From Streptococcus ovis DSM 16829 (lineage in GTDB: Bacteria; Bacillota; Bacilli; Lactobacillales; Streptococcaceae): a DNA stretch of 63,338 nt. Numbering within the stretch: the first letter of the stretch is position 1; every line of letters starts with the position of its first letter. The stretch covers positions 116,382-179,719 of the forward strand of contig NZ_KB904581.1 in the NCBI RefSeq assembly GCF_000380125.1, written 5' to 3'. Shown in pieces: positions 1-63,338 of this stretch. Both the position numbers and the translations under genes were made by a program. The notes beneath the pieces were generated by a model. The model searched no databases, had not been told where the DNA came from, and saw only the letters and a list, made by a program, of their open reading frames with translations.

Positions 1-18
1 AAATTGAGAGCGTAACAT
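1..18 (-). CDS. phoU: PhoU, N-terminal fragment (cut by window edge)
   Basis: Only the first six codons are inside the window: an ATG at 18-16 followed by codons for L-R-S-Q-F, which matches the usual start of PhoU proteins. An AGAGG ribosome binding site lies a proper distance upstream on the minus strand. Its place, 42 bases after the last pst gene, is the standard position for PhoU, the regulator that restrains Pst uptake and signals phosphate state to the two-component system. The call rests mainly on context plus the short match. Confidence 0.72.
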
Positions 19-60
19 AATTTTTCCTCTTTATTTTTTTAGTGAAAACACTTGTTCGGA

Positions 61-819
61 CTAACCAAACTTACCAGTGATGTAATCTTCAGTTTCTTTG
101 TTAGCTGGACTCAAGAACATTTCTTTCGTTTGATTGTACTCAATCAAGTCGCCTCCAAGGAAGAAACCTGTACGATCAGAAATCCGAGATGCTTGTTGCA
201 TCGAACGAGTAACGACTAGCATCGTATATTTTTCTTTCAGTTCGAAGAGTGTATCCTCAATCTTACCAGCAGAAATCGGGTCCAAAGCAGATGTTGGTTC
301 ATCCATCAAAATGATTTTAGGGCTGTTGGCCAAAACACGCGCAATGCAGACACGCTGTTGTTGTCCACCTGAAAGTCCCAAAGCAGAATCATGCAAACGA
401 TCTTTGACCTCATCCCAGATAGAAGCTCCTTTTAGCGATGTCTCCACTGCTTCATCTAAGAATGTCTTATCTTTCACGCCTTTTAACCGTAGACCATAGA
501 CGACATTTTCATAGATAGACATTGGGAATGGATTGGGTTGTTGAAAGACCATCCCAATTTCTTTCCGAAGTTCTACCGTATCCGTACGGGGGCTATAAAT
601 ATTATGCCCATTGTAGCTGATAGATCCTGTCAAAGACCATTCTGGATTCAAGTCGCCCATACGATTAATCGCTCGAAGGAGTGTTGATTTACCCGAACCT
701 GATGGGCCAATAAGCGCTGTAATTTCATTTTCATGAAAGTCCATTGATACACTATTCAGTGCTTTCTTCTTTTCGTAATACACTGATAAATCGCGAACTT
801 GTAAAATAGGTTCTGTCAT
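61..819 (-). CDS. pstB: Phosphate ABC transporter ATPase PstB, distal copy
   Basis: ATPase of the high-affinity phosphate importer, about 252 residues, cytoplasmic face of the membrane. The Walker A motif GPSGSGKST is near residue 38, the signature LSGGQQQR near 150 and Walker B plus catalytic Glu ([11 protein letters not shown]) near 170. The switch-loop histidine normally found in VTHNMQQA is replaced: this copy reads VTRSMQQA. Two ATGs are adjacent; the second is chosen because GGAGG is only 2 bases from the first. It is the last pst ATPase gene, starts 10 bases after the other pstB, and phoU follows. Confidence 0.95.
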
Positions 820-828
820 CATTTCCTC

Positions 829-1632
829 CTATCCAAAGTGACCCGTTACATAGTCATTTGTAGACTTGAGGGTAGCATTTTGGAAGATTTTCTTGGTTTC
901 ATCGTACTCAATCAAATCTCCTAAATAAAAGAACGCTGTGTAATCACTGGCACGAGCCGCTTGTTGCATGTTGTGAGTGACAATAATAATTGAGTAATTT
1001 TCTTTTAAATCAAACATGGTTTCTTCTAATTGCATGGTTGCAATTGGGTCTAAGTTTGAAGCTGGTTCATCCATCAAAAGAATATCTGGTTTTACTGAGA
1101 TTGCACGAGCAATACACAATTTTTGTTGTTGCCCACCAGACAAGGTAAAGGCTGATTTATGTAGATTATCTTTTACTTGATCCCAAAGAGCTGCTTGTTT
1201 CAAGGAGGTTTCTACAATTTCGTCCAAGACTTTTTTATCACGTACACCAGCACGCTCGTGAGCAAAAGTGATGTTCTTATAGATTGATTTGGCAAATGGA
1301 TTTGGACGTTGAAAGACCATTCCAATATGTTTGCGCATTTCGTACACGTTGATTTCTGGTGCATTAACATCAATCCCTTGATAGTCAATTTGACCAGTTA
1401 CCTTCGCAATATCAATCGTGTCATTCATGCGGTTTAGACTACGTAAAAATGTTGACTTCCCACATCCCGACGGACCGATAAGGGCCGTAATCTTATTTTT
1501 TTCGAACTGCATATCAATTCCCTTGATTGCTTCTTTCCCCGCATAATATACATGGAGATCTTTCGTGGAAAGAATTTGTTTTTCTTCAGGGAAGGTAATG
1601 ATATGGCGTTCATTCCAATTATATTCAGACAT
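829..1632 (-). CDS. pstB: Phosphate ABC transporter ATPase PstB, proximal copy
   Basis: Second PstB ATPase of the operon, 267 residues, with a short N-terminal extension before the ABC domain. Walker A is GPSGCGKST near residue 54, the signature is LSGGQQQK, Walker B reads LLMDEPASNLDP and the switch histidine is present (VTHNMQQA). It lies 13 bases after pstA on the same strand, so it is in the same transcript. Streptococcal pst operons commonly carry two different PstB genes; a PstB heterodimer under PstC-PstA is the simple inference, with this copy carrying the complete motif set. Confidence 0.95.
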   Translation of the reverse strand: MSEYNWNERHIITFPEEKQILSTKDLHVYYAGKEAIKGIDMQFEKNKITALIGPSGCGKSTFLRSLNRMNDTIDIAKVTGQIDYQGIDVNAPEINVYEMRKHIGMVFQRPNPFAKSIYKNITFAHERAGVRDKKVLDEIVETSLKQAALWDQVKDNLHKSAFTLSGGQQQKLCIARAISVKPDILLMDEPASNLDPIATMQLEETMFDLKENYSIIIVTHNMQQAARASDYTAFFYLGDLIEYDETKKIFQNATLKSTNDYVTGHFG

Positions 1633-1645
1633 AGTTTCTCCTTCT

Positions 1646-2533
1646 TTAAGCCGCTGATGTCAATTTTGAATGTAGGAATTTACCTAAACGACGCGCCGCA
1701 AGGTTAAAAATTAAAATAAAAATCAACAATACGGCTGCAGAACCTGCGGACACTAATGTACCATCAGGAATTGTACCTTCACTATTTACTTTCCAAATAT
1801 GTACGGCTAGGGTCTCAGCTTGACGGAATGGAGAAATAGGGCTGGTTACACTAAGTGGATTCCAGTTACTCCAGTCCATAGCCGGAGCAGATTGACCAGC
1901 AGTATAGATAAGGGCAGCTGCTTCACCAAAGATACGACCAGATGCCAAGACAATACCAGTGACAATCCCTGGAAGTGCTTCTGGTACAACAACATGTAAA
2001 ACTGTTTCCCAGCGTGAAATGCCAAGCGCAAGTCCTGCTTCACGTTGTGTGTGATGTACTGTACGTAGGCTATCTTCAATCGTCCGTGTCATCTGAGGCA
2101 AGTTGAAAACGGTAAGAGCCAAGGCTCCAGAAATGATAGAGAAACCATATTGGAATTGAACCACGAAAATCAAGTAGCCAAACAAACCAACTACTACCGA
2201 TGGGAGAGAAGATAGGATCTCAATACAGGTCCGAATAAAGTTTGTCAATGGACCTTTTTTCGCATACTCAGACAAATAAATCCCAGCACCCATTGACAAT
2301 GGAACTGAAATTAATAGTGTGACAACTAACAAGAAGAAGGAATTGTAGAGCTGAATCCCAATTCCTCCACCTGCTTGGTAAGAAGAAGATTTTCCTGTCA
2401 AAAATGACCAACTAATATGAGGAACTCCTCGTACTAAGATATACAAAATTAATGACGCCAAGATGGTTACGATAATACCAGCAATGGTATAAAGAAGACC
2501 TGTCGCCAATTTATCCATTTTTTTAGCGTTCAT
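1646..2533 (-). CDS. pstA: Phosphate ABC transporter permease PstA
   Basis: Membrane-spanning half of the Pst phosphate channel, 295 residues, usual length. A first transmembrane helix is at about residues 12-35 and five or six more follow. The EAA loop that docks the ATPase is visible as EAGLALGISRWETVLHVVVPEA. It overlaps the end of pstC by 11 bases, showing translational coupling and a paired PstC-PstA permease. Confidence 0.96.
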   Translation of the reverse strand: MNAKKMDKLATGLLYTIAGIIVTILASLILYILVRGVPHISWSFLTGKSSSYQAGGGIGIQLYNSFFLLVVTLLISVPLSMGAGIYLSEYAKKGPLTNFIRTCIEILSSLPSVVVGLFGYLIFVVQFQYGFSIISGALALTVFNLPQMTRTIEDSLRTVHHTQREAGLALGISRWETVLHVVVPEALPGIVTGIVLASGRIFGEAAALIYTAGQSAPAMDWSNWNPLSVTSPISPFRQAETLAVHIWKVNSEGTIPDGTLVSAGSAAVLLIFILIFNLAARRLGKFLHSKLTSAA

Positions 2534-3440
2534 AATTTCTCTTTCTCTCTCTCGTAATAAATTTCACTAACATATTGAAAGCCAAACTCATCAATAACAA
2601 TACAAGGGCTAGCGACCACAACACGTTATTTTGAACAGTGCCCATGACGGTATTCCCAATTCCCATTGTAAGAACAGATGTCAACGTTGCCGCTGGAGTT
2701 GTTAGGGACGTAGGAACTACTGCTGAGTTCCCGATTACCATTTGAATGGCAAGGGCTTCACCAAAGGCACGGGCCATCCCGAAAATAACAGCCGTAAAGA
2801 TACCAGGACGTGCTGCATTAAGTGTTACACGCCAAATGGTTTGCCAGCGAGTAGCCCCCATCGCAAGACTAGCCTCACGATAATGACGAGGCACGGCACG
2901 CAATGTATCTGTTGTCATAAAGGTTACAGTAGGCAAAATCATAACAAAGAGAACGAACACCCCTGACAAAATCCCAAATCCAGTCCCACCAAAAATGGAG
3001 CGGACGAATGGCACCACCACTTGTAAACCAATAAATCCATATACAACGGATGGAATACCGACTAGCAACTCAACTGCTGGTTGCAAAACCTTCGAACCAT
3101 ATTTAGGTGAAATTTCAGTCATGAAGACTGCTGCACCAATGGCAAATGGAGTTGCTATCAAGGCTGACAAAATGGTTACAATAAAGGATCCCATAATCAT
3201 TGGCAAAGCACCAAATTCTTTCTGGCTTGGATTCCACTTACCATCAAATAAGAAAGTAAAAATATTTACTCCATCAGAGAAGAAGGTGGACAAACCTTTT
3301 TGAGCCACAAAAATCAAAATCATTGCCACAATAAAGACAATCAAGGCCAAGCATAAGAAAGTAATGACCTTACCAAATTTCTCTAAACGAGAATTTTTTG
3401 ATGGCGATAAGAGTTTCTTCGCCAATTCTTCATTTTTCAT
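2523..3440 (-). CDS. pstC: Phosphate ABC transporter permease PstC
   Basis: Partner permease of PstA, 305 residues, with about six hydrophobic helices and a cytoplasmic N-terminus. The ATPase-docking loop is seen as EASLAMGATRWQTIWRVT. The gene starts 4 bases after the pstS stop and overlaps pstA at its end, so the three are one transcription unit. PstC-PstA form the inner channel that takes phosphate from the PstS lipoprotein. Confidence 0.96.
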   Translation of the reverse strand: MKNEELAKKLLSPSKNSRLEKFGKVITFLCLALIVFIVAMILIFVAQKGLSTFFSDGVNIFTFLFDGKWNPSQKEFGALPMIMGSFIVTILSALIATPFAIGAAVFMTEISPKYGSKVLQPAVELLVGIPSVVYGFIGLQVVVPFVRSIFGGTGFGILSGVFVLFVMILPTVTFMTTDTLRAVPRHYREASLAMGATRWQTIWRVTLNAARPGIFTAVIFGMARAFGEALAIQMVIGNSAVVPTSLTTPAATLTSVLTMGIGNTVMGTVQNNVLWSLALVLLLMSLAFNMLVKFITRERKRNYER

Positions 3441-3444
3441 GGTT

Positions 3445-4314
3445 TCACTCCTTCTCTGTTACGGTTCCATCAGCAGACTTAACGACCTGCATCGCATTAA
3501 TGGAGATGTAACCCATGCTTTCAACGATTCCTTCTTGCACTTCATCAGTCATCATATAATCAAGAAATTCCTCAGTCAATTCAGTAGGTGCTCCCTTGGT
3601 ATACATATGCTCATAAGCCCAAATTGGCCAATCATTCGTTGCAACATTTGCAGTATTGGCTTCAAAACCATTTAATTTCATCATGCCTACAGAATCATCC
3701 ACATACGCAAAGGCAAGATATGAAATAGCACCTGGTGTTTGTGCAACAATGGATTTGACCATACCGTTCGAATCTTGTTCCTGACTTTGCTTGGCGTCTT
3801 TGCCATCCATAATAACAGAGTCAAAGGTTGTACGTGAACCAGATGAAGCAGCACGGTTAATGATGGTAACAGGCAAATCAGCTCCACCCAGTTCTTTCCA
3901 GTTTGTAATCTCACCAGTGAAAAGTTTACGTAACTCTTCCGTCGTCAAATTATCAACGGTTACTTTTTTATTCTTTATAACCGCTAATCCCGCGACAGCA
4001 ACTTGATGGTCTACCAAGACAGAAGCGTCAATTCCTTCTTTCTCCTCAGCAAACACATCACTATTGCCAATTTGAACCGCTCCTGACTGAACTTGAGAAA
4101 GACCTGTACCTGACCCACCACCTTGGACATTGACAGATTTTCCAAGATTGTTGGATCCAAATTCATCTGCCGCTGCTTCAACTAGAGGTTGCAGCGCTGT
4201 TGATCCTACTGCTGTAATGGATTCACCGCGTTCAATCCATGATGAGCAAGCAGAAAGACTAACACTTGCCATCAACAATGCAGCTGCAATGCCAAGCTTA
4301 TGCTTTTTCTTCAT
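3445..4314 (-). CDS. pstS: Phosphate-binding lipoprotein PstS
   Basis: Extracellular phosphate-binding protein, 289 residues. A lipoprotein signal peptide is clear: KKKHK, a hydrophobic stretch, then lipobox LSAC with the lipidated Cys at about residue 23. Phosphate-site motifs typical of PstS follow: [15 protein letters not shown] near the mature N-terminus, GGGSGTG, and [12 protein letters not shown] in the middle. An ATG 18 bases further upstream exists, but the ribosome binding site AAAAGGAAAA lies inside that extension, so the downstream ATG is chosen. First gene of the pst operon. Confidence 0.95.
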
Positions 4315-4340
4315 TTTCGTTTTCCTTTTCATTTTTGAAT

Positions 4341-4389
4341 GGTGTATTTTCGGTGTATTTCTTTACAGAGTATTTGCAAAAAATTTACA
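4341..4389 (-). promoter_or_regulatory. Pho-box-like array of 11-bp direct repeats before pstS
   Basis: On the plus strand TTTACA starts at 4362, TTTGCA at 4373 and TTTACA at 4384, an exact 11-bp period. Just beside them GGTGTATTT occurs at 4341 and again at 4352, also 11 bp apart. TT(A/T/C)ACA repeats separated by about 5 bp are the known Gram-positive PhoP binding pattern, and this sits directly before a phosphate operon, so control by the streptococcal Pho-type response regulator is inferred. The repeats read on the strand opposite to the gene. Confidence 0.6.
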
Positions 4390-4404
4390 AAAATCACCAA
4401 TTCC

Positions 4405-4433
4405 AATATATCACATAACAAATGATCTTGCAA
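4405..4433 (-). promoter_or_regulatory. Candidate promoter of the pst operon
   Basis: On the minus strand TTGCAA (4433-4428) and TATATT (4410-4405) are separated by 17 bp. Predicted start near 4398 places the 11-bp repeat array just downstream of it. A second activator-dependent start inside the repeats is also possible; sequence alone cannot decide. Confidence 0.45.
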
Positions 4434-4455
4434 ACTATTTCTTCTATAATAGTCA

Positions 4456-5757
4456 CTAAAACCGAAGGCCTTTTGGGAAGGAATTTTTCAGAGTCCCAGA
4501 GACAATTTTCGCAAAGCCTAATCCATTTCCTTGAATCGCCACTTGATACCAACCGTTTGGCAAATCATTGGAGACTGACAATGTTTGCCCTGAAACATAA
4601 CGAACAAACTCTTCTTCAGATATCTGTACTCGACGAGCTACTTCTTCACTTGTCAATGCCAATCCCAAAGCATAACTTGGTTCGAACCGTTTCTTTTTAA
4701 AAGTTCCCAAGTGTAAGCCATTTCGAGCAATACGAACCTTCGATAAATCTGGTAAACCTTGCGGTAATAGATACAATTGATCTCCAAATACTTGCAAGAC
4801 TCCTTCTAAATCTACAAGTAAACAATCTTTAGCAAAAGAGGTCCAAAGCTGAACTTGCTCTCGACTCAGATTCGATTTCCCATATTTGATTTTCTTAGTT
4901 ACTTGTTCTCCATGATAGCGGAATTTTGCAACAAATTGCCCTTCTCCTTTAAAATGATGTGGATACATGCGAGCTGTTTCAGGATAGCCGATTCCTTCCA
5001 TCATTCCATTCATTTTCTCAACAGGAAGAAGTTCTAAGTCATAGTTTTCCATTAGCCACGACACAATTTCTTCATTTTCTTCAGGTGCCCATGTGCAAGT
5101 TGAATAGACTAAAATCCCCTCGGGTTTTAGCATATGTAGCGTTGATTCTAAAATTTCCTTTTGAAGACGGGCACACTCAACTGGATAATCTGCATGCCAG
5201 TATTGCATTGCTGCCGGATCTTTTCGAAACATTCCTTCACCTGAACAGGGAGCGTCCAATACAATCATATCAAAATAGCCTGGAAAAACCTTAGCCAGTC
5301 GGTCGGCAGATTCATTTGTTACAACAACATTTCGTGCACCAAAACGCTCAATATTTTCTGCTAATATTTTCGAACGTTTTGGGGAGATTTCATTACTCAC
5401 CAAAATTCCAGTATTCATCAAGTATGACAGCAAATGAGTCGACTTTCCACCAGGTGCAGCCGCAAGATCAAGCACTTTCATCCCTGGCTCAGGACTTGCC
5501 ACTTGCCCCACTACTTGTGCAGCTGGTTCCTGTGAATACACGAGGCCCGTGACATGTTCTGGCGACTTACCTGAAACTTTTCCATAATGTGACCAGGGCA
5601 TTCCTTCAATCGCTTGAGAGAATGCCTGCTGCCCTTCTTTCAAGGGATTTGTTCGAAATGCTGAAATAGCCTCTTCATCAAAACTAGCAAAGAAAGCCTC
5701 TGCTTCTTTGCCAAGTAATTGTCTATATTTTTCTCTAAATCCGTCTGGTAACTGCAT
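4456..5757 (-). CDS. rsmF: rRNA cytosine-C5 methyltransferase, RsmF family
   Basis: SAM-dependent rRNA m5C methyltransferase of the NOL1/NOP2/Sun family, 433 residues. The SAM-binding loop is AAAPGGKSTHLL near residue 113, the release-site motif DAPCSGEGMF near 180 and the catalytic-Cys motif STCTWAPEENE near 230. The C-terminal third is the RNA-binding/PUA-like extension of RsmF-type enzymes. The start ATG overlaps the TGA stop of the preceding phosphatase gene (TGATG), so translation is coupled. Last gene of the spx-led operon. Confidence 0.92.
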   Translation of the reverse strand: MQLPDGFREKYRQLLGKEAEAFFASFDEEAISAFRTNPLKEGQQAFSQAIEGMPWSHYGKVSGKSPEHVTGLVYSQEPAAQVVGQVASPEPGMKVLDLAAAPGGKSTHLLSYLMNTGILVSNEISPKRSKILAENIERFGARNVVVTNESADRLAKVFPGYFDMIVLDAPCSGEGMFRKDPAAMQYWHADYPVECARLQKEILESTLHMLKPEGILVYSTCTWAPEENEEIVSWLMENYDLELLPVEKMNGMMEGIGYPETARMYPHHFKGEGQFVAKFRYHGEQVTKKIKYGKSNLSREQVQLWTSFAKDCLLVDLEGVLQVFGDQLYLLPQGLPDLSKVRIARNGLHLGTFKKKRFEPSYALGLALTSEEVARRVQISEEEFVRYVSGQTLSVSNDLPNGWYQVAIQGNGLGFAKIVSGTLKNSFPKGLRF

Positions 5758-6515
5758 CAATCTAACAATGCCTCAATTTCTTTTTCTTTCACTATCGGGA
5801 AAAACAATACCATTTCTCGTCCTGAAAATGTTGGTGGTTGTCCATCTAGGTTTCTCAAACAATATCCTAGTCTCTCTCCAAGAATGCTAGCTGCCGCATA
5901 GTCCCAAGGATACAAATAGGAAGCATGGAGCAATAATTGTCCCTTCAGCACACGCGCAAAGCCAATTCCAGCACTTCCGTATGAACGTGTTCCCAAGGCA
6001 TGGTTCGCTAGCTTGGCCAGGCCATGAACATTCTGAGCATACAGACCCGCGTTTAAACCAATCAAAGAAGATTGCAAACTCCTATCTTTAAACTCAGGTA
6101 ATGCTGATTCATTCAATAATACAGGAAACATTCCGCCACCATGAATCATTTCATCTTTAATGACATCATAAATAATCCCAAACTGGCCAATTCCATTTTC
6201 ATAATAAGCCAGTAAAATGGCAAAATCTTCCTGTTGGGCAATAAAGTTACTAGTCCCATCAATCGGATCAATCACCCATACATTTCCCTCGTCAATAGAG
6301 ACTGAATTATGTTTCTCTTCTCCTAAAATAGCATCATGCGGGTAAGCTTCTAAAATTTGTTGACTCACATCTTCTTCCACCTGCCGATCCATTTGCGTCA
6401 CTAAATCCGTAAAATGTGATTTGACTTGAATTTCCAAAGAATCATGCAAATGGTCCCGTAAAAATTCCCCTGCTTCTCTGACGATTTTTTGGGCAAATAA
6501 GTACTTAGTTTCCAA
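5757..6515 (-). CDS. Inositol monophosphatase family protein
   Basis: Mg-dependent sugar or nucleotide phosphatase of the IMPase/SuhB/CysQ superfamily, 252 residues. The metal-site motifs are visible: GEEKH at about residue 70, [11 protein letters not shown] near 87-97 and WDYAAASIL near the C-terminus. The exact substrate cannot be told from sequence. It overlaps the UPF0223 gene upstream by 11 bases and shares one base with rsmF downstream, a fully coupled operon. Confidence 0.9.
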
Positions 6516-6783
6516 GACGAATAACCCCCTTTTGCTTTTCCTGCGCTAACTTCACTGCACGATAAGTTGAGTAACCAGAAGCCGCCTCAAATTCACGGTC
6601 AATTTGCCGTTCCTCTCCCTTACTTTTGACAACTTGCTTAAATCGATGATAACGATCTAGAAGCATGCTTGCCTCAACACCACCTTCGTAGGCTTTTTCC
6701 ACCTGATTTAAAAAAGAAAGCACGGAGGAAATCTCCTCTGTGCTCCATGAAAAATCAAGTGGATATGAATACTGTTTGTCCAT
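6505..6783 (-). CDS. UPF0223 family protein
   Basis: Small cytoplasmic protein of 92 residues, no signal or membrane segment. It matches the UPF0223 family of Firmicutes, seen in the start [15 protein letters not shown] and the motif YSTYRAVK. Function is unknown. It lies between spx and the inositol-phosphatase gene, 13 bases after spx and overlapping the next gene, an order also found in other streptococci. Confidence 0.85.
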
Positions 6784-6796
6784 ATCGTTTTTCTCT

Positions 6797-7198
6797 CTAC
6801 CCTATCTCTGCTCTCAATGTAGCGCTCTTTAGTTCTTGTTTTCGATAATTGCGTGGCAAAAATGCACGAATTTCATCCTCATTAAATCCAATCTGCATTC
6901 GCTTATTGTCCAAAATAATTGGGCGACGTAATAAGCTTGGATAGGTTTCAATTAGTTGAATCAGCTCGGAAATAGATAAATCATCCACATCAACATTTAA
7001 CTTTTGAAATACTTTGGAGCGTGTTGAAATCAAGTCATCAGTCCCATTTTCAGTTAGAGTCAAAATCGCTTTTAACTCATCAGCCGTCAAAGGACTCGTC
7101 ATGATATTATGCTCCGTAAAAGGTACCTGATGATTGGACAACCAGGCTCGTGCCTTTCGACAGCTTGTGCAGCTCGGTGATAAAAATAGCGTAATCAT
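6797..7198 (-). CDS. spx: Spx/MgsR-family redox transcriptional regulator
   Basis: ArsC-fold protein of 133 residues that binds RNA polymerase alpha subunit and redirects transcription under thiol stress. The redox switch CTSC follows the first beta strand ([14 protein letters not shown]), and [15 protein letters not shown], with the Arg that supports the switch, is near residue 92. An ATG two codons upstream exists; AAAGG spaced 7 bases favours the start used here. Streptococci carry two Spx paralogues; which one this is was not determined. It leads a four-gene operon ending in rsmF. Confidence 0.88.
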
Positions 7199-7285
7199 AA
7201 GCATACCTTTCTACATTTTTTTCTCATTAATATTATACACTAGACTGGGCCTCATGACAAGAAGAAATCGCAATCTAAACCCGAC

Positions 7286-8536
7286 TTATCCTAAAAGTTG
7301 TTGACGAACTTCAGATATAAAATAGAGAGAGCCTGTCAGAATCCATATAACATCTGATGACTCATTATCAATCTGATGTAGCCACTCCTGCCACGAAGCA
7401 ACCCTCGCATACTGATCTGGATATGCTTCTAATTTTAAACTATTAGGATAAGAAAATGTCGTTACAGTCAAGCTATCAAATTGGTCTAACGTTTCCAACA
7501 TGGTATTCACTGGCTTCCCAGCAATAGCTGCAAATAGTATATGAATCTTCTTGTCTGCATAGTTTTCTCGTAAAATAGTCGCCAAAGCCGAGACGCTCTC
7601 CTGATTATGTGCGCCATCAATCATCAATCGCGGTCGAATCCATTCCGTTCTCCCAATCCACTTGCTGTTTTGCAATCCTTTCCGAATTGTTTGAGTATTG
7701 CAAGTTGGAAAATCTTTCTGAAGCAGCATGACAGTCATAACAGCAAGACTAGCATTGGCTTTCTGATGATATCCAGGCATTGAGAGAGATAATTTCTCTA
7801 AACAGTATAACTGACCGATGGAAACCGAAAACGTTGTTTCCTCTTCTGTAAACCAAAACTCGCTCCCTAGTTCATAAGTAGGCGCAGTCAGTTCTTTCGC
7901 TTTCTGCTGAAAGACACTCCGAACCTCTTTTCTATCTGTTGCATAAATTAACGGAACCCCTGTCTTTAGTGCACCTACTTTTTGCTCTGCAATCTCAGCT
8001 TAGGTATTTCCCAAAATCCCTTGATGATCAAGACCAATAGAAGGGCAAATAAGCGCTAGTGGTCGAAAAACACTGGTCGAATCATATAGACCGCCAATCC
8101 CCGCTTCGATGATTGCAATATCAACTGGATGAACTTCACCAAAATAAAGAAACATCATGACCGTAATGATTTCAAACTCTGCAGCAGGTTTCCAAGGCGT
8201 TTCTAAAGGAAGTCTTTCAGCAATTGGTCGCACTCGTTCCACCAAAGCCAATAAATCTTCTTTTGAAATCATAGCGCCGTTAACGCTAATTCGCTCCCGA
8301 AAATCCATAATAAAAGGGGACGTAAAGGTTCCAACTTGGTAACCTGAACTAGTATAAATTTGTTGCAAATAATGAACTGTAGATCCTTTGCCATTGCTCC
8401 CTACAACGTGAATTCCCTTGACATTTTCATGGGGATTCTCCAATTCATTTAGGAGCCATTTTACCCGCTCCAGTCCGGTTTTTTCTCCAAATTTTACTTG
8501 ACTGTGTATCCAATCTAATGCCTCTTGGTATTGCAT
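7286..8536 (-). pseudogene. folC: Folylpolyglutamate/dihydrofolate synthase with premature stop
   Basis: The frame from 8536 to 7286 would encode a 416-residue FolC, the normal length, but codon 179 is TAA (8002-8000). Residues before it include the ATP loop VGSNGKGST near 44-52 and SIGLDHQGILGNT; directly after it the same frame resumes with AEIAEQKVGALKTGVPLIYA, exactly the family sequence, and stays open to the end, where DGAHNQES is seen. A single TTA or TCA to TAA change explains it. FolC adds glutamate to folates; a second folC elsewhere in the genome would make this loss tolerable. Readthrough or a sequencing error remain possible. Confidence 0.85.
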
Positions 8537-8584
8537 ATTTAAAACTTTCTAATATTTTTTACAGTATCGCATAAAACAAGCCTC

Positions 8585-8611
8585 AAAAAAAGACTAACAA
8601 GGTCAGTCTTT
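8585..8611 (-). terminator. Terminator overlapping the ribF stop
   Basis: Minus strand: stem AAAGACT (8611-8605), 9-base loop, AGTCTTT, then a run of T. The TGA stop of ribF lies at the base of the loop. It separates ribF from folC. Confidence 0.8.
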
Positions 8612-9529
8612 CTTTTCATTCCAATTTATGGCGGTCTTTTCGTCCTCTTTCATTTGGTTCAGAAGAGACTCCATACCATCAAATTTAACCATTCCTCGGA
8701 TTTTCTCTAGCCAAAAAATAGTGATTTTTTGACCATAAATTTCCTGATTAAAACCGAAAATATGGGCCTCTATCCGCATTTCAGTCCCATCAAAAGTGAC
8801 ATTTTTTCCAACACTGGCCATAGAGCGGTAACGTTGCCCATCCACTTCAACTTCTGCCACATAGACACCATCACTCGGTAAGTGAACTCGTTCAAACGGA
8901 GCAAGATTCGCAGTCGGATATCCAATGACACGTCCACGTGCGTCTCCATGAACGACAATTCCCTCTGTGGTAAAGGTATATCCTAAAAGATGGTTAGCTT
9001 CTGCTACATTTCCTTCTTGAATGGCTTTTCGAATACGTGTCGATGAAATCTTCTCACCATCTAACTGAACTTCTTCAATTACTTCAACCTTTCCGTTAAA
9101 GAGCTCCTTCAAGTCATTTACATCTGCACGACGATTTCCAAAATGATAATCAAATCCAGTCACCAAAATACGTGCATTTAAAGCCGTGACATAATTGGCA
9201 ATAAATTCTTCTGGACTCTGTGATGCAAATTGGCTTGTGAAATCTGTTAAATAAAGCCTATCAACACCATAAGCCTCCATCAGTGAAAAACGTTTTTCCG
9301 GGCTCGTCAATTGAAGCAATAAATCTGGTGTAAACCGTGCAAAAGCTAGACGTGGTGATTCTGGAAAAGTCAAGACAGAGACTGTCAATCCCTTCTGATC
9401 AGCAATCTTACGAGCTCTGTCAAACAAGGCCTTATGCCCTAAATGAATTCCATCAAAATAGCCTAAAACGAGAACTGTCCCATTCGTTGCTTGTATATTA
9501 TTTTTATCTTTTAGTGTAACAATTTCCAT
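8603..9529 (-). CDS. ribF: Bifunctional riboflavin kinase / FAD synthetase
   Basis: Converts riboflavin to FMN and FMN to FAD; 308 residues, standard length. The N-terminal nucleotidyltransferase half has GYFDGIHLGHKALF near residue 23 and SSTRIRKAI near 160; the C-terminal kinase half has GDARGRVIGYPTANL near 195. It supplies cofactor for flavoproteins such as the FMN/FAD enzyme at 35.3-37.1 kb, a functional link only. The promoter -10 is 8 bases from the ATG and no Shine-Dalgarno is present, suggesting a nearly leaderless message. truB lies just upstream on the same strand. Confidence 0.95.
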   Translation of the reverse strand: MEIVTLKDKNNIQATNGTVLVLGYFDGIHLGHKALFDRARKIADQKGLTVSVLTFPESPRLAFARFTPDLLLQLTSPEKRFSLMEAYGVDRLYLTDFTSQFASQSPEEFIANYVTALNARILVTGFDYHFGNRRADVNDLKELFNGKVEVIEEVQLDGEKISSTRIRKAIQEGNVAEANHLLGYTFTTEGIVVHGDARGRVIGYPTANLAPFERVHLPSDGVYVAEVEVDGQRYRSMASVGKNVTFDGTEMRIEAHIFGFNQEIYGQKITIFWLEKIRGMVKFDGMESLLNQMKEDEKTAINWNEKKD

Positions 9530-9537
9530 AACAATTC

Positions 9538-9566
9538 ATTATAGCTCTTTCATAAGGATATAGCAA
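9538..9566 (-). promoter_or_regulatory. ribF promoter (near-leaderless)
   Basis: Minus strand TTGCTA (9566-9561), 17-bp spacer, TATAAT (9543-9538). The start codon follows 8 bases after TATAAT, so transcription would begin at or within two bases of the ATG. This leaves no room for a ribosome binding site. Confidence 0.7.
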
Positions 9567-9591
9567 GAAAGCGATATGGTAAAATCTGCTA

Positions 9592-10470
9592 TCACATAAA
9601 GACTTTGCGGGGCTTGTAAAGATGATCACGACGCTCCAAGATAGCCACTAAATTTCCATTATGAAATCCTGCTACTATTTCAGTCTCGTTAGCCAGAGGA
9701 AAAAAGCGTCCAAAGCGTACTTCTGCTACTTGCTCCTCTGTAAGTTCTACCATTGGCAAATCACCAATTCCCTCTTCAATCGGACGAAGGAAACTCCAAT
9801 CATCATTTTCGACTTTGTCTGCAATTTCAGCTAGCGTCAAGGCATCTTCCAGTCTCATTCCAGCTGATGCTGTTCGTTCTAAGCGCGACATATGACTAGC
9901 GTAGCCTAACTTTTCGCCTAGGTCCACAGACAAAGTGCGCACATAGGTTCCCTTACTGCACTTGACACGAAAATCAAATCGCGCGCAGCCATTTTCCAAA
10001 AGGATGGGACTGGCCCGTTCAAAACTATAAATAGTGACTTGGCGTTCTGGTCGCTCTATTACTTCTCCAGCACGCGCATACTCATAGAGCTTGCGCCCAT
10101 TGACCTTGACAGCAGAGTACATAGGAGGAATTTGGGTAATGTCTCCAACAAAGCTAGACATAGCCTGGTCAACCTCACTTTCTGTCACTTCACGCACAGG
10201 CGTTGTCTCAACTAAATCTCCTGAAGCATCTTCGGTCGTCGTTGAAAAACCGAGGATAATCTCACCTTCATAAACTTTTCCTTCTTCCTGCATATACTCG
10301 ATGAGGCGAGTCGCTTTTCCTAAGGCAATCGGAAGCACCCCTGTCACATCAGGATCCAGTGTCCCACCGTGTCCAATTTTTTTCTCGTGCAACATTTTAC
10401 GAAGCTTAAAAACCGCATCATGACTGGTCATCCCAGCCTCTTTTTTCAAATTGATAATTCCTGAAATCAT
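9592..10470 (-). CDS. truB: tRNA pseudouridine-55 synthase TruB
   Basis: Makes pseudouridine 55 in the T-loop of tRNAs; 292 residues. The catalytic motif [13 protein letters not shown] holds the nucleophile Asp at residue 39. Family motifs [13 protein letters not shown] and [10 protein letters not shown] are also present, and the C-terminal part is the small PUA-like region of Firmicute TruB. Its -10 hexamer ends 6 bases before the ATG, giving a leaderless transcript. It lies upstream of ribF on the same strand, a common pairing. Confidence 0.96.
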
Positions 10471-10476
10471 GGAACT

Positions 10477-10482
10477 ATTATA
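10477..10482 (-). promoter_or_regulatory. truB extended -10 promoter (leaderless)
   Basis: Minus strand TATGGTATAAT, an extended -10 (TGn before the hexamer), ends six bases before the truB ATG. Transcription normally starts about 7 bases after the -10, here at the A of the start codon. No Shine-Dalgarno sequence is possible. The -35 is weak. Confidence 0.6.
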
Positions 10483-10548
10483 CCATACATTCGGCTGGAA
10501 CTTCTACTAGCTTTTCATCATCGCTTCAAAAACGTTTGGTATGACAAG

Positions 10549-10584
10549 AAAAAAGACAAATTGAAAGTTAATCAATTTGTCTTT
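10549..10584 (-). terminator. Terminator of the sulfur operon
   Basis: Minus strand: 12-bp perfect stem AAAGACAAATTG / CAATTTGTCTTT with a 9-base loop, followed by TTT and a further T-rich stretch. It ends the operon whose last gene is the ArsR-rhodanese regulator and insulates truB. Confidence 0.82.
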
Positions 10585-10660
10585 CTCTTGAAATCATGTT
10601 ATTTCAACGTTGCGTATTTTCTGTTTCTCTTCTAGCTAGATAACTATTTTCTTTTCAATG

Positions 10661-11344
10661 TTAGTGCACATTTTCAAATAGATGATGACTTTCTTGTTCC
10701 CGTCTCCAATCAAAATGACTGACATTGACACTATAGGCATTGTAACCTAATTTATTGAGATAGGCTGACGCGTGATTTGTGTATGGACAAAATCGACCAC
10801 GGCAATACAAGATGAGAGAGCACTCTTTATCTAATTCCTCCAAGCGTTCTTCTAGTTCACTATACGGTATATTGATAGCATTGGGCATGTGGTCTTCCAA
10901 AAATTCTTTCTCACATCTTAAATCAACCAATTGCACTTTTTCGTGTTCAAAAATTTCCAAGGCTTCATTCAGAGAAAGAGTTTTGATAGCTTCATCACTC
11001 TTATCGAATGTTTCTTCAATATAACGTAATGATGGGAGCTGCTCCTCACTCAGAAGATGAAGTTCATTCAGCATATTTTCCACGCGAGAAGTTGCAACTG
11101 TATAGTACACATACTTCCCTTGCTTAGAAATAGCCACGAGATTTGCCTCTTTTAGCGTTTGCAAGTGCCTTGAGGTATTGGCAACCGACATATCTGTGAT
11201 TCTGGCAAGTTGTTCTACTGTTTTTGCACCGTGAACCAATCGATGAAGTAATTCGATTCGTTTTTCACTTGATAAAGCCTTTCCGATTTTCACATACTCA
11301 TTGAAAATTTGGTCCATGTATACCCTATCTTCATTAACTGCCAT
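10661..11344 (-). CDS. ArsR-type regulator fused to a rhodanese domain
   Basis: A 227-residue two-domain protein. Residues about 10-95 form an ArsR winged helix (VEQLARITDMSVANTSRHLQTLKEANLV); residues about 125-220 form a rhodanese domain with active loop YCRGRFCPY, Cys181 and Cys186. The DNA-binding half has no cysteine, so the metal site of classic ArsR proteins is absent and the rhodanese Cys is the likely sensor, perhaps as a persulfide. It is the last gene of a sulfur operon (14.0-15.7 kb upstream genes) and probably represses it through the inverted repeat at 15767-15794. That DNA target is inference. Confidence 0.85.
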   Translation of the reverse strand: MAVNEDRVYMDQIFNEYVKIGKALSSEKRIELLHRLVHGAKTVEQLARITDMSVANTSRHLQTLKEANLVAISKQGKYVYYTVATSRVENMLNELHLLSEEQLPSLRYIEETFDKSDEAIKTLSLNEALEIFEHEKVQLVDLRCEKEFLEDHMPNAINIPYSELEERLEELDKECSLILYCRGRFCPYTNHASAYLNKLGYNAYSVNVSHFDWRREQESHHLFENVH

Positions 11345-11438
11345 CAGTGCTCAACTCCTTTTTTCAAATGTATACTTTTAATTATACCACAGGAATGATA
11401 AAAAGCTGTTATCCTATTGCGAAAAGAACAAAGAAATA

Positions 11439-12698
11439 CTATAAATCAACTTTTTTAGCTACTTTATTACCAAGAATCCCTCCGCTTACTAGAAAGACGA
11501 GGAAAATCCAGCCTGAAAGTGAGAAATTGGCAATTGGAGTATACAATGCACCAACATTACAACCATTTGATAACCGAGTTCCAAATCCCATGCATAAACC
11601 ACCTAAAGCATAGAACAAGAGCTGTTTCCCTGTAATGTTTAATTCTGAGCGAACAACTTTAGAAAACGTTCCAGAAGTTAGAAGGAAGAGAATAGTCCCC
11701 ATCATAATCCCAAAGTTCTGTGTGCTAATCGGATGTGAAAAGAAAGGTGTTGTAAATGCAGCCTCTGGCATATGAGTAAACTGGACAAGGTCACCAGCAC
11801 TAACACCAAAGAACATGAGAACTTGACCAAACCAAAATCCGTAAGGTGTGCTTGCTCCCCAACCTGCTTTTGTAACTCCCATCATAATGGTAAAAAGAAT
11901 CGCTAAAATAACCGCTGCTTTGCGTAGTGAAAATGCATGAACAAATAGACGGTCATACAGATTAGTTGAGTCGGTTACATCCTTAAATGAATCTGCAACT
12001 TCCAAGTCTTGGACTTTTTCTCCAAAATGGCCAGTATAGGTACCCGCATTCTTACGAGATTGTTCATATTTATGAGCTAGCCAAATCACTAAGCCACAAA
12101 GTAATCCAGTGAACACCACTGCTCCTAAGTAACCTTGTAAACCATCAAATTTAAACCAGTCTGGCAGATACACTCCTCCATATAACTTGGAACCTACTTC
12201 TGATGTTATCCATGATTTTTGAACCCATGAAGCTGTTTGCTGAATAGGAAAACCAATAAATACTCCAAAACAGAAGAATACCAAGGTGATTAAACCGCGA
12301 GGCAAAGCTGTTACTAAGTCCGTCAATACACCTGAAGCACAACATGAAGAGAAGGTCATCCCGAATCCAAACAGGAGTCCTCCGAGTATTAATCCTACAT
12401 TAATCGGATTCACCCATAGGTCATAACTTGAAGCATCACTATTAAACAAGAATGCAGCACTCAACAATGCAGTGATGAAAAACATCATCATCATCGTTCT
12501 CATTAAACGTGTTGAACCTGTTCGATAAGCACGGTTGACACTTCCAGCAAATCCTGTATATCCACGACTCAGTGTATAACCTAGTCCTACACCAATTATC
12601 AATCTAAAAAATAGCATATCAGATTCTAAAAATGTCTTTCCTAAAACAAGTAAAAGAATCCCAAATATAAATCCTAAAGTATATTCAATACGTTTCAT
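11439..12698 (-). CDS. YeeE/YedE family sulfur-compound transporter
   Basis: Integral membrane protein of 419 residues with about ten or more helices in two related halves. Each half carries a conserved motif with cysteine: FSSCCASGVLTDL in the first and LSNGCNVGALYTPI in the second. These resemble the paired Cys sites of YeeE/TsuA thiosulfate importers; YedE relatives are also linked to selenium. The start chosen is the second of two adjacent ATGs, 5 bases after AAAGGAG; it overlaps the TGA of the upstream permease by one base. Import of thiosulfate or another sulfane-sulfur compound is inferred. Confidence 0.85.
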   Translation of the reverse strand: MKRIEYTLGFIFGILLLVLGKTFLESDMLFFRLIIGVGLGYTLSRGYTGFAGSVNRAYRTGSTRLMRTMMMMFFITALLSAAFLFNSDASSYDLWVNPINVGLILGGLLFGFGMTFSSCCASGVLTDLVTALPRGLITLVFFCFGVFIGFPIQQTASWVQKSWITSEVGSKLYGGVYLPDWFKFDGLQGYLGAVVFTGLLCGLVIWLAHKYEQSRKNAGTYTGHFGEKVQDLEVADSFKDVTDSTNLYDRLFVHAFSLRKAAVILAILFTIMMGVTKAGWGASTPYGFWFGQVLMFFGVSAGDLVQFTHMPEAAFTTPFFSHPISTQNFGIMMGTILFLLTSGTFSKVVRSELNITGKQLLFYALGGLCMGFGTRLSNGCNVGALYTPIANFSLSGWIFLVFLVSGGILGNKVAKKVDL

Positions 12699-14032
12699 CA
12701 TTTCTCCTTTGTTGAAATTGTTTCGTTTTTTATGAATGTAAAATATAGAAAACCTAAAATGGTCCAAATCCCTAGAATAACAAATGAAGCGACACTTAAT
12801 TGACTAGGAGATCCAGGAACAATGAGCAATAAGATAAACAAAATACCAATCACAAGTGCAATGTTGCTACACCATCTTTCAAAAGGTGTTTTAGCCAAAC
12901 GACTGCTTACGAAAGACACATAAACATAAGTGAGCGCTGCCATCAAACTCGATAAATCGACAATATAAAGAATCACCATCCGACCCAATAACGGCATCAG
13001 AATCGAAATAAAGGTTACAAATTGCAAAGATTTTTCGGGCACTCCGCTATTATTTTCTGTTTTAAAATTTTCTGGAAGCAATTTATAGCTCCCGAGTGAG
13101 GCAAGGATTCGACTACTACCAATCATAAAACCATTCACTCCACCAACAATAGCCACAGTCAAAGCAACAGCTAACCCAACAAAACCAGTAATACCTAAAT
13201 AGTCCAACACTGCCTGACCACTCGCCCATTCCAACTGTTGAACTTGGTGTGGCGAATAAGCCAAAGCCGTCATCAGGTTTAACAAATTATAAATGAGCAC
13301 ACCAAATCCTGTTGCTAAAACAGTCATTCTCGTAGCAAATTTAGTAGGGAAACCAATATCTGTTAACACCTGGGGAACAATATCAAAACCTACAAATAAA
13401 AATGGAATAATGGCGAGTACTTGTAAAATCTCTTTGAAGCTAAATTGGTACTGTTCAAGATAGAATGTTCTAAATTGTTGAGTGTCGGCTTTTATGTAAA
13501 GTGCAATAGTAATAATAAATACAAATAGCACAAGCATCATAATCAGTAACTTCTGTAGTGTCATGGACAAACTTAATCCTTTTTTATTAATGAAATAAAA
13601 GAATAAGATGACACCAGTAGAAATGACTAAATCCGAAGCGTAGACTGTATAGCCAGCAACACTATATAACTGACCATAGAGAAAACCTGGAAACAGGGAA
13701 CGGATGACGAGAGCGACTGCAGTTGCATTTAGAGGAATAAGGGTCAAATAGCAAAATGTTAATGACCATCCTACAATAAATCCATACAATTTACCTAAAT
13801 GTTCATAAATATATGAAAACTCTCCTCCTTTTTCCTTATGATTGTCCATCATCACATGGTAGGCAACCTGAATAAAATAAATGAGTACCCAGCCTATTAG
13901 AAATCCTATCGCTGTATTGATGACACCCGATTGCACCAGAAATTTTTGACCTGGAAGATAGAAGGCTCCCCAGCCAATCACAGACCCTATTACTAAGGCA
14001 ATGATATCCATTTTTGATAATTTTGCATTCAT
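12698..14032 (-). CDS. APC-superfamily amino acid permease
   Basis: Membrane transporter of 444 residues with about 12 helices. The first helix carries GSVIGWGAFYLPG, the unwound substrate-binding segment of APC transporters, and GGVNGFMIGSSR is typical of the family. Substrate cannot be read from sequence; its place between the CoA-disulfide reductase (1 base apart) and the YeeE protein (overlap) suggests a sulfur-containing amino acid or peptide-derived thiol. Confidence 0.85.
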   Translation of the reverse strand: MNAKLSKMDIIALVIGSVIGWGAFYLPGQKFLVQSGVINTAIGFLIGWVLIYFIQVAYHVMMDNHKEKGGEFSYIYEHLGKLYGFIVGWSLTFCYLTLIPLNATAVALVIRSLFPGFLYGQLYSVAGYTVYASDLVISTGVILFFYFINKKGLSLSMTLQKLLIMMLVLFVFIITIALYIKADTQQFRTFYLEQYQFSFKEILQVLAIIPFLFVGFDIVPQVLTDIGFPTKFATRMTVLATGFGVLIYNLLNLMTALAYSPHQVQQLEWASGQAVLDYLGITGFVGLAVALTVAIVGGVNGFMIGSSRILASLGSYKLLPENFKTENNSGVPEKSLQFVTFISILMPLLGRMVILYIVDLSSLMAALTYVYVSFVSSRLAKTPFERWCSNIALVIGILFILLLIVPGSPSQLSVASFVILGIWTILGFLYFTFIKNETISTKEK

Positions 14033-14033
14033 T

Positions 14034-15731
14034 TTAATTAAAATTATAATTTGTCAAAATACTTTCACGATCCGTTGTCATATCTTTAAAATATTCATAA
14101 TAGCTCAATCCCAAGAATGAACCTTGAATATTGATGATGTTATCAAAACCTAAGCCTTTCAGCGCACAAATGGCATAGTAACTATTCCAAGAAGTTCTGC
14201 AATGAATATAGACAGGCTGATCTTTTGGTATTTCATGGTAACGCTCACGAATTTCTTCTAGAGGAATATTGACTGCTCCTTTGATATGGGCATTCTCAAA
14301 TGCTTGCGCGCCACGCACATCTAAAATATAGGCTTTTTCTTCAACCAACTGACGAACGGAAGACATAGGAACTTGTTCGTAGACTCCATTCAAATAGTTC
14401 ATACCAACGATTCCAGCAAAGTTAACAGCATCCTTGGCGGTTGAAAATGCTGGTGCGTAGCAAAGTTCTAATTCTTTCAAGTCTTCTAAGTAGCCGTCCA
14501 TGCTGATAACTGTTGCAATAACGTCTATATTTTTAATTGGGTTTCCTTTGCTGATTGCTTGTGCACCTAAAATTTTACCTGTTGGATATTGGTAAATCAC
14601 TTTGAGATGCATTGGTGTAGCTTCTGGCATTAACCCAACACGGTCATTTGGAATCACGAATGCTACACGGTAGTCCAAACCATGTTTCTGACAGTCTTTT
14701 TCATTCAGACCAGTTGATGCACCGTTTAGTCCAAATACTCGAATGCAGGATGAGCCAATCACTCCTCGATTGCGAATCATTTGACCAAATAAGCTATCTG
14801 CCACATCACGAGCTTGTTTTTGAGCTGGACCAGCTAAAGGCAAGCGTATTTTCTTTCCAGTTTGACGTTGCGTTACTTCAATAGCATCCCCCACAGCATA
14901 AACATCTGGAAGATTCGTTCGATACTGATGATCAACCGCAATTGCACCCGTTTCCCCTAGTTTTATTCCCGAAGCAACCGCGAAATCAACATCAGGTGTC
15001 ACACCAATCGCTAAAACAACCGCTTGAGCAGGCAGACGTTTTCCACTTGCCAATACAACTTCGGAATCCGTAATTTCAACAACTCCATCTTCTAAATGAA
15101 GATCAACACTATTGTCATATAGTTCTTTATGGAGCATCTGCACCATATCATCATCAAATGGTGCCATAATTTGCTTGCCTGCTTCCACCAAGCTAACTGT
15201 TTTACCAGTGTGGCGTAAACATTCTGCAACTTCTACTCCAATAAAACCTCCGCCTATCACAACAATCTCTTGGGCGCTACTGTTTTTCAAGTGAGCATCC
15301 AAATAACGAACATCCGATACATTCTTCAAAGTAAAGACATGTTCTTTATCAAGGCCAAGAATATTTTTGGGTCTGATTGCTTTAGCACCAGGAGATAAGA
15401 TTAAAGAATCATATCTATCTTCATAAATTTGGCCTGAAGTCAGATCCTTCACTTGGATAGTATGAGCCTCCGCATTTATACTGATAACTTCTGACTCGGT
15501 CTTTGCATCTAAATTATATGTTTTTTTAAATGAGTCAGGATTATAAAAAATCAAATCATCAATACTTGCTACTTCACCACTGAAATAGTTTGGTAAACAA
15601 CAATTTGAGAAAGAAATATCTTTTCCTTTGTCATAAATTTGTACCTCGGCATTCTCATCCAAGCGACGAATGCGGGCGGCAACAGATGCACCACCTGCTA
15701 CTCCTCCAACGACAATAAATCGTTTAGACAT
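14034..15731 (-). CDS. CoA-disulfide/persulfide reductase with rhodanese domain
   Basis: FAD-dependent NAD(P)H enzyme of 565 residues in the CoADR-rhodanese class. GGVAGGASVAARIRR near residue 9 binds FAD; the redox Cys is in SFSNCCLPNYF (Cys44, with an extra Cys45); VIGGGFIGVEVAE near 156 binds NAD(P)H; TNLPDVYAVGDAIE is the FAD-closing motif. Residues about 460-560 are a rhodanese domain with HCRTSW, catalytic Cys about 511. Such fusions reduce CoA-persulfide or polysulfide. It is the first gene of the four-gene sulfur operon. Confidence 0.9.
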   Translation of the reverse strand: MSKRFIVVGGVAGGASVAARIRRLDENAEVQIYDKGKDISFSNCCLPNYFSGEVASIDDLIFYNPDSFKKTYNLDAKTESEVISINAEAHTIQVKDLTSGQIYEDRYDSLILSPGAKAIRPKNILGLDKEHVFTLKNVSDVRYLDAHLKNSSAQEIVVIGGGFIGVEVAECLRHTGKTVSLVEAGKQIMAPFDDDMVQMLHKELYDNSVDLHLEDGVVEITDSEVVLASGKRLPAQAVVLAIGVTPDVDFAVASGIKLGETGAIAVDHQYRTNLPDVYAVGDAIEVTQRQTGKKIRLPLAGPAQKQARDVADSLFGQMIRNRGVIGSSCIRVFGLNGASTGLNEKDCQKHGLDYRVAFVIPNDRVGLMPEATPMHLKVIYQYPTGKILGAQAISKGNPIKNIDVIATVISMDGYLEDLKELELCYAPAFSTAKDAVNFAGIVGMNYLNGVYEQVPMSSVRQLVEEKAYILDVRGAQAFENAHIKGAVNIPLEEIRERYHEIPKDQPVYIHCRTSWNSYYAICALKGLGFDNIINIQGSFLGLSYYEYFKDMTTDRESILTNYNFN

Positions 15732-15766
15732 AATTGTCCTCCTTTAAGTTTGTTACTTTTTTCACT

Positions 15767-15799
15767 AAACATTCTATCACTCAATTGAATGTTTGTCAA
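15767..15799 (-). promoter_or_regulatory. Promoter of sulfur operon overlaid by inverted-repeat operator
   Basis: Minus strand TTGACA (15799-15794), 17-bp spacer, TAGAAT (15776-15771). A perfect 8-bp inverted repeat AAACATTC...GAATGTTT (plus-strand arms 15767-15774 and 15787-15794, 12-bp gap) touches both hexamers, so a bound dimer would block polymerase. The operon's own ArsR-rhodanese protein is the natural candidate. Confidence 0.72.
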
Positions 15800-15869
15800 G
15801 AAAGCATTTTCATTCTATCTAATCTGTAATTTTGGACCTTTTTTGCTTAGCATCATATAGTTGAAATGC

Positions 15870-15895
15870 AAAAAAGTCTCTATTTTGCAGAGACA
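15870..15895 (-). terminator. Terminator after the MFS gene
   Basis: Minus strand stem GTCTCT / AGAGAC (plus 15889-15894 and 15876-15881) with a 7-base loop followed by TTTTTT. It separates the MFS gene from the sulfur operon promoter. Confidence 0.75.
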
Positions 15896-15940
15896 ATTTT
15901 TATACAATGATTCATGAAATTTTTTTATCTAAACAGTTTC

Positions 15941-17131
15941 CTATTCCGTTTTCAACACAAAACGACAATACAATAAACCAATCAAACCTACACCAAGGGT
16001 TCCTACTCCAATCCAGACAAAACTCATCATGTGAATGGCTTTCGGAAAGAGAGTCATCAAGAGTGTGCCAAATGGTGTTAACAGAAGAGCCACTGTGTAG
16101 ACACTGGAGAAAACACGTCCCATGTAGGCCTGTTCCACACGGATTTGCACTTGACTGGAAAAATGAATATTAAAAATAGCTTCAAATATCTTAAAAAGAA
16201 CTTGTCCGACATAACTCAACCACATAGGAAGTCCAGCTAAACTTGGAATCGCAATCCAGATAATTCCTACGCTACTCCCTATCAGCATCCAGAGCATGGG
16301 CTGCATCCCCTCTTTCATAAAACGTGACAGAACCGAACCAATCAGCACTGAAACCGCAGATACAGATAGAAATATTGCATAAGCTCCTTTCTCATGCAAC
16401 AAGCTACTTGTAAACGGCAACAAATACTCAAACATAACCATAAAGAAATTCCCAGCCGAAGCAATCAACAACAGAAAGAAAATATCCTTGTGCTGATAGG
16501 TATAATATAACCCTTCCCAAATATCATGTAAAATCTCTCGAGGTTTTACCTTATCTCTTGCCGCTCCTTTCTCCCTTTCAATCTTTATCCCTAAAACACA
16601 GATAAAGGAAATGAAAAAGGTCAGACTATCAAGGAGCAAGGTCAATCGTAAACCGATATGTTGCAAAATCCAAAATCCCAGAATTGGAGAGGCAATTTTG
16701 ATGGTCTGAACAACTGAAGTTAAGGTTGAATTGTAAGATACAATCTGTTCTTTCCCCACTACATCACGAACAAAGGCTTTATAGGCTGGCTGAGAAAATA
16801 CTCCTGAAATGGCCAACACACCATTGACAACAACCAAACCATACAACATCAGTGTCTGGTTCCCCAAAATCGCTATTGCCAAACACATCACTGCACTGAT
16901 AAAATCCGTCAACAATAAAATCTTCTGTCTTTGAAAACGGTCTGCCAAAGCACCTGCAAAAGGGCCAATGATTATTTGCACCAAGAGCTCCGCTAACTTA
17001 TAAATTCCTAGAAATTGCTGACCAATACCTCCCAAGGAAGCTATCCAAGCACTGTTGCTATAATCATACATGACATCGCCCAGTTTGTTAATGGCGCGAC
17101 TGACCAATAATTTTTTCCCGTTTGAATTCAT
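15941..17131 (-). CDS. MFS transporter (drug/macrolide-exporter-like)
   Basis: Membrane protein of 396 residues with about 12 helices. The loop between helices 2 and 3 reads GPFAGALADRFQRQKILLL, the MFS signature. It resembles the MefA/Mef-like and other streptococcal exporters of the MFS_3 type by general layout; no resistance activity can be assigned. An Rgg regulator gene lies just upstream on the same strand, ending 66 bases before, so the exporter may be an Rgg target. A -10 TATACT is seen at about 17160-17165. Confidence 0.83.
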   Translation of the reverse strand: MNSNGKKLLVSRAINKLGDVMYDYSNSAWIASLGGIGQQFLGIYKLAELLVQIIIGPFAGALADRFQRQKILLLTDFISAVMCLAIAILGNQTLMLYGLVVVNGVLAISGVFSQPAYKAFVRDVVGKEQIVSYNSTLTSVVQTIKIASPILGFWILQHIGLRLTLLLDSLTFFISFICVLGIKIEREKGAARDKVKPREILHDIWEGLYYTYQHKDIFFLLLIASAGNFFMVMFEYLLPFTSSLLHEKGAYAIFLSVSAVSVLIGSVLSRFMKEGMQPMLWMLIGSSVGIIWIAIPSLAGLPMWLSYVGQVLFKIFEAIFNIHFSSQVQIRVEQAYMGRVFSSVYTVALLLTPFGTLLMTLFPKAIHMMSFVWIGVGTLGVGLIGLLYCRFVLKTE

Positions 17132-17187
17132 TCTTTTCCCCTTTATATTTTTATTGTCTTAGTATAAAGGATATTCTGGAGAAAAAG

Positions 17188-17213
17188 AAAAAATTCTCAA
17201 ATTTGAGAATTTT
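17188..17213 (-). terminator. Terminator overlapping the rgg stop
   Basis: Palindrome AAATTCTC AAAT TTGAGAATTT... on the minus strand followed by TTTTTTCTTTTT. The rgg TGA stop is inside the stem. It would separate rgg from the MFS gene. Confidence 0.65.
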
Positions 17214-18078
17214 TAGGGATAAAGGCATCAAAATGTTTTTGATAGTGATTCATTTTAGGAAAATTATGACAAACCTTGAAGCAAAAAATCGCATCCTTCA
17301 TATCTTGAATGCCTGAAACATCCCCATAAGCCTGCTTGTAAAACCCTTTTGTATAAAGATAATCAATCCGGTTGCTCTGGCTATTTCGACTGTTTAAAAT
17401 AGCTTGTAGCGCTTCATCAAACTCTGGAACCTTCTCTAAATCGCCACGTTCGACACACAACATAATCGTGTTTAATAAAGTCCCTTCAACAATGTAGCGA
17501 TTTTGTGACACTTCCATGTAAAATTCCTTTCGCTTCACAATTTCCCTCGTCCTGCGACAAACCAATTCGGTCGGATAAAAGGCCACCAAATTCCCGGCAA
17601 GAATCAGCTCATCCAAACCCCATTCCTCTACTTGGAATAAGTAATCCGATACAAAATCAAGGTCTTCCTGCGCCATTTTTCGCTCAGGATCTAGCTGACA
17701 TAAAATCCCTCGTAGCAAAATGACGTTGAGCCGTGGACGCAAGTTATCAAGTTCTTCAGCAGCTTTTTTCTCCTGACTTCGCAATAGTTGTTCAATCCCC
17801 TTTGGATCCTGCTGGTAAAAATAGTAGGACATCTGGGTCATCAATTCAGCCTGTTCAAGTCGTTTGTAATTGCGAACCCGATCTGAAAATTGCTTCATAC
17901 TGACATTCATCTTTTCGAGAGCAGAAATAAATTTTGTTAGGGATAAATCCGATTCTCCCCGTTCGAATTTCGATAATTGCGCTACAGAAACTGTCTCATT
18001 GGCAATTTGCTTCAAGGTTAACTGCCGATTCAGTCGTAGTTCTTTAAATATTTGGCCGTACTCAACCGTTCTTTCCAT
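17197..18078 (-). CDS. Rgg/GadR/MutR family transcriptional regulator
   Basis: Cytoplasmic regulator of 293 residues, the usual Rgg length. An XRE-type helix-turn-helix is at about residues 8-65 (LTLKQIANETVSVAQLSKFERGESDLS); the rest is the all-helical repeat domain that in Rgg proteins binds short peptide pheromones. I looked for an adjacent SHP-type peptide gene and saw none, so it may be a peptide-independent or distant-peptide member. The MFS exporter downstream is its likely target by position. Its operator was not identified. Confidence 0.9.
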   Translation of the reverse strand: MERTVEYGQIFKELRLNRQLTLKQIANETVSVAQLSKFERGESDLSLTKFISALEKMNVSMKQFSDRVRNYKRLEQAELMTQMSYYFYQQDPKGIEQLLRSQEKKAAEELDNLRPRLNVILLRGILCQLDPERKMAQEDLDFVSDYLFQVEEWGLDELILAGNLVAFYPTELVCRRTREIVKRKEFYMEVSQNRYIVEGTLLNTIMLCVERGDLEKVPEFDEALQAILNSRNSQSNRIDYLYTKGFYKQAYGDVSGIQDMKDAIFCFKVCHNFPKMNHYQKHFDAFIPKNSQI

Positions 18079-18100
18079 TTCTACTCTCCCTCATCAACAG

Positions 18101-18742
18101 TTATTCTAATCGCCAAACCTCACCATTTGGCACTTCTCGTAAATAGCCATCCATTTCTTCAATAACTCTCCCCGTTTCGAAATCAACAACGGTGATAATT
18201 TCTCGATAATCAGGATCTTCCAACCAATTTGAAAAATACAATTTGTCATCCTCACGATGGGAAAAACCAGCCTCCGTCTCAATCTTTTTTCTTTTGAGGC
18301 CAAATGATTTCAAATAATTTTTCATCAAATATTTGTCGCGTTAACATTAAGGGAAAACATCTAGTTGCAAGTTGTAACAATCTTTCACTTCCGATAAAGG
18401 AAGTTTTACAACCACGCTTGCTTTTTCTTTATCAACATCAAATTGATAAATGTAAATAAGAGAATCTATGAAATTCACAGTCAGTAAATAACAAACACCA
18501 TCAACTACTCTAGGTGTTCCAAAAAATTGACCCTTTTCTGCCTCTAAAGCTACCATAGACTTTCCACTGGGATAATGGACAAGAAGAAGATTGTTCTCTG
18601 GAAAAGGATTCCCTAATTTGAACGCCTCTTCCATTTCATACAAATCTCCATTATTATTGTCACCAACCCAATACCAACTGTCAGAACCTGGCATTGATTC
18701 TAGATAACGGTTCCCTGTTTTGATAGTACGGGTCAGTTTCAT
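18101..18742 (-). pseudogene. Small unknown gene, broken by two compensating frameshifts
   Basis: Two pieces lie in the same frame: 18742-18347 (131 residues, starting MKLTRTIKTG, after AAAGGATAAGG) and 18328-18101. Between them are two stops, but another frame reads through as LMLTRQIFDEKLFEIIWPQ then KKK, joining the first piece at a TTTT run near 18354 and the second at an A run near 18290. One lost T and one gained A would explain this, giving an ancestral protein of about 213 residues. The second piece alone has no ribosome binding site. Function not recognised; tryptophan- and aspartate-rich, no membrane segment. Two separate small genes is the alternative. Confidence 0.55.
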
Positions 18743-18746
18743 TTCC

Positions 18747-19034
18747 TTATCCTTTCTCAACACGGTACTCTTTTTCAAATTTTTTTAATGTGACCACTCT
18801 ACCATTCGTGCGGTCAATGACATCTCCTATTTCAGCTCTACGGTACATATTGTAGCCAAAATTTTGAGCATCACTAGCCCATTTTGGAAAAATAAGGGGC
18901 ATACAGATGCGCAAATGATTGTCCATCCAGCTAAAAGCGTTTGTCTCAAATGCTTTTTTAACCCATTCTGGTTGCTCTCCCTCTTTTTGAACAATCCAGA
19001 AATCTGCACTCTTTCCCCTGTAAAATGCTTGCAT
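18747..19034 (-). CDS. Hypothetical protein, 95 residues
   Basis: Small cytoplasmic protein rich in aromatic and charged residues, no signal or membrane segment; family not recognised. It ends 4 bases before the start of the broken gene, whose ribosome binding site overlaps its stop codon, and starts 9 bases after the DUF2130 gene, so all belong to one transcript. Codon pattern and spacing support it as a real gene; function unknown. Confidence 0.65.
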   Translation of the reverse strand: MQAFYRGKSADFWIVQKEGEQPEWVKKAFETNAFSWMDNHLRICMPLIFPKWASDAQNFGYNMYRRAEIGDVIDRTNGRVVTLKKFEKEYRVEKG

Positions 19035-19043
19035 AACTTTCTC

Positions 19044-20321
19044 CTATTCTTTCTCCTTCAAGGCATCAAACTTGGCCTTCATCGTTGGATTTTTACGGGT
19101 CAATTTTTTGACAGAGACATCATCCAGTTTGTTATTGGCTAGGCGGAGTTGATTTTCAGAAGTGGTAAGGAATTTCTTGACCTCTTCCATGCGCTTGATA
19201 GCCTTGTCAATCTCATCAATGGCTTTTCCGAAATTAGTAGAAGCAGATTGATAATTTTTAGCAAAGGCAACCTTGAAAGCATTCAAATCTTCCTCAAAAT
19301 TGGTGATATCAATGTTCTGCTCACGGATAAGCGCCAATTCTTGCTTATAGGAAAGGGTATTGAGCGCAGCATTTCGCAAGAGACCAATGAGCTGGATAAA
19401 GAACTGCGGACGCACCACATACATCTTCTTGTACTCATGACTAACATCCACGATACCCGTGTTGTAATAATCGCTATCCGCTTCTAACATACTGACGAGA
19501 ACTGCGTATTCGCATTTTTTCTCACGACGGTCTTTGTCTAATTCCTTGAAAAAATCCGCATTCCTATGCTTGGTCTTGGTCGTATCTGCTTCATTTTTCA
19601 TCTCAAACATGATGGAAATAAACTCAACCCCATTTTCATCCGCCTCACGGAAGATGAAATCCCCCTTTGAGCCACGACTAGACACTTCAGTGTCCTTACC
19701 GAATGTAGCACGCGGAAAGGCGTAGGCACGCACCTTGTTAAATTCGGTCTCCGCATAAATTTCCAAGCTCTCACCGATAGCCTTGGTGGACTGTTGTGCC
19801 TTGAAATTTTTGTAAAATTCAACCTGTTCATTAGCCGCCTTGAGTTGCACTTCATAGTCACTACGAACAGAAGATAAGGCCAGCTCGCTCTCTTTTTCTT
19901 GCAAAGCAAGCTGATTTTTAACTGCATCACGCTCTTTCTCAACCGTAGTCAAGGAGGCTTGAAGTTGATTTTGATGCTCTAAGCGCAGCTTCTCCATCTG
20001 ACCTTGCAAGGCTTGGAGTTCCTTGTCCTTGCTTGCTAATTGTTCCGCCAAGGTTTGCTCGGTTTCCTTGATAGCAAGGGCTTGTTGTGTGTCAAACTGG
20101 GCAATTTGGGCTTTTAAGGCTTGAATCTCTGCCTCTTTCTGGCTCAGTGCCTCTTGCTGCGTATTTTTGGCTTTGGCTTCTACTAAAGCCACTTCTTGGC
20201 TAAGACGGGCATGAATTTCTTGCTCAAACTCCGCCGTCCGTACCTGACTTAGTAATTCACTGTATTCTGTTTCATTGACCTGAAAGGTCGTCCCGCAATG
20301 CGGACATTTAATCTGATTCAT
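19044..20321 (-). CDS. DUF2130 domain protein (zinc finger, coiled coil)
   Basis: Protein of 425 residues. It starts with a zinc-ribbon-like CPHCGTTFQVNE at residue 5, followed by a long coiled coil of Glu, Gln, Ala and Lys from about 25 to 190, and a C-terminal DUF2130 nuclease-like domain (SRGSKGDFIFREADENG, MFEMKNEADTTKTKHRNADF). DUF2130 has been compared with RmuC-type nucleases; the role is unproven. A start 24 codons upstream exists, but the GGGAG motif before this ATG and the zinc motif favour this one. Confidence 0.85.
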   Translation of the reverse strand: MNQIKCPHCGTTFQVNETEYSELLSQVRTAEFEQEIHARLSQEVALVEAKAKNTQQEALSQKEAEIQALKAQIAQFDTQQALAIKETEQTLAEQLASKDKELQALQGQMEKLRLEHQNQLQASLTTVEKERDAVKNQLALQEKESELALSSVRSDYEVQLKAANEQVEFYKNFKAQQSTKAIGESLEIYAETEFNKVRAYAFPRATFGKDTEVSSRGSKGDFIFREADENGVEFISIMFEMKNEADTTKTKHRNADFFKELDKDRREKKCEYAVLVSMLEADSDYYNTGIVDVSHEYKKMYVVRPQFFIQLIGLLRNAALNTLSYKQELALIREQNIDITNFEEDLNAFKVAFAKNYQSASTNFGKAIDEIDKAIKRMEEVKKFLTTSENQLRLANNKLDDVSVKKLTRKNPTMKAKFDALKEKE

Positions 20322-20397
20322 CTCATCACTCCCATTCATTCTTTCTGCCATTATATCATATTTTCTACATTGTAAAATTCTGAAAGCAAGCACAATT

Positions 20398-20408
20398 TGT
20401 GGTATACT
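20398..20408 (+). promoter_or_regulatory. Extended -10 promoter of HAD-pepT
   Basis: Plus strand TGG followed by TATACT (20403-20408), an extended -10 hexamer, 27 bases before the ATG with GGAGG between. No good -35 is present. A divergent -10 TATAAT for the DUF2130 gene lies at 20355-20350. Confidence 0.5.
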
Positions 20409-20437
20409 AGTCCTAGTGTAATTTCGGAGGTTTTGTG

Positions 20438-21253
20438 ATGATTAAACTATTAGCTCTGGACATGGACGGCACCCTCCTCAATGACCAGAAACAGTTGACG
20501 CAAGCTCAAATTGATGCGATTCATGCTGCAATTGAAGCTGGCATCAAATTGGTCCTATGTACAGGACGAATTTTACAGGGGACAAAGCCCTACTTCGAAC
20601 AACTGGGCTTGAATGCAGAAAATGAATATGTCATCGTCAACAATGGCTGCTCTACTCATCAAACAAAAGATTGGAAGCTGATTGACTGGGAAGAGTTATC
20701 CGTTGAAGACATTACTTATTTGGCTCCTTTTGCCCAAAACAGTCAGATGCAATTTACCCTGTTTGATGAGGAACATTATTTCGTCCTTGATGAAGAGGCC
20801 AATGAACAAGTTCTAGAAGATACCAAATTGGTATTTATTGAGCCAACTATTCTGTCCTACGAAGAGGCTATCAGTGGTAAAAACACTCTTTTTCAGGCAA
20901 TGTTCGTTGGAAATATAGAAGCCACCGATCGCTTTCAGGAGCAAAACCATGAACAATTAAGTCAACGTTTTAATGCTGTCCGCTCTCAGCCAATTATCTA
21001 TGAAGTGTTGCCAAAACATGCCAGTAAGGCATCGGCATTAAAAAAATTAGCCGAACGGTTAAACATTTTACCAAATGAAATCATGGCTATCGGAGATGCC
21101 AACAATGACATTGAAATGTTGAAATTTGCAGGACTATCCATCGCTATGGGCAATGCTGCTGATCACATCAAGGCGCTTACAACAGATGTTACCGAGGACA
21201 ACAACCACGATGGGGTTGCTAAGGCTATCGAAAAATGGATTTTAAAGAAATGA
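20438..21253 (+). CDS. Cof-type HAD-superfamily phosphatase (YidA-like)
   Basis: Cytoplasmic phosphatase of 271 residues in the Cof/HAD-IIB class, acting on sugar phosphates or similar small phosphates. Motif I is LDMDGTLL with nucleophile Asp at residue 8, motif II LCTGR near 41, motif IV GDANNDIEML near 213. A GTG one codon upstream could also start, but GGAGG is 7 bases from this ATG. It lies 10 bases before pepT and probably shares its transcript. Confidence 0.9.
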   Translation: MIKLLALDMDGTLLNDQKQLTQAQIDAIHAAIEAGIKLVLCTGRILQGTKPYFEQLGLNAENEYVIVNNGCSTHQTKDWKLIDWEELSVEDITYLAPFAQNSQMQFTLFDEEHYFVLDEEANEQVLEDTKLVFIEPTILSYEEAISGKNTLFQAMFVGNIEATDRFQEQNHEQLSQRFNAVRSQPIIYEVLPKHASKASALKKLAERLNILPNEIMAIGDANNDIEMLKFAGLSIAMGNAADHIKALTTDVTEDNNHDGVAKAIEKWILKK

Positions 21254-21263
21254 GGACTAGAAA

Positions 21264-22487
21264 ATGAAATACCCTACTCTACTTGACCGCTTCCTGGTCT
21301 ATGTGAAAGAAAATACTCGTTCAGATGAGAACTCAACGACCACTCCAAGCACACAAAACCAAGTTGAATTTGCCCAAAATATCTTGCTTCCTGAAATGGA
21401 ACGAATTGGCTTGCAAGATGTCCACTATTTACCAAACGGTTTTTGTATTGGTTCCTTACCTGCAAATGACCCCAGTTTGACCCGTAAAATCGGATTCATC
21501 TCCCACATGGATACAGCCGATTTCAATGCCGAAGGTGTCTCACCACAAATCATTGAAAACTATGATGGCAATCCGATTCCCCTTGGAACTTCAGGCTTTG
21601 AATTGCACCCAAAAGACTTCCCACAGTTGAACAACTATCACGGACAAACCTTGATTACAACAGATGGGACAACCTTGTTGGGCTCTGATGATAAGTCTGG
21701 TATCGCAGAAATCATGACAGCTATTGAATATCTCGTTCAGCATCCAGAAATCAAACACTGTGAAATTCGTGTTGGATTTGGTCCTGATGAGGAAATCGGT
21801 ATCGGAGCTGATAAGTTTGACGTCGAAGATTTCAATGTGGACTTTGCCTATACAGTGGACGGCGGTCCACTCGGCGAGCTCCAATATGAAACCTTTAGCG
21901 CAGCTGCTGCTAAGATTGATTTCATCGGTCGCAATATTCATCCAGGCTCTGCTAAAGACCAGATGATCAACGCTTTCCAGTTAGCCATTGATTTCCACAA
22001 TGCCTTACCTGAAGCAGATCGTCCAGAAAAGACTGACGGCTATCAAGGTTTCTTCCATCTCATGGATATGTCAGGAAGCGTTGACCAAGCAAGTACCAGC
22101 TATATTGTTCGTGACTTTGAGGAAAAAGATTTTGAAGCACGCAAGCAACTCATGCTAGACATTGCCGACAAGATGAATGCAACTTTTGATACACCTCGTG
22201 TACTTGTTCATCTCCATGACCAATACTATAACATGAAGAAGGTGATCGAAAAAGATATGACGCCTATTACTATTGCCAAAGAAGTCATGGAAAATCTCGA
22301 TATCAAACCACTCATTGAGCCAATCCGCGGTGGAACAGATGGTTCTAAAATTTCCTTTATGGGAATTCCAACTCCTAATCTCTTTGCTGGTGGCGAAAAT
22401 ATGCACGGACGCTTTGAGTTCGTCAGTCTTGAAACCATGGAAAAGGCTGTGGATGTCCTCTTAGGTATTGTCGCTGCTAAGAACTAA
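21264..22487 (+). CDS. pepT: Tripeptide aminopeptidase PepT
   Basis: Cytoplasmic M20 metallopeptidase that removes the N-terminal residue of tripeptides; 407 residues, typical length. Zinc-site motifs are ISHMDTADF near 76, [13 protein letters not shown] near 137 with bridging Asp, and [13 protein letters not shown] near 172 with the general-base Glu; [13 protein letters not shown] and [11 protein letters not shown] carry further ligands near 350-380. It follows the HAD phosphatase gene closely. Confidence 0.96.
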
Positions 22488-22513
22488 CAGTTTCTAATCT
22501 CAATTTAAAAAAT

Positions 22514-22571
22514 AAAAACGAACAAGGTCTCAGTTTCCGAAATTCAGAAACGACATCTTGTTCGTTTTTTT
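22514..22571. terminator. Bidirectional terminator between pepT and peptidase gene
   Basis: Arms AAAAACGAACAAG (22514-22526) and CTTGTTCGTTTTT (22557-22569) pair perfectly, with an inner GTTTC/GAAAC stem, and T runs on both strands. It ends pepT on the plus strand and, less directly, the minus-strand gene that stops at 22635. Confidence 0.88.
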
Positions 22572-22634
22572 GTTATAAATTAGAATATTTTAAAGTTAAA
22601 TGAATACGATAGATCAAATGAACTAATTAGCATT

Positions 22635-24947
22635 CTAATCTGAAATACGTATAAATGGAAGTCCCTCTGTACGATCAATCGGATCGGTACTAGCAATTTG
22701 CCAAAGGTAAGACAAACTAGTCCAACCATTGTTTGCAGCATTGTACGGATCTAACACATAGGTTTGTCCATTTCGGTAACCCTTCAAGACAATTTCATGA
22801 CCACCAACTGCAATGTATTTGCTTGGTCCAACTGCTGCCGTTACATAGTAATCTTGACGCAATGCTGTTTCCAGTGCCTGATAAGAATTTAGAGCGCTAG
22901 TCTTCAAACCCCAATTGCGTGCTGCCATTACCAGACCGCGTGAGCTAGTCCCATAGAAGTTACGGTTGTATTCTAAAGTATGATAGTGTAAGAAATTTCC
23001 AACTTGGACAGGCGTAACAGTAATGCCTCGTATCCCTGAAATAACCATAGCCATCGATGTTGGAACACAGCCCGTTGCCGCAAATGACCAGGCTCCAAAG
23101 TGAATCCCACCCCATCTACTATCTCGTTGAGAGTAGTAAGGAGCTTGATATGACGAACGAGCAACTGTAATACTGGTGGCACCCAAACCTCTCATTTGGC
23201 CATTCACTACTTGGTAAATGTGAATATGATATTTACCAGTCCCTTTGTGGTGTTGTACATTAAAGTTTCCAGCATAAGCAAATGCCTGCTGACGATATGC
23301 TTCATACCACCGCAAATCATCTTGCCCGCCTTGATCTGACCAGACCGCGAATCGAACAGGGCCCGAAGTATAAACCGGTTGAATCGAAAGATAATAATTT
23401 CCCATGCCATTGTATGAGGTATGGAAGCTAGTTACATTAGCTGGTTTCGTAATTTGAGCCTGAGTAGTTGCTAAACCAACCATTTTACCATTTTCAAGAA
23501 CAGCATAGACATGGGCATGATATTGTCCAAACGTATACTTATGGCTTGCGACAGAAACGGTCACTTTATATGTACCATCTGTTTGTAGACTCGCAGTATA
23601 CCACTGCAAGTCATCTTGACCTCCATCTGCAGACCAAACAGGAACTTTAATAGATTTTAAACCTCCAGGTGCCACTACATCCGATACAATCACATCAAAG
23701 CGCATGTTAGCTGAATCGATATTGCCAATTCGAACTTTTCCTGCTGGCGCTGGTAATGGTTCTACTTGGAAATCTTTTACTTGACCAATCCCAACCATTT
23801 TATTTTGAGGTGCGATAGTACCATATAGATGTGCGTTGTATTTACCAGTATCGAAACGGTGTTTTGACAAATTTACAAGGAGTTCATAGCTACCATCCGA
23901 TTTTTTCGTTGCCTGGTACCATACAAGATCATCTTGCCCCTTATTTTCAGACCAAACAGGAATTTTTAGAGAGGTCACATATTGTGGAACATTTGTCACT
24001 TTTATTAAATAAGATGCGTTAGATACCTTTGTCACCAATGACTGTACTTCTAATTTAGGTAACGTCACTTGAGTAGTTGTCGCCATCACACCACGAATCT
24101 GCTTGTTGGTCAATTCATAGTAGAGATGCACATGGTATTTTCCTGCTGTATACTTGTGTTTTGCAAGATCCACACTGACTTTATAACTACCATCTGCTTG
24201 TTTAATCGCAGTATACCAAACGAGATCATCCTGGCCTTTCTCATCGGACCAGATAGGCAAGCGTAGGCGATGAATAGATTGATTCATTGGTACATTTGTC
24301 ACAACGACATCAAAGTTTCCTTGATTCCCCTGTGGAACAATAGATAGATTAGGACCTTTTGCCTCCTCTTTTGTTATTGTTGGCTGTGTTGGTTCTTGGC
24401 TAGTAGCAGGAAGCTTGCTGGTAGTAACAGTCGAGGTTGTAGAAAGTGATCCTGTTGTCACAGGTTGCTCCACTTGAGTCGTTGTGCTACCTCCTAAGAC
24501 TGTTTGACTAGTCACTGTATTGGCACTCGCCCCTGTATCCTGTTTAGGATAAGTCAATTTATCAAAGTGGTAGCTTTGACCTGATTCAGTCTTTAGATGA
24601 ATCTCTAGTTCTTCCATAGTCAATTGATTCTGTGGTACACGAACTTCATACAGACCTGGGGAGGTCTCTTTAAAGGAAAAGGCTTCTTCTATTGGCCATG
24701 ATTTCGCCCACAGTTTAAGTTCTGCAATAGGTTCCTTAGCGAAAAAGACAGTATCTGGTACAAAAGTCATCACCAATTCATCATTCTCATAACGGGTCTG
24801 GTAACTAGCTTTAACTGATTGACCTTCCACAGCTGTAATCGATTGTTTTGCCGTAGCTTCATTAGCGAATACTGGCACAAAACTTCCGACATCCGTCATC
24901 AATAATGTCGCCAGAGCAAATGACGTCATCACTTTTCTAATATTCAT
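22635..24947 (-). CDS. Secreted GBS Bsp-like repeat protein with C39-like peptidase domain
   Basis: Protein of 770 residues. A signal peptide ends near VFANEATA (about residue 29). After a Ser/Thr-rich linker (about 140-195) come four Bsp-like repeats of about 95 residues, each with a core like VWSD.GGQDDL.WY and a tail KYTAGKYH.HLY. The last 170 residues form a papain-fold C39-type domain: ATGCVPTSMAM (Cys about 627), GGHEIVLKGY (His about 717) and VLDPYN (Asp about 733). No LPXTG motif, so it is likely secreted or wall-associated by its repeats. Probably cuts peptide or wall amide bonds; the substrate is not known. Confidence 0.87.
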   Translation of the reverse strand: MNIRKVMTSFALATLLMTDVGSFVPVFANEATAKQSITAVEGQSVKASYQTRYENDELVMTFVPDTVFFAKEPIAELKLWAKSWPIEEAFSFKETSPGLYEVRVPQNQLTMEELEIHLKTESGQSYHFDKLTYPKQDTGASANTVTSQTVLGGSTTTQVEQPVTTGSLSTTSTVTTSKLPATSQEPTQPTITKEEAKGPNLSIVPQGNQGNFDVVVTNVPMNQSIHRLRLPIWSDEKGQDDLVWYTAIKQADGSYKVSVDLAKHKYTAGKYHVHLYYELTNKQIRGVMATTTQVTLPKLEVQSLVTKVSNASYLIKVTNVPQYVTSLKIPVWSENKGQDDLVWYQATKKSDGSYELLVNLSKHRFDTGKYNAHLYGTIAPQNKMVGIGQVKDFQVEPLPAPAGKVRIGNIDSANMRFDVIVSDVVAPGGLKSIKVPVWSADGGQDDLQWYTASLQTDGTYKVTVSVASHKYTFGQYHAHVYAVLENGKMVGLATTQAQITKPANVTSFHTSYNGMGNYYLSIQPVYTSGPVRFAVWSDQGGQDDLRWYEAYRQQAFAYAGNFNVQHHKGTGKYHIHIYQVVNGQMRGLGATSITVARSSYQAPYYSQRDSRWGGIHFGAWSFAATGCVPTSMAMVISGIRGITVTPVQVGNFLHYHTLEYNRNFYGTSSRGLVMAARNWGLKTSALNSYQALETALRQDYYVTAAVGPSKYIAVGGHEIVLKGYRNGQTYVLDPYNAANNGWTSLSYLWQIASTDPIDRTEGLPFIRISD

Positions 24948-24978
24948 AGCCTTCTCCTGATTTTCAAATTACTCTTTT

Positions 24979-25007
24979 ATTATAATATTTTTTTAAGTAT
25001 CTGTAAA
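24979..25007 (-). promoter_or_regulatory. Promoter of the Bsp-repeat peptidase gene
   Basis: Minus strand TTTACA (25007-25002), 17-bp spacer, TATAAT (24984-24979), 32 bases before the ATG; an AGGAG ribosome binding site follows. Confidence 0.65.
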
Positions 25008-25038
25008 TTCATTTTAAAAAGAATCATTGAACACAAAA

Positions 25039-25959
25039 TTATTTTGCAAACAGTAGTACTAAGATTGTCATAATCACTAAATGGACTAAAATACAAAGCG
25101 AGTTTAGATTTGCTGGTTCCGAAGATTGACTTCCCAATTTTTGCGCATAAACTGGCGCTACCACAGAAATTGGAGAAAAGATACAAATCACGATCATTTG
25201 TCGAGTAATGAGAGGAGCTGGAAGCAAGAAAAAAATCGCTGCTGCTGCTATACTGCTGACAGTTAGTCGGATTATTAAAAGACGGATCAAGTGTATGAAA
25301 TCTTCTTTTTCTATTTTTATCTCAATCATCACACCAAGCATTAACATGGCTAAAAATGGATTGGCATTGGCGGCAATAGAGCTCGCTGACAATAATTGAG
25401 ACGGAATTTGCAGACCAAAAGTAGATAAAATAAAGATCAGTAAGTAGATTGCAAAAGGAACAGAACCAAATAGGTGACGTAATATAGTTGTAATCCCCAT
25501 TCGTTCTCCATTGCGATCCAAACCACTAGCAAGCGTGTAATTTCCACCCAATACCATAAAGGCGTTCCCTGTGTCAAACAATAATACAGGCACCAAATAA
25601 CTCACTGGAAAAAATGCTTGTACAAATGGAAGGGTAAAGGTCCCGATATTATAACCCGAAATCTGTACCAGTCCAATCCGTTGTGCCTGGTCTCCTCTTT
25701 TATACGCCTCCCAATAACCAACCCCATCCATTACAAGATTCATTAGAAATCCTAAAAGCAAAGGGGCAAGCATTCCACTTCCTAAACGAACGGATGAGGC
25801 AGATGCCAAAATTGCACAGGGAAGGGTTACATTCATCACAATCGCTGAAAAAATGCCCGCATCCTCACGCCGAGCTACTTTGCGCATTTTCAATATATAT
25901 CCCAGAGCCATCACCAACAAAAAGCCTAGCGCTCTTGCTAAAATCTCTATCACTTGCAA
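25039..25959 (-). CDS. AEC family permease (auxin efflux carrier type)
   Basis: Membrane protein of 306 residues with about ten helices and a short N-terminus, in the AEC (Mem_trans) family that in bacteria includes malate and other organic acid carriers. The conserved glycine-rich start helix (LGFLLVMALGYILKMRK) and central LPFVQAFFP are visible. Substrate unknown. It stands alone, transcribed toward the peptidase gene, and is divergent from padR with 157 bases between. Confidence 0.8.
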   Translation of the reverse strand: MQVIEILARALGFLLVMALGYILKMRKVARREDAGIFSAIVMNVTLPCAILASASSVRLGSGMLAPLLLGFLMNLVMDGVGYWEAYKRGDQAQRIGLVQISGYNIGTFTLPFVQAFFPVSYLVPVLLFDTGNAFMVLGGNYTLASGLDRNGERMGITTILRHLFGSVPFAIYLLIFILSTFGLQIPSQLLSASSIAANANPFLAMLMLGVMIEIKIEKEDFIHLIRLLIIRLTVSSIAAAAIFFLLPAPLITRQMIVICIFSPISVVAPVYAQKLGSQSSEPANLNSLCILVHLVIMTILVLLFAK

Positions 25960-26014
25960 CCTCCCTAAGTCTGTTTTATTATATCATATCCGCTATTTAT
26001 GTACTTTTTTTATG

Positions 26015-26082
26015 AATATATAATTTTTTTATATATTATTCTTGACATTTTGTATCTATGGGTATAAAATTTATATATAAAT
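26015..26082 (+). promoter_or_regulatory. padR promoter with AT-rich palindromes
   Basis: Plus strand TTGACA (26042-26047), 17-bp spacer, TAAAAT. A perfect inverted repeat AATATATAA / TTATATATT lies upstream (26015-26023 and 26029-26037) and a 14-bp palindrome ATTTATATATAAAT lies just downstream of the -10 (26069-26082). PadR proteins bind AT-rich dyads over their own promoter, so autorepression is likely. Confidence 0.55.
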
Positions 26083-26116
26083 ATTTTATATATTATTGAA
26101 ACAAAGGAGGTTCAGC

Positions 26117-26434
26117 ATGTACTATCCTGTATCATCCGTCTTAATCGAATTTTTGATACTCTCCATTATCGAGAAACAGGATTCTTACGGATATGAGATT
26201 AGCCAGACCATTAAGCTTGTTGCGGATATTAAAGAATCTACACTCTATCCTATTTTGAAAAAGCTTGAGGCAGCTGGCTATGTCACCACTTATTCGCAGG
26301 AGTATCAAGGCCGAAAGCGGAAATACTACTCCATTACTTCTCTTGGACGCAACCACATTCCCTTTTTACAGCAGGAATGGAAAATCTACAAAGAACAAAT
26401 CGATGGCATTATAGAAGGGAGCCTTAGAAAATGA
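26117..26434 (+). CDS. PadR family transcriptional regulator
   Basis: Winged-helix regulator of 105 residues. The signature is complete: ILSIIEKQDSYGYEISQTIK, ESTLYPILKKLEAAGYV, then the wing with YYSITSLGR. An upstream TTG start would include the ribosome binding site AAAGGAGG, so the ATG 6 bases after it is used. It overlaps the next gene by 4 bases (ATGA). PadR members of this length usually sense membrane or drug stress and control adjacent genes. Confidence 0.93.
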   Translation: MYYPVSSVLIEFLILSIIEKQDSYGYEISQTIKLVADIKESTLYPILKKLEAAGYVTTYSQEYQGRKRKYYSITSLGRNHIPFLQQEWKIYKEQIDGIIEGSLRK

Positions 26435-27549
26435 CACGCGCACAATTTTTAAAAGAATTAGAAGACAAACTACAACCACTTTCAAGAAAAGAATATGATG
26501 AAGCGATGGACTACTTTATCGAACTTTTTGATGAAGCAGGGCCTGAAAACGAAGGCGCTATCATAGAAAGCCTTGGTACACCAGATGAAGTCGCTAACGA
26601 ATTGCTAGGTAAACTCGCTTCTGCTCCTGTTCCTATTCATCATCAACAGAGCAAGCAGCAAGAATCGAACTGTTCACAAGCACAATCAAGTTTTGATAAA
26701 AAAGAAGAGCGGATAAACTTAGGTGACTTTAAGCAGTTATCTATTCGATTGAACACAGCAGATTTATCTATATTACCAACTGATGAAGACACTGCCTACC
26801 TACTTTGTAATAAGGATAGTGACGTAATGGTAGAATATCAAGCAGACCTCTTAACTATCCGACAATCTTTTCGTCAAAAGGAAACTTTTTCATCTAGCTT
26901 TAATTTAAAAGTCCTTATACAAGGCATCACTCAGCAAATCTTCTCAAATAATCATGTTTGCTTGTATCTTCCTAAAAATTGCCAACTAGAAAAACTCACT
27001 GTCCAACTTGGAAGTGGCGATGTCAGTCTAGAAAATTTAGCTATTTCAGGAGGAAAAATCCAAACTGGTTCTGGTGATATTCTATCCAAAAACTGCCACC
27101 TTTCACAGACAAAAATAGGAGCAGGTTCTGGTGATATAGAACTCCTCTCTTGCCAAGTGGATAAGGGAAATCTTCAAATTGGTAGTGGCGATATTAGCCT
27201 CACCAAGAGTCAGGTGAAGCAACTACGAATCGAACTTGCCTCTGGTGATATTGACTGCACCCTTTCTCAGTTGGAAAGCATTGACATAGATTGTGCTAGT
27301 GGGGATATGGAGTTGAGGCGTTGTCAATTTATCGGAAAAAGTTCTCTGACAAACGTATCTGGTGACATTTCGATCCGTGATTTCCAAAGCAATGCTAACA
27401 CGACATCGCTATATATCGAAACTGCCTTTGGTGATTGCGATACAGATTTAGTCCTGTCATCAAACAGTCGTGGTTATGCTTATCATGCTCCACAAGCAAG
27501 TGCTGAACTACAGATTATCAGTCAAACTGGTGATGTCGAAATATTCTAA
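26431..27549 (+). CDS. DUF1700/HAAS N-terminus plus DUF4097 beta-repeat protein
   Basis: Protein of 372 residues without signal or clear membrane helix. Residues 1-75 are a helical DUF1700/HAAS-like domain (FLKELEDKLQPLSRKEYDEAMDYFIELFDE; LGTPDEVANELL). From about 95 to the end is a DUF4097 beta-helix with a repeated GSGDI / ASGDI motif seen about nine times. PadR followed by such a protein is a known pairing tied to cell-envelope stress, and the helix-plus-beta layout recalls LiaX of enterococci; a similar job is inference. Confidence 0.82.
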   Translation: MTRAQFLKELEDKLQPLSRKEYDEAMDYFIELFDEAGPENEGAIIESLGTPDEVANELLGKLASAPVPIHHQQSKQQESNCSQAQSSFDKKEERINLGDFKQLSIRLNTADLSILPTDEDTAYLLCNKDSDVMVEYQADLLTIRQSFRQKETFSSSFNLKVLIQGITQQIFSNNHVCLYLPKNCQLEKLTVQLGSGDVSLENLAISGGKIQTGSGDILSKNCHLSQTKIGAGSGDIELLSCQVDKGNLQIGSGDISLTKSQVKQLRIELASGDIDCTLSQLESIDIDCASGDMELRRCQFIGKSSLTNVSGDISIRDFQSNANTTSLYIETAFGDCDTDLVLSSNSRGYAYHAPQASAELQIISQTGDVEIF

Positions 27550-27552
27550 TCC

Positions 27553-27574
27553 AAAAGAGCTTTCAAGCTCTTTT
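27553..27574 (+). terminator. Terminator after the DUF4097 gene
   Basis: Perfect 10-bp stem AAAAGAGCTT / AAGCTCTTTT with a 2-base centre, ending in TTTT, 4 bases after the stop. Confidence 0.75.
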
Positions 27575-27592
27575 ACTTTGCTCCTATCTTCA

Positions 27593-27621
27593 TTGAAAAT
27601 CCCTCTTCTTTCTGCTAAAAT
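27593..27621 (+). promoter_or_regulatory. Promoter of the cation exporter gene
   Basis: TTGAAA (27593-27598), 17-bp spacer, TGC-TAAAAT (27616-27621) with an extended -10. AAGGAG lies 6 bases before the ATG at 27643. Confidence 0.65.
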
Positions 27622-27642
27622 GGAGAAAACAAGGAGTTTCTT

Positions 27643-28851
27643 ATGCAAGAACAAATCAAAAATTTAAAAACAGCGGAGAAAGGAGCACTGCTTTCCATCT
27701 GGGCTTATATCATCCTCTCAGGCATCAAACTAGCTGCCGGACAGACTTTCCATTCAGATGCTCTGACTGCAGATGCTTTTAATAATATTTCAGATATTGT
27801 TGGCAATATTGCTGTATTAATCGGACTAAAAATGGCACAAAAACCAGCTGATACCGACCATAAATTTGGCCATTGGAAAATCGAAGATTTAGCTAGTCTG
27901 ATAACCTCATTTATCATGTTTGTCGTAGGATTACAGGTCCTTTATTCCACTATCCAGAAAATCATTTCTAATGAGACCGTGGAGATTGACATGGCAGGTG
28001 CCTTTGTTGGACTAATATCTGCTGTTATAATGCTCGGAGTCTACCAATACAATAAGCATCTTGCAAAGAAAGTACGCTCGAAAGCCCTAGAGGCTACTGC
28101 GAAGGATAATCTATCAGATGCTGTTACGTCAGTTGGAACTTCTATCGCTGTCTTTGCTGCAGCTTTCCACTTGCCCATCATTGATAAAATTGCAGCCATT
28201 ATCATCACGTTTTTTATTCTAAAAACAGCCTATGAAATCTTTATGGAAAGTTTTTTCACACTATCAGATGGTTTTGACGAAGATCTTCTTCATCGATACG
28301 AGAAAGATATTCTGAAACTTCCTAAGATTGTCTCTGTGAAATCGCAGAGAGGGAGAACCTATGGGGCGAATATCTACCTTGATATTGTCCTTGAAATGAA
28401 TCCTGACCTATCTGTGTATGAGAGCCATGCCATCACTGAAAAGGTTGAAGAGTTGCTCAAACTAAAGTATGGTGTCTTTGATGTTGATATCCATGTCGAA
28501 CCATCTGAAATTCCGCATGATGAAATGTACGAGCATGTTTATGATAAACTCTATCGTTTCGAAGCCCAGCTTCATGCACACGAAACTGGATATGAAGAGT
28601 TAATTGATGCAAATTTCATATACATCAGTCGTAACGGCGAATCACTAACAAAAGAAGAGTTCCTTTCGCAACACCAAGAGCAATCCAGCTACATGAAACA
28701 TTTCCAAATGGATTCTATCAGTCAAAAATCTAAGCTTGTTACTTTCGAAATAGCAGATGAAATTCACACTTCCCTCTGGCGCCGGCATGAGGATTGGCAG
28801 TTGCTCTTCCATCAAATTACTCCTAAAATAAAAGAAAATAGTCCTCTTTAG
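27643..28851 (+). CDS. mntE: CDF cation exporter, MntE-type
   Basis: Cation diffusion facilitator of 402 residues: six membrane helices in the first 210 residues, then a cytoplasmic metal-sensing domain. Metal-site motifs are DAFNNISDIVGNI in helix 2, HKFGHWKIEDLASL after helix 2 and DNLSDAVTS in helix 5. The Asn-containing first site (NNISD rather than HNLSD) and the overall sequence resemble the pneumococcal manganese exporter MntE. The extra 100-residue C-terminal tail (from HDEMYEHVYDK) fits MntE length. Manganese is inferred, not shown. Confidence 0.85.
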   Translation: MQEQIKNLKTAEKGALLSIWAYIILSGIKLAAGQTFHSDALTADAFNNISDIVGNIAVLIGLKMAQKPADTDHKFGHWKIEDLASLITSFIMFVVGLQVLYSTIQKIISNETVEIDMAGAFVGLISAVIMLGVYQYNKHLAKKVRSKALEATAKDNLSDAVTSVGTSIAVFAAAFHLPIIDKIAAIIITFFILKTAYEIFMESFFTLSDGFDEDLLHRYEKDILKLPKIVSVKSQRGRTYGANIYLDIVLEMNPDLSVYESHAITEKVEELLKLKYGVFDVDIHVEPSEIPHDEMYEHVYDKLYRFEAQLHAHETGYEELIDANFIYISRNGESLTKEEFLSQHQEQSSYMKHFQMDSISQKSKLVTFEIADEIHTSLWRRHEDWQLLFHQITPKIKENSPL

Positions 28852-28866
28852 AAAGGACTATTTTTT
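28836..28866 (+). terminator. Terminator overlapping the mntE stop
   Basis: Stem AAATAGTCCT / AGGACTATTT with the TAG stop in the loop, followed by TTTTT. Confidence 0.85.
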
Positions 28867-28911
28867 CATCTATTCAATGCTTCATACTGTTCAACTTCAC
28901 TACACCTTCTA

Positions 28912-30018
28912 CTAGAAAATGCCTTCTGGATTCCAGCTAGATTCGCCTGTATAATGTTTAACCTTTTCTATTCCAGTTAAAACTCGAATCGCGCCATTTG
29001 CCATGGCTTCCATTTCAAATTCGCCTGGATAAGGATAAATGGGAGCAATCCATTTACAGTAGTCTTGAAGTTGGCTTACAAGATTTTCATTATGAACCAT
29101 ACCCCCACCAAGTAAAATAGCTGTCACATCTCCTTTTAAGACACAAGCCATCTCACCAATTGTTTTGGCAATTTGGTAAATCATCGTGTCCCAAACGTAT
29201 TTGGCTTTTTTATCTCCAGCTTGGGCGGCGTCTGAGACAGATTTTGCATCAGATGTCCCAATCAGACTGACCAATCCACCTGTTCGCGTGGAGAGTTTTT
29301 TCAAATCAGCTATGGAGGCACCATTTTCTAACAATTGGATGATATTTGCTAAAGATAAACTGCCTGATCGAGTTGGAGCCATTGGCCCTTCCCCACCAGC
29401 AATGTCAATTCCATCAATCATTTTCCCTTTGCGATGGGCAGACACAGAAATCCCTCCACCAATGTGGCAAACGATGTAGTTGACCTCTTCATAGTTTTCC
29501 CCTTGTCTTTTTGCATGCTGAAGAGCCGTTTCTTTCAGATTGAGAGCATGAAGATGACTCGCACGATAAACTCCTTTTACTCCCGTCAATCGTGCTAAAG
29601 GTTGATACTCATCTGTATCAGGTGGATTTACAACAAAAGCAGGACAATTGGCTTCTTTTGCAAATAAATCTGCTAATTGAGCTCCTAAATTTGCTGGATG
29701 TTCAACACCATTGGCGCAGGTACGAGCATCGTGAAGTAATTTTTTGTCAACAGTATATACTCCACCTTCTAGCGGCAAAAGTCCTCCACCTCGTCCAACA
29801 ACAGCTTGTAATTCAAGAATGGATACTCCTGCTTCATTTAAACAATCTTCAATCAAACTTTTTCTGTAATCCAATTGTTGATTATTATGTTCAAATTTGG
29901 CTAACTCAGTTGCTTCGTGTGAAATATTTTTATCGAACCGGCATTCTTCCCCCAGAAAATATGCAATTTTTGTCGAGGTTGAACCCGGATTGATGGTTAA
30001 AATCCGATAATTTTCCAT
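28912..30018 (-). CDS. buk: Butyrate-kinase-like carboxylate kinase
   Basis: ASKHA-fold kinase of 368 residues that interconverts acyl phosphate plus ADP and acid plus ATP. TINPGSTSTKIA is the phosphate-1 motif, HIGGGISVSAHRKGKMID the phosphate-2 motif and LLGGGMVHNENLV the adenosine site, all as in butyrate kinases. Acid specificity may be other than butyrate. It is the last gene of a six-gene operon, 9 bases after the Pta-like gene, so it would turn that enzyme's acyl phosphate into acid and ATP. Confidence 0.92.
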   Translation of the reverse strand: MENYRILTINPGSTSTKIAYFLGEECRFDKNISHEATELAKFEHNNQQLDYRKSLIEDCLNEAGVSILELQAVVGRGGGLLPLEGGVYTVDKKLLHDARTCANGVEHPANLGAQLADLFAKEANCPAFVVNPPDTDEYQPLARLTGVKGVYRASHLHALNLKETALQHAKRQGENYEEVNYIVCHIGGGISVSAHRKGKMIDGIDIAGGEGPMAPTRSGSLSLANIIQLLENGASIADLKKLSTRTGGLVSLIGTSDAKSVSDAAQAGDKKAKYVWDTMIYQIAKTIGEMACVLKGDVTAILLGGGMVHNENLVSQLQDYCKWIAPIYPYPGEFEMEAMANGAIRVLTGIEKVKHYTGESSWNPEGIF

Positions 30019-30027
30019 AGGGGCCTC

Positions 30028-31023
30028 CTAATAGGTTGCTCGAACAGCCGTCAAAGCAATATTTCCCACTAGTTCTGATACTGGTGCACTACGTGAGCAA
30101 TCGCTAATGACTTTGTTCATACCTGTAATCATTGGTCCATAAGCATCTCCCTTAGCAAATTGTTGTACCAATTTGACTCCAATATTTCCTGCGTTTAAAT
30201 CAGGGAAAATAAGGACATTGGCCCGTCCTGCTACTTGTGAGTCTAGACTTGCTTTTTTAGCTGCGACGGCGGGATTAATGGCAGTATCTAATTGGAATTC
30301 TCCCTCAATCAATAAATCCGGTCGTAAAGCATTAGCCACTTTCACAGCTTCTATCACTTTACCAGCCAATTCTCCTGTTCCGCTACCTAATGTTGAATAC
30401 GATAGCATGGCACAGCGAGGAGTCCAATCAAAAAGAGTCTGTACTGTTTCACAAGCTGAAATGGCGATGCTAGCCAAACTTTCTGCATCCGGATTTTGAC
30501 AAACCGCTGCATCTCCAAAAGCTAGTAATTGTCCTTCACTACCTGCAAATCCCGGAATATCCATAATCCCACAGCTAGAAACAGTCTTGATTCCTTCTTT
30601 CAAGCCAAGAATACTCTGCCCCGCTAGAATCACATCTCCCGTAGGGTGTGAAATTCCGGCAAAGGCTGCGTCTACTCGCTCTACTGCTGTCAATACTAGA
30701 GCGAAATAGAGGGGGTCAATAAGACGCCGCTTTAGGGATTTTCCACGAAAAATAGCATAGGGATAATTCAAATATTCTGTAATTAATTCCTCCTGCAGTA
30801 TTTCATCTTCCACATCATAAATCTCAAAGAGAGAACTGTCTAGCCCCAATTCTTCACATTGTTTGTTAATTTCAAGTAGTTTTCCAACTAAAACAGGGTA
30901 TATATAGCCCGCTTTTCCAGCCTCATGAGCTGCTTGTAGAATTTTTTCATCTTCTGCTTCGGGAAAGACCATGCGAGCTGGTCTATCTTTTGCCTTCTGA
31001 TAAATTTTTGTCATGACATCCAT
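30028..31023 (-). CDS. Phosphate acyltransferase (Pta/Ptb family)
   Basis: Moves an acyl group from a thioester to phosphate; 331 residues, nearer Pta than Ptb in length. Family motifs: VFPEAEDEKILQAA near the start, YSTLGSGTGE near 205, and LIFPDLNAGNIGVKLVQQF near 270. The start is the ATG after AGGTGA; a GTG three codons upstream directly follows the ACP stop. With an acyl carrier protein gene immediately before and a butyrate-kinase gene after, an acyl-ACP or acyl-CoA substrate other than acetyl is inferred. Confidence 0.88.
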   Translation of the reverse strand: MDVMTKIYQKAKDRPARMVFPEAEDEKILQAAHEAGKAGYIYPVLVGKLLEINKQCEELGLDSSLFEIYDVEDEILQEELITEYLNYPYAIFRGKSLKRRLIDPLYFALVLTAVERVDAAFAGISHPTGDVILAGQSILGLKEGIKTVSSCGIMDIPGFAGSEGQLLAFGDAAVCQNPDAESLASIAISACETVQTLFDWTPRCAMLSYSTLGSGTGELAGKVIEAVKVANALRPDLLIEGEFQLDTAINPAVAAKKASLDSQVAGRANVLIFPDLNAGNIGVKLVQQFAKGDAYGPMITGMNKVISDCSRSAPVSELVGNIALTAVRATY

Positions 31024-31032
31024 GAGTTTCAC

Positions 31033-31266
31033 CTATACTTCCGCTTCAACAACCTTTACCAAATCTCCAACTGTTACAAATTTCGCAGCTTCTGAAATTG
31101 GAATCATGACATCTAATTCATCTTCAATATTAGCTACAAGGCTTACCATCGCAAGAGATGAAGCAGCTAATTCATCCTTAAAAGAAGTTTCAAGTGTAAT
31201 GGTTTCTACTTCTACATCAAAGGCTTGAGCGACTAATTCAATAATAGTTTGTGTTACTTCTGACAT
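31033..31266 (-). CDS. Dedicated acyl carrier protein
   Basis: Four-helix carrier of 77 residues. The phosphopantetheine Ser lies in AASSLAMVSLV (Ser37); the residue before it is Ser in place of the usual Asp of DSL, and the acidic residues at the start of helix II are replaced by Ala, Met and Ser. It therefore differs from the fatty-acid AcpP and is likely recognised by its own partners: the thiolase-like enzyme and DUF35 protein upstream and the Pta-like enzyme downstream. It starts 15 bases after the DUF35 gene. Confidence 0.87.
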   Translation of the reverse strand: MSEVTQTIIELVAQAFDVEVETITLETSFKDELAASSLAMVSLVANIEDELDVMIPISEAAKFVTVGDLVKVVEAEV

Positions 31267-31281
31267 CTTTCTTCTCCATTT

Positions 31282-31704
31282 CTACTTTGCTTGAGCAAGG
31301 AAATCTTCATCTACTTCAAAGGCTACCATTTTATAGCCATCCCGAGGAACAATAATGGCATGAACAGGTACATTTGGCAAATGTTCTTCCATGTACTCTC
31401 TATTCTTCTTTTTAACACCCTTGATGATACAATTGAAATAGGCTCCTTCTTCAATTTCTACAGAACCATAGGCATAAGGCTTCATATCGTCATTGACTGG
31501 TTGGTGAGTCATCATGCCCGGTAAGAAGAAATCAATCATCTTCCCTTTACCAGAAATTTCAACCCATTCCATATCGTGTATTTCTCCGCAAGAGTTACAA
31601 GTCAGTACAGGCGGAAATTCAACAGCACCACATCCAGTACATTTACGACCTAATATTTTCCCTTCGTCTAGAGCATCATAAAATGTCTTTACAATTTTTT
31701 CCAT
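31282..31704 (-). CDS. DUF35 zinc-ribbon / OB-fold protein
   Basis: Protein of 140 residues with a rubredoxin-like zinc ribbon (CTGCGAVEFPPVLTCNSCG, four Cys at about 22, 25, 36 and 39) followed by an OB-fold (GKGKMIDFF, AYGSVEIEEGAYFNCII). DUF35 proteins sit beside thiolases: in archaea they channel acetoacetyl-CoA, and in PhlACB they form part of a C-acyltransferase. Here the gene follows a thiolase-like gene by 12 bases, so a stable complex is the likely role. Confidence 0.88.
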   Translation of the reverse strand: MEKIVKTFYDALDEGKILGRKCTGCGAVEFPPVLTCNSCGEIHDMEWVEISGKGKMIDFFLPGMMTHQPVNDDMKPYAYGSVEIEEGAYFNCIIKGVKKKNREYMEEHLPNVPVHAIIVPRDGYKMVAFEVDEDFLAQAK

Positions 31705-31716
31705 TACATCTTCCTC

Positions 31717-33018
31717 CTACAAAGTTCGCAAAATCGTTGCAGAAACATTTTGTCCACCACCAAAACCACGTAGTAAGGTTGTTTTTGGCAATTTCTTCAC
31801 TTGTCGTTCACCGCATTCACCACGCATTTGTTTGACTGCTTCATAAATATCTGCTAAACCTGAAGCAGCATGGGCATGTCCAAATGATGTACGACCACCA
31901 TTGGTATTGATTGGTTTATCTCCATCAAAACGTGTGCGACCTTCCAAGACATACTTGTAGCCATCTTCTTTTGGCAAGTAACCAGCAATTTCTGCTGCAT
32001 CCAAATGAGAAGTTACAATAAAGTCATTTGCGTAGAACAAATCAATTTCTTCTGGTTTTACTCCGGTCAATTCATAAACTTGACGACAAGCTTCACGAGT
32101 CGCACGGCGTTCCAAGTGTGGATTAGAAGCTTCTAGAGCTGAAGACCCAGTTCCCAAAATTTCAATCGGATGATCGGTGTATTTATAGGCCATTTCTGTT
32201 GGACAGACAATCACTGCAGCTGCACCTTCACTGCGCTCTTCCAATCCACTCACGCGCATATAATCACCAATTTTAGGATTAAATGGCGAATGTAGGAAGT
32301 CCATAGCAGAATTAAATCCTTTTTCCTTGGCAATTTCATCATAGGTCGTCTGCAATTTCGCTAGTGGATTCTTTGAGGCATTGTACCGATTGTTGATAGC
32401 CATAGCACAGAGAACATCATCCATTGTCTTTGCATCTAGTTTATGATCACGCGCATAAAGGGCTGCCAAGTCGTCAAAAACGGTATACATACCTGCTTGC
32501 ATACTGCGTGTATAAGCCCGATCGTAAATATACTTGAGAGAGGTATTAAATTCTTCCAAGCTAAACGCACGACGTTTATGAGCAGGTTGTCCCTCAACTG
32601 GAAGGCTTGCTCCCATATCAGCAGAGGCAGAAAGAACCATATCGTATTTACCAGAAGCAACAGCCATAACTGCAATTTCCAATGCTAAATAGCCTGTACA
32701 ACAAGCTTCAGAGTGATGCATTGACCCCTTCCCTTTCATACCAAACCAGTTGGCGACCTGCATATTAGGAGTAATATACTCTGAAACAAAATTTGGATTT
32801 GCCTGTCCGTGGAAATAATAATCAATATCTTTCGGTTGGACACCTGCATCTTTCATAGCTTCCAAGGCTGCATAACCAAATAATTCTCCTTCTGTTAGCC
32901 CTTCCGTCTCTGGACTACCTAAGATTTCCATAAATGGTGTACAACCAACTCCAATAATCGAAACACTCCGTCCATATGGTTTTAACGTTGTGTGATTTAA
33001 AACACCTTGATGTTCCAT
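31717..33018 (-). CDS. Thiolase-like acyltransferase (SCP-x/PhlC type)
   Basis: Thiolase-fold enzyme of 433 residues. The acyl-accepting Cys is in SEACCTGYLALEIAV (about Cys106, with a second Cys beside it) and the His motif is SFGHAHAASGLAD near 375. The final motif reads GFGGGQNVSATIL, so the second catalytic Cys of degradative thiolases (C-x-GGG) is missing. This is the pattern of thiolase-like C-acyltransferases that work with a DUF35 partner, the next gene. It might condense or cleave a beta-keto substrate; direction is unknown. Confidence 0.87.
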   Translation of the reverse strand: MEHQGVLNHTTLKPYGRSVSIIGVGCTPFMEILGSPETEGLTEGELFGYAALEAMKDAGVQPKDIDYYFHGQANPNFVSEYITPNMQVANWFGMKGKGSMHHSEACCTGYLALEIAVMAVASGKYDMVLSASADMGASLPVEGQPAHKRRAFSLEEFNTSLKYIYDRAYTRSMQAGMYTVFDDLAALYARDHKLDAKTMDDVLCAMAINNRYNASKNPLAKLQTTYDEIAKEKGFNSAMDFLHSPFNPKIGDYMRVSGLEERSEGAAAVIVCPTEMAYKYTDHPIEILGTGSSALEASNPHLERRATREACRQVYELTGVKPEEIDLFYANDFIVTSHLDAAEIAGYLPKEDGYKYVLEGRTRFDGDKPINTNGGRTSFGHAHAASGLADIYEAVKQMRGECGERQVKKLPKTTLLRGFGGGQNVSATILRTL

Positions 33019-33035
33019 AATGTATTCCTCACTTT

Positions 33036-33446
33036 TTATATTGATTTTTCCGATGTTATGCGTTCATAGCTTTTAGCTGTTAGCAGAGAAGCTATAATTG
33101 CTGTAAGATAAAGAATTGGTAAAGACTTAGCCCAATTTACCAAGGTTTCTGCCGTTATCGAATTCGCCTGCGCATTCAAGATAAATGTAATAACGGTCAC
33201 ATTAACGAAAGCAATGGAAACTAATGTCAATAAGAGTGGTGGAATTCCTACTTTCTTTGCCCATACTGGGCACCACTTATCTAATGGAATCACATAGACC
33301 AGTACCATTGCAATCAGAAAACCTTCTATCGTCGGTAAAAGAAAGTTTATTGCTGTAGGCGGCTGTCGGAGCAACAGTAAGGTTACTAAACTCAAACTAA
33401 CCGAAACTGCTGTATTCATGACAATATTGAATCGTAATTTTTCCAT
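33036..33446 (-). CDS. Small four-helix membrane protein
   Basis: Integral membrane protein of 136 residues with four hydrophobic segments (about 10-27, 33-55, 68-92 and 105-125) and a charged C-terminus. It is generally like DUF2798-type proteins but the family was not firmly recognised. First gene of the thiolase-DUF35-ACP-Pta-Buk operon, 17 bases before the thiolase gene, so it may help move the substrate or product across the membrane. AAGGAGG precedes the ATG. Confidence 0.72.
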   Translation of the reverse strand: MEKLRFNIVMNTAVSVSLSLVTLLLLRQPPTAINFLLPTIEGFLIAMVLVYVIPLDKWCPVWAKKVGIPPLLLTLVSIAFVNVTVITFILNAQANSITAETLVNWAKSLPILYLTAIIASLLTAKSYERITSEKSI

Positions 33447-33468
33447 ATATACCTCCTTTATTTTGCTA

Positions 33469-33559
33469 ATTTGATTATACCGCGCCTATCTCTTCTTTTT
33501 TTAGTAAGCACTTACAAAACAACAGGCAAAGATGGTATAATAATTGTAAAATATTACAA
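33469..33559. promoter_or_regulatory. Divergent promoter region with dyad sites
   Basis: Plus strand, pucR side: TTACAA (33512-33517), 18-bp spacer, TGG-TATAAT (33536-33541). The palindrome GTAAGCACTTAC overlaps the -35 (33504-33515) and TTGTAAAATATTACAA (33544-33559) covers the start site. Minus strand, operon side: TATAAT at 33480-33475 without a clear -35, as expected of an activator-dependent promoter. Twelve bases of the second dyad recur before the flavoprotein gene. Confidence 0.6.
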
Positions 33560-33571
33560 AGAGGGAAAGAC

Positions 33572-35158
33572 ATGAGATTAGACGACATCATTACAGCAAT
33601 TACATCTCAACACATTAAGATTGCCCAATTAGGAAATTCAACGATTAATATAAATGAAATGGTAGACAGTGATTGGTTTGACATGAGTAATCATGGAGAA
33701 GTTGGGACTTTCTACATTCTAGAAAATCCTCTTCCCTCTCAGCTCAAAGGCAGTGATCAGTCATTAACATTTCTATGCTATGAAAAAGAGGGCTATTTAG
33801 AACAACTATTATCAGCTTTTCCAAAATCCAGCATCATTGTTGCTAGCGACTTAGGGAATCTCTTGCAAATTAAAGAAGCGATTCAGCAAACACTCTATCT
33901 GAACTATGTTTCTTTAGAACGTTTATCAGAAGCTTACCATGCCATTTTCTCCGGCGCAAATTTCCAAAAACTCGCTGAAATTGGTACTCGAATCTTTGGA
34001 AATCCTGTCTTTATATTGGATAATTTGGGGAATTATATTGCCTTTCCACCATCAGATAGTACTGAAATGGTATTATTACAAGAGGAGCGACAACGTGGAC
34101 GGATTTTGGAAAGTGATCTCTCTGAACTCCGACGATTAAAGATTGATGCGATTTTACAAGAAACAGGTAAAGCCTACCTCTTTGAAAATCCAGTTCTGAA
34201 TCACCGTACTCTAGTGGACTTTATTCGACTCAATGGGACTGTTTTAGGGAGATTGATGGTGTATGATAAAAACAAACCCATCACCGAGGGAGACCGGATT
34301 GTCTTTATGCATTTTGCTAGAATTGTTGCCCTTGCTTTTACCCATGATCGCAACTATTTGATGAATAAGGAGGCATCTTATTCTTATTTTCTACAAGCTC
34401 TAGTCAACCGTAACAACACTGCCATAGCAGTCGGAAATGCTCAAATCGAAGAGATGAAATTACATATTCTTCACTATAAGCGAGTCCTTCTCTTTTCATT
34501 TATTGACGAGGCAGTCACAGAAACTAATAGGTTAGCAATTGCTAAACAGCTTCAATCACTTCTTGGAAATGCTCTTTATATGTTTCATGAAAATCGATTG
34601 GTTTTTCTTGTTTCAAGTAATCAGAAGGACTTTTTACAATCCAAAGTCAATCTATTACTAGAGTTCTGTCAAATTACCAGTCTTCGTTTAGCAAGTAGCC
34701 ATATTTTTTATGACTTTAATCTTTTTCGACAAATGTTTCAGCAAGCAAGTCAAGTGGAAAACATTGTCAATAAATACCAATTAAAAGGGAATCTCTTTTC
34801 TTATCGCTACTTAGATAGTCTGATAACACTAGATTTGCATCGTACGAACCATCCTGCTTTTGTCCACCCTGATATTCTAGAACTACTTACTCATGATCAG
34901 AATAAAAAAAGTCAATTATTGACAACTCTTGCTACCTACATCCTCTTTAATCAAGATATTGATGCGATATCACATTACCTTTTCGTTCACCCAAATACCC
35001 TTCGTTATCGCATCAAGCAGATCAAAAAACTCCTTCACAATGATTTACAAGATTGGCTTCTGCTCAAAACATACTACGATTCATTGGTACAACTCTTCCA
35101 AATAGGAGACATATCCAACCAAGATTTAATCATAAAATATGATTTACACTTTCTTTAA
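33572..35158 (+). CDS. PucR/CdaR-type transcriptional regulator
   Basis: Regulator of 528 residues. The N-terminal 125 residues are a PucR-like domain, residues about 135-250 look like a GAF-type ligand domain (AHFARIVALAFTHDR closes it), and the C-terminus is the PucR helix-turn-helix with YLFVHPNTLRYRIKQIKKLL near 475. Such proteins sense small carbon or nitrogen compounds and control adjacent catabolic genes. Divergent from the acyl operon with 125 bases between and upstream of the flavoprotein gene, it is the natural regulator of both. Confidence 0.87.
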   Translation: MRLDDIITAITSQHIKIAQLGNSTININEMVDSDWFDMSNHGEVGTFYILENPLPSQLKGSDQSLTFLCYEKEGYLEQLLSAFPKSSIIVASDLGNLLQIKEAIQQTLYLNYVSLERLSEAYHAIFSGANFQKLAEIGTRIFGNPVFILDNLGNYIAFPPSDSTEMVLLQEERQRGRILESDLSELRRLKIDAILQETGKAYLFENPVLNHRTLVDFIRLNGTVLGRLMVYDKNKPITEGDRIVFMHFARIVALAFTHDRNYLMNKEASYSYFLQALVNRNNTAIAVGNAQIEEMKLHILHYKRVLLFSFIDEAVTETNRLAIAKQLQSLLGNALYMFHENRLVFLVSSNQKDFLQSKVNLLLEFCQITSLRLASSHIFYDFNLFRQMFQQASQVENIVNKYQLKGNLFSYRYLDSLITLDLHRTNHPAFVHPDILELLTHDQNKKSQLLTTLATYILFNQDIDAISHYLFVHPNTLRYRIKQIKKLLHNDLQDWLLLKTYYDSLVQLFQIGDISNQDLIIKYDLHFL

Positions 35159-35167
35159 CCTACAAAA

Positions 35168-35237
35168 AGTGCTTTTGAAAGCACTATCTGACATATAAAA
35201 AAACGAACAAATCTATTGTTGATTGTGTTCGTTTTTT
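35168..35237. terminator. Hairpin and bidirectional terminator after pucR
   Basis: First a perfect stem AGTGCTTT / AAAGCACT (35168-35185), then arms AAAAAACGAACA (35198-35209) and TGTTCGTTTTTT (35226-35237) with T runs on both strands. The second ends pucR and the convergent flavoprotein gene. Confidence 0.85.
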
Positions 35238-35312
35238 ATTTAATGTATGATGTTTCAAATTCGATGATTTGTTCATTTAAAATAAACACCCTTATCAGAC
35301 AGGAATTATCAT

Positions 35313-37052
35313 TTATTTTAAATTATTAACAATAGCTTGACCTGCCATCCGTCCTGAATTGACTGCAAACCCCATAGAATTTCCTGGTAAGGTAAAGTTA
35401 TAACTGTCTCCGTAAATGGTATTGGCATCTGATCCTGCACTATATAGTCCTGGAATTACTTGATTTTCCTCATCCAAAACCTGACATTGAGCATTTATCC
35501 GTACACCACCCATCGTACCATACGCACCTACATAATATTTACCAACTAAATAACCGCCCTCTCCAGTAATTGGGTGCAAGAACTTTTCATCTTTAAAGAA
35601 AATTTCATCCACTCCTTTGGCGCAAAATTGATTGTATTCGGTAATCGTATGGTGTAACGTTTCAAGTGGAATCTGCAATTTAGCTGCTAATTCTTCAAGC
35701 GTATCAGCTGTAATAATCGCTTCGTAGTTGTTTTCTTTCGCTTTTTGTACATCCTGATCAATCATATGGAACCCTTGAACTGGGTGAACAAAGTCTACAA
35801 TGTCCGGTCCATTTTCTTGGTAATTTTTCAAAATCGAACGATCCATAATACAATATGCATAGTGGCCCGGTTGTAAAGCAATAGCATTTCCAGCAAATGT
35901 TGTATTTCCCATGAACCCTTCATTCATAAAGCGTTCCCCACGTTGATTGATAAGAAGATTTGGTTGACGAAGGACACCATCGGCTATCATATAATCTAAG
36001 TTATGTGGCAAAACAAAGATGATTTCTGTGGCTAGGCCAAACTTTTGAGCACCTGCCTTCCACATCATTTTCAGACCTTCTCCCGTAATACCTGGTACAT
36101 TAAAAGTATAAAAATTCTGATTCAAATCATATCCAAATTCTTCTTTAATCATTGCAGCGTTGCTACCAAAGCCTCCAGTTGCCACAATCACAGCCTTAGC
36201 ATGAGCATGAATCACTTGTCCTTCCTTACTTGTAGCAGTCAGACCAACAACCTTGCCACCTTCTAGCATCAAATCATCTACTGGTGTATTTAAGTAAAAG
36301 TCAACCCCCAATTCTTTGGCTCTTTCTGTCATCGCCTTATTCATTGGTGCTGCAGCACCTGGACCGATTTTTCCATTATTATCTACAATGTGCCAAGTTG
36401 CTTCAGATTCTTTAAAGTAACGGAATGCACCTGCAAATTTAACTCCCATTTCTTGCAACCAATCTATTGTATTGCTAGAAAGGTTAAAATAGGTTTGTAC
36501 TAAATCAGCATCCACACGGTAATGTGTGTATTCCATTTGTTTGGTCAAAGCCTCTTTAATAGAAAGATCATTGAACATAGACCGTTGAATCTTAGTATTA
36601 ATGCCCAAAGGTCCCATTCCCATATTCGCAGTGCCACCAGTAACCGATTGTTTTTCAAAGACAGCTACAGTTAATCCTGCTTCTGCAGCTGTTACAGCTG
36701 CTGCTAATCCAGCTGGCCCTGCTGCAACAATGGCTACATCCACTGAAATATCTTTCTCAGACAAATCATGCTCTTCCTGCAATCCTGCTTTTTTCAGAGC
36801 ATCTTCTACTGCATCCATAATCGCATGAGAAGAAACAGTTGCTCCACTGACTGCATCTACTTTGGTAGATTGTTGGGCAACAATTCTTTCTGGAATATAT
36901 ACAGAAGCATTATCTGGATAAGCAGGAGAACCATGATTCCCTAACACCTTAACTGCACCAATTTTACCACCAACAATTGTAACTTCAACATCATAATCAC
37001 CATGTTGCCCCTGACCAGTACCAACATAGATTCCATTGTTTAATTCAGACAT
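35313..37052 (-). CDS. Fumarate/urocanate-reductase-like flavoprotein with FMN domain
   Basis: About 579 residues. Residues 1-95 are an FMN_bind domain whose motif DAVSGATVSS (Asp66 to Thr72) is the ApbE flavinylation site. The rest is a FAD_binding_2 domain: VDVAIVAAGPAGLAAAVTAA (first Gly of GxGxxG is Ala), FEKQSVTGGTANMG, LINQRGERFMNEGF and the closing GLYSAGSDANTIYG. This layout is that of soluble urocanate, acrylate and cinnamate reductases that reduce an enoate C=C. No signal peptide, so cytoplasmic. GGAGG is 7 bases before the second of two ATGs. Substrate not known. Confidence 0.88.
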   Translation of the reverse strand: MSELNNGIYVGTGQGQHGDYDVEVTIVGGKIGAVKVLGNHGSPAYPDNASVYIPERIVAQQSTKVDAVSGATVSSHAIMDAVEDALKKAGLQEEHDLSEKDISVDVAIVAAGPAGLAAAVTAAEAGLTVAVFEKQSVTGGTANMGMGPLGINTKIQRSMFNDLSIKEALTKQMEYTHYRVDADLVQTYFNLSSNTIDWLQEMGVKFAGAFRYFKESEATWHIVDNNGKIGPGAAAPMNKAMTERAKELGVDFYLNTPVDDLMLEGGKVVGLTATSKEGQVIHAHAKAVIVATGGFGSNAAMIKEEFGYDLNQNFYTFNVPGITGEGLKMMWKAGAQKFGLATEIIFVLPHNLDYMIADGVLRQPNLLINQRGERFMNEGFMGNTTFAGNAIALQPGHYAYCIMDRSILKNYQENGPDIVDFVHPVQGFHMIDQDVQKAKENNYEAIITADTLEELAAKLQIPLETLHHTITEYNQFCAKGVDEIFFKDEKFLHPITGEGGYLVGKYYVGAYGTMGGVRINAQCQVLDEENQVIPGLYSAGSDANTIYGDSYNFTLPGNSMGFAVNSGRMAGQAIVNNLK

Positions 37053-37107
37053 CATGTGCCCTCCTTATTTTCTCTAATTTTTTTCATCATATCATAAGTC
37101 ATTATGG

Positions 37108-37171
37108 TTTAGATTGTAAAGTTTGACAAAAAGTTCACAATTTATTCGTCTATTTCTAGAATATTTTACAA
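37108..37171 (-). promoter_or_regulatory. Flavoprotein promoter with shared motif
   Basis: Minus strand TTGTGA, 16-bp spacer, TACAAT (about 37140-37113), flanked by a near dyad TTGTGAA / TTTACAA. Farther upstream, plus 37160-37171 is the exact reverse complement of TTGTAAAATATT at the pucR promoter, in the same orientation to its gene. The remaining 190 bases up to 37360 are AT-rich with no gene. Confidence 0.45.
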
Positions 37172-37357
37172 AGAAAATAGTAGATAAAACTTTTTACTAT
37201 GTACTTCATAAACAGAAACTAAAATAAATGCATTAATAACGTAATCCATTATAAAAATCTATCCAATGCTAGAAAGAAATTCTCACAACTCTTCATCATC
37301 CTATCAATTATTTCTGATTCCCTATTCATTTGATTAATTGAATAGCATATAGACACA

Positions 37358-37383
37358 AAAAATGCTGACAATCACTGTCAGCT
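37358..37383 (-). terminator. Terminator of dnaG-rpoD-DUF59 operon
   Basis: Minus strand stem GCTGACA / TGTCAGC (37382-37376 and 37370-37364), 5-base loop, followed by ATTTTTT. Confidence 0.85.
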
Positions 37384-37388
37384 TACTT

Positions 37389-37709
37389 TTATCTAATTCC
37401 TAAGGCAATACGTGCATATCGGCTCATTTTTTGAACTGTCCATGCAGGAGACCACACTAATCGAACATCGATTTCTTTCACCTCAGGCACACTTTGCAAT
37501 ACATCATGTATTTGATCTGTAATCAGATCTGCCAAAGGACATCCCATTGTAGTTAAGGTCATATCAATTTCTGCTTTTCCATCCATAAAGCGAATCTCAT
37601 AAATCAACCCAAGATTAATAATATCAATCCCTAATTCAGGGTCAATCACCTCTTCAAGAGCAGTGAAAATCCGTTCTTGAATGTCCTTTACTTGTTCATC
37701 TGTATACAT
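37389..37709 (-). CDS. DUF59 (MIP18/SufT-like) metal-sulfur assembly factor
   Basis: Cytoplasmic protein of 106 residues; the family helps deliver iron-sulfur clusters. It shows EEVIDPELGIDIINLGLIY near residue 18 and the conserved cysteine motif TTMGCPLAD near 66, then the C-terminal VWSPAWTVQKMS typical of the family. It follows rpoD, separated by 143 bases with a hairpin, an order shared with other streptococci. Confidence 0.9.
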   Translation of the reverse strand: MYTDEQVKDIQERIFTALEEVIDPELGIDIINLGLIYEIRFMDGKAEIDMTLTTMGCPLADLITDQIHDVLQSVPEVKEIDVRLVWSPAWTVQKMSRYARIALGIR

Positions 37710-37802
37710 ATTTTCTCTCCTCTTATTACCTGCTGTACCATAATGGTGTCATGGTTACAAGCTAAACAATTTCTAGATCGGGTTAAAAATCTCTCCCAAC
37801 TA

Positions 37803-37856
37803 GCTCCGTTCCTTATTTCTAGCGGAGCGTTAAAAATGTCCCAAGGACATTTTTAA
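37803..37856 (-). terminator. Two hairpins directly after rpoD
   Basis: A 12-bp perfect stem TTAAAAATGTCC / GGACATTTTTAA (37830-37841 and 37845-37856) contains the rpoD TAA stop; a second stem CTCCG / CGGAG (37804-37808 and 37822-37826) follows. The first lacks a long T run but ends in TTTTT within the arm; it likely terminates or attenuates readthrough into the DUF59 gene. Confidence 0.6.
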
Positions 37857-38974
37857 TCCTCCATAAAGTCACGAAGTGGTTTGCTGCGGCTTGGATGGCG
37901 GAGTTTACGGAGAGCTTTGGCTTCGATCTGACGGATACGTTCACGTGTTACGTTAAAGACTTTACCCACATCTTCCAAGGTGCGCATCTTTCCATCGTCC
38001 AGACCAAAACGGAGACGGAGCACATTTTCCTCACGGTCTGTCAAAGTATCCAATACTTCATCCAACTGCTCACGAAGTACTACACGAGTAGTGTAATCTA
38101 CTGGATTTTCAATGACTTCGTCTTCGATAAAATCACCAAGATGGCTATCATCTTCTTCACCAATTGGTGTTTCCAGAGAAACTGGTTCCTGCGCAATCTT
38201 CAAGATTTCACGTACCTTATCTGGTGTCATATCCATCCGCTCTGCGATTTGTTCAGGTGTAGGATCTTGTCCCAACTCTTGGAGCAAATTACGTTGTTCA
38301 CGAACCAATTTGTTAATGGTCTCTACCATGTGGACTGGAATCCGAATCGTACGAGCCTGGTCTGCAATCGCACGTGTAATTGCTTGACGGATCCACCATG
38401 TTGCATAAGTTGAGAATTTGAATCCTTTGGAGTAATCAAATTTGTCCACGGCTTTCATAAGCCCCATATTTCCTTCTTGGATAAGGTCCAAGAATTGCAT
38501 GCCACGACCTACATAGCGCTTCGCAATTGAAACTACCAAACGTAAGTTGGCTTCTGCTAAGCGTTGTTTCGCTTCAACATCTCCTGCTTCAACAGCAAGC
38601 GCCAACTCTTGTTCCTCCTCATTGGTTAAAAGAGGCACAACACCAATTTCTTTTAAGTACATGCGGACTGGGTCATTGACCTTCGCTGAATTGCTTCCAA
38701 GCAATTCTTCATCCGAAAGTTCAGGTTCCTCTTCATTCTGAATCACACGTGCGCTTGGGTTTCCACCTTTATCAACAATTGAAATCCCCGCATCTTGAAT
38801 CCGTTGGAGCAAATCATCAATCCCATCAGCATCCAATGTGAACGGAACGGCCAATTGCTCTAAAATATCATCGTCAACAGCTGTTCCCGCTTTTTTGTGA
38901 TTCCGAATAAAGTCTGCCACTTGGACATCAAAAGTTGTAACTTCTGTCTTTTTCTCTGCTTTTTTCGCTACCAT
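37853..38974 (-). CDS. rpoD: Primary sigma factor RpoD (SigA)
   Basis: Housekeeping sigma-70 factor of 373 residues, typical for Firmicutes. Region 1.1 is at the N-terminus; region 2 has [19 protein letters not shown] and [19 protein letters not shown]; region 3 [13 protein letters not shown]; region 4.2 has [25 protein letters not shown] for -35 recognition. It starts 2 bases after dnaG, so it is cotranscribed with primase. Confidence 0.98.
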
Positions 38975-38976
38975 AA

Positions 38977-40779
38977 TTACTCCATTTTTCTTTTTTGTGC
39001 AATGAGCTGAGTCAGCTCATCAAGTGCTTCTGTGTCGTTACCAACATGTGCCTGGTCTCGAACCATTTTTAATTTCAAGCGATTATCTCGCTTAATGAGT
39101 TCGCGATGACGATTATTTTCCAACTCTTCTAATTCATTGCTCCCTATTTCGCTAGGTAATTTCTCTTCCTGCACACGATACCAAGCTCTCTGGACCATCT
39201 CATCTTGCTGTGCCAAATCATACGAGGTAATCTCACCATTCGCCTTCAACAATTCAAATAATACTTGCAATTCTGGCGTTGCAAACTGAAAATCTTCACG
39301 TAATCGATATTCATTCAAAATATAGGCATGTTCAGCCATTCGATAGAGGAGATGATTTTCCGTTCGAATCAAATTCGTTACTTTCATCTGAGGCGGAGCA
39401 ACAGGTTCTCGAGGTGGTTGAGATAATGATTCAGCTGGATAGGAATGCTGACTTACTTGCCTTTGTTGACGAGCAGCTAGACGAGCACGATTGACTGCAT
39501 CTTCTACCTGTTGGTAATCAAAGTCAGCTAGCAATTCAGCCACCTTATAAATGTATGAATTTTGTGCAGTAATGGAAGAGGTCCTTGCAATAATAGGTGC
39601 CATTTGCTCTACAAAAGAAATTTGCATTTGTAGATTCTCAGGATTTTCAGGTTTCAGATAGTGAATTAAAAACTCAACTCCTGTCATCCTAGACTTGGTC
39701 AATACCTGCTCAAGAGCAGCTTCTCCTTGCTTTGCAATAAACTCATCAGGATCCATATTATCAGGCAAAGAAACAATTTCCACATCAAATTGTTTCAATT
39801 CATCAAGTGCTTTAGCAGTCGCAGCTTGGCCCGCTTTATCACCATCATAAGTCAGAACAACTTTCTTACAATATTTGGATAAATGGCGGACATGATCAGG
39901 TGTCAGTGCCGTTCCCATAGATGCGACTGCATTTTCAAGTCCTGCACGATAAGCTGCGATAACATCCATAAAACCTTCCATCAGATAGACTTCGCGGTGT
40001 TTCTTGATACTAGCTTTGGCTTTATCTAGATGATAGAGTTCATAACTTTTATTGAAAATCTCCGTAGCGCGGCTATTCTTGTACTTGGCTAATTGAGAAT
40101 TCTTTATATCTTCCTCCGTCCAAATACGACCCGAAAAAGCAATCACACGCCCATATTCATCCGTTAGAGGGAATAAAATTCGCCCTTGAAAAGCATCGTA
40201 GATGAGATTGTTATTCCCTGTGTTAAAAAGCCCTGAATTAAGCAAATCTACTTCAGAAAACTTTTTGGACAAATGCTGAAAAAGATAATTTGGCTCATTC
40301 GGTGACAAACCCATTTGAAAGTAGCGGATAATGTCATCCGTCAAACCTCTCTGATGAAGGTAAGTTCGTGCCGCCTCTCCCATCTTTGTTGTCATGAGCA
40401 AGGCATGATAAAACTTATTCGCCTCTGTATGGATATCATATAAGACTTGATGGGGATGATTCTGCTGATGCTCCTTTTTCTCTTGTGGCTGCAGCTCAAT
40501 TGAAAATCCAGCTTTTTCAGCAACAAATTGGACACTTTCTGCAAAGGACACTCCCCTACTTTCCTCGATGAACTTAAACACATCTCCAGAACGACCACAA
40601 CCAAAACAGTGATAGAATTGCTTATCTTCCACTACATTAAAAGATGGTGTTTTTTCGCCATGGAAAGGACAAAGACCTAGATAATTGCGTCCTGCTTTTG
40701 TCAACGCAACAGATTCACCAATGACATCTACAATGTTGACTGCAGACTTAATTTCATTAATTGTCTCTTTTGAAATCAT
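38977..40779 (-). CDS. dnaG: DNA primase DnaG
   Basis: Makes RNA primers at the replication fork; 600 residues. The CHC2 zinc finger is [13 protein letters not shown] with [12 protein letters not shown] near residue 38-62; the Toprim domain has [13 protein letters not shown] near 265 and [12 protein letters not shown] near 312; the C-terminal 150 residues bind helicase. An ATG 7 codons upstream lies before the ribosome binding site GGGGGATGAA, so this ATG is used. Confidence 0.97.
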
Positions 40780-40811
40780 TTCATCCCCCTCTCCATGCAC
40801 ACTATCAGCAC

Positions 40812-40817
40812 ATTATA
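40812..40817 (-). promoter_or_regulatory. dnaG-rpoD extended -10 promoter
   Basis: Minus strand TGG-TATAAT (extended -10), about 30 bases before the dnaG ATG. The -35 is weak. Confidence 0.5.
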
Positions 40818-40872
40818 CCATTCTCTATTTTATACTAAAAGACAGAAAATGTAAATTTTCAGAATGCATAAC

Positions 40873-40900
40873 TTGAAAATTTAAAAAAAACCTATATAAT
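40873..40900 (+). promoter_or_regulatory. mscL promoter
   Basis: TTGAAA (40873-40878), 16-bp spacer, TATAAT (40895-40900); GAAAGGA follows near 40920. Confidence 0.65.
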
Positions 40901-40939
40901 AGATAAAGTAAAATATTTATGAAAGGACATATTTAGGAT

Positions 40940-41305
40940 ATGTTAAAAGAATTGAAAGCATTTTTGTTCCGTGGGAACATTATTGATTTAGCTGTTGCAG
41001 TTGTTATTGGGGGTGCATTTGGTGCGATTGTCACTTCATTTGTTGGTGACATCATCACTCCACTTATTTTGAACCCAGCTTTGAAAGCTGCAAATGTTGA
41101 AGATATTGCAAAATTAGCTTGGAACGGTGTGAAATACGGTAGTTTCTTGAGCGCTATTATTAACTTCCTTATCGTTGGTATTTCTCTTTTCTTCGTTGTA
41201 AAAGCTGCTGAAAAAGCAATGCCTAAAAAAGTTGAAGAAGAAGCTCCTGCTGGACCTACTCAAGAAGAACTTCTTGCAGAAATCCGCGACTTATTGAAAA
41301 AATGA
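40940..41305 (+). CDS. mscL: Large-conductance mechanosensitive channel MscL
   Basis: Pentameric tension-gated channel protecting against osmotic down-shock; 121 residues. MLKELKAFLFRGNIIDLAVAVVIGGAFG is the diagnostic amphipathic start and first membrane helix; the second helix is near residues 70-95, and the C-terminal acidic helix ends LAEIRDLLKK. A single gene on the plus strand inside a minus-strand region. Confidence 0.97.
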   Translation: MLKELKAFLFRGNIIDLAVAVVIGGAFGAIVTSFVGDIITPLILNPALKAANVEDIAKLAWNGVKYGSFLSAIINFLIVGISLFFVVKAAEKAMPKKVEEEAPAGPTQEELLAEIRDLLKK

Positions 41306-41311
41306 TTCATG

Positions 41312-41334
41312 AAACAGGCTCTGCCTGTTTTTTA
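41312..41334 (+). terminator. mscL terminator
   Basis: Stem AAACAGGC / GCCTGTTT with a 3-base loop followed by TTTATT. Confidence 0.85.
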
Positions 41335-41350
41335 TTGCCAAGAAGACGAA

Positions 41351-41382
41351 AGAGAAGTTGATGTCCAACTTCTCTTTTTTTC
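41351..41382. terminator. Hairpin at the galE 3' end
   Basis: Stem GAGAAGTTG / CAACTTCTC (41353-41361 and 41367-41375) followed on the plus strand by TTTTTTT. It is a second plus-strand terminator after mscL and may also slow minus-strand transcripts leaving galE, whose stop touches it. Confidence 0.65.
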
Positions 41383-42395
41383 TAAGCTTCATAACCATTT
41401 GGATTTTGTGATTGCCATTTCCAAGTGTCACGACACATGTCTTCAATTGATTTTTCTGTTCTCCAATTGAGTTCTGCTAACGCCTTATCTGCATTCGCAT
41501 AGCAAGTAGCAATATCACCAGGACGGCGGTCCACAATCTTATAGGGAACTGGTACACCATTTACTTTTTCAAAAGCCTGTACCAATTCTAAGACACTGGT
41601 TCCTTTACCTGATCCCAAATTATAAGTGTATACACCTGTAGCATCTGAAATTTTTTCTAAAGCCTTGATATGTCCAAGAGCCAAATCCACTACATGGATA
41701 TAATCACGCACACCAGTACCATCAACAGTGTCGTAGTCATTTCCAAAGACACTAAGTTGTTCACGTTTGCCAACTGCTACTTGTGAAATGAAGGGCATGA
41801 GATTATTTGGAATCCCTGCAGGATCTTCTCCAATCAAGCCTGATTCATGAGCTCCAATTGGATTGAAATAACGAAGTAAGGCAATACTCCACTCTTTGTC
41901 TGCCACTTCTACATCTCGAAGAACTTGCTCTAGCATCACTTTTGTATAGCCATACGGATTCGTAGCGCTTGTTGGCATCTCTTCCACTAGTGGGGATGGA
42001 TTATTGAGGCCATACACTGTCGCACTCGAGCTAAATACGAGTTTTTTCACATCATATTCTGCCATAATCTCTACTAGGGCAAGGGTAGACATAATATTAT
42101 TTTCATAATACATGATTGGCTTTTCAACCGACTCTCCAACAGCCTTGTAACCTGCAAAATGGATGGCTGATTCAATGTCTTCATTTTCAAAAACTTGTCG
42201 AAGAGCATCCTTATCTGCTACATCCAACTCATAAAAGGTTGGTCGTTTTCCTGTAATCGTTTCGATACGGTCTAATACCAATAAACTCGAGTTAGACAAG
42301 TTATCTGCGATAACTACTTCTTTGCCTAATTTTTGCAATTCAACAACAGTGTGGCTGCCGATATAACCTGCACCACCAGTGACTAAGATAGCCAT
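41382..42395 (-). CDS. galE: UDP-glucose 4-epimerase GalE
   Basis: Interconverts UDP-glucose and UDP-galactose; 337 residues. NAD-binding GGAGYIGSH is at residue 6 onward, and the catalytic pair is YGYTKVMLE (Tyr-x3-Lys) near 149, with SSSATVYG before it. The ATG after AAGGAG is used; a start nine codons upstream lies before it. It is downstream of rpsU on the same strand, but separate in function; it feeds galactose use and cell-surface sugars. Confidence 0.96.
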
Positions 42396-42425
42396 AAGAT
42401 TCTCCTTTTCAGAATGTATCATTAT

Positions 42426-42451
42426 AAAAAAACAGCCTTACAGCTGCTTTT
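42426..42451 (-). terminator. Hairpin after rpsU
   Basis: Minus strand AGCAGC...GGCTGTTTTTTT: a short CAGC/GCTG stem with T run, directly after rpsU and before galE. Probably a partial terminator, allowing some readthrough. Confidence 0.5.
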
Positions 42452-42461
42452 TCATATTCTA

Positions 42462-42638
42462 TTAGAATTTTTTACGCTTACGAGCTGCTTCTGATTTGCG
42501 TTTACGTTTTACAGATGGTTTTTCGTAGAACTCACGTTTGCGTGTTTCTTGAAGCGTACCAGCTTTGGTAACCGCACGTTTGAAACGGCGAAGAGCATCG
42601 TCAAGTGATTCATTCTTGCGTACTACTGTTTTAGACAT
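42462..42638 (-). CDS. rpsU: 30S ribosomal protein S21
   Basis: Small basic ribosomal protein of 58 residues: start [21 protein letters not shown] and an Arg/Lys-rich end ([19 protein letters not shown]). The start ATG follows GGGGAG; a longer frame upstream lies in the leader. In many bacteria rpsU is first in the rpsU-dnaG-rpoD operon; here galE and mscL lie between. Confidence 0.97.
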
Positions 42639-42672
42639 TTTTTTCACTCCCCTCAATTTCAAAGTCTTTATT

Positions 42673-42701
42673 ATTATACTACTCCAATTTCTATTTGTCA
42701 A
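42673..42701 (-). promoter_or_regulatory. Consensus rpsU promoter
   Basis: Minus strand TTGACA (42701-42696), 17-bp spacer, TATAAT (42678-42673): a perfect sigma-A promoter, about 35 bases before the rpsU ATG. Confidence 0.9.
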
Positions 42702-42786
42702 TCCCTGACTAAAAATTGTATGTGTCTAAATTTTTGGGAAACTCCAACTACCCCTTATAACCTAAGAAAACTCTAGGTTCTTTATC

Positions 42787-42829
42787 CGAAAAAAGACTGA
42801 AACAAAGTTTTTTCCTTTGCCTCAGTCTT
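42787..42829 (-). terminator. Minus-strand terminator upstream of rpsU
   Basis: Minus strand stem AAGACTGA / TCAGTCTT with inner CAAAG / CTTTG, followed by TTTTTT. It ends transcripts entering from the right, such as those from the transposase side, before the rpsU promoter. No chromosomal gene that it once served is visible now. Confidence 0.7.
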
Positions 42830-42857
42830 GACGATATTGTTCTTTTTGTGCTACAAT
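42828..42857 (+). promoter_or_regulatory. Promoter of candidate small RNA
   Basis: TTGACG (42828-42833), 18-bp spacer, TGC-TACAAT (42852-42857), an extended -10. No open reading frame of note follows, only the structured segment and terminator at 42864-42934. Confidence 0.55.
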
Positions 42858-42863
42858 ACTGTT

Positions 42864-42934
42864 TGACTGATTAAGCAAAGTGTCGGTTTGTCTTAATCGG
42901 TGGTGTAGGAGTGTCTGCTCCTACACCTTTTTTG
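42864..42934 (+). ncRNA. Candidate small regulatory RNA, about 70 nt
   Basis: Between a plausible promoter and a strong terminator. Hairpin 1 pairs GATTAAG-CAAA with TTTG-T-CTTAATC (42869-42879 and 42887-42898). Hairpin 2 pairs GGTGTAGGAG with CTCCTACACC (42902-42911, 42918-42927) and is followed by TTTTTT, a Rho-independent terminator. The CTCCT arm could pair with Shine-Dalgarno sequences, as streptococcal csRNAs do, but no CiaR site was seen. Expression is not known. The remaining bases to 43059 hold AT-rich sequence with a CTAAAAAT/ATTTTTAG hairpin (43012-43030) and no gene. Confidence 0.5.
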
Positions 42935-43059
42935 TTTTTCAATACTTTTATTGTACCACCATTTAGGCAAAAAAGCAAGGATTTTCTATGTAAATCATGC
43001 TAAAAACACCCCTAAAAATTACATTTTTAGCGGTTAATTCCTGTTTAACTGGAATTTAT

Positions 43060-44355
43060 CTACCTTCGTCGCCTTCGTTTAATCACCATTGCTTCATGTG
43101 GCAAATGGTCAATCAGATAACCTGCACTAAAACTACTGTCCTTGTATGGTTCATAACGTTTCCGCCAATCACCAAAAAAGAGGTCTTCTAATTGGTCCAC
43201 TCGTTCTAAGAGAATCATTCTGGCCATAGCACAAGCTCCCTCAATAGACCAGTACATCCCCCTATGCTTCATGCGATACGTCACCTTACGGTGCTGACTC
43301 TCCATAACTCCTATTCCACGTGAAGATAGTCCTCTTAGTTTAGGTGGCTTGGTATCCTTGAAACCTCTCATCAGCTTTTGACGAAAGGATACGAAACACT
43401 CGTACTCTTCTTCAGTTTGTACCAGGGACTCAATCGTATCAAATAAAGTCACAAGCAACGGCTTTTGGTGGGTTTGAATAGCCTTGAAAGCCAATTCCAT
43501 GAGGGTAGAAGGGTAAGGCTTAAGGAAGGTTTTTAGCTTCTCGTTGAGATGGTAGGCATCCCAAAAGTGTTCGTGGTGTTTTATCCCTAAAGCTTTTTTG
43601 ATTTCCTGAAAAACTCGCTTGGTGTAGCCCTTGCCATTGTCTGAGTTGGTGATTAGAATAGTCTTGTCCGTGATTTCAAAATGGTTATAGAGGTAGTCCA
43701 GAAGTTCCTCCTTAGCCTGGTCATAATTGACATTGATAATCTCATGCTTATTTTGCAGGATATAGCGATTGTTGCCAATTTTCTTAGCTCCTGTATGGAT
43801 AAGAAAGTGGGCTATATCTGTATTGTGCCGTTCATCTCCAGCTGAACTTGTTTTGACCATCACTCCGTCCCCCTCCAGGTAGATTTTGTCTGCCTGGATT
43901 TTTTGTGGTTGTTCTCCTTCCATATAAAAGCGATACCGTTCTTTCTCAGAAAAGAGCCTTCCAGCAGTCTTGACCGCTTTTAAGACGGCATCCTTAGTCA
44001 CCTCCAAACGGTAAGCGACCTGGATCGTTCGACAGACTTCACGGTAGGATAAAACAGAAGCATGCCTCGCCATATGGTAAATCAGTTCAGGAGAATACCG
44101 CATATACTTTTTCAAACCGAGCCATTCATCGACAGGGTAACGAGTCTCAACTCCCTTTCTCCAACGGTTCCTGGAGAAGGTCATTTCTCCAAAGGTAAAC
44201 AAGACAGTCCGTTCACTAGCATCTATCCGCTGATAACCTTTCAGCCTCATCACAGAAGCCACCTGCTCATCATACTGTTTAATTTGCTTGAGAAACTCTT
44301 TCTCACGTTGTCTATCTAAGGCCACCACAAAGGCTTTTTCATCAAATCCAATCAT
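43060..44355 (-). mobile_element. ISLre2/UPF0236 family transposase
   Basis: Transposase of 431 residues, intact, ending in a basic KRRRRR tail. It belongs to the ISLre2 (UPF0236) group by its start IGFDEKAFVVALDRQREKEF and motifs TFGEMTFSRNRWRKG, YLEGDGVMVK, ITNSDNGKGYTKRVFQEIKK and FWDAYHLNEKL, the last two probably holding catalytic acidic residues. I could not define the terminal inverted repeats or target duplication. It lies 50 bases from the relaxase stop, at the junction between chromosome and mobile element. Confidence 0.88.
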
Positions 44356-44405
44356 AGTTTTATTATACTGAAAACAGATAGAAACTTTTCTGAAAAACTC
44401 AATAG

Positions 44406-46040
44406 CTAGAGTGACTTTTCTTCCGACTCATGTTTGCGAGTGCCTATCTCACGTAAGTTAATCTGATCTCTCATTTCTTGGTAAGTTGTATAAGTCCTCA
44501 CGGTATCATCGAAAAACTCTTGCAAAGCGCCCTTTTCTACTTCAAACTGCTTAATAATCTGTGCCACTTCCTCAAGGTGAATGTCTTTAGGTACTCCCAA
44601 CTCTTCTAACAGCTGCATGCCCACCAAGTTATTTTCTGGATTCTGCTTCAGAGAAAGTAAAGCCCCTTCTATTTTGTGATAATGAGCCAGACGGTCATCT
44701 AATCGACTTAGCTCCTTGTGGGTCGCATCGATTTTCTCGTTAAATCGCTCCTCTAACTCTCGGAACTGTGTGCCATCTGTTACGCCATGTTTCACCAGAA
44801 AATTATACTCTTTAATCAACTGACGCATGGATGCTATTTGAGGATTTTTTGTGATAAGCACCTCTCCATTTTGTTTAGCTAATTGTCTCGCGACAGTTGT
44901 TCCCATCATGTAACGGTTCTTTTGAGACTGGTCTGGATTGAGAAAATAAAAGTAATCTTTTTCCTTGATGTAAATCGTGTAGTTACCTTCTTCATTCTTA
45001 TCTACCTTATGGGAAGGAACTAGAATTGTGCCACTATTCAGAGCACCATAATCCATCTGGATATAGATACCCTGTGGGCTTTCTTGTTCCACTTGCCAAC
45101 TAGCCACTTCTAACTTCAACTCAAAATCTTGTTCCACCTCAGCCTTTAATTCCTGATATCGTTCCTTTATTTCAGAAGTGCTTACCACCAACTCATTAAG
45201 AACCAAACGCTCTTTTATTTTTTCTAAGGAATAGTCCCCCTTCTTAGAAAGCGTATCGTCCCTGACATTTCTTTGTTGGGGTTCATCAGTAAGTTTGTAT
45301 TTAACAAACTTACCAGAAAAATCAATCTGAAGGTCAAGAGCCTTGGCTTTTTCCTTGAAGTCTTCTAGTGATACGGATTGCTTCAGAAGAAAGTCTAGAC
45401 GTTGTTTAATTTCAAACCGATAATTATTCTGTCGTCTCCAAGCTGAATATTTAGTATAAGAATTTTTCATAGTAGGTTCAATAATTTTAGCTCCATATTT
45501 GGATGCTTGTTTATCTGAGATGGCTTGTAAATTTTTAAGAGTATTTTTCTGCCAACGAATTTTTTTCAGCGTTGAAGTGTTTGTCGTAGATAATATGATG
45601 TGATTATGGAGATGGTTTTTATCGGTATGAGTTGCGATAATAAACTCGTGATCTCCTCCAGTAAATTCCATCATGGTCCGTCTACCAATTTCATGAACTT
45701 GTTCAGGTGTTAGGTTGTCATCTGGCGAAAAAGATTGGATAATATGATGGGCCAGAACTTGTTTTCCCGAAGACAATTCCTTGAGGTCATCGTCTCCTTT
45801 TTTTAAGGCCGCAGCTAATTTTGTCATGACCATTTCTTCATCTGCCACGCTAACGTCTTCAATCCTGTGACCAGAAACTAGCTTCAGTTGCATCTCTCCA
45901 TTGTGATAAACTAATGGAAAATCAAAGTCTTGATCTCCTGAATTTTGGATCAGTGTTTTAGCCTCGTTCAAAATATAGCGGACGGCTATTTTTAAGTTGG
46001 ATGGTGTTTTAATTTGTTTAGGTGGTTTAATAGCTACCAT
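44406..46040 (-). CDS. MOBP-type conjugative relaxase
   Basis: Nicks the element at oriT and pilots the strand to the recipient; 544 residues. The catalytic metal-binding motif HTDKNHLHNHIILS is at about residue 137 and the N-terminal KPPKQIKTPSNLKIAVRYI region holds the family start. The C-terminal half is coiled and charged. Similar to relaxases of Tn5252/ICESa2603-type elements. It overlaps mobC by 7 bases (ATGGTAG), so they are coupled. It is the last gene of the transfer operon. Confidence 0.9.
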   Translation of the reverse strand: MVAIKPPKQIKTPSNLKIAVRYILNEAKTLIQNSGDQDFDFPLVYHNGEMQLKLVSGHRIEDVSVADEEMVMTKLAAALKKGDDDLKELSSGKQVLAHHIIQSFSPDDNLTPEQVHEIGRRTMMEFTGGDHEFIIATHTDKNHLHNHIILSTTNTSTLKKIRWQKNTLKNLQAISDKQASKYGAKIIEPTMKNSYTKYSAWRRQNNYRFEIKQRLDFLLKQSVSLEDFKEKAKALDLQIDFSGKFVKYKLTDEPQQRNVRDDTLSKKGDYSLEKIKERLVLNELVVSTSEIKERYQELKAEVEQDFELKLEVASWQVEQESPQGIYIQMDYGALNSGTILVPSHKVDKNEEGNYTIYIKEKDYFYFLNPDQSQKNRYMMGTTVARQLAKQNGEVLITKNPQIASMRQLIKEYNFLVKHGVTDGTQFRELEERFNEKIDATHKELSRLDDRLAHYHKIEGALLSLKQNPENNLVGMQLLEELGVPKDIHLEEVAQIIKQFEVEKGALQEFFDDTVRTYTTYQEMRDQINLREIGTRKHESEEKSL

Positions 46041-46429
46041 TCGTCATACGTCCTTATTTCTTTTTCTTTTCGTTCCTGTAGGCTCTTCTTCTCCGTACTA
46101 GATAGCTTAGCCGCCACCATATCTTTTAGTTCAGAAAGATAGGCTAAGACTTGAGCAAGTTCTTCCGTGCTAATCTCCTGATTTTCGTTAGCGTGTTTGG
46201 CAATTTGATTGATGTTTCCACCAATCCGATTGACGGCCACTCGTAGAGCCTTCAGTTCTGAAAAATCAATCTGGACAAGTTTTCCCTGTACCAGTTGGTT
46301 CTTAGCATAGTATTGAAAAGTAGGTGCCTTCATCTGTTCCATGGTATATTTTACTTGTTGGTATTCCTGTTCCGTAAAGTAGACTTCTTTGCGGATACTC
46401 CTCTTTCGATTTACTGTTTTTTGAGGCAT
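46034..46429 (-). CDS. mobC: MobC-like relaxosome accessory protein
   Basis: DNA-binding helper of 131 residues that assists nicking by the relaxase. The basic start (QKTVNRKRSIRKEVYFTEQEYQQVK) is ribbon-helix-helix-like and AVNRIGGNINQIAKHANE is the MobC motif near 75. An ATG 16 codons upstream exists, but AAGGAGG lies just before this one. It overlaps the relaxase gene. Confidence 0.9.
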   Translation of the reverse strand: MPQKTVNRKRSIRKEVYFTEQEYQQVKYTMEQMKAPTFQYYAKNQLVQGKLVQIDFSELKALRVAVNRIGGNINQIAKHANENQEISTEELAQVLAYLSELKDMVAAKLSSTEKKSLQERKEKEIRTYDEW

Positions 46430-46463
46430 AGCCTCCCCCTCCTTTCCTTGTGGCAAGCGTAGC

Positions 46464-46600
46464 ATTTGCCCGGGCAAATACGAAATTAAAAAAGGTCAGA
46501 GAAGGTCAATCTTACGATTTTCCTTCTTGCCTTTTTCAGTTTTGGGGAAATCCCCAACCCCCTAAATCCTGCCCCTCTATCAAGAGAGACAGAATTTTTT
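46464..46600. other. Candidate oriT region
   Basis: The stretch between mobC and the next upstream gene holds a perfect 16-bp palindrome ATTTGCCCGGGCAAAT (46464-46479), a GGTCA-N7-GGTCA repeat (near 46496-46512) and a second dyad TTGGGGA-AA-TCCCCAA (46542-46557) followed by a C-rich run. Position just upstream of mobC-relaxase is usual for oriT; the nick site is not identified. Confidence 0.4.
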
Positions 46601-46612
46601 TAGATGATAAGC

Positions 46613-47050
46613 CTATCCAAAGGGTTTTAGAATTTTCTTCCAGAGTGATGGCTTCTGCTCATTTTTTTCAGTTGCCTGTGTCTGACGTTCTGAAGCCTGC
46701 TCTTGTTCTGAGATAAGTTTTTTCTTCAGTTCTTCCAGCTGATTTTCACTAAGTGGCTCAAAGAGTGACTGGCCAATTTGTAGCTCCGTTAGCAATATTT
46801 TTTCATCACGGACTACTAGGAAATCTTCATCACTGATTGTTTTCAGGAGCTGAATATTCTCTTCCTGCCAACTCATTAATGAAGCATCGTCTTGATTGAA
46901 TAGTTCCCTGTCTGCTAGCAACTGGTCTAAAACTTCTTGGCGGGTGAGGCTATCGGCTTCAGGGGAAATTCCTTGGATAAGGTCACCGTCCATCAGCGGA
47001 ATAAAATCTGATAGGATGGCGTGGAGTTGGTTTTCTTGTTGGTCTGTCAT
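46613..47050 (-). CDS. Hypothetical ICE protein, 145 residues
   Basis: Acidic helical protein with no signal or membrane segment, starting MTDQQENQLHAIL after GGAGG, and ending in a short basic amphipathic tail (SLWKKILKPFG). A longer frame upstream has no ribosome binding site. Function unknown; it lies between the primase-ArdC gene and mobC in the transfer operon, and may be a relaxosome partner by position. Confidence 0.75.
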   Translation of the reverse strand: MTDQQENQLHAILSDFIPLMDGDLIQGISPEADSLTRQEVLDQLLADRELFNQDDASLMSWQEENIQLLKTISDEDFLVVRDEKILLTELQIGQSLFEPLSENQLEELKKKLISEQEQASERQTQATEKNEQKPSLWKKILKPFG

Positions 47051-47120
47051 GTGTGTTGTCCTCCTTGGGGTGGTGGTGTTTTTAATTTGACCTTGGGTGT
47101 CTTTTGGGTATCCCGTTCGG

Positions 47121-50100
47121 TCATTTCGAGAAACCCTTCTCTTTTTTTGAGTGAGCTTCTGCCTTTTGTTCTTGCTTGTGCTCTTCGATGGCTTGCTTAG
47201 ACTGATCCTTAAATTTTTGGAGCTTCTGCTCAAACTGGTTCTGGGCTTGTTTCTCCTGGGCGAGGCGTAACTGTTCCAACTGTTGATCCATCCGAACCAT
47301 TAAACTTTTAGCCTCTTGTTGGACAATATCTAGCTGGGCCTCCAGGTCTGCTAGGCTCTCCTTATCATCCGACCAGCCTGCTAGATAAGCAAAGGAATAA
47401 TCCGACGTGTCAATCCCGTAATAGGAGGCCACAACATAGGCGACACTTTCTGCTTGAAGTTCGGCCGTGCTTCTCGTTAACATATCTTGTTGAGGATTGT
47501 TGGCATGGTGCAACTCTGAGTGAGCAGTCTCGTGGATAAAGGTCTTAATCAACTGTGACTTGTTCATATCGTTACTTCTTAGAACGATTTGGTGTTCTGT
47601 CACGTTGTAATGACCTTTCTTATCACCTGTCATCTCATCAAAGCGGACAGTAACATTATTCTCCTTGGCAATAGCCATCAGGGCACGGTAGAGATTGGCA
47701 TAATCTACATCAGTCAGCTGTTCCTTAACCTCTGAAGTTGCCTTGGGCATTTCTTTACCTTCTGTTTGACTAACGTCAAAGACAGGGACTAGACCAAAGA
47801 AAGTAACGGTTTCTGGTTTGCCATTTTTATCCAAAATTGGTTGATTGTTCTCATCCTTTTTAATCTTGGTCATCGGAGCAAAAATCCGGATAGACTTCTC
47901 TCCTTTTTTGACATGGCGGCCAAACGTTTCCTTCCACTGCTTAAAGGAAGCAACCTGAGTGGCTTCTGGATGTTGGGCAAGAATTAAGCGTAGGTTACGA
48001 CTGGAGTAGTTGTTTAGCTGGCTCATTTTGGTCAGATAGTCCTTGTATTTATCTGAGTCCAGATAGTCTTTTATTCCCTCCTTGAGGTGACGGTTAAGAC
48101 CAGCCACATCCTTATTTTTGATAAAGTCCGCAACTGCAAGACTGCTAGAAGTTATAGCCACTTCTTCAGGTTCAAGGTTATGTTCTTCTAGTAATCTTGA
48201 TCCAGGTTTGGAGCGAAAGTCATGCGGGTTGGTACCCTGTTTCAGTTCTTCTTCATCAGAGATACCGTCTGCATCTGAATCCAGTTGGCTGATTGAAGAT
48301 TGGGGTCCCTTTTCTTCTAACTCTTCCTGTACATCTCGTCTTATTTGGGGGACTTCTTCCACGATTTGTTCTTGAAAAGTGTCCAATTCTCTTGATTGAA
48401 GCAAAGACAAGAGTTGTTTTCCACCATCTTTGATATAGTCGTCATTGAGTGACAGCTGCTCAATCTGACCCCTTCGTTCACGATAGATTCCCAGTATGAC
48501 CTTCTCGTTAATCCCTCTAACATTGGTAGCCAACTCACCTTTTAGCTTCATCAGGGAGGCAGGGACAGTTCCTTTATCAGAATCCTTAAAGAGTAACAAG
48601 AAGTCCTCGTCTTTTGCTTTGATGGCTTCTGAAAAATCAAGCCTATGCAGTTTTTCTACGCTAGAGAGATCATTTAAGACGAATGAACGGCTATCTAAAA
48701 TGTCTTCTAACATTGGCAATACTTGAAGCTTTTCTTTGAGTGCATGACTGGATAAAATATTAGGAAAATTCCCTCTTCCTTCTGCAAAGTCCACTAAAAA
48801 GTCAGCTGCCGTCTTACTTGGTTCAAAGGGGCGAATCCCTGTCAAATGGATAAAATTTTCCTTCAGAAAATCAACTGCTAGCACCTTCTCACTTCCATTA
48901 TCCGCAAACACATACATGATACGACTATCCGCAACTTCATTTAAGTACCATTGAGCTGCTGCTTGAATCGATGGAGCATACTGCTTTAAACGTTTCATAT
49001 CATCAGCATCAACCAAGTGATAATCTTTATATCGTCGTTGCACTTTTTCGTTATTTGTGCTAAACTTAAGTAAAGGATAGGAGAACGTCGGGTGACTGGT
49101 AACAGTTTGCTCAAAGGTAGCTGAGGTTTCAGCTACGGGTGCGGGACTGCCTTCAGCTTCAAGCTGTAAAGACCCCATACTACCATTGCTCCTATCCATT
49201 TCTGGCTTCAGGATTTGTTCTGGGGCTTTTTCTTTTTGCCCTAACCCCTTCCCAGCTTGTAAATAGGCATTCCAGTCCATCTTTTCTTGACCCTCTCCTT
49301 TTGGTGGTCTGGCATCGATAACTGGAATATTTTTTTCTTTCAACTGCTCAATAAAATCACTTCCTGCCTTGTCCTGGTCAACTGCTAGTGTAATTAGGTC
49401 TGCATGCTCTCCATCATGAAAAAGGGTGGTCAATCGTGCAACTTCAGGTAGAAAATTAGAAGCCTGGGTCAGGTCTTTAGATTTTGTATAATCCAGAGGT
49501 ATTTCCTTGACAACTCCCCTTTCCTGGAGGGCCTCCATAGCATAGCGGGACAAAACCCCTTCTTTGAGGCCTTCCATGGCCACCAGTCGGACATTCTCTA
49601 AACTGTCCTTGTGAAGCTCGTAATAGCTCATAAGGTCAATCGGAGCTTCTGCCACCACTAAACGCTCAGGAGCACCAATAGAGACGTTTAAGCCTGCAAT
49701 GCCTTCTGACTGGTACATGATTTGCTTGAGGTAGCCCTTACCTTCATGGCGTTCTGGATAAGGAACTAGGCCCTGGAGGCTGGCCCCCACTATATTTTGG
49801 TTCTTGTCCAGGTACTTAAAGACCAAGACATCTTCAATAAAGCCGTCTCTATCCTTTCGTCTAGCCTGAGCTAGAACACCCTTCTCTAGGAAAAAGTCGA
49901 TGGTTTCATCAGACAGTTCCCTGGTCTCCTTGAGATAGGTTCTAGCTTCTCTGAAGGTTTGTTCGTAAGGAGCTAAGCTGTACCTAAAGGACTGCCTAAT
50001 TTCTTCCCTAGGTTTTGCTTCAGGAAAATTACCTGTCTCTAAGAATGTCATAGCCTCCTTATAGCTCACGTCACGCATTTCCTGAACCAGGTTTATGGTA

Positions 50101-50276
50101 TCTCCAAATGTTCCCCTGGAATACCAGTGCCAGGTGTTTTTTGTGGTATCGATTTTGAAGGAATCGTGCTCTGTCCAGTAATATTCCTTATGAGACGACC
50201 GTTTCATATCCATCCCAAGGCTCCTAGCCACGTCTAAAATAGCTAGGGATTTTGCTTGTGCTTTAGTAAAAACCAT
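47121..50276 (-). CDS. DUF3991/Toprim primase-like protein fused to ArdC-like antirestriction domain
   Basis: Protein of 1051 residues. Residues 1-110 resemble a zinc-less CHC2 primase head (TFGDTINLVQEMRDVSY); about 110-340 are DUF3991 and Toprim (VVAEAPIDLMSYYELH; LAVDQDKAGSDFIEQL). About 690 a calcium-loop sequence DSDADGISDEEELKQGTN appears. From about 725 an ArdC N-terminal ssDNA-binding domain (SSRNLRLILAQHPEATQVAS) and a metallopeptidase motif HETAHSELHH near 935, then a coiled coil. It may prime the incoming strand and shield it from restriction. LtrC-like proteins share this plan. Confidence 0.85.
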   Translation of the reverse strand: MVFTKAQAKSLAILDVARSLGMDMKRSSHKEYYWTEHDSFKIDTTKNTWHWYSRGTFGDTINLVQEMRDVSYKEAMTFLETGNFPEAKPREEIRQSFRYSLAPYEQTFREARTYLKETRELSDETIDFFLEKGVLAQARRKDRDGFIEDVLVFKYLDKNQNIVGASLQGLVPYPERHEGKGYLKQIMYQSEGIAGLNVSIGAPERLVVAEAPIDLMSYYELHKDSLENVRLVAMEGLKEGVLSRYAMEALQERGVVKEIPLDYTKSKDLTQASNFLPEVARLTTLFHDGEHADLITLAVDQDKAGSDFIEQLKEKNIPVIDARPPKGEGQEKMDWNAYLQAGKGLGQKEKAPEQILKPEMDRSNGSMGSLQLEAEGSPAPVAETSATFEQTVTSHPTFSYPLLKFSTNNEKVQRRYKDYHLVDADDMKRLKQYAPSIQAAAQWYLNEVADSRIMYVFADNGSEKVLAVDFLKENFIHLTGIRPFEPSKTAADFLVDFAEGRGNFPNILSSHALKEKLQVLPMLEDILDSRSFVLNDLSSVEKLHRLDFSEAIKAKDEDFLLLFKDSDKGTVPASLMKLKGELATNVRGINEKVILGIYRERRGQIEQLSLNDDYIKDGGKQLLSLLQSRELDTFQEQIVEEVPQIRRDVQEELEEKGPQSSISQLDSDADGISDEEELKQGTNPHDFRSKPGSRLLEEHNLEPEEVAITSSSLAVADFIKNKDVAGLNRHLKEGIKDYLDSDKYKDYLTKMSQLNNYSSRNLRLILAQHPEATQVASFKQWKETFGRHVKKGEKSIRIFAPMTKIKKDENNQPILDKNGKPETVTFFGLVPVFDVSQTEGKEMPKATSEVKEQLTDVDYANLYRALMAIAKENNVTVRFDEMTGDKKGHYNVTEHQIVLRSNDMNKSQLIKTFIHETAHSELHHANNPQQDMLTRSTAELQAESVAYVVASYYGIDTSDYSFAYLAGWSDDKESLADLEAQLDIVQQEAKSLMVRMDQQLEQLRLAQEKQAQNQFEQKLQKFKDQSKQAIEEHKQEQKAEAHSKKEKGFSK

Positions 50277-50530
50277 TAAATCTGTCCTCCTACCAGGTGT
50301 TTGAAGAGGTCATAGCCTTCAGGGGTAGCCTCTAGAGGGTAACCAATCAAGGTACCTTCTTCATCTCTTGTCACGAAGAGATGAGGAGATAGCGAGTAGA
50401 AAGTCTCTTCATCTGCCTGTTTCAATAATTGATTAATCACGGTGTATTCTGTTGCTAGGCTCTCTTTTTGCAGAGATAACACTTGGCTAATTGTCTCTAA
50501 AAAGCCAAGTTTGAGTTTTGGTGTTTCCAT
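50276..50530 (-). CDS. Hypothetical ICE protein, 84 residues
   Basis: Small acidic cytoplasmic protein with no recognised domain, sharing one base with the primase-ArdC start codon (the A of TAA/ATG overlap). It lies between the coupling protein and the primase gene, so it is part of the transfer operon. Function unknown. Confidence 0.75.
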   Translation of the reverse strand: METPKLKLGFLETISQVLSLQKESLATEYTVINQLLKQADEETFYSLSPHLFVTRDEEGTLIGYPLEATPEGYDLFKHLVGGQI

Positions 50531-50548
50531 ATCGTTTCCTTTCTGTAT

Positions 50549-52345
50549 TTAAGCCACAAACAGTTCTTCAAAGTGAGGGTCTAGGTCATTAGCATGGAGA
50601 AGCAAACCATCAATATCCGTTCCTAGTCGCTTATAGTCATACCAGTTATCATCGTAAGGAGCCTGGGCGATTTCTGCCTGCCTTGGATGGTCATAAACGC
50701 TAGCTTTCTTGTCCTTGAAGACATTCTGCTTAGAGATAAAGACCAGACCTTCATCCACACCAATTCTGGCCACTTCATCAGGGGTCAGGAGTGGGCGGCC
50801 CTGGATCTGTTTATTTTCACTTGATGAGCCGTTGCGGTAACTGTGAGATTTTGAGGTTGATCTGGTTCTAATGGTTTGTTTCCCAGAACGGGTCGAGTAG
50901 TATTCCATGGTATCCTTGTCGTTTGTCCCTAAAAATACGTGAGTCGCACAGTTGTTAAAAATGGTTTTCCAATCGCTCTTATAAAGGCTCTCCAGCTGAT
51001 TGACTGCCTGGAGGATAATCTTAATAGACATCTCACGGGAGCGAATAGAGGACAGAACCTGGGTAAAGTTTGGAATACGGCCAATCTGGGCAAACTCATC
51101 CAGAATAAACTGAATATGTCTCAAGTTCTTCCTGCTGTAGCCTGGTATCCTGCCCTGGAGAATATCATCAGCCTTGTGGGTCAAGACTTCAAAACCAACC
51201 GCAAAGAGGATAGAAGACAGGAAGTTAAAGGCATTATTAGTCTCTGGAATAGCAATAAAGACAGCTGTCTTTTTGGTGTTCCAGGTGTCTATCTCCATAG
51301 TATCCTCACTAATGAGATTTCTCACGTCATCATGGTCAAAGATAGAGTAGCGAGACGATAGAATGGCTACCACACTGTTTCTGGTCTCTCCCTTGAAGTT
51401 CTGAAAGAGCCGCCACTGTTTATAAGCATAATTACCAGGTTGTAATTCCTCCAGCTCTTCAAACATCTGTTCAACTGGGCTAGGCACATCGGGATCCTCA
51501 CGGTAAATCCCACGTAACAAATCGGCCACATGTCCTAGGTTAGGTGTATAGAGCTGTGCTCCTGTGTCAGGGGCTCTGGAATCAAAATAGAGGTACCCAA
51601 TCAAAGCCCGCTGCAACATCAATTCTGCCTGTACCCAAAAGTCTTCTCCCATGTGTTCGCTTTTCTTGGTTCCTTCTGTGATAGCTTCAGAGATACGGTC
51701 GATATCCAGCTCAGATTTCATGTAATGAAAGGGATTAAAGCGGTCAGAGTTCTTTAGACGGATGAGGTCAAAGACTTTAACGGCATAGCCATTTCTTTCC
51801 AGCATCTTCCCTGTCTCATGGACCAGGTTGCCTTTTGGGTCTGTGACCACAAAGTTCGAGTTCAGCTGCATGAGGTTAGGCAGTACAAAGGTGAAGGTTT
51901 TCCCGTCTCCTGGAAGACCAATCACGATGACATTCTTGTTGAGTTGGACGTTATAGGCTAGACGAAAGTTAAAAAGCCCCATCTTGACCTGTTTGGTAAA
52001 AATCATATTCTTATCATTGTCCTGGTCCTCAAACCGTTTCATTTCACGCAAGGTAGCAAAACGGGCACTCCCTTGTTCCTCCCCGTGGCGGTAGGAACTC
52101 CTATCCCCAGATACGTAAACCAACATAGGAAGACTAAAACCGATAAGACCAGCCATCAAGACTTCAGGTTCAAATGAGATGAGGAGAGGAAAGAGAGACC
52201 AATTCTCCAGTAACCAATTCACCCTTAGCATTCCCATAAAAGGAACAGCTTGTGTCGATAGTTGGTAGTATGCATAGAGGGATTGAGCCAAGACAAACGA
52301 TAAAAAGCCCACCAGCAGGTAGGGCCAAATTGGCTTTCTGTTCAT
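50549..52345 (-). CDS. VirD4-type coupling protein
   Basis: Membrane ATPase of 598 residues that brings the relaxase-DNA complex to the secretion channel. Two N-terminal helices (about 7-27 and 50-75) anchor it; Walker A is VIGLPGDGKTFTFV near 145, and Walker B FILDEFAQIGRIPNF near 415. The C-terminal loop is lysine- and arginine-rich. It overlaps the gene upstream by 4 bases. Name VirD4/TraG applies; this is the t4CP of the element. Confidence 0.92.
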   Translation of the reverse strand: MNRKPIWPYLLVGFLSFVLAQSLYAYYQLSTQAVPFMGMLRVNWLLENWSLFPLLISFEPEVLMAGLIGFSLPMLVYVSGDRSSYRHGEEQGSARFATLREMKRFEDQDNDKNMIFTKQVKMGLFNFRLAYNVQLNKNVIVIGLPGDGKTFTFVLPNLMQLNSNFVVTDPKGNLVHETGKMLERNGYAVKVFDLIRLKNSDRFNPFHYMKSELDIDRISEAITEGTKKSEHMGEDFWVQAELMLQRALIGYLYFDSRAPDTGAQLYTPNLGHVADLLRGIYREDPDVPSPVEQMFEELEELQPGNYAYKQWRLFQNFKGETRNSVVAILSSRYSIFDHDDVRNLISEDTMEIDTWNTKKTAVFIAIPETNNAFNFLSSILFAVGFEVLTHKADDILQGRIPGYSRKNLRHIQFILDEFAQIGRIPNFTQVLSSIRSREMSIKIILQAVNQLESLYKSDWKTIFNNCATHVFLGTNDKDTMEYYSTRSGKQTIRTRSTSKSHSYRNGSSSENKQIQGRPLLTPDEVARIGVDEGLVFISKQNVFKDKKASVYDHPRQAEIAQAPYDDNWYDYKRLGTDIDGLLLHANDLDPHFEELFVA

Positions 52346-52860
52346 CGAGCTTTCTCCTTTCCAACCTCTTTTGTAATAACTGGACTCAACCCCTTATAGA
52401 CAGCATGACTTCTGTAATAAGCTAGCTTTTCTTCAGGAAGCATTTCATGGGGTTTTTTCAAGACCTTTTTAGAGAAGGCGGTCAGCTTTTCAGGACTCTT
52501 GGTCATGTCGGCTAACATGTCTTTCAGAGCTTTCTCGGCCAGGAGACGGTTCTTGCTTTCAAAGTAAAGGTAGGTCGTCTCTCCTTTTTGTTGGTAAGTA
52601 AATCCTACCTTGGCTTCCTCTAGGTAATGCTTAAGTTTGGCCAAATGGACTTCACTACTCAAGAGTTGTTCAACGTCTTTCTGAGATTTGGTTGCCATAA
52701 ACTCGTTAAATCGGGTCTCTCCTTCAAAAGTCTTATTCTCTAGCTTGTGCTGGCTTTCATCATGGTAAGCCTTAGCCAGAGTATAAAGAGCCTGAATGGC
52801 CATCTCTACAGTAATTTTCCCTTTTAGAGCCAAGGAATGGCTCGTACGTTCTTGATCCAT
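52342..52860 (-). CDS. Hypothetical ICE protein, 172 residues
   Basis: Soluble, mostly helical protein starting with MDQERTSHSLALKGKITVEM and rich in Lys and Glu. No domain recognised. It overlaps the coupling-protein gene by 4 bases (ATGA), showing coupled translation, so it may bind the coupling protein. Found beside VirD4 genes in similar elements by my recollection. Confidence 0.78.
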   Translation of the reverse strand: MDQERTSHSLALKGKITVEMAIQALYTLAKAYHDESQHKLENKTFEGETRFNEFMATKSQKDVEQLLSSEVHLAKLKHYLEEAKVGFTYQQKGETTYLYFESKNRLLAEKALKDMLADMTKSPEKLTAFSKKVLKKPHEMLPEEKLAYYRSHAVYKGLSPVITKEVGKEKAR

Positions 52861-52872
52861 AGCTACCTCCTT

Positions 52873-53718
52873 CTATTTTGGATAATTGGATAGTTTTGGC
52901 TCAGCAATAACCTGGTAACCGTAAGGGGAAGAGTGATTTTCCTGAATAGTCACTGTTAGACGTTTCTGGCTTCTGTTGTCTCCTTCCTTAATCGATAAGA
53001 CATAGGTCAACTGATAGATCTTATTCCCCGTCTGTGAGCTATTCTCCAGAATAACAGACTGGAGCTGACCTGGCTGATTCGCCAACTTCAGAGACCCTGC
53101 TACAAAGTCGTCTAGTTGTCCCTGTTCAGAATAGTAGTGAGGAAGAAAATAGCGGATAAAGGTATCTATTTTTCCTGCTTCTGATTGGAGGGTTTCAAGT
53201 ACCTTCACCTGCTTGTTTAGATTGGTAATCTTTTTTTCTTGTTTGATAAGCAGACTAGTCGTAAATCCAGATACTGCCAGGCTCGTCAGTAAGCCTAACA
53301 CAAGCAGTCCCTGCCATAAGATTTTCAGGATAGAAAACTTGTTCTGTTGTCGTTCAACTTGTGAAGCTGTGTCTGAGAAAGGCTCTCTGAGGTCTTGTTT
53401 TTCTTTTTTGGTGGGTGCTTGATCAAGATTCTTCTCAGAAGGCTTCAGAAAGGAAAATCCTCTAGCCTTAGATGGTCTTTCAGAAGGAATATCCGTACCT
53501 GTCTTCAGAAAAAGACTATCTGCGATGCCATCAAAGGGGAGATAGATGTCTTCTTGGTAGATGACCACGCCTTTTTTATCCAGTTCTTCCACTAAGAGGA
53601 TACCTTCTGCCTCCTGGTGTTTGACCTTAGCATTTTCTCGCTCTAAGGCTTGATAAACCAAATCTTTATTTTTATAGGTCGTTGTCGTGTCCTGTGTCAG
53701 GTTGGTTAATCGGTACAT
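52873..53718 (-). CDS. Membrane-anchored VirB8/TcpC-like transfer protein
   Basis: 281 residues: a cytoplasmic N-terminal region of about 135 residues, one membrane helix (WQGLLVLGLLTSLAVSGF, about 145-165), a short coiled coil, and a C-terminal NTF2-like domain (FIRYFLPHYYSEQGQLDDFV). This is the layout of TcpC/VirB8-type channel components. The first ATG directly abuts GGAG, so the ATG three codons later is used. It overlaps the upstream coiled-coil gene by 47 bases. Confidence 0.72.
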   Translation of the reverse strand: MYRLTNLTQDTTTTYKNKDLVYQALERENAKVKHQEAEGILLVEELDKKGVVIYQEDIYLPFDGIADSLFLKTGTDIPSERPSKARGFSFLKPSEKNLDQAPTKKEKQDLREPFSDTASQVERQQNKFSILKILWQGLLVLGLLTSLAVSGFTTSLLIKQEKKITNLNKQVKVLETLQSEAGKIDTFIRYFLPHYYSEQGQLDDFVAGSLKLANQPGQLQSVILENSSQTGNKIYQLTYVLSIKEGDNRSQKRLTVTIQENHSSPYGYQVIAEPKLSNYPK

Positions 53719-53944
53719 GGTTCTCATCTCCTTTCAGCTTTCCTTCTGCTATTGCTTTTTCAAGATCTGCCCAGGTTAGGTTATGCTTAGCCAAATAGTC
53801 TGAGCGTGCCTCGTGCTTGGCCAGAATGATTTGTGTTTCAAGCTCTTTTAGCTTGTCTTCCTCCTTCTTAGCCTTGGATAAGAAATCCTCCCGTCTCTCC
53901 TGTGCTTTGGCATGTTGTTTTTCAAGTATTTCTATTTTGGTCAT
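53672..53944 (-). CDS. Small coiled-coil ICE protein
   Basis: 90 residues, almost entirely a charged coiled coil (EKQHAKAQERREDFLSKAKK) with a C-terminal acidic tail. Function unknown; DUF4315-like small proteins are common in Firmicute elements. It runs 47 bases into the following gene in another frame, and starts 5 bases after the preceding gene, so it belongs to the operon. Confidence 0.75.
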   Translation of the reverse strand: MTKIEILEKQHAKAQERREDFLSKAKKEEDKLKELETQIILAKHEARSDYLAKHNLTWADLEKAIAEGKLKGDENHVPINQPDTGHDNDL

Positions 53945-53949
53945 AGGTT

Positions 53950-54582
53950 TTATTCTCCTTCTGTATTTTGAGCGATAATAGGTTGATTAAGCGTTGGAAT
54001 TCCTGCTTGTTGGTCAGCTGAGAGAGTATCAACGATTAGGATAGGTTCTATTTGACTAATCAAATATTTCTCACCTTGTTTAATGTAGTGAATACGTAGG
54101 GTACTACTTGATAATACGTCGGTTTGTGCATTGGTGTAATCATACTTCTTCTGAAGTTGGGTCTGAGTGTAGCTTACCTGAGCTAAAACCACCTTGTTTT
54201 CTTTGTCAAGATAAATCGTGGATGACTTTAACTTTGTATCCACCACATACCCCTTATAAGTCTTGACAGAAGGTTCCTCTTCAGATTGAACTTCTTTCTG
54301 GTAAGCTGCTTCTGTCATATAAGGAAGATAACGATTTCTATTCTCTCCCAGATCCTTCTTGGTAAAGTAGGCTGAAAGAAAATCCTTGACGTAGGCTGAT
54401 GTCAGCTCGCCACCTTCAACCTTCTTAATCCGTTCTGTCTTGGGAGTGGTTTTCTTAGTGTATTTTTGGGGTTTCGCACTAGCCAGGCCAACCCAAAAGA
54501 CTGTACCTAGAACCAGGACAGTCGCCAGGGCAAGCCCTGCTAACTTTAAAAGCTTTAATTTTTCTGTGTCAATCATTTTCAT
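53950..54582 (-). CDS. VirB8-like transfer protein, second of tandem pair
   Basis: 210 residues with one N-terminal membrane helix (LLKLAGLALATVLVLGTVFW) and an extracellular NTF2-like domain. It is a paralogue of the gene before it: both share AY.TKKDLGENRNRY followed by a YKGY.VD stretch and an I.Y...G..Y.IS ending. The start is the ATG just past the upstream stop; a longer frame overlaps the previous gene. Likely part of the mating channel, by analogy with VirB8. Confidence 0.78.
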   Translation of the reverse strand: MKMIDTEKLKLLKLAGLALATVLVLGTVFWVGLASAKPQKYTKKTTPKTERIKKVEGGELTSAYVKDFLSAYFTKKDLGENRNRYLPYMTEAAYQKEVQSEEEPSVKTYKGYVVDTKLKSSTIYLDKENKVVLAQVSYTQTQLQKKYDYTNAQTDVLSSSTLRIHYIKQGEKYLISQIEPILIVDTLSADQQAGIPTLNQPIIAQNTEGE

Positions 54583-54598
54583 AGAATCTTTCTTCTCC

Positions 54599-55210
54599 TT
54601 AATCTTTTGATGCCGTTGGAATATCACCTCCAGCACTGCCTGGAGGTAGTGTTTGAAGATCTGTTAAGCCAACTTCCTTAAAGCTAGATATCCGATAGGT
54701 ATCCCCGTCTTTCACATAATCAATCTGTAACATCCCTTCACGTTTAACATTCCTAGCCGCATTCTCATAGTCATTCGGCTTCACCAATAAGGTGCTGGTA
54801 TAGGAAACTTCTACTAAGGCAGCATTCTTTTCCGTATTTAAGTAGATTTCTGAAGACTGGTAGATGAAATCTACCATATAACCTTTATAGGCTTGTGTAG
54901 CTGGTGCTTCTTCCCTATCCACTTCTGTTTGATAGGCCGTATCCGTCATAAAAACCTTATAACGGTTTCTATTCTCTCCCAGATCCTTCTTCGTGTAATA
55001 AGCCACTAGAAATTCTTCAATAAGTTCTTTTGTCACGTACCCATTTTCAGATTCCGTATCTTGTTTTTCCTGTTGGATAGGTGTTGCTTTCTGAGAGACT
55101 GTAGCAGGTTTTAACACTCCCCCTAACCAAAAACTCAAAACCAGAGAAAGGAAGGCAGTCACTGCCACACCTGCCTTCTTAAGGTTATTCCATTTGTCAA
55201 TATCAATCAT
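54599..55210 (-). CDS. VirB8-like transfer protein, first of tandem pair
   Basis: 203 residues with an N-terminal membrane helix (AGVAVTAFLSLVLSFWLGG, about 12-30) and an NTF2-like extracellular domain that shares motifs with its neighbour (TKKDLGENRNRYKVFMTDTA). It lies 16 bases after the wall-hydrolase gene. Duplicate VirB8-like genes suggest a hetero-oligomeric channel ring. Confidence 0.78.
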   Translation of the reverse strand: MIDIDKWNNLKKAGVAVTAFLSLVLSFWLGGVLKPATVSQKATPIQQEKQDTESENGYVTKELIEEFLVAYYTKKDLGENRNRYKVFMTDTAYQTEVDREEAPATQAYKGYMVDFIYQSSEIYLNTEKNAALVEVSYTSTLLVKPNDYENAARNVKREGMLQIDYVKDGDTYRISSFKEVGLTDLQTLPPGSAGGDIPTASKD

Positions 55211-55226
55211 TTTCTTCTCCTTAAGG

Positions 55227-57908
55227 TTATGGTATCAGCACTTCGTCCTGTACCAAGGTTCCATTTGTCTTAAATAAAAAGCTTGGGTCAACATCGTTGG
55301 CATAAGTTCCATAGTAGTAGGAAAAATGTACGTGGGGAACACCTGCAGTTCCTGTATCCCCTAAAACAGCTATCTGATCTCCCTTTTCTACTCGTTTGCC
55401 TATTGGAAGAGACGGTGGGTATTTCAAATGTCCATAATAGGTATAACCGCCTAGATCCGTTTTAATCACGAGAAAGTTCCCCCACTGAGTTGGCCCTCCT
55501 GCACTGGTGACAGTTCCTCCCACTACCGCAAAGACAGGAATATCATTTGCATAGATCACGGAACTATTGTAATTCGCTCTCTTGGCAACTAAATCTACCC
55601 CGTCATGATAACCTTTAGGATACATCCAAGCCCCTGCTCCTTGACTCCATGGAGTTCTACCGTAGGGTTGGATAACGATATAGGGTTCGTTAAACATATG
55701 GCCACCCCGTCCTTTTTGACCACCGTTTTTATTATTCTTCAGGAAAGTTAGCCATTGCTTGGCAGAAGCTGTCCGTTGAGGTAATTTGTCACCAGGATTG
55801 CCTTCCCATTGGACTAAAAACGTATAGGTGAGATCTTCGACTGAAGCATCTGAAGTCAAGATTTCTCGAACCTTCTTTCTATACCAGGGGGCATCCCCAT
55901 TCAACATAAAGTCAAGTTGTAATTCTAGGTCATACCATTTTTTATTCTTTGACTTGGCATAGTTTAATAACATGGTATGTCTGGTAGAGCCGTCAGCAGT
56001 ATCTGTCCACTGCCCCAAACCAATTCCACGATGAAGGATATTGGGATAACGGCCATTATAGATTGTTGGACCATTCATTGATAACCACATCGGATTGTCC
56101 CAGGAGTTAGTAGAAGCTCCAATAGGAGGATTCAGGTAATCTCCTTCCGCCCGTTTGGCCTTGATACCACTTTCCACATCCCAGTTACCTAGTATCGATG
56201 ACAGACCAGTTAACTTCATACCAGGAACATTTTTCTTGAGGTACTCATGGATAAACTGCACTGTTTGAGCTTTATCCCCATCTACCGAACTAGATAGGAC
56301 AAAGGTTTCTTGTTGGTAGGTAACTTTCTCAAAGTAAAAACCAACGTTAAGGTAGGTCCATTTTTTCTTTTTGGTCTTATTATCAACGCTTTCCACTTTT
56401 TGGTAGAATATCTCTTGTCCGCCATCTGTTGAAACCGTACCCAACTTGTCCCCTTCAGCAATTTTATTTCCTGAAACCTGTTGGATCTCCCCAACATTTT
56501 TCAACGTTAAAATCGTCTCATCCGTCTTAATCAGTATATCCTTGTCCTTAGTGACTTCTAGTATTCCTGACATGGGGGCATAGATGGGTTTACCACGTTC
56601 TATTTGAAAGGTGGTACCATTGTAAACTTCCGTCTTTGACGTGTAGCCAAAACGTTTTTGAATCACCAAAGGCTCTTGATAAACCTTCTCGTTTTCTTTA
56701 TAAAATGGATTTTCTAATTCCTGATAAGCAGGGTATTTCCCCACTTCTTTGGATAAGTCGAGTAGCTCCTTGTACTCCTCTAACTCATCTCTATCCAGTT
56801 TTGCCCATTTCAACGTTGAAGAGGAACCGTAAAGATCCGACATGGTTTTTAGATCATTGATATCCCTGTTTAGGTGATTCCAAAGATCATTCAAGGCATC
56901 CGAATAGTGGTTAAAACCGAAAGTCCCAGATAAGGCACCACCTCTTCCATCCTTCCAGTTGCTTTCAGGTCTCCACTCACTTCCATAACGGTAGTTCATA
57001 AAGAAGAGGATATCATCGATGTTGGTCCAATATTCCACTTTGTCGTTGGATTTTTCTCGGTCTCGTTTACTGATATGAAGCCAGGATTGGTTGAGGTCAA
57101 ATTCATTTTGTTGGACAGGACCACTGCCTCCCAAAACCCCCATAAAAAGGGCCATTACACCAAAGATAAGAAACATGAGAAAATAGGACTTAATGGCCAA
57201 CGGATTAGCTAAGATGGAGCGTAAGGGCTTGGTAGCAACCTTTAACACCCTACCTGTTCCTCTAGTTACTCGTCCAGCTCTTGTTTGAGCCATTCTTTGC
57301 CCGGCAGCACGGATTTTTCTAGTTAACTTCCCTTCCCAAGAAAATTCTTTCGGAGTTCTGGTAAAGCCACGACCACGGGTGAAGTTATAAACTCGGTTCA
57401 ATTGACCATAGCTGTGTTTAATGGTGTATTTGCCCAACTTCCCACCAGCTTCTATAGCACGTTTAGACGCGTTTTTCTGGTAGTGGAATTGGCGAATGTC
57501 CTGCCTTGCTTTGACAATATCATCTAAAATATCATTGTCTCGTGTTTCTTTTTCCACTTCCTGCCTGAGTTTCATTCGAGCGCCTTGTTTGGCTCGCCTC
57601 TTCAAACGATTAGGAATATAGGTATCATCTGCCTTTTTAGCCCGTTTATAGATCGTTTTAGCGATTTGTTTCTCCAGCCTAGCCTTGTCCTTCTGTTGCT
57701 TAAAGAAGAGGGCTCTAGCGGTCAGGTGTGGACCTTGATGGCGGATATAGTCCTTTTTGGCTAGGCGGTAATTTTTCTTAGCGGTTTTGAAGGCCACCTT
57801 AGAATCTAAGCGGGCTTCCTTCGCCACCTTCTGTTGATTGGCATGAGTAGCGTCTTTCATGCCTTTTCGCTTCTGCTGTCGGGCTTGTTTGGGGTCAGTC
57901 TTGTACAA
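55227..57908 (-). CDS. Conjugation wall hydrolase: lysozyme-like plus M23 peptidase
   Basis: 893 residues. The first 240 are very basic and cytoplasmic; one membrane helix lies near 242-262 (SYFLMFLIFGVMALFMGVLG). About residues 560-720 form a tail-lysozyme domain (GNWDVESGIKAKRAEG, GIGLGQWTD), and about 770-870 an M23 endopeptidase (YHDGVDLVAK and HVHFSYYYG holding His and Asp ligands). It opens the wall for the mating channel, as VirB1-like proteins do. The start is TTG, after GAGGTGG. Confidence 0.87.
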   Translation of the reverse strand: MYKTDPKQARQQKRKGMKDATHANQQKVAKEARLDSKVAFKTAKKNYRLAKKDYIRHQGPHLTARALFFKQQKDKARLEKQIAKTIYKRAKKADDTYIPNRLKRRAKQGARMKLRQEVEKETRDNDILDDIVKARQDIRQFHYQKNASKRAIEAGGKLGKYTIKHSYGQLNRVYNFTRGRGFTRTPKEFSWEGKLTRKIRAAGQRMAQTRAGRVTRGTGRVLKVATKPLRSILANPLAIKSYFLMFLIFGVMALFMGVLGGSGPVQQNEFDLNQSWLHISKRDREKSNDKVEYWTNIDDILFFMNYRYGSEWRPESNWKDGRGGALSGTFGFNHYSDALNDLWNHLNRDINDLKTMSDLYGSSSTLKWAKLDRDELEEYKELLDLSKEVGKYPAYQELENPFYKENEKVYQEPLVIQKRFGYTSKTEVYNGTTFQIERGKPIYAPMSGILEVTKDKDILIKTDETILTLKNVGEIQQVSGNKIAEGDKLGTVSTDGGQEIFYQKVESVDNKTKKKKWTYLNVGFYFEKVTYQQETFVLSSSVDGDKAQTVQFIHEYLKKNVPGMKLTGLSSILGNWDVESGIKAKRAEGDYLNPPIGASTNSWDNPMWLSMNGPTIYNGRYPNILHRGIGLGQWTDTADGSTRHTMLLNYAKSKNKKWYDLELQLDFMLNGDAPWYRKKVREILTSDASVEDLTYTFLVQWEGNPGDKLPQRTASAKQWLTFLKNNKNGGQKGRGGHMFNEPYIVIQPYGRTPWSQGAGAWMYPKGYHDGVDLVAKRANYNSSVIYANDIPVFAVVGGTVTSAGGPTQWGNFLVIKTDLGGYTYYGHLKYPPSLPIGKRVEKGDQIAVLGDTGTAGVPHVHFSYYYGTYANDVDPSFLFKTNGTLVQDEVLIP

Positions 57909-57937
57909 AACTCACCACCTCGCTTTCTGTTTGTCGT

Positions 57938-60292
57938 CTAGCCATCCGTTGCGACCAACTGATAGAGCTTGGTATCTTTAGGGATGGGATTTTCAAAGGG
58001 AACAATGGTATCCCCTGCCACGATAAGCCCTGTTCCCTTGGCTTTAGGCCGTAAGACAAAACGCTCCAGGGAAGGAGTCAGAGGAGTTACTTGTGACAAG
58101 GCTTCTAAGTCTGTCCGCTTGAGCTTGAGGAGAACTAAAAACTCACAGTTGGAAACCAATTTCCTTCCTTCTTCAGTCGATAAAACCGTCTCCGGATTTT
58201 GTGTAATCCCTGTAGGAAGAGCCCCGTATTTTCGAATACGGGAGTACAGTTCTGTAAAAAAAGTGGCCTGGAGCTTGTTTTTGAAGTAGAGCTGTAGCTC
58301 ATCAAAATAGAGCCAAGTTGTAGTCTTGCCCTGATGGTTGACTACCTGGTTCCAGATATAATCCTGAATCACCAAGAGGGCAAAGGGTTTGAGTTTCCCG
58401 TTCAATTGCTTTAGGTTAAAGATGATGAAGCGGTTATCCATATTAACGTTGGTTGGATGGGCGAAAATGTCATTAGAACCCATGGTATAGGGTTCTGCCT
58501 TGAGAGCTAAGGCTTGAGCGATGTCCTCCGGTTGTGCTTCTAGGACACGTTGCCAATCCTTAAAGGTAGGGTGCGAATACTCCTCATAGGTCTTTCTGGT
58601 CACACGATCAATCATGGCAAACTCATCGTCAGAGACTTCAGAGAAGATATTCTCAAAGAGGGTGGAGAGAAGGTTTGCCTTTTGGCCAATCGGGTCACTA
58701 TCTTCTGCCTGGAGTTTTTCCCTATCTGGCAAGTCTAGGAGGTTGAAGTGATGGGGTGACCCTGGGGCAATCGTAATCACTTCAGCGTTAAATTCTCGTC
58801 CAATATCAGTGTACTCCGCTTCAGGATCGACAATAATGATCTGGTCTTCTGTGTAGCGTAAGAGGGTTGGGATAATCTCTCCGCCCTTAGCCAGAACTGA
58901 TTTCCCAGAGCCAGAAATGCCAAAGATACAGCCTGATCCCGTGTTTAAGTCCTTCTTTCTATCCACAGTGATGGCGTTCTTAGAAAGCTGATTTTGGCCA
59001 TAATAAACGGCACGTGGGCTAGAAGACCGTAAATCAACGTTGGTAAAGGGTACCTGGGTTGCTAGGTTACTGGTGGTCATATCTCGCATAAAACGGCGTT
59101 TGACATTGATAAAAGGCAGGCCAATCGGAAGAATGGTATTGAGGGCTTCCTCCTGATAGAGGTAACACTTATCTAGCTCCACCGTGTTCTTACGGACGGA
59201 ACGCTGCACCTGTTCGGTATGGTTTTTCAACTCTTCTAGGTTGTCTGCCACTAGGTAAATAGCCATAACACCTGAAAACATCTTCTGATCGTTTTCCTGA
59301 AGCTCCTCTGTCCATTTTTCAGTTTCCTTATTGGTTTCAATGGCTTTTCCTCCGACCGCTAGATCACTCCCATAGCCTTCTCTAGCAGCAGCCTTCTGGC
59401 TTTTAATCATCTCACGTCGGACGCTGGATTTGACTGTCTTAATTTTCTTTAAGGCATCTGCCGTATCATAGGCCTTGGCGTGAAGGCTAATGGCTAACTC
59501 AATTCCTGTGTCCAGAATGTTTTTGATGAGCTTGTCATTCAAGAAGGTTGGGTACTGCTTCACATAAAGAACCCTGGCATAGCTATCGTCAATCCGCATA
59601 TAGTCCTTATCAAACTTCAGGTAGGACGGGGCAATAAAATCTCTGGTAGATAAACCAGAGAGAGCAATGTCTTCGTAGGTGAAGTCAAGAAAAGCTTCAC
59701 GACGCAAGAGTTTACGAAAGACCAGTAGCCGTTCTAGACCATCCATCTCCTTGAAAGAAATCCCAAGACCACTGTACTGACTCTCAATAATATTTGCGGT
59801 ATCATCTAGGATTCGTCTAGCCTGATGATCCTGGTCAGCCCTGGTTGTGATGGTCAAGTACTTCTCCACCTTAAAGGTGTTTTGTTCCTGGGAGAATCGG
59901 TCCTTAATCATGGCGTTGTATTCCTTGCGATAGTCATCATAACCATCTTGAGCGAGGTCATAACGAATAGCAGCCAAGCTATTGCTTTCCACCCTCCTGT
60001 TCACTATCAGCAGCTGCATATCATTGTCAATGTCCAGAGAATTGAAAATATCTGCATTGGTTTCGATCACGTCTATTCGTTCGTCATCGGTTGCGGTAAT
60101 GTAGCTAGTATCTCCCAAGAGGTAGGTTTTGGAATAAGTATCATTTGTGATGGTCATAAGCCCATCAGGTGTTAGAGTTTGGTAGTTCAAGCTGTTTTGT
60201 GTAGAAGCGGTCAGGGTTCGTCTCAACCGCTTGGCTTTTTCTTTTTCTGCTTTAGAGATTTTCGGGGTTTGTTTTCGGCCGAATAAAGTCAT
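57938..60292 (-). CDS. VirB4-type conjugation ATPase
   Basis: Cytoplasmic ATPase of 784 residues powering the type IV channel. Walker A is FGISGSGKSVLAKGG near residue 460, Walker B TTWLYFDELQLYF near 660, and TGITQNPETVL follows. No membrane helix of its own; it would bind PrgI at the membrane. Its start lies inside the preceding prgI gene (41-base overlap). Confidence 0.93.
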   Translation of the reverse strand: MTLFGRKQTPKISKAEKEKAKRLRRTLTASTQNSLNYQTLTPDGLMTITNDTYSKTYLLGDTSYITATDDERIDVIETNADIFNSLDIDNDMQLLIVNRRVESNSLAAIRYDLAQDGYDDYRKEYNAMIKDRFSQEQNTFKVEKYLTITTRADQDHQARRILDDTANIIESQYSGLGISFKEMDGLERLLVFRKLLRREAFLDFTYEDIALSGLSTRDFIAPSYLKFDKDYMRIDDSYARVLYVKQYPTFLNDKLIKNILDTGIELAISLHAKAYDTADALKKIKTVKSSVRREMIKSQKAAAREGYGSDLAVGGKAIETNKETEKWTEELQENDQKMFSGVMAIYLVADNLEELKNHTEQVQRSVRKNTVELDKCYLYQEEALNTILPIGLPFINVKRRFMRDMTTSNLATQVPFTNVDLRSSSPRAVYYGQNQLSKNAITVDRKKDLNTGSGCIFGISGSGKSVLAKGGEIIPTLLRYTEDQIIIVDPEAEYTDIGREFNAEVITIAPGSPHHFNLLDLPDREKLQAEDSDPIGQKANLLSTLFENIFSEVSDDEFAMIDRVTRKTYEEYSHPTFKDWQRVLEAQPEDIAQALALKAEPYTMGSNDIFAHPTNVNMDNRFIIFNLKQLNGKLKPFALLVIQDYIWNQVVNHQGKTTTWLYFDELQLYFKNKLQATFFTELYSRIRKYGALPTGITQNPETVLSTEEGRKLVSNCEFLVLLKLKRTDLEALSQVTPLTPSLERFVLRPKAKGTGLIVAGDTIVPFENPIPKDTKLYQLVATDG

Positions 60293-60599
60293 TTCTCGTA
60301 TAGTCCTTCCTGTTATAGTCTGTTTGATACGTTCGTTCTTGTTTGGTCAAGAGAAAACGCAATTCATCTTTAATCTTTTCATCGATATGGCACCCAAAAA
60401 TAACAAAAGGCACTAGTACCAAAAGACTAACGCCATAAAGAATGATGTCGGGTATTTGAAACCAAAAAAGGACCGAGGTCACAAGTACCGTCAGTCCTAT
60501 GCCAAAGAGGAGCACCAGCTGCCTAAAGGTAATATAGCCAATAATAGGCCGCTCGTAGCTATCCAAGGCTTTTAGAAATTCACTGCCTAAACGTGTCAT
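60252..60599 (-). CDS. PrgI/VirB3-like membrane protein
   Basis: 115 residues with two adjacent membrane helices (about 26-45 and 48-70), matching the PrgI family that pairs with VirB4 in Gram-positive elements. TFRQLVLLFGIGLTVLVTS is the typical first helix. It overlaps VirB4 by 41 bases and starts 12 bases after the VirB6-like gene. Confidence 0.88.
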   Translation of the reverse strand: MTRLGSEFLKALDSYERPIIGYITFRQLVLLFGIGLTVLVTSVLFWFQIPDIILYGVSLLVLVPFVIFGCHIDEKIKDELRFLLTKQERTYQTDYNRKDYTRNDFIRPKTNPENL

Positions 60600-60611
60600 A
60601 AGTCTCCTTTC

Positions 60612-61361
60612 TTAATTCACCTGCATAATATTCTTGGCCATGCGTTGGGTACCAAAGAGCATGATGATATAAATAATCCCCTTGGCAATGGCCATTAGGG
60701 CACTGGTCCAGGCTCCAGTCTTTGCGACGGTTAATAGGTCATTGGTCACAATAGCTGGATAAAGCATGATAACTACCACTAGGATGAGCCCCTGCAGGAC
60801 GGCTGCAATGTAGAGCTTGAAAAAGCCAAAGCAGATTGGACGTAGGCTCTCCATCATGTAACAAGCCACGACAATCTTTCCAATCCCCTTGTAGGTATAA
60901 AGGGTAAAGGATCGCAAGAGGATGAGCAACTTAGTTGAGATTTGACCGATAAAGTCAACAACGTGGTATACGAACTGAAGCATTGCTTTCGCAGCCCAAT
61001 TTAGATTTTTAACACTGAATTCTATATCAGTGTTGACTTCTTTTATTCCCAATTTAGCAACCATCTTGATAACGACATTAAAGAGCCAAGAGAGGCTATC
61101 AAAAAACTCATCCAAGTAGAGGATGAGAAAGAGGGCGATACTATATTTCAGGATTTCCTCAATCCAAAGTTGGAGGGACAGTTCTCCACCGTTACTTTTA
61201 AGCTGCTGGTTCCAGTTGAGCATGTTCATGCCCATAAAGAGTAAGAGCAGTAAAATAGCCACCTTTTCCATAGATCCTGAGACCGTCTCCATCAGCTGGT
61301 AGGCTGTAGGGTTATAGTCCTTGAGGCTCATGGTCAGCTGACTTAATGTGGATTGATCCAT
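60612..61361 (-). CDS. VirB6/TrbL-like channel protein
   Basis: Polytopic membrane protein of 249 residues with five or six helices (about 30-50, 70-90, 125-145, 175-215 and 225-245), the profile of VirB6/TrbL proteins in ICEs. The AAAGGAGG site is 8 bases before this ATG; a GTG three codons upstream is less well placed. Part of the channel with PrgI and VirB4. Confidence 0.85.
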   Translation of the reverse strand: MDQSTLSQLTMSLKDYNPTAYQLMETVSGSMEKVAILLLLLFMGMNMLNWNQQLKSNGGELSLQLWIEEILKYSIALFLILYLDEFFDSLSWLFNVVIKMVAKLGIKEVNTDIEFSVKNLNWAAKAMLQFVYHVVDFIGQISTKLLILLRSFTLYTYKGIGKIVVACYMMESLRPICFGFFKLYIAAVLQGLILVVVIMLYPAIVTNDLLTVAKTGAWTSALMAIAKGIIYIIMLFGTQRMAKNIMQVN

Positions 61362-61385
61362 AAGGTCCACCTCCTTTGTCTCAGC

Positions 61386-61610
61386 TTACCCAATGGCTTG
61401 AAGTCCAGCAGCCATAGCTGAAAAGAGAGTTTTTAGTACTGTCCCAAGGAGCGCACCTAAAACAATACTCTGGATGCCTTTGTCCTTCTTATCGTCTAGC
61501 TCTCGACGAATGCCGATAAATAGGTCCCAGGCTCCCCAGGCAACCCAACCAAGGCCAACCAGGCCACCGATATTACCAATTTGATTGATAAAGTTTACAA
61601 CTGCTTGCAT
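61386..61610 (-). CDS. Small two-helix protein, VirB2/pilin-like
   Basis: 74 residues with two hydrophobic segments (about 10-30 and 45-70) and a short charged loop between. Position just before VirB6 and size match VirB2/PrgF-type or Maff2-like subunits of Gram-positive conjugation systems. Possibly the cell-envelope subunit; no signal peptidase site was confirmed. Confidence 0.72.
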   Translation of the reverse strand: MQAVVNFINQIGNIGGLVGLGWVAWGAWDLFIGIRRELDDKKDKGIQSIVLGALLGTVLKTLFSAMAAGLQAIG

Positions 61611-61632
61611 ATTTGATTTCTCACTTTCTTTT

Positions 61633-61670
61633 CTAAAAAATGAAAGACACTAAGAAAAATCTCAGTGTCT
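61633..61670 (-). terminator. Terminator-like hairpin inside transfer operon
   Basis: Minus strand AGACACT / AGTGTCT stem (61670-61664 and 61651-61645), 12-base loop, then TTCATTTTTTAG. It lies between the 165-residue membrane gene and the pilin-like gene, so may attenuate the transfer operon. Confidence 0.6.
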
Positions 61671-61695
61671 CTGTGCTATAGGGGAATAATGAGGC

Positions 61696-62193
61696 TTAAA
61701 CCTCGTTTGGATGGAGGGTTAGAGAGAGGGCGGTAATGACCGCTAAAACAACGATAATAGTCGTTTCCCACCAGTAATGAATTGGAACACCGTGTGGGAA
61801 TACAAAATCTGTCATCATATTGTTAAACCATTCTGGTGCTGGGATATCCTTTTGAATTAGAAAAGCATATCCTGCTATTCCAAAACCCAGAATAAAGTAA
61901 GAAACTACCTTAAATACAAACCAGCCAATGGCTGTGACGAGCAGGCTCTTCAGCAGGTTAAAAATAAAGAGGAGAATCATCAAGGGTGTTGTGACCATAA
62001 GGACAGCTGCTCTCATGATCAGCCCAGGAAGGTTCTTAAGACCCGCTAGAAGGGCTTTTCTAACCCGCTTGAGTCCATTTCTCCACTTGCTTTCTTTAGG
62101 GGCTTGTGGAGCCTTTGAAGTAGTTTTTTGTGGGGTATAGTACTTATAGCCACTCTTTGTCACGTGTGCGTTCATTTTCTTATCCTCTCTCAT
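61696..62193 (-). CDS. Membrane protein of the transfer operon, 165 residues
   Basis: N-terminal basic region of about 50 residues then three hydrophobic helices (about 58-80, 92-118 and 140-158). No family recognised. Two starts are possible, at 62193 and 62175, each with a GAG-rich site. It lies first after the promoter at 62221-62226 and before the pilin-like gene, so it is probably part of the mating apparatus. Confidence 0.75.
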   Translation of the reverse strand: MREDKKMNAHVTKSGYKYYTPQKTTSKAPQAPKESKWRNGLKRVRKALLAGLKNLPGLIMRAAVLMVTTPLMILLFIFNLLKSLLVTAIGWFVFKVVSYFILGFGIAGYAFLIQKDIPAPEWFNNMMTDFVFPHGVPIHYWWETTIIVVLAVITALSLTLHPNEV

Positions 62194-62214
62194 CTCTATC
62201 CCCTCTCATTTGTT

Positions 62215-62236
62215 GGCTTTATTATATCATAAAGCC
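62215..62236 (-). promoter_or_regulatory. Transfer-operon promoter set inside a palindrome
   Basis: Minus strand TGA-TATAAT (-10 at 62226-62221, extended) lies within a perfect dyad GGCTTTAT / ATAAAGCC (62215-62222 and 62229-62236). A further 16-bp palindrome GGAAAACTAGTTTTCC (62241-62256) holds the stop of the adhesin gene. A repressor dimer on the first dyad would block this promoter. Confidence 0.6.
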
Positions 62237-62246
62237 AGGGGGAAAA

Positions 62247-63338
62247 CTAGTTTTCCTTGCGTTCTCCAAATCGGATCCAACCAAGCATTACCAACATCAT
62301 AGCCCCAATAACAGATAGGAGACCTGTTGTTTCTCCCGTGGACGGCAACATTGCAGCTGCTTGTACTGGTGCTGTTTGAGGAGCTGGTGCTACTGGAGCT
62401 TGTGGACGTGGGGCTTCTGGCTGTACAGGTGGAGTTGGCTTAGGATCTTCCTTGACGGTATTGGTTACCACATTGGAAACATAACCATTTCCGAAATCAA
62501 TCTGGTACATCACATTGTCAATCTTCTCACCTCCAGGCACATCCTTCTTGACTGTCGCAGGAATCTCCAGGAAAATATCCAAACCAGTCTTCACGTAGGT
62601 GTCATAGAAGGCTTGTGGATCATTGGCTACCCAAATGACAAACTCATCATTTTCGCCAATCTCAATACCTGCATCTTGGACAAGTTTGCGAATGGCTTCA
62701 GGTGCATCTGCCAAGTTTTTAATCACATAGGCTGTCAGACCTTCTACTGCTTTTCCTGTGCTATCCTTGATCGTCACATTGTCCAAATCAAGACTAACCT
62801 TGGTCTCATCGTAGTTGTCGATATAGCCGAAGCCTTTTTGAATGGCTACCGCACCAGCCGCAATGTCTTTGTACTGATCCAGGTCCCATTCTCCAACGTA
62901 GACAATCTTTTGACCTTTATCTACAGTCTGATTGTTAATGTCATTTCCTTTAAGGTCTTGTACTTTCTTGATTGGCTGGATAGTAGAGCCGCCATTATCT
63001 GGATTTTCACTACCTGGGGTGTAGATGGTTACTGTATTAGAGTAGACTTTGTAATCCCCAATCAGGAGGCTGTAGGTGTTTTTATAAACCCCATTGTCAT
63101 TCTGAGGAGAGCCAAACAAGATCAAGTCAACCAGATCAAAGTCTTTTGTCAAGTCTTGGTTGAGCTTCGCCAAACCTTCATCTGTCAAGGTGGCCTTAAG
63201 GTAATTTGTCACCTCGTCAAATGTAATGACATAGTCCTTATTAGCATCTACTGTCTGATCCAAATCCAACTTAAATCCAGATGGCAAGTAGTCCTCAATG
63301 ACAATCTGATCCTGTTTGTAAGCTGGACGACCTGCCTT
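62247..63338 (-). CDS. LPXTG surface adhesin, antigen I/II-like (C-terminal part)
   Basis: The reading frame enters from the right edge, so the start lies outside. The 363 residues seen hold two or three immunoglobulin-like isopeptide domains of the SspB/AgI-II C-terminal type (DYVITFDEVTNYL; NTVTIYTPG; KGQKIVYVGEWDLDQY; YQIDFGNGYVSNVVTNTV), a Pro-rich wall-spanning region, then LPSTGE, a hydrophobic helix and a charged tail for sortase anchoring. Adhesins of this kind are common cargo next to transfer genes of ICESa2603-like elements and aid cell contact. Confidence 0.88.
   Translation of the reverse strand, partial: KAGRPAYKQDQIVIEDYLPSGFKLDLDQTVDANKDYVITFDEVTNYLKATLTDEGLAKLNQDLTKDFDLVDLILFGSPQNDNGVYKNTYSLLIGDYKVYSNTVTIYTPGSENPDNGGSTIQPIKKVQDLKGNDINNQTVDKGQKIVYVGEWDLDQYKDIAAGAVAIQKGFGYIDNYDETKVSLDLDNVTIKDSTGKAVEGLTAYVIKNLADAPEAIRKLVQDAGIEIGENDEFVIWVANDPQAFYDTYVKTGLDIFLEIPATVKKDVPGGEKIDNVMYQIDFGNGYVSNVVTNTVKEDPKPTPPVQPEAPRPQAPVAPAPQTAPVQAAAMLPSTGETTGLLSVIGAMMLVMLGWIRFGERKEN

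Follow-up and report, generated by a model that had tools for sequence, protein, structure and literature searches.

The locus lies in a window of 63,338 nucleotides (the whole stretch of DNA analysed) from Streptococcus ovis DSM 16829. An open reading frame check placed all eight genes in the window at the coordinates below. Six of them form a tight minus-strand operon (28912-33446) encoding a membrane protein, a thiolase, a DUF35 protein, an acyl carrier protein (ACP), a Pta-like enzyme and a butyrate-kinase-family enzyme, with intergenic gaps of 17, 12, 15, 0 and 9 bases along the operon. A PucR regulator gene is divergent from the operon and the gene for an FMN/FAD flavoprotein lies beyond it. 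A preliminary description of this DNA had read the locus as one operon with a divergent PucR gene, and the ORF coordinates and profile matches bear this out.

28912..30018, minus strand: butyrate-kinase-family acid kinase (Buk); TIGR02707, 398 bits against a cut-off of 289.1
30028..31032, minus strand: Pta-like phosphotransacylase; PF01515, 4.2e-84
31033..31266, minus strand: dedicated, divergent ACP; PF00550, 3e-11
31282..31704, minus strand: DUF35 (zinc ribbon and OB fold) thiolase partner; PF12172, 2.4e-8
31717..33018, minus strand: thiolase-superfamily C-C bond enzyme; PF22691, 1.1e-28
33036..33446, minus strand: small hydrophobic membrane protein, first operon gene; 136-amino-acid ORF, sub-threshold DUF2798 match (E 0.067)
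33544..33559, no strand: candidate operator TTGTA-N6-TACAA between the PucR gene and the operon
33572..35158, plus strand: PucR-type regulator, divergent; PF13556, 2.4e-12
35313..37055, minus strand: FMN_bind and FAD_binding_2 reductase; PF04205, 1.6e-12 and PF00890, 3.7e-56
37114..37129, no strand: second match to the candidate operator, with one mismatch, upstream of the flavoprotein gene; weak

The perfect dyad TTGTA-N6-TACAA was found at the same intergenic place in all four Streptococcus loci. Across the window, matches with at most one mismatch were not above chance (5 versus 3.2 expected, with 21 of 100 shuffles reaching 5), and the single one-mismatch copy upstream of the flavoprotein gene could be due to chance. 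An Rfam search of the window at gathering thresholds gave no match, and the sole matches in a plasmid search were below 60% identity. In three relatives the site after rpoD-DUF59 was occupied by other genes, which is consistent with horizontal gain of the module but does not prove it; the streptococcal module was apparently gained from outside. In each of the three other Streptococcus loci the thiolase gene is preceded by one for a homologue of the membrane protein (50-56% identity), which in S. orisasini is just a 71-amino-acid ORF. The membrane protein is possibly a substrate or product transporter.

The flavoprotein had initially been called enoate-reductase-like, which has to be corrected as its family is FMN_bind plus FAD_binding_2 (the fumarate/urocanate/vinylphenol-reductase type) and not the OYE-type enoate reductases. 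It belongs to the same FAD-dependent reductase superfamily as VprA and the urocanate and fumarate reductases, but scored below the cut-off of the vinylphenol reductase VprA model NF053717 (323.7 versus 600 bits), and the HTMGG and NRLGGN motifs of fumarate and urocanate reductases are replaced, ruling out a simple fumarate reductase. A YGDSYN..PGN signature is common to this protein and to module-linked flavoproteins of Coriobacteriia. An SGAT motif, presumably with a role in flavinylation, is present and ApbE is encoded in the genome. The flavoprotein is probably a C=C reductase that supplies the pathway or serves as an electron sink.

Conserved residues of the core proteins

The operon thiolase could be aligned with thiolases 7yvy and 6esq. 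Its nucleophile Cys106 was kept in 78/78 family rows and the catalytic-type His381 in 78/79. His70, kept in 61/79 rows, is a candidate counterpart of PhlC His56. The four Cys of the DUF35 protein were kept in 73/73 rows and its OB-fold model, PF01796, scored below the cut-off. Fusions tie these proteins together, with thiolase-DUF35 fusions at loci L040 and L041 and DUF35-ACP or DUF35-ACP-ACP fusions in seven proteins checked with Pfam. Two others are not claimed: L112, a DUF35-ACP by length and unconfirmed, and L063, where the thiolase part of a thiolase-DUF35 fusion is in two frames and has no C-terminal domain match. The L100 fusion was assigned by length only.

The ACP passed the PP-binding domain model PF00550 (43.8 versus a cut-off of 20.8 bits) and failed the fatty-acid-synthesis ACP equivalog TIGR00517 (49.1 versus 70.45 bits). 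The phosphopantetheine-attachment Ser was kept in 57/57 rows (2 of them from duplicate loci), while the Asp that precedes it in the DSL motif was replaced in every row (Asp in 0/57). AcpS was encoded no more than 8 kb from the thiolase in 18/70 loci, Micrarchaeota among them. In the Buk-family kinase, 20 positions reached at least 97% conservation across 59 rows.

The Pta-like enzyme, which we propose to be an acyl-ACP:phosphate acyltransferase, scored below the cut-off of the housekeeping pta equivalog TIGR00651 (248.3 versus 311.2 bits). Residues are given in M. thermophila numbering, and the alignment included five canonical Ptas among the matches listed. Equivalents of the catalytic Ser309 and Arg310 were kept in 62/62 family rows (5 of them from duplicate loci) and in 18/18 module-type Ptas. 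The equivalent of the CoA-linked Arg133 was missing in 61/62 rows and is Leu in the operon enzyme. The lone exception was the Ptb-type Pta of locus L052, near which no ACP was seen. In a paired control using loci from 13 carrier genomes, Arg133 was present in 0/18 module-type Ptas compared with 12/12 housekeeping Ptas; this control covered the 30 of 34 PF01515 matches that had a locus, and the other four include a Ptb-type one beside the module thiolase of the L055 genome. The housekeeping Ptas kept Arg28, Arg87 and Arg133 in all 12 cases. For Arg87, the corresponding loop of the operon Pta is without Arg and the exact column held Arg in 0/62 rows, but this loop is gappy and Arg was within three columns in 12/62; in the paired set, with the same gappy loop, Arg87 was kept in 1/18 module-type Ptas versus 12/12 controls. 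Archaeal copies are among the 12 with a nearby Arg. According to excerpts of PMC6461089, Arg87 and Arg133 affect mainly Km in M. thermophila Pta, and Arg89/Arg135 mutants of P. gingivalis Pta show moderate effects only, so loss of such Arg is no proof of an ACP substrate.

Recurrence of the gene set

A neighbourhood survey covered 70 thiolase loci in streptococci, in gut anaerobes and in archaea, and found an ACP gene in 60 of them, a Pta gene in 53 and a Buk gene in 50. Duplicates L094, L096, L106, L116 and L120 were excluded; the near-duplicate L049 and the control and outliers L122, L107 and L108 were retained. At least one core gene was missing within 8 kb in 27/70 loci, some of them on short contigs. 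Generic thiolase loci had ACP, Pta and Buk in 0/29, scored with 1.5 kb flanks that are shorter than the 8 kb used for module loci. Over 44 loci thiolase identity correlated with Pta (r 0.78) and Buk (r 0.88) identity, values reached in 0/2000 permutations, which shows co-inheritance. The presence of the core set in most of the 70 loci together with this tracking of identities indicates more than chance, and recurrence on this scale rules out an accidental cluster. Relatives in gut anaerobes and archaea likewise rule out a Streptococcus-only oddity. Absence of co-occurrence across genomes had been named beforehand as a ground for dropping the idea, and the core set was found to co-occur across phyla. 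A second such ground, homologous clusters already assigned to a known pathway, did not turn up in the literature searched, where no description of a thiolase-DUF35-ACP-Pta-Buk module was found.

A PucR-family gene was found within 8 kb of the thiolase in 31/70 loci. In the gut relative L072, genes for PucR, thiolase, DUF35, ACP, a DAPG hydrolase, Pta and Buk are side by side; the hydrolase was identified by Pfam on the whole protein, and a PDB search with part of it gave no match. In gut bacteria the neighbourhood included PucR regulators, PF18089 C-C hydrolases, families of flavin-dependent reductases and, as read by eye, MFS-like transporters. For the one FMN_red neighbour tested, at L047, flavone reductase was the only solved structure matched (112 residues). 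Archaeal copies had no reductases alongside (read by eye), so the substrate there may differ. Several genomes encoded two or three thiolase paralogues, not all of which had a Pta/Buk of their own, as would be expected if different substrates feed one ATP step.

Proposed pathway and alternatives

We favor, at a probability of roughly 55%, a self-contained catabolic module in which thiolytic C-C cleavage onto ACP leads to acyl phosphate and then to acid and ATP without CoA. Cys106 of the thiolase-DUF35 complex would attack a 1,3-dicarbonyl (alternatively, an acyl-phenol or polyphenol ring as its keto tautomer), freeing one half, and the acyl group would be loaded onto the phosphopantetheine of the dedicated ACP. 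Exchange of ACP for phosphate would fall to the Pta-like enzyme, and from the acyl phosphate the Buk-family kinase would make ATP and a short acid. PucR would be the switch that turns on the operon; the FMN/FAD reductase would either ready the substrate by reducing a C=C bond or dispose of electrons. The order acyl-thioester, phosphate, acid plus ATP had been suggested at the outset, and it gains support from the co-occurrence of the genes, the ACP Ser, the thiolase Cys and His, and Ptas that keep Ser and Arg with Arg133 mostly lost. Hydroxybutyryl-CoA dehydrogenase, crotonase and butyryl-CoA dehydrogenase were absent from the ten proteins scanned (25-37 kb; other ORFs were read by eye only). 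As no CoA pathway genes were among the scanned proteins, standard butyrate fermentation is ruled out, in agreement with the first reading.

Each step from thiolase to kinase is in principle reversible, and ACPs are mostly biosynthetic. The kinase and Pta-like enzyme could use up ATP in charging the ACP with an acid, with thiolase-DUF35 acylating or extending an acceptor in a Claisen or Friedel-Crafts biosynthesis as in PhlACB. The nearest chemistry of the thiolase-DUF35 pair is a reversible acyl transfer (excerpts of PMC6392133), and the distant relative L107 adjoins FabD-like and carboxyltransferase-like genes (read by eye). However, L107 sits on a long branch at the base of the bacterial clade, the streptococcal cluster has no further biosynthetic genes, and the PucR, transporter, reductase and C-C hydrolase neighbours in gut bacteria give a catabolic-looking setting. 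We consider this reverse route unlikely.

Pta, Buk and thiolases are normally CoA users and several PDB relatives of the operon thiolase carry CoA-enzyme names. Ordinary CoA-based short-chain acid metabolism, in which the thiolase splits a 3-ketoacyl-CoA, Pta and Buk yield ATP and the ACP is incidental, would also fit the L052 Pta with its Arg133 equivalent. This is quite unlikely given an ACP at 60/70 loci that is fused to DUF35 in seven proteins, the linkage of AcpS, the loss of Arg133 in module-type but not housekeeping Ptas of the same genomes, and eight genes without a CoA ligase, CoA transferase, hydratase or acyl-CoA dehydrogenase. A retro-aldol instead of a retro-Claisen reaction, as in steroid side-chain aldolases (Ltp2-ChsH2 type) and with the ACP bearing the substrate acyl chain, is suggested by the DUF35 Pfam models named for ChsH2 but is highly improbable with nucleophilic Cys106 in 78/78 rows; steroid aldolases are not known to have this Cys. 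Those aldolases repurpose thiolase residues (excerpts of PMC12329534).

The proposed CoA-free module resembles several known systems in part. Pta-Ack and Ptb-Buk pathways to acetate and butyrate share the tandem of phosphotransacylase and acid kinase that yields acid and ATP, but the module has lost Arg133 in nearly all Ptas, encodes an ACP with thiolase-DUF35 and has no butyryl-CoA pathway genes. PlsX with the fatty acid kinase FakAB also takes acyl-ACP through acyl phosphate to an acid; these are unrelated families of long-chain lipid metabolism without C-C cleavage. PhlACB (MAPG/DAPG disproportionation, Pseudomonas) shares with the module the thiolase with conserved Cys and His and the DUF35 subunit with its Cys4 zinc ribbon. 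Its thiolase subunit PhlC, a homologue of the operon thiolase whose essential His56 contacts the phenol, de-acylates acyl-phloroglucinol via its Cys without CoA; the acyl group is a phenolic C-acyl group, the acceptor is another phenol, and excerpts of the report name no ACP, Pta or kinase (PMC6392133). PhlACB also has a third, HMGCS-like subunit, PhlA, and the lack of PhlA among the eight genes rules out membership. The Clostridium scatologenes phloroglucinol pathway (PGR-DPGC-TfD-TAL) likewise combines anaerobic 1,3-dicarbonyl C-C cleavage with acetate/butyrate kinase, but its enzymes are an NAD(P)-dependent dehydrogenase, a beta-keto acid cleavage enzyme, a CoA transferase and a CoA thiolase (excerpts of PMC10470551), which rules it out as the same pathway; 'acyl carrier' does not occur in the main text of that paper (PMC10470551).

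Possible substrate and significance

The food molecule of the module may be a plant polyphenol. Phloretin-hydrolase-family genes were found in 7/10 module-bearing versus 0/20 other Lachnospiraceae genomes, hinting at polyphenols, a link that the streptococci (0/4) do not share. A more specific proposal, which we put forward as doubtful, concerns plant polyphenols of the phloroglucinol or resorcinol type. A flavin-dependent reduction would come first; thiolytic, ACP-borne cleavage of their 1,3-diketone tautomer would then conserve energy without CoA and provide fermenting bacteria with ATP, and Micrarchaeota would have self-contained versions that may act on another substrate. A phloroglucinol-degrading Streptococcus bovis from the rumen is cited in PMC5633678 (seen in excerpt). 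If true, the polyphenol reading could supply the genes so far missing to account for polyphenol use in streptococci like rumen S. bovis.

CoA is the carrier usually given for substrate-level phosphorylation that starts from acyl thioesters. This module seems to rely on a private carrier protein, and some of its hosts encode the carrier-activating enzyme next to it. A simple genomic marker for the module is provided by the Pta signature together with the fusions of DUF35 to ACP. If the module does use such a carrier, it would give gut and rumen bacteria and small-genome archaea a separate way of conserving energy and would offer a handle on microbes that draw ATP from plant phenolics.

Gene organization and co-occurrence of the module

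The gene set reported in the preliminary description was found in the window as a compact operon (intergenic gaps of 17, 12, 15, 0 and 9 bases) with a divergent regulator and a flavoprotein gene, and the cluster comes after the rpoD-DUF59 genes.

33446 to 28912, minus strand: operon of membrane protein, thiolase, DUF35, ACP, Pta-like and Buk genes, in transcription order
33572-35158, divergent from the operon: PucR
35313-37055: flavoprotein with FMN_bind and FAD_binding_2 domains

The proposed route from an acyl group to acyl phosphate and then to ATP was well supported by this anatomy. In the S. orisasini locus (L036) the membrane-protein gene may be disrupted, as the ORF at 9572-9787 encodes only 71 aa while the tblastn match is longer. 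Elsewhere in the window, a group of conjugative-element-like genes at 43063-57908 (UPF0236, relaxase, T4SS coupling protein, tail-lysozyme/M23 protein and a PBECR4 nuclease-domain protein) is separated by about 6 kb from the flavoprotein gene, on the far side of rpoD, dnaG and mscL. The region 22638-24947 encodes a large protein in which four stretches of GBS_Bsp-like repeats and a C39-like peptidase domain were recognised.

The first 38 loci served to build family HMMs, with which co-occurrence was then scored in 70 loci, a set that includes a generic archaeal thiolase (L122) and several short contigs. Within 8 kb of the thiolase we detected DUF35 in 70/70 loci, ACP in 60/70, Pta in 53/70, Buk in 50/70, PucR in 31/70 and AcpS in 18/70, the AcpS-adjoining copies including archaeal ones. 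FMN_red and the flavoprotein family were found within 10 kb in 19/70 and 12/70 loci. All five core genes were present in 43 of the 70 loci, and ACP, Pta or Buk in none of 29 generic thiolase loci with flanks of only 1.5 kb, bearing out the expectation that the module genes co-occur across genomes. Thiolase identity correlated with Pta identity (r 0.78) and with Buk identity (r 0.88) over 44 loci, and neither value was reached in any of 2000 permutations. A full-text literature search using combinations of the module parts, with most subscription papers and all preprints outside its scope, found no description of the module among the titles listed; what came back included the known phloroglucinol pathway, a lignocellulose review and an unrelated review.

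Conserved residues and the proposed acyl carrier

Among the family rows the thiolase residues Cys106 and His381 were kept in 78/78 and 78/79 sequences, and the four cysteines of DUF35 in 73/73. An Asp preceding the phosphopantetheine Ser is standard in ACPs. The module ACP kept the Ser in 57/57 sequences and had the preceding Asp in 0/57. In the Pta-like enzyme (M. thermophila Pta numbering) the equivalents of Ser309 and Arg310 were kept in 62/62 sequences and Arg28 in 9/62. The Arg133 equivalent was missing from 61/62, the sole exception being a Ptb-type enzyme at L052. Arg87 was present in 0/62 in the exact column, with an Arg no more than 3 columns away in 12/62, in a gappy loop.

As a paired control we compared the PF01515 proteins of 13 module-carrying genomes (34 matches, 30 with loci). 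The housekeeping Ptas of these genomes kept Arg28, Arg87 and Arg133 in 12/12 cases; the module-type Ptas kept Ser309/Arg310 in 18/18, Arg133 in 0/18 and Arg87 in 1/18, that one beside a gap. Loss of Arg133 as a Ptb trait was ruled out because the solved Ptb 7vg9 has an Arg at that place. According to one study, mutation of Arg87 or Arg133 in the M. thermophila enzyme chiefly altered Km, and mutating the corresponding residues in P. gingivalis Pta had a moderate effect (PMC6461089). In the hybrid malic enzyme a Pta-domain Arg, which we infer to be the equivalent of Arg87, touches the CoA 3' phosphate (PMC7902834). The analysis provides new evidence that ACP, not CoA, would be the carrier of the module.

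Fusion genes were also found, joining thiolase to DUF35 (L040, L041), DUF35 to ACP (L060, L061, L064) and DUF35 to two ACPs (L056, L057, L058, L059); at L056, L057 and L058 the zinc ribbon scored under the Pfam cut-off, with BLAST matches to the window DUF35 of 52-56%. The thiolase-DUF35 and DUF35-ACP fusions point to a single functional unit made up of thiolase, DUF35 and ACP. At L056-L061 and L064 the DUF35-ACP fusions were grouped with URO-D family proteins, AprA-like FAD proteins and hydrogenase-like iron-sulfur proteins, and at some of these loci with acyl-ACP thioesterases.

A thiolase and DUF35 pair is shared with PhlACB. In PhlACB the thiolase subunit PhlC, whose partner is the DUF35 protein PhlB, forms acetyl-Cys88 from acyl-phloroglucinol in a CoA-free reaction (PMC6392133). 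By analogy, the module could de-acylate a compound as PhlC does, or open its ring, and use ACP as the acyl acceptor.

Substrate clues and the flavoprotein

At L072, a locus from one gut bacterium, genes for PucR, thiolase, DUF35, ACP, DAPG hydrolase, Pta and Buk adjoin one another. The phloretin/DAPG hydrolase family PF18089 was present in 7/10 module-bearing Lachnospiraceae-type genomes (two of the ten from a six-pattern species-genome scan) as compared to 0/20 genomes without the module, which were the first unmatched genomes in the Faecalicatena-family sampling and not a random set (Fisher p 5.9e-5). PF18089 was found in 0/4 module-carrying streptococci, making a polyphenol substrate a weaker idea for these species. 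A rumen paper counts S. bovis as a degrader of phloroglucinol (PMC5633678). A single FMN_red neighbour was compared with solved structures and had a sole PDB match, spanning its first third, to the flavone reductase FLR (7D38; PMC7862272). By eye, Gfo/Idh-like genes near L074, L075, L076, L099 and L100, and TIM-barrel-like genes at some of these loci, resembled C-deglycosylation genes.

For the window flavoprotein the best NCBIfam model was vinylphenol reductase, at a score far under the cut-off, and the best solved relatives were urocanate and fumarate reductases. The motifs AYGTxGG and YGDSYN...PGN, common to the window enzyme and module-linked Coriobacteriia flavoproteins, take the place of HTMGG and NRLGGN in fumarate and urocanate reductases. 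This replacement suggests a non-dicarboxylate substrate. The window protein carries an SGAT motif, and the genome encodes ApbE. Beside the module in S. caviae and S. orisasini (L034 576-3592; L036 1581-4538) we observed another FAD reductase of the FMN_bind type (613 aa), without the AYGTxGG / YGDSYN...PGN signature, and, by eye, a zinc alcohol-dehydrogenase-like gene.

Distribution and descent

Besides the window, the module carriers among its relatives were S. caviae, S. moroccensis and S. orisasini. In the order a close relative of the thiolase is seldom found: 4/196 relatives and 1/395 genomes of the order had one, with the window's own in both counts. Across the phylum 39/398 genomes had matches, the window's own included, and all others were at or below 36% identity. 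Scanning a species-genome collection with six peptide patterns yielded 38 loci from Streptococcus, Erysipelotrichaceae, Coriobacteriia, Lachnospiraceae and related gut MAGs, archaea and one environmental actinobacterial MAG. Wider sampling at a thiolase E of 1e-60 or better, with the query genome counted in each set and some matches distant, gave 9/250 genomes in the Faecalicatena family, 21/197 in the Collinsella order and 5/117 in the class of the Micrarchaeota locus.

The Micrarchaeota-type loci (L066, L068, L070, L119, L121) held a self-contained cluster of thiolase, DUF35, ACP, AcpS, Buk and Pta, and ACP was unexpected in such genomes. Several genomes carried two or three paralogous module thiolases (L074 and L075 in G880; L097, L101 and L102 in G955), and not all of these thiolases had a Pta and Buk of their own. 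A distant relative, L107, had by eye a DUF35, an ACP-like protein, a FabD-like acyltransferase, a carboxyltransferase-like protein and PucR, and may be a separate, malonyl-using branch.

In the thiolase tree the module family formed one clade of 69 rows (support 100/100), with seven generic rows and L122 outside; the tree carried long-branch warnings, from which the streptococcal rows were free. Three relatives hold different genes at the rpoD-DUF59 site, and the genes after the cluster in S. caviae and S. orisasini differ from those in the window. The four streptococci grouped with rows from Erysipelotrichaceae and gut clostridia in a clade of 16 rows (99/98), suggesting that the streptococcal module was gained horizontally. 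As a new finding, the module is widespread.
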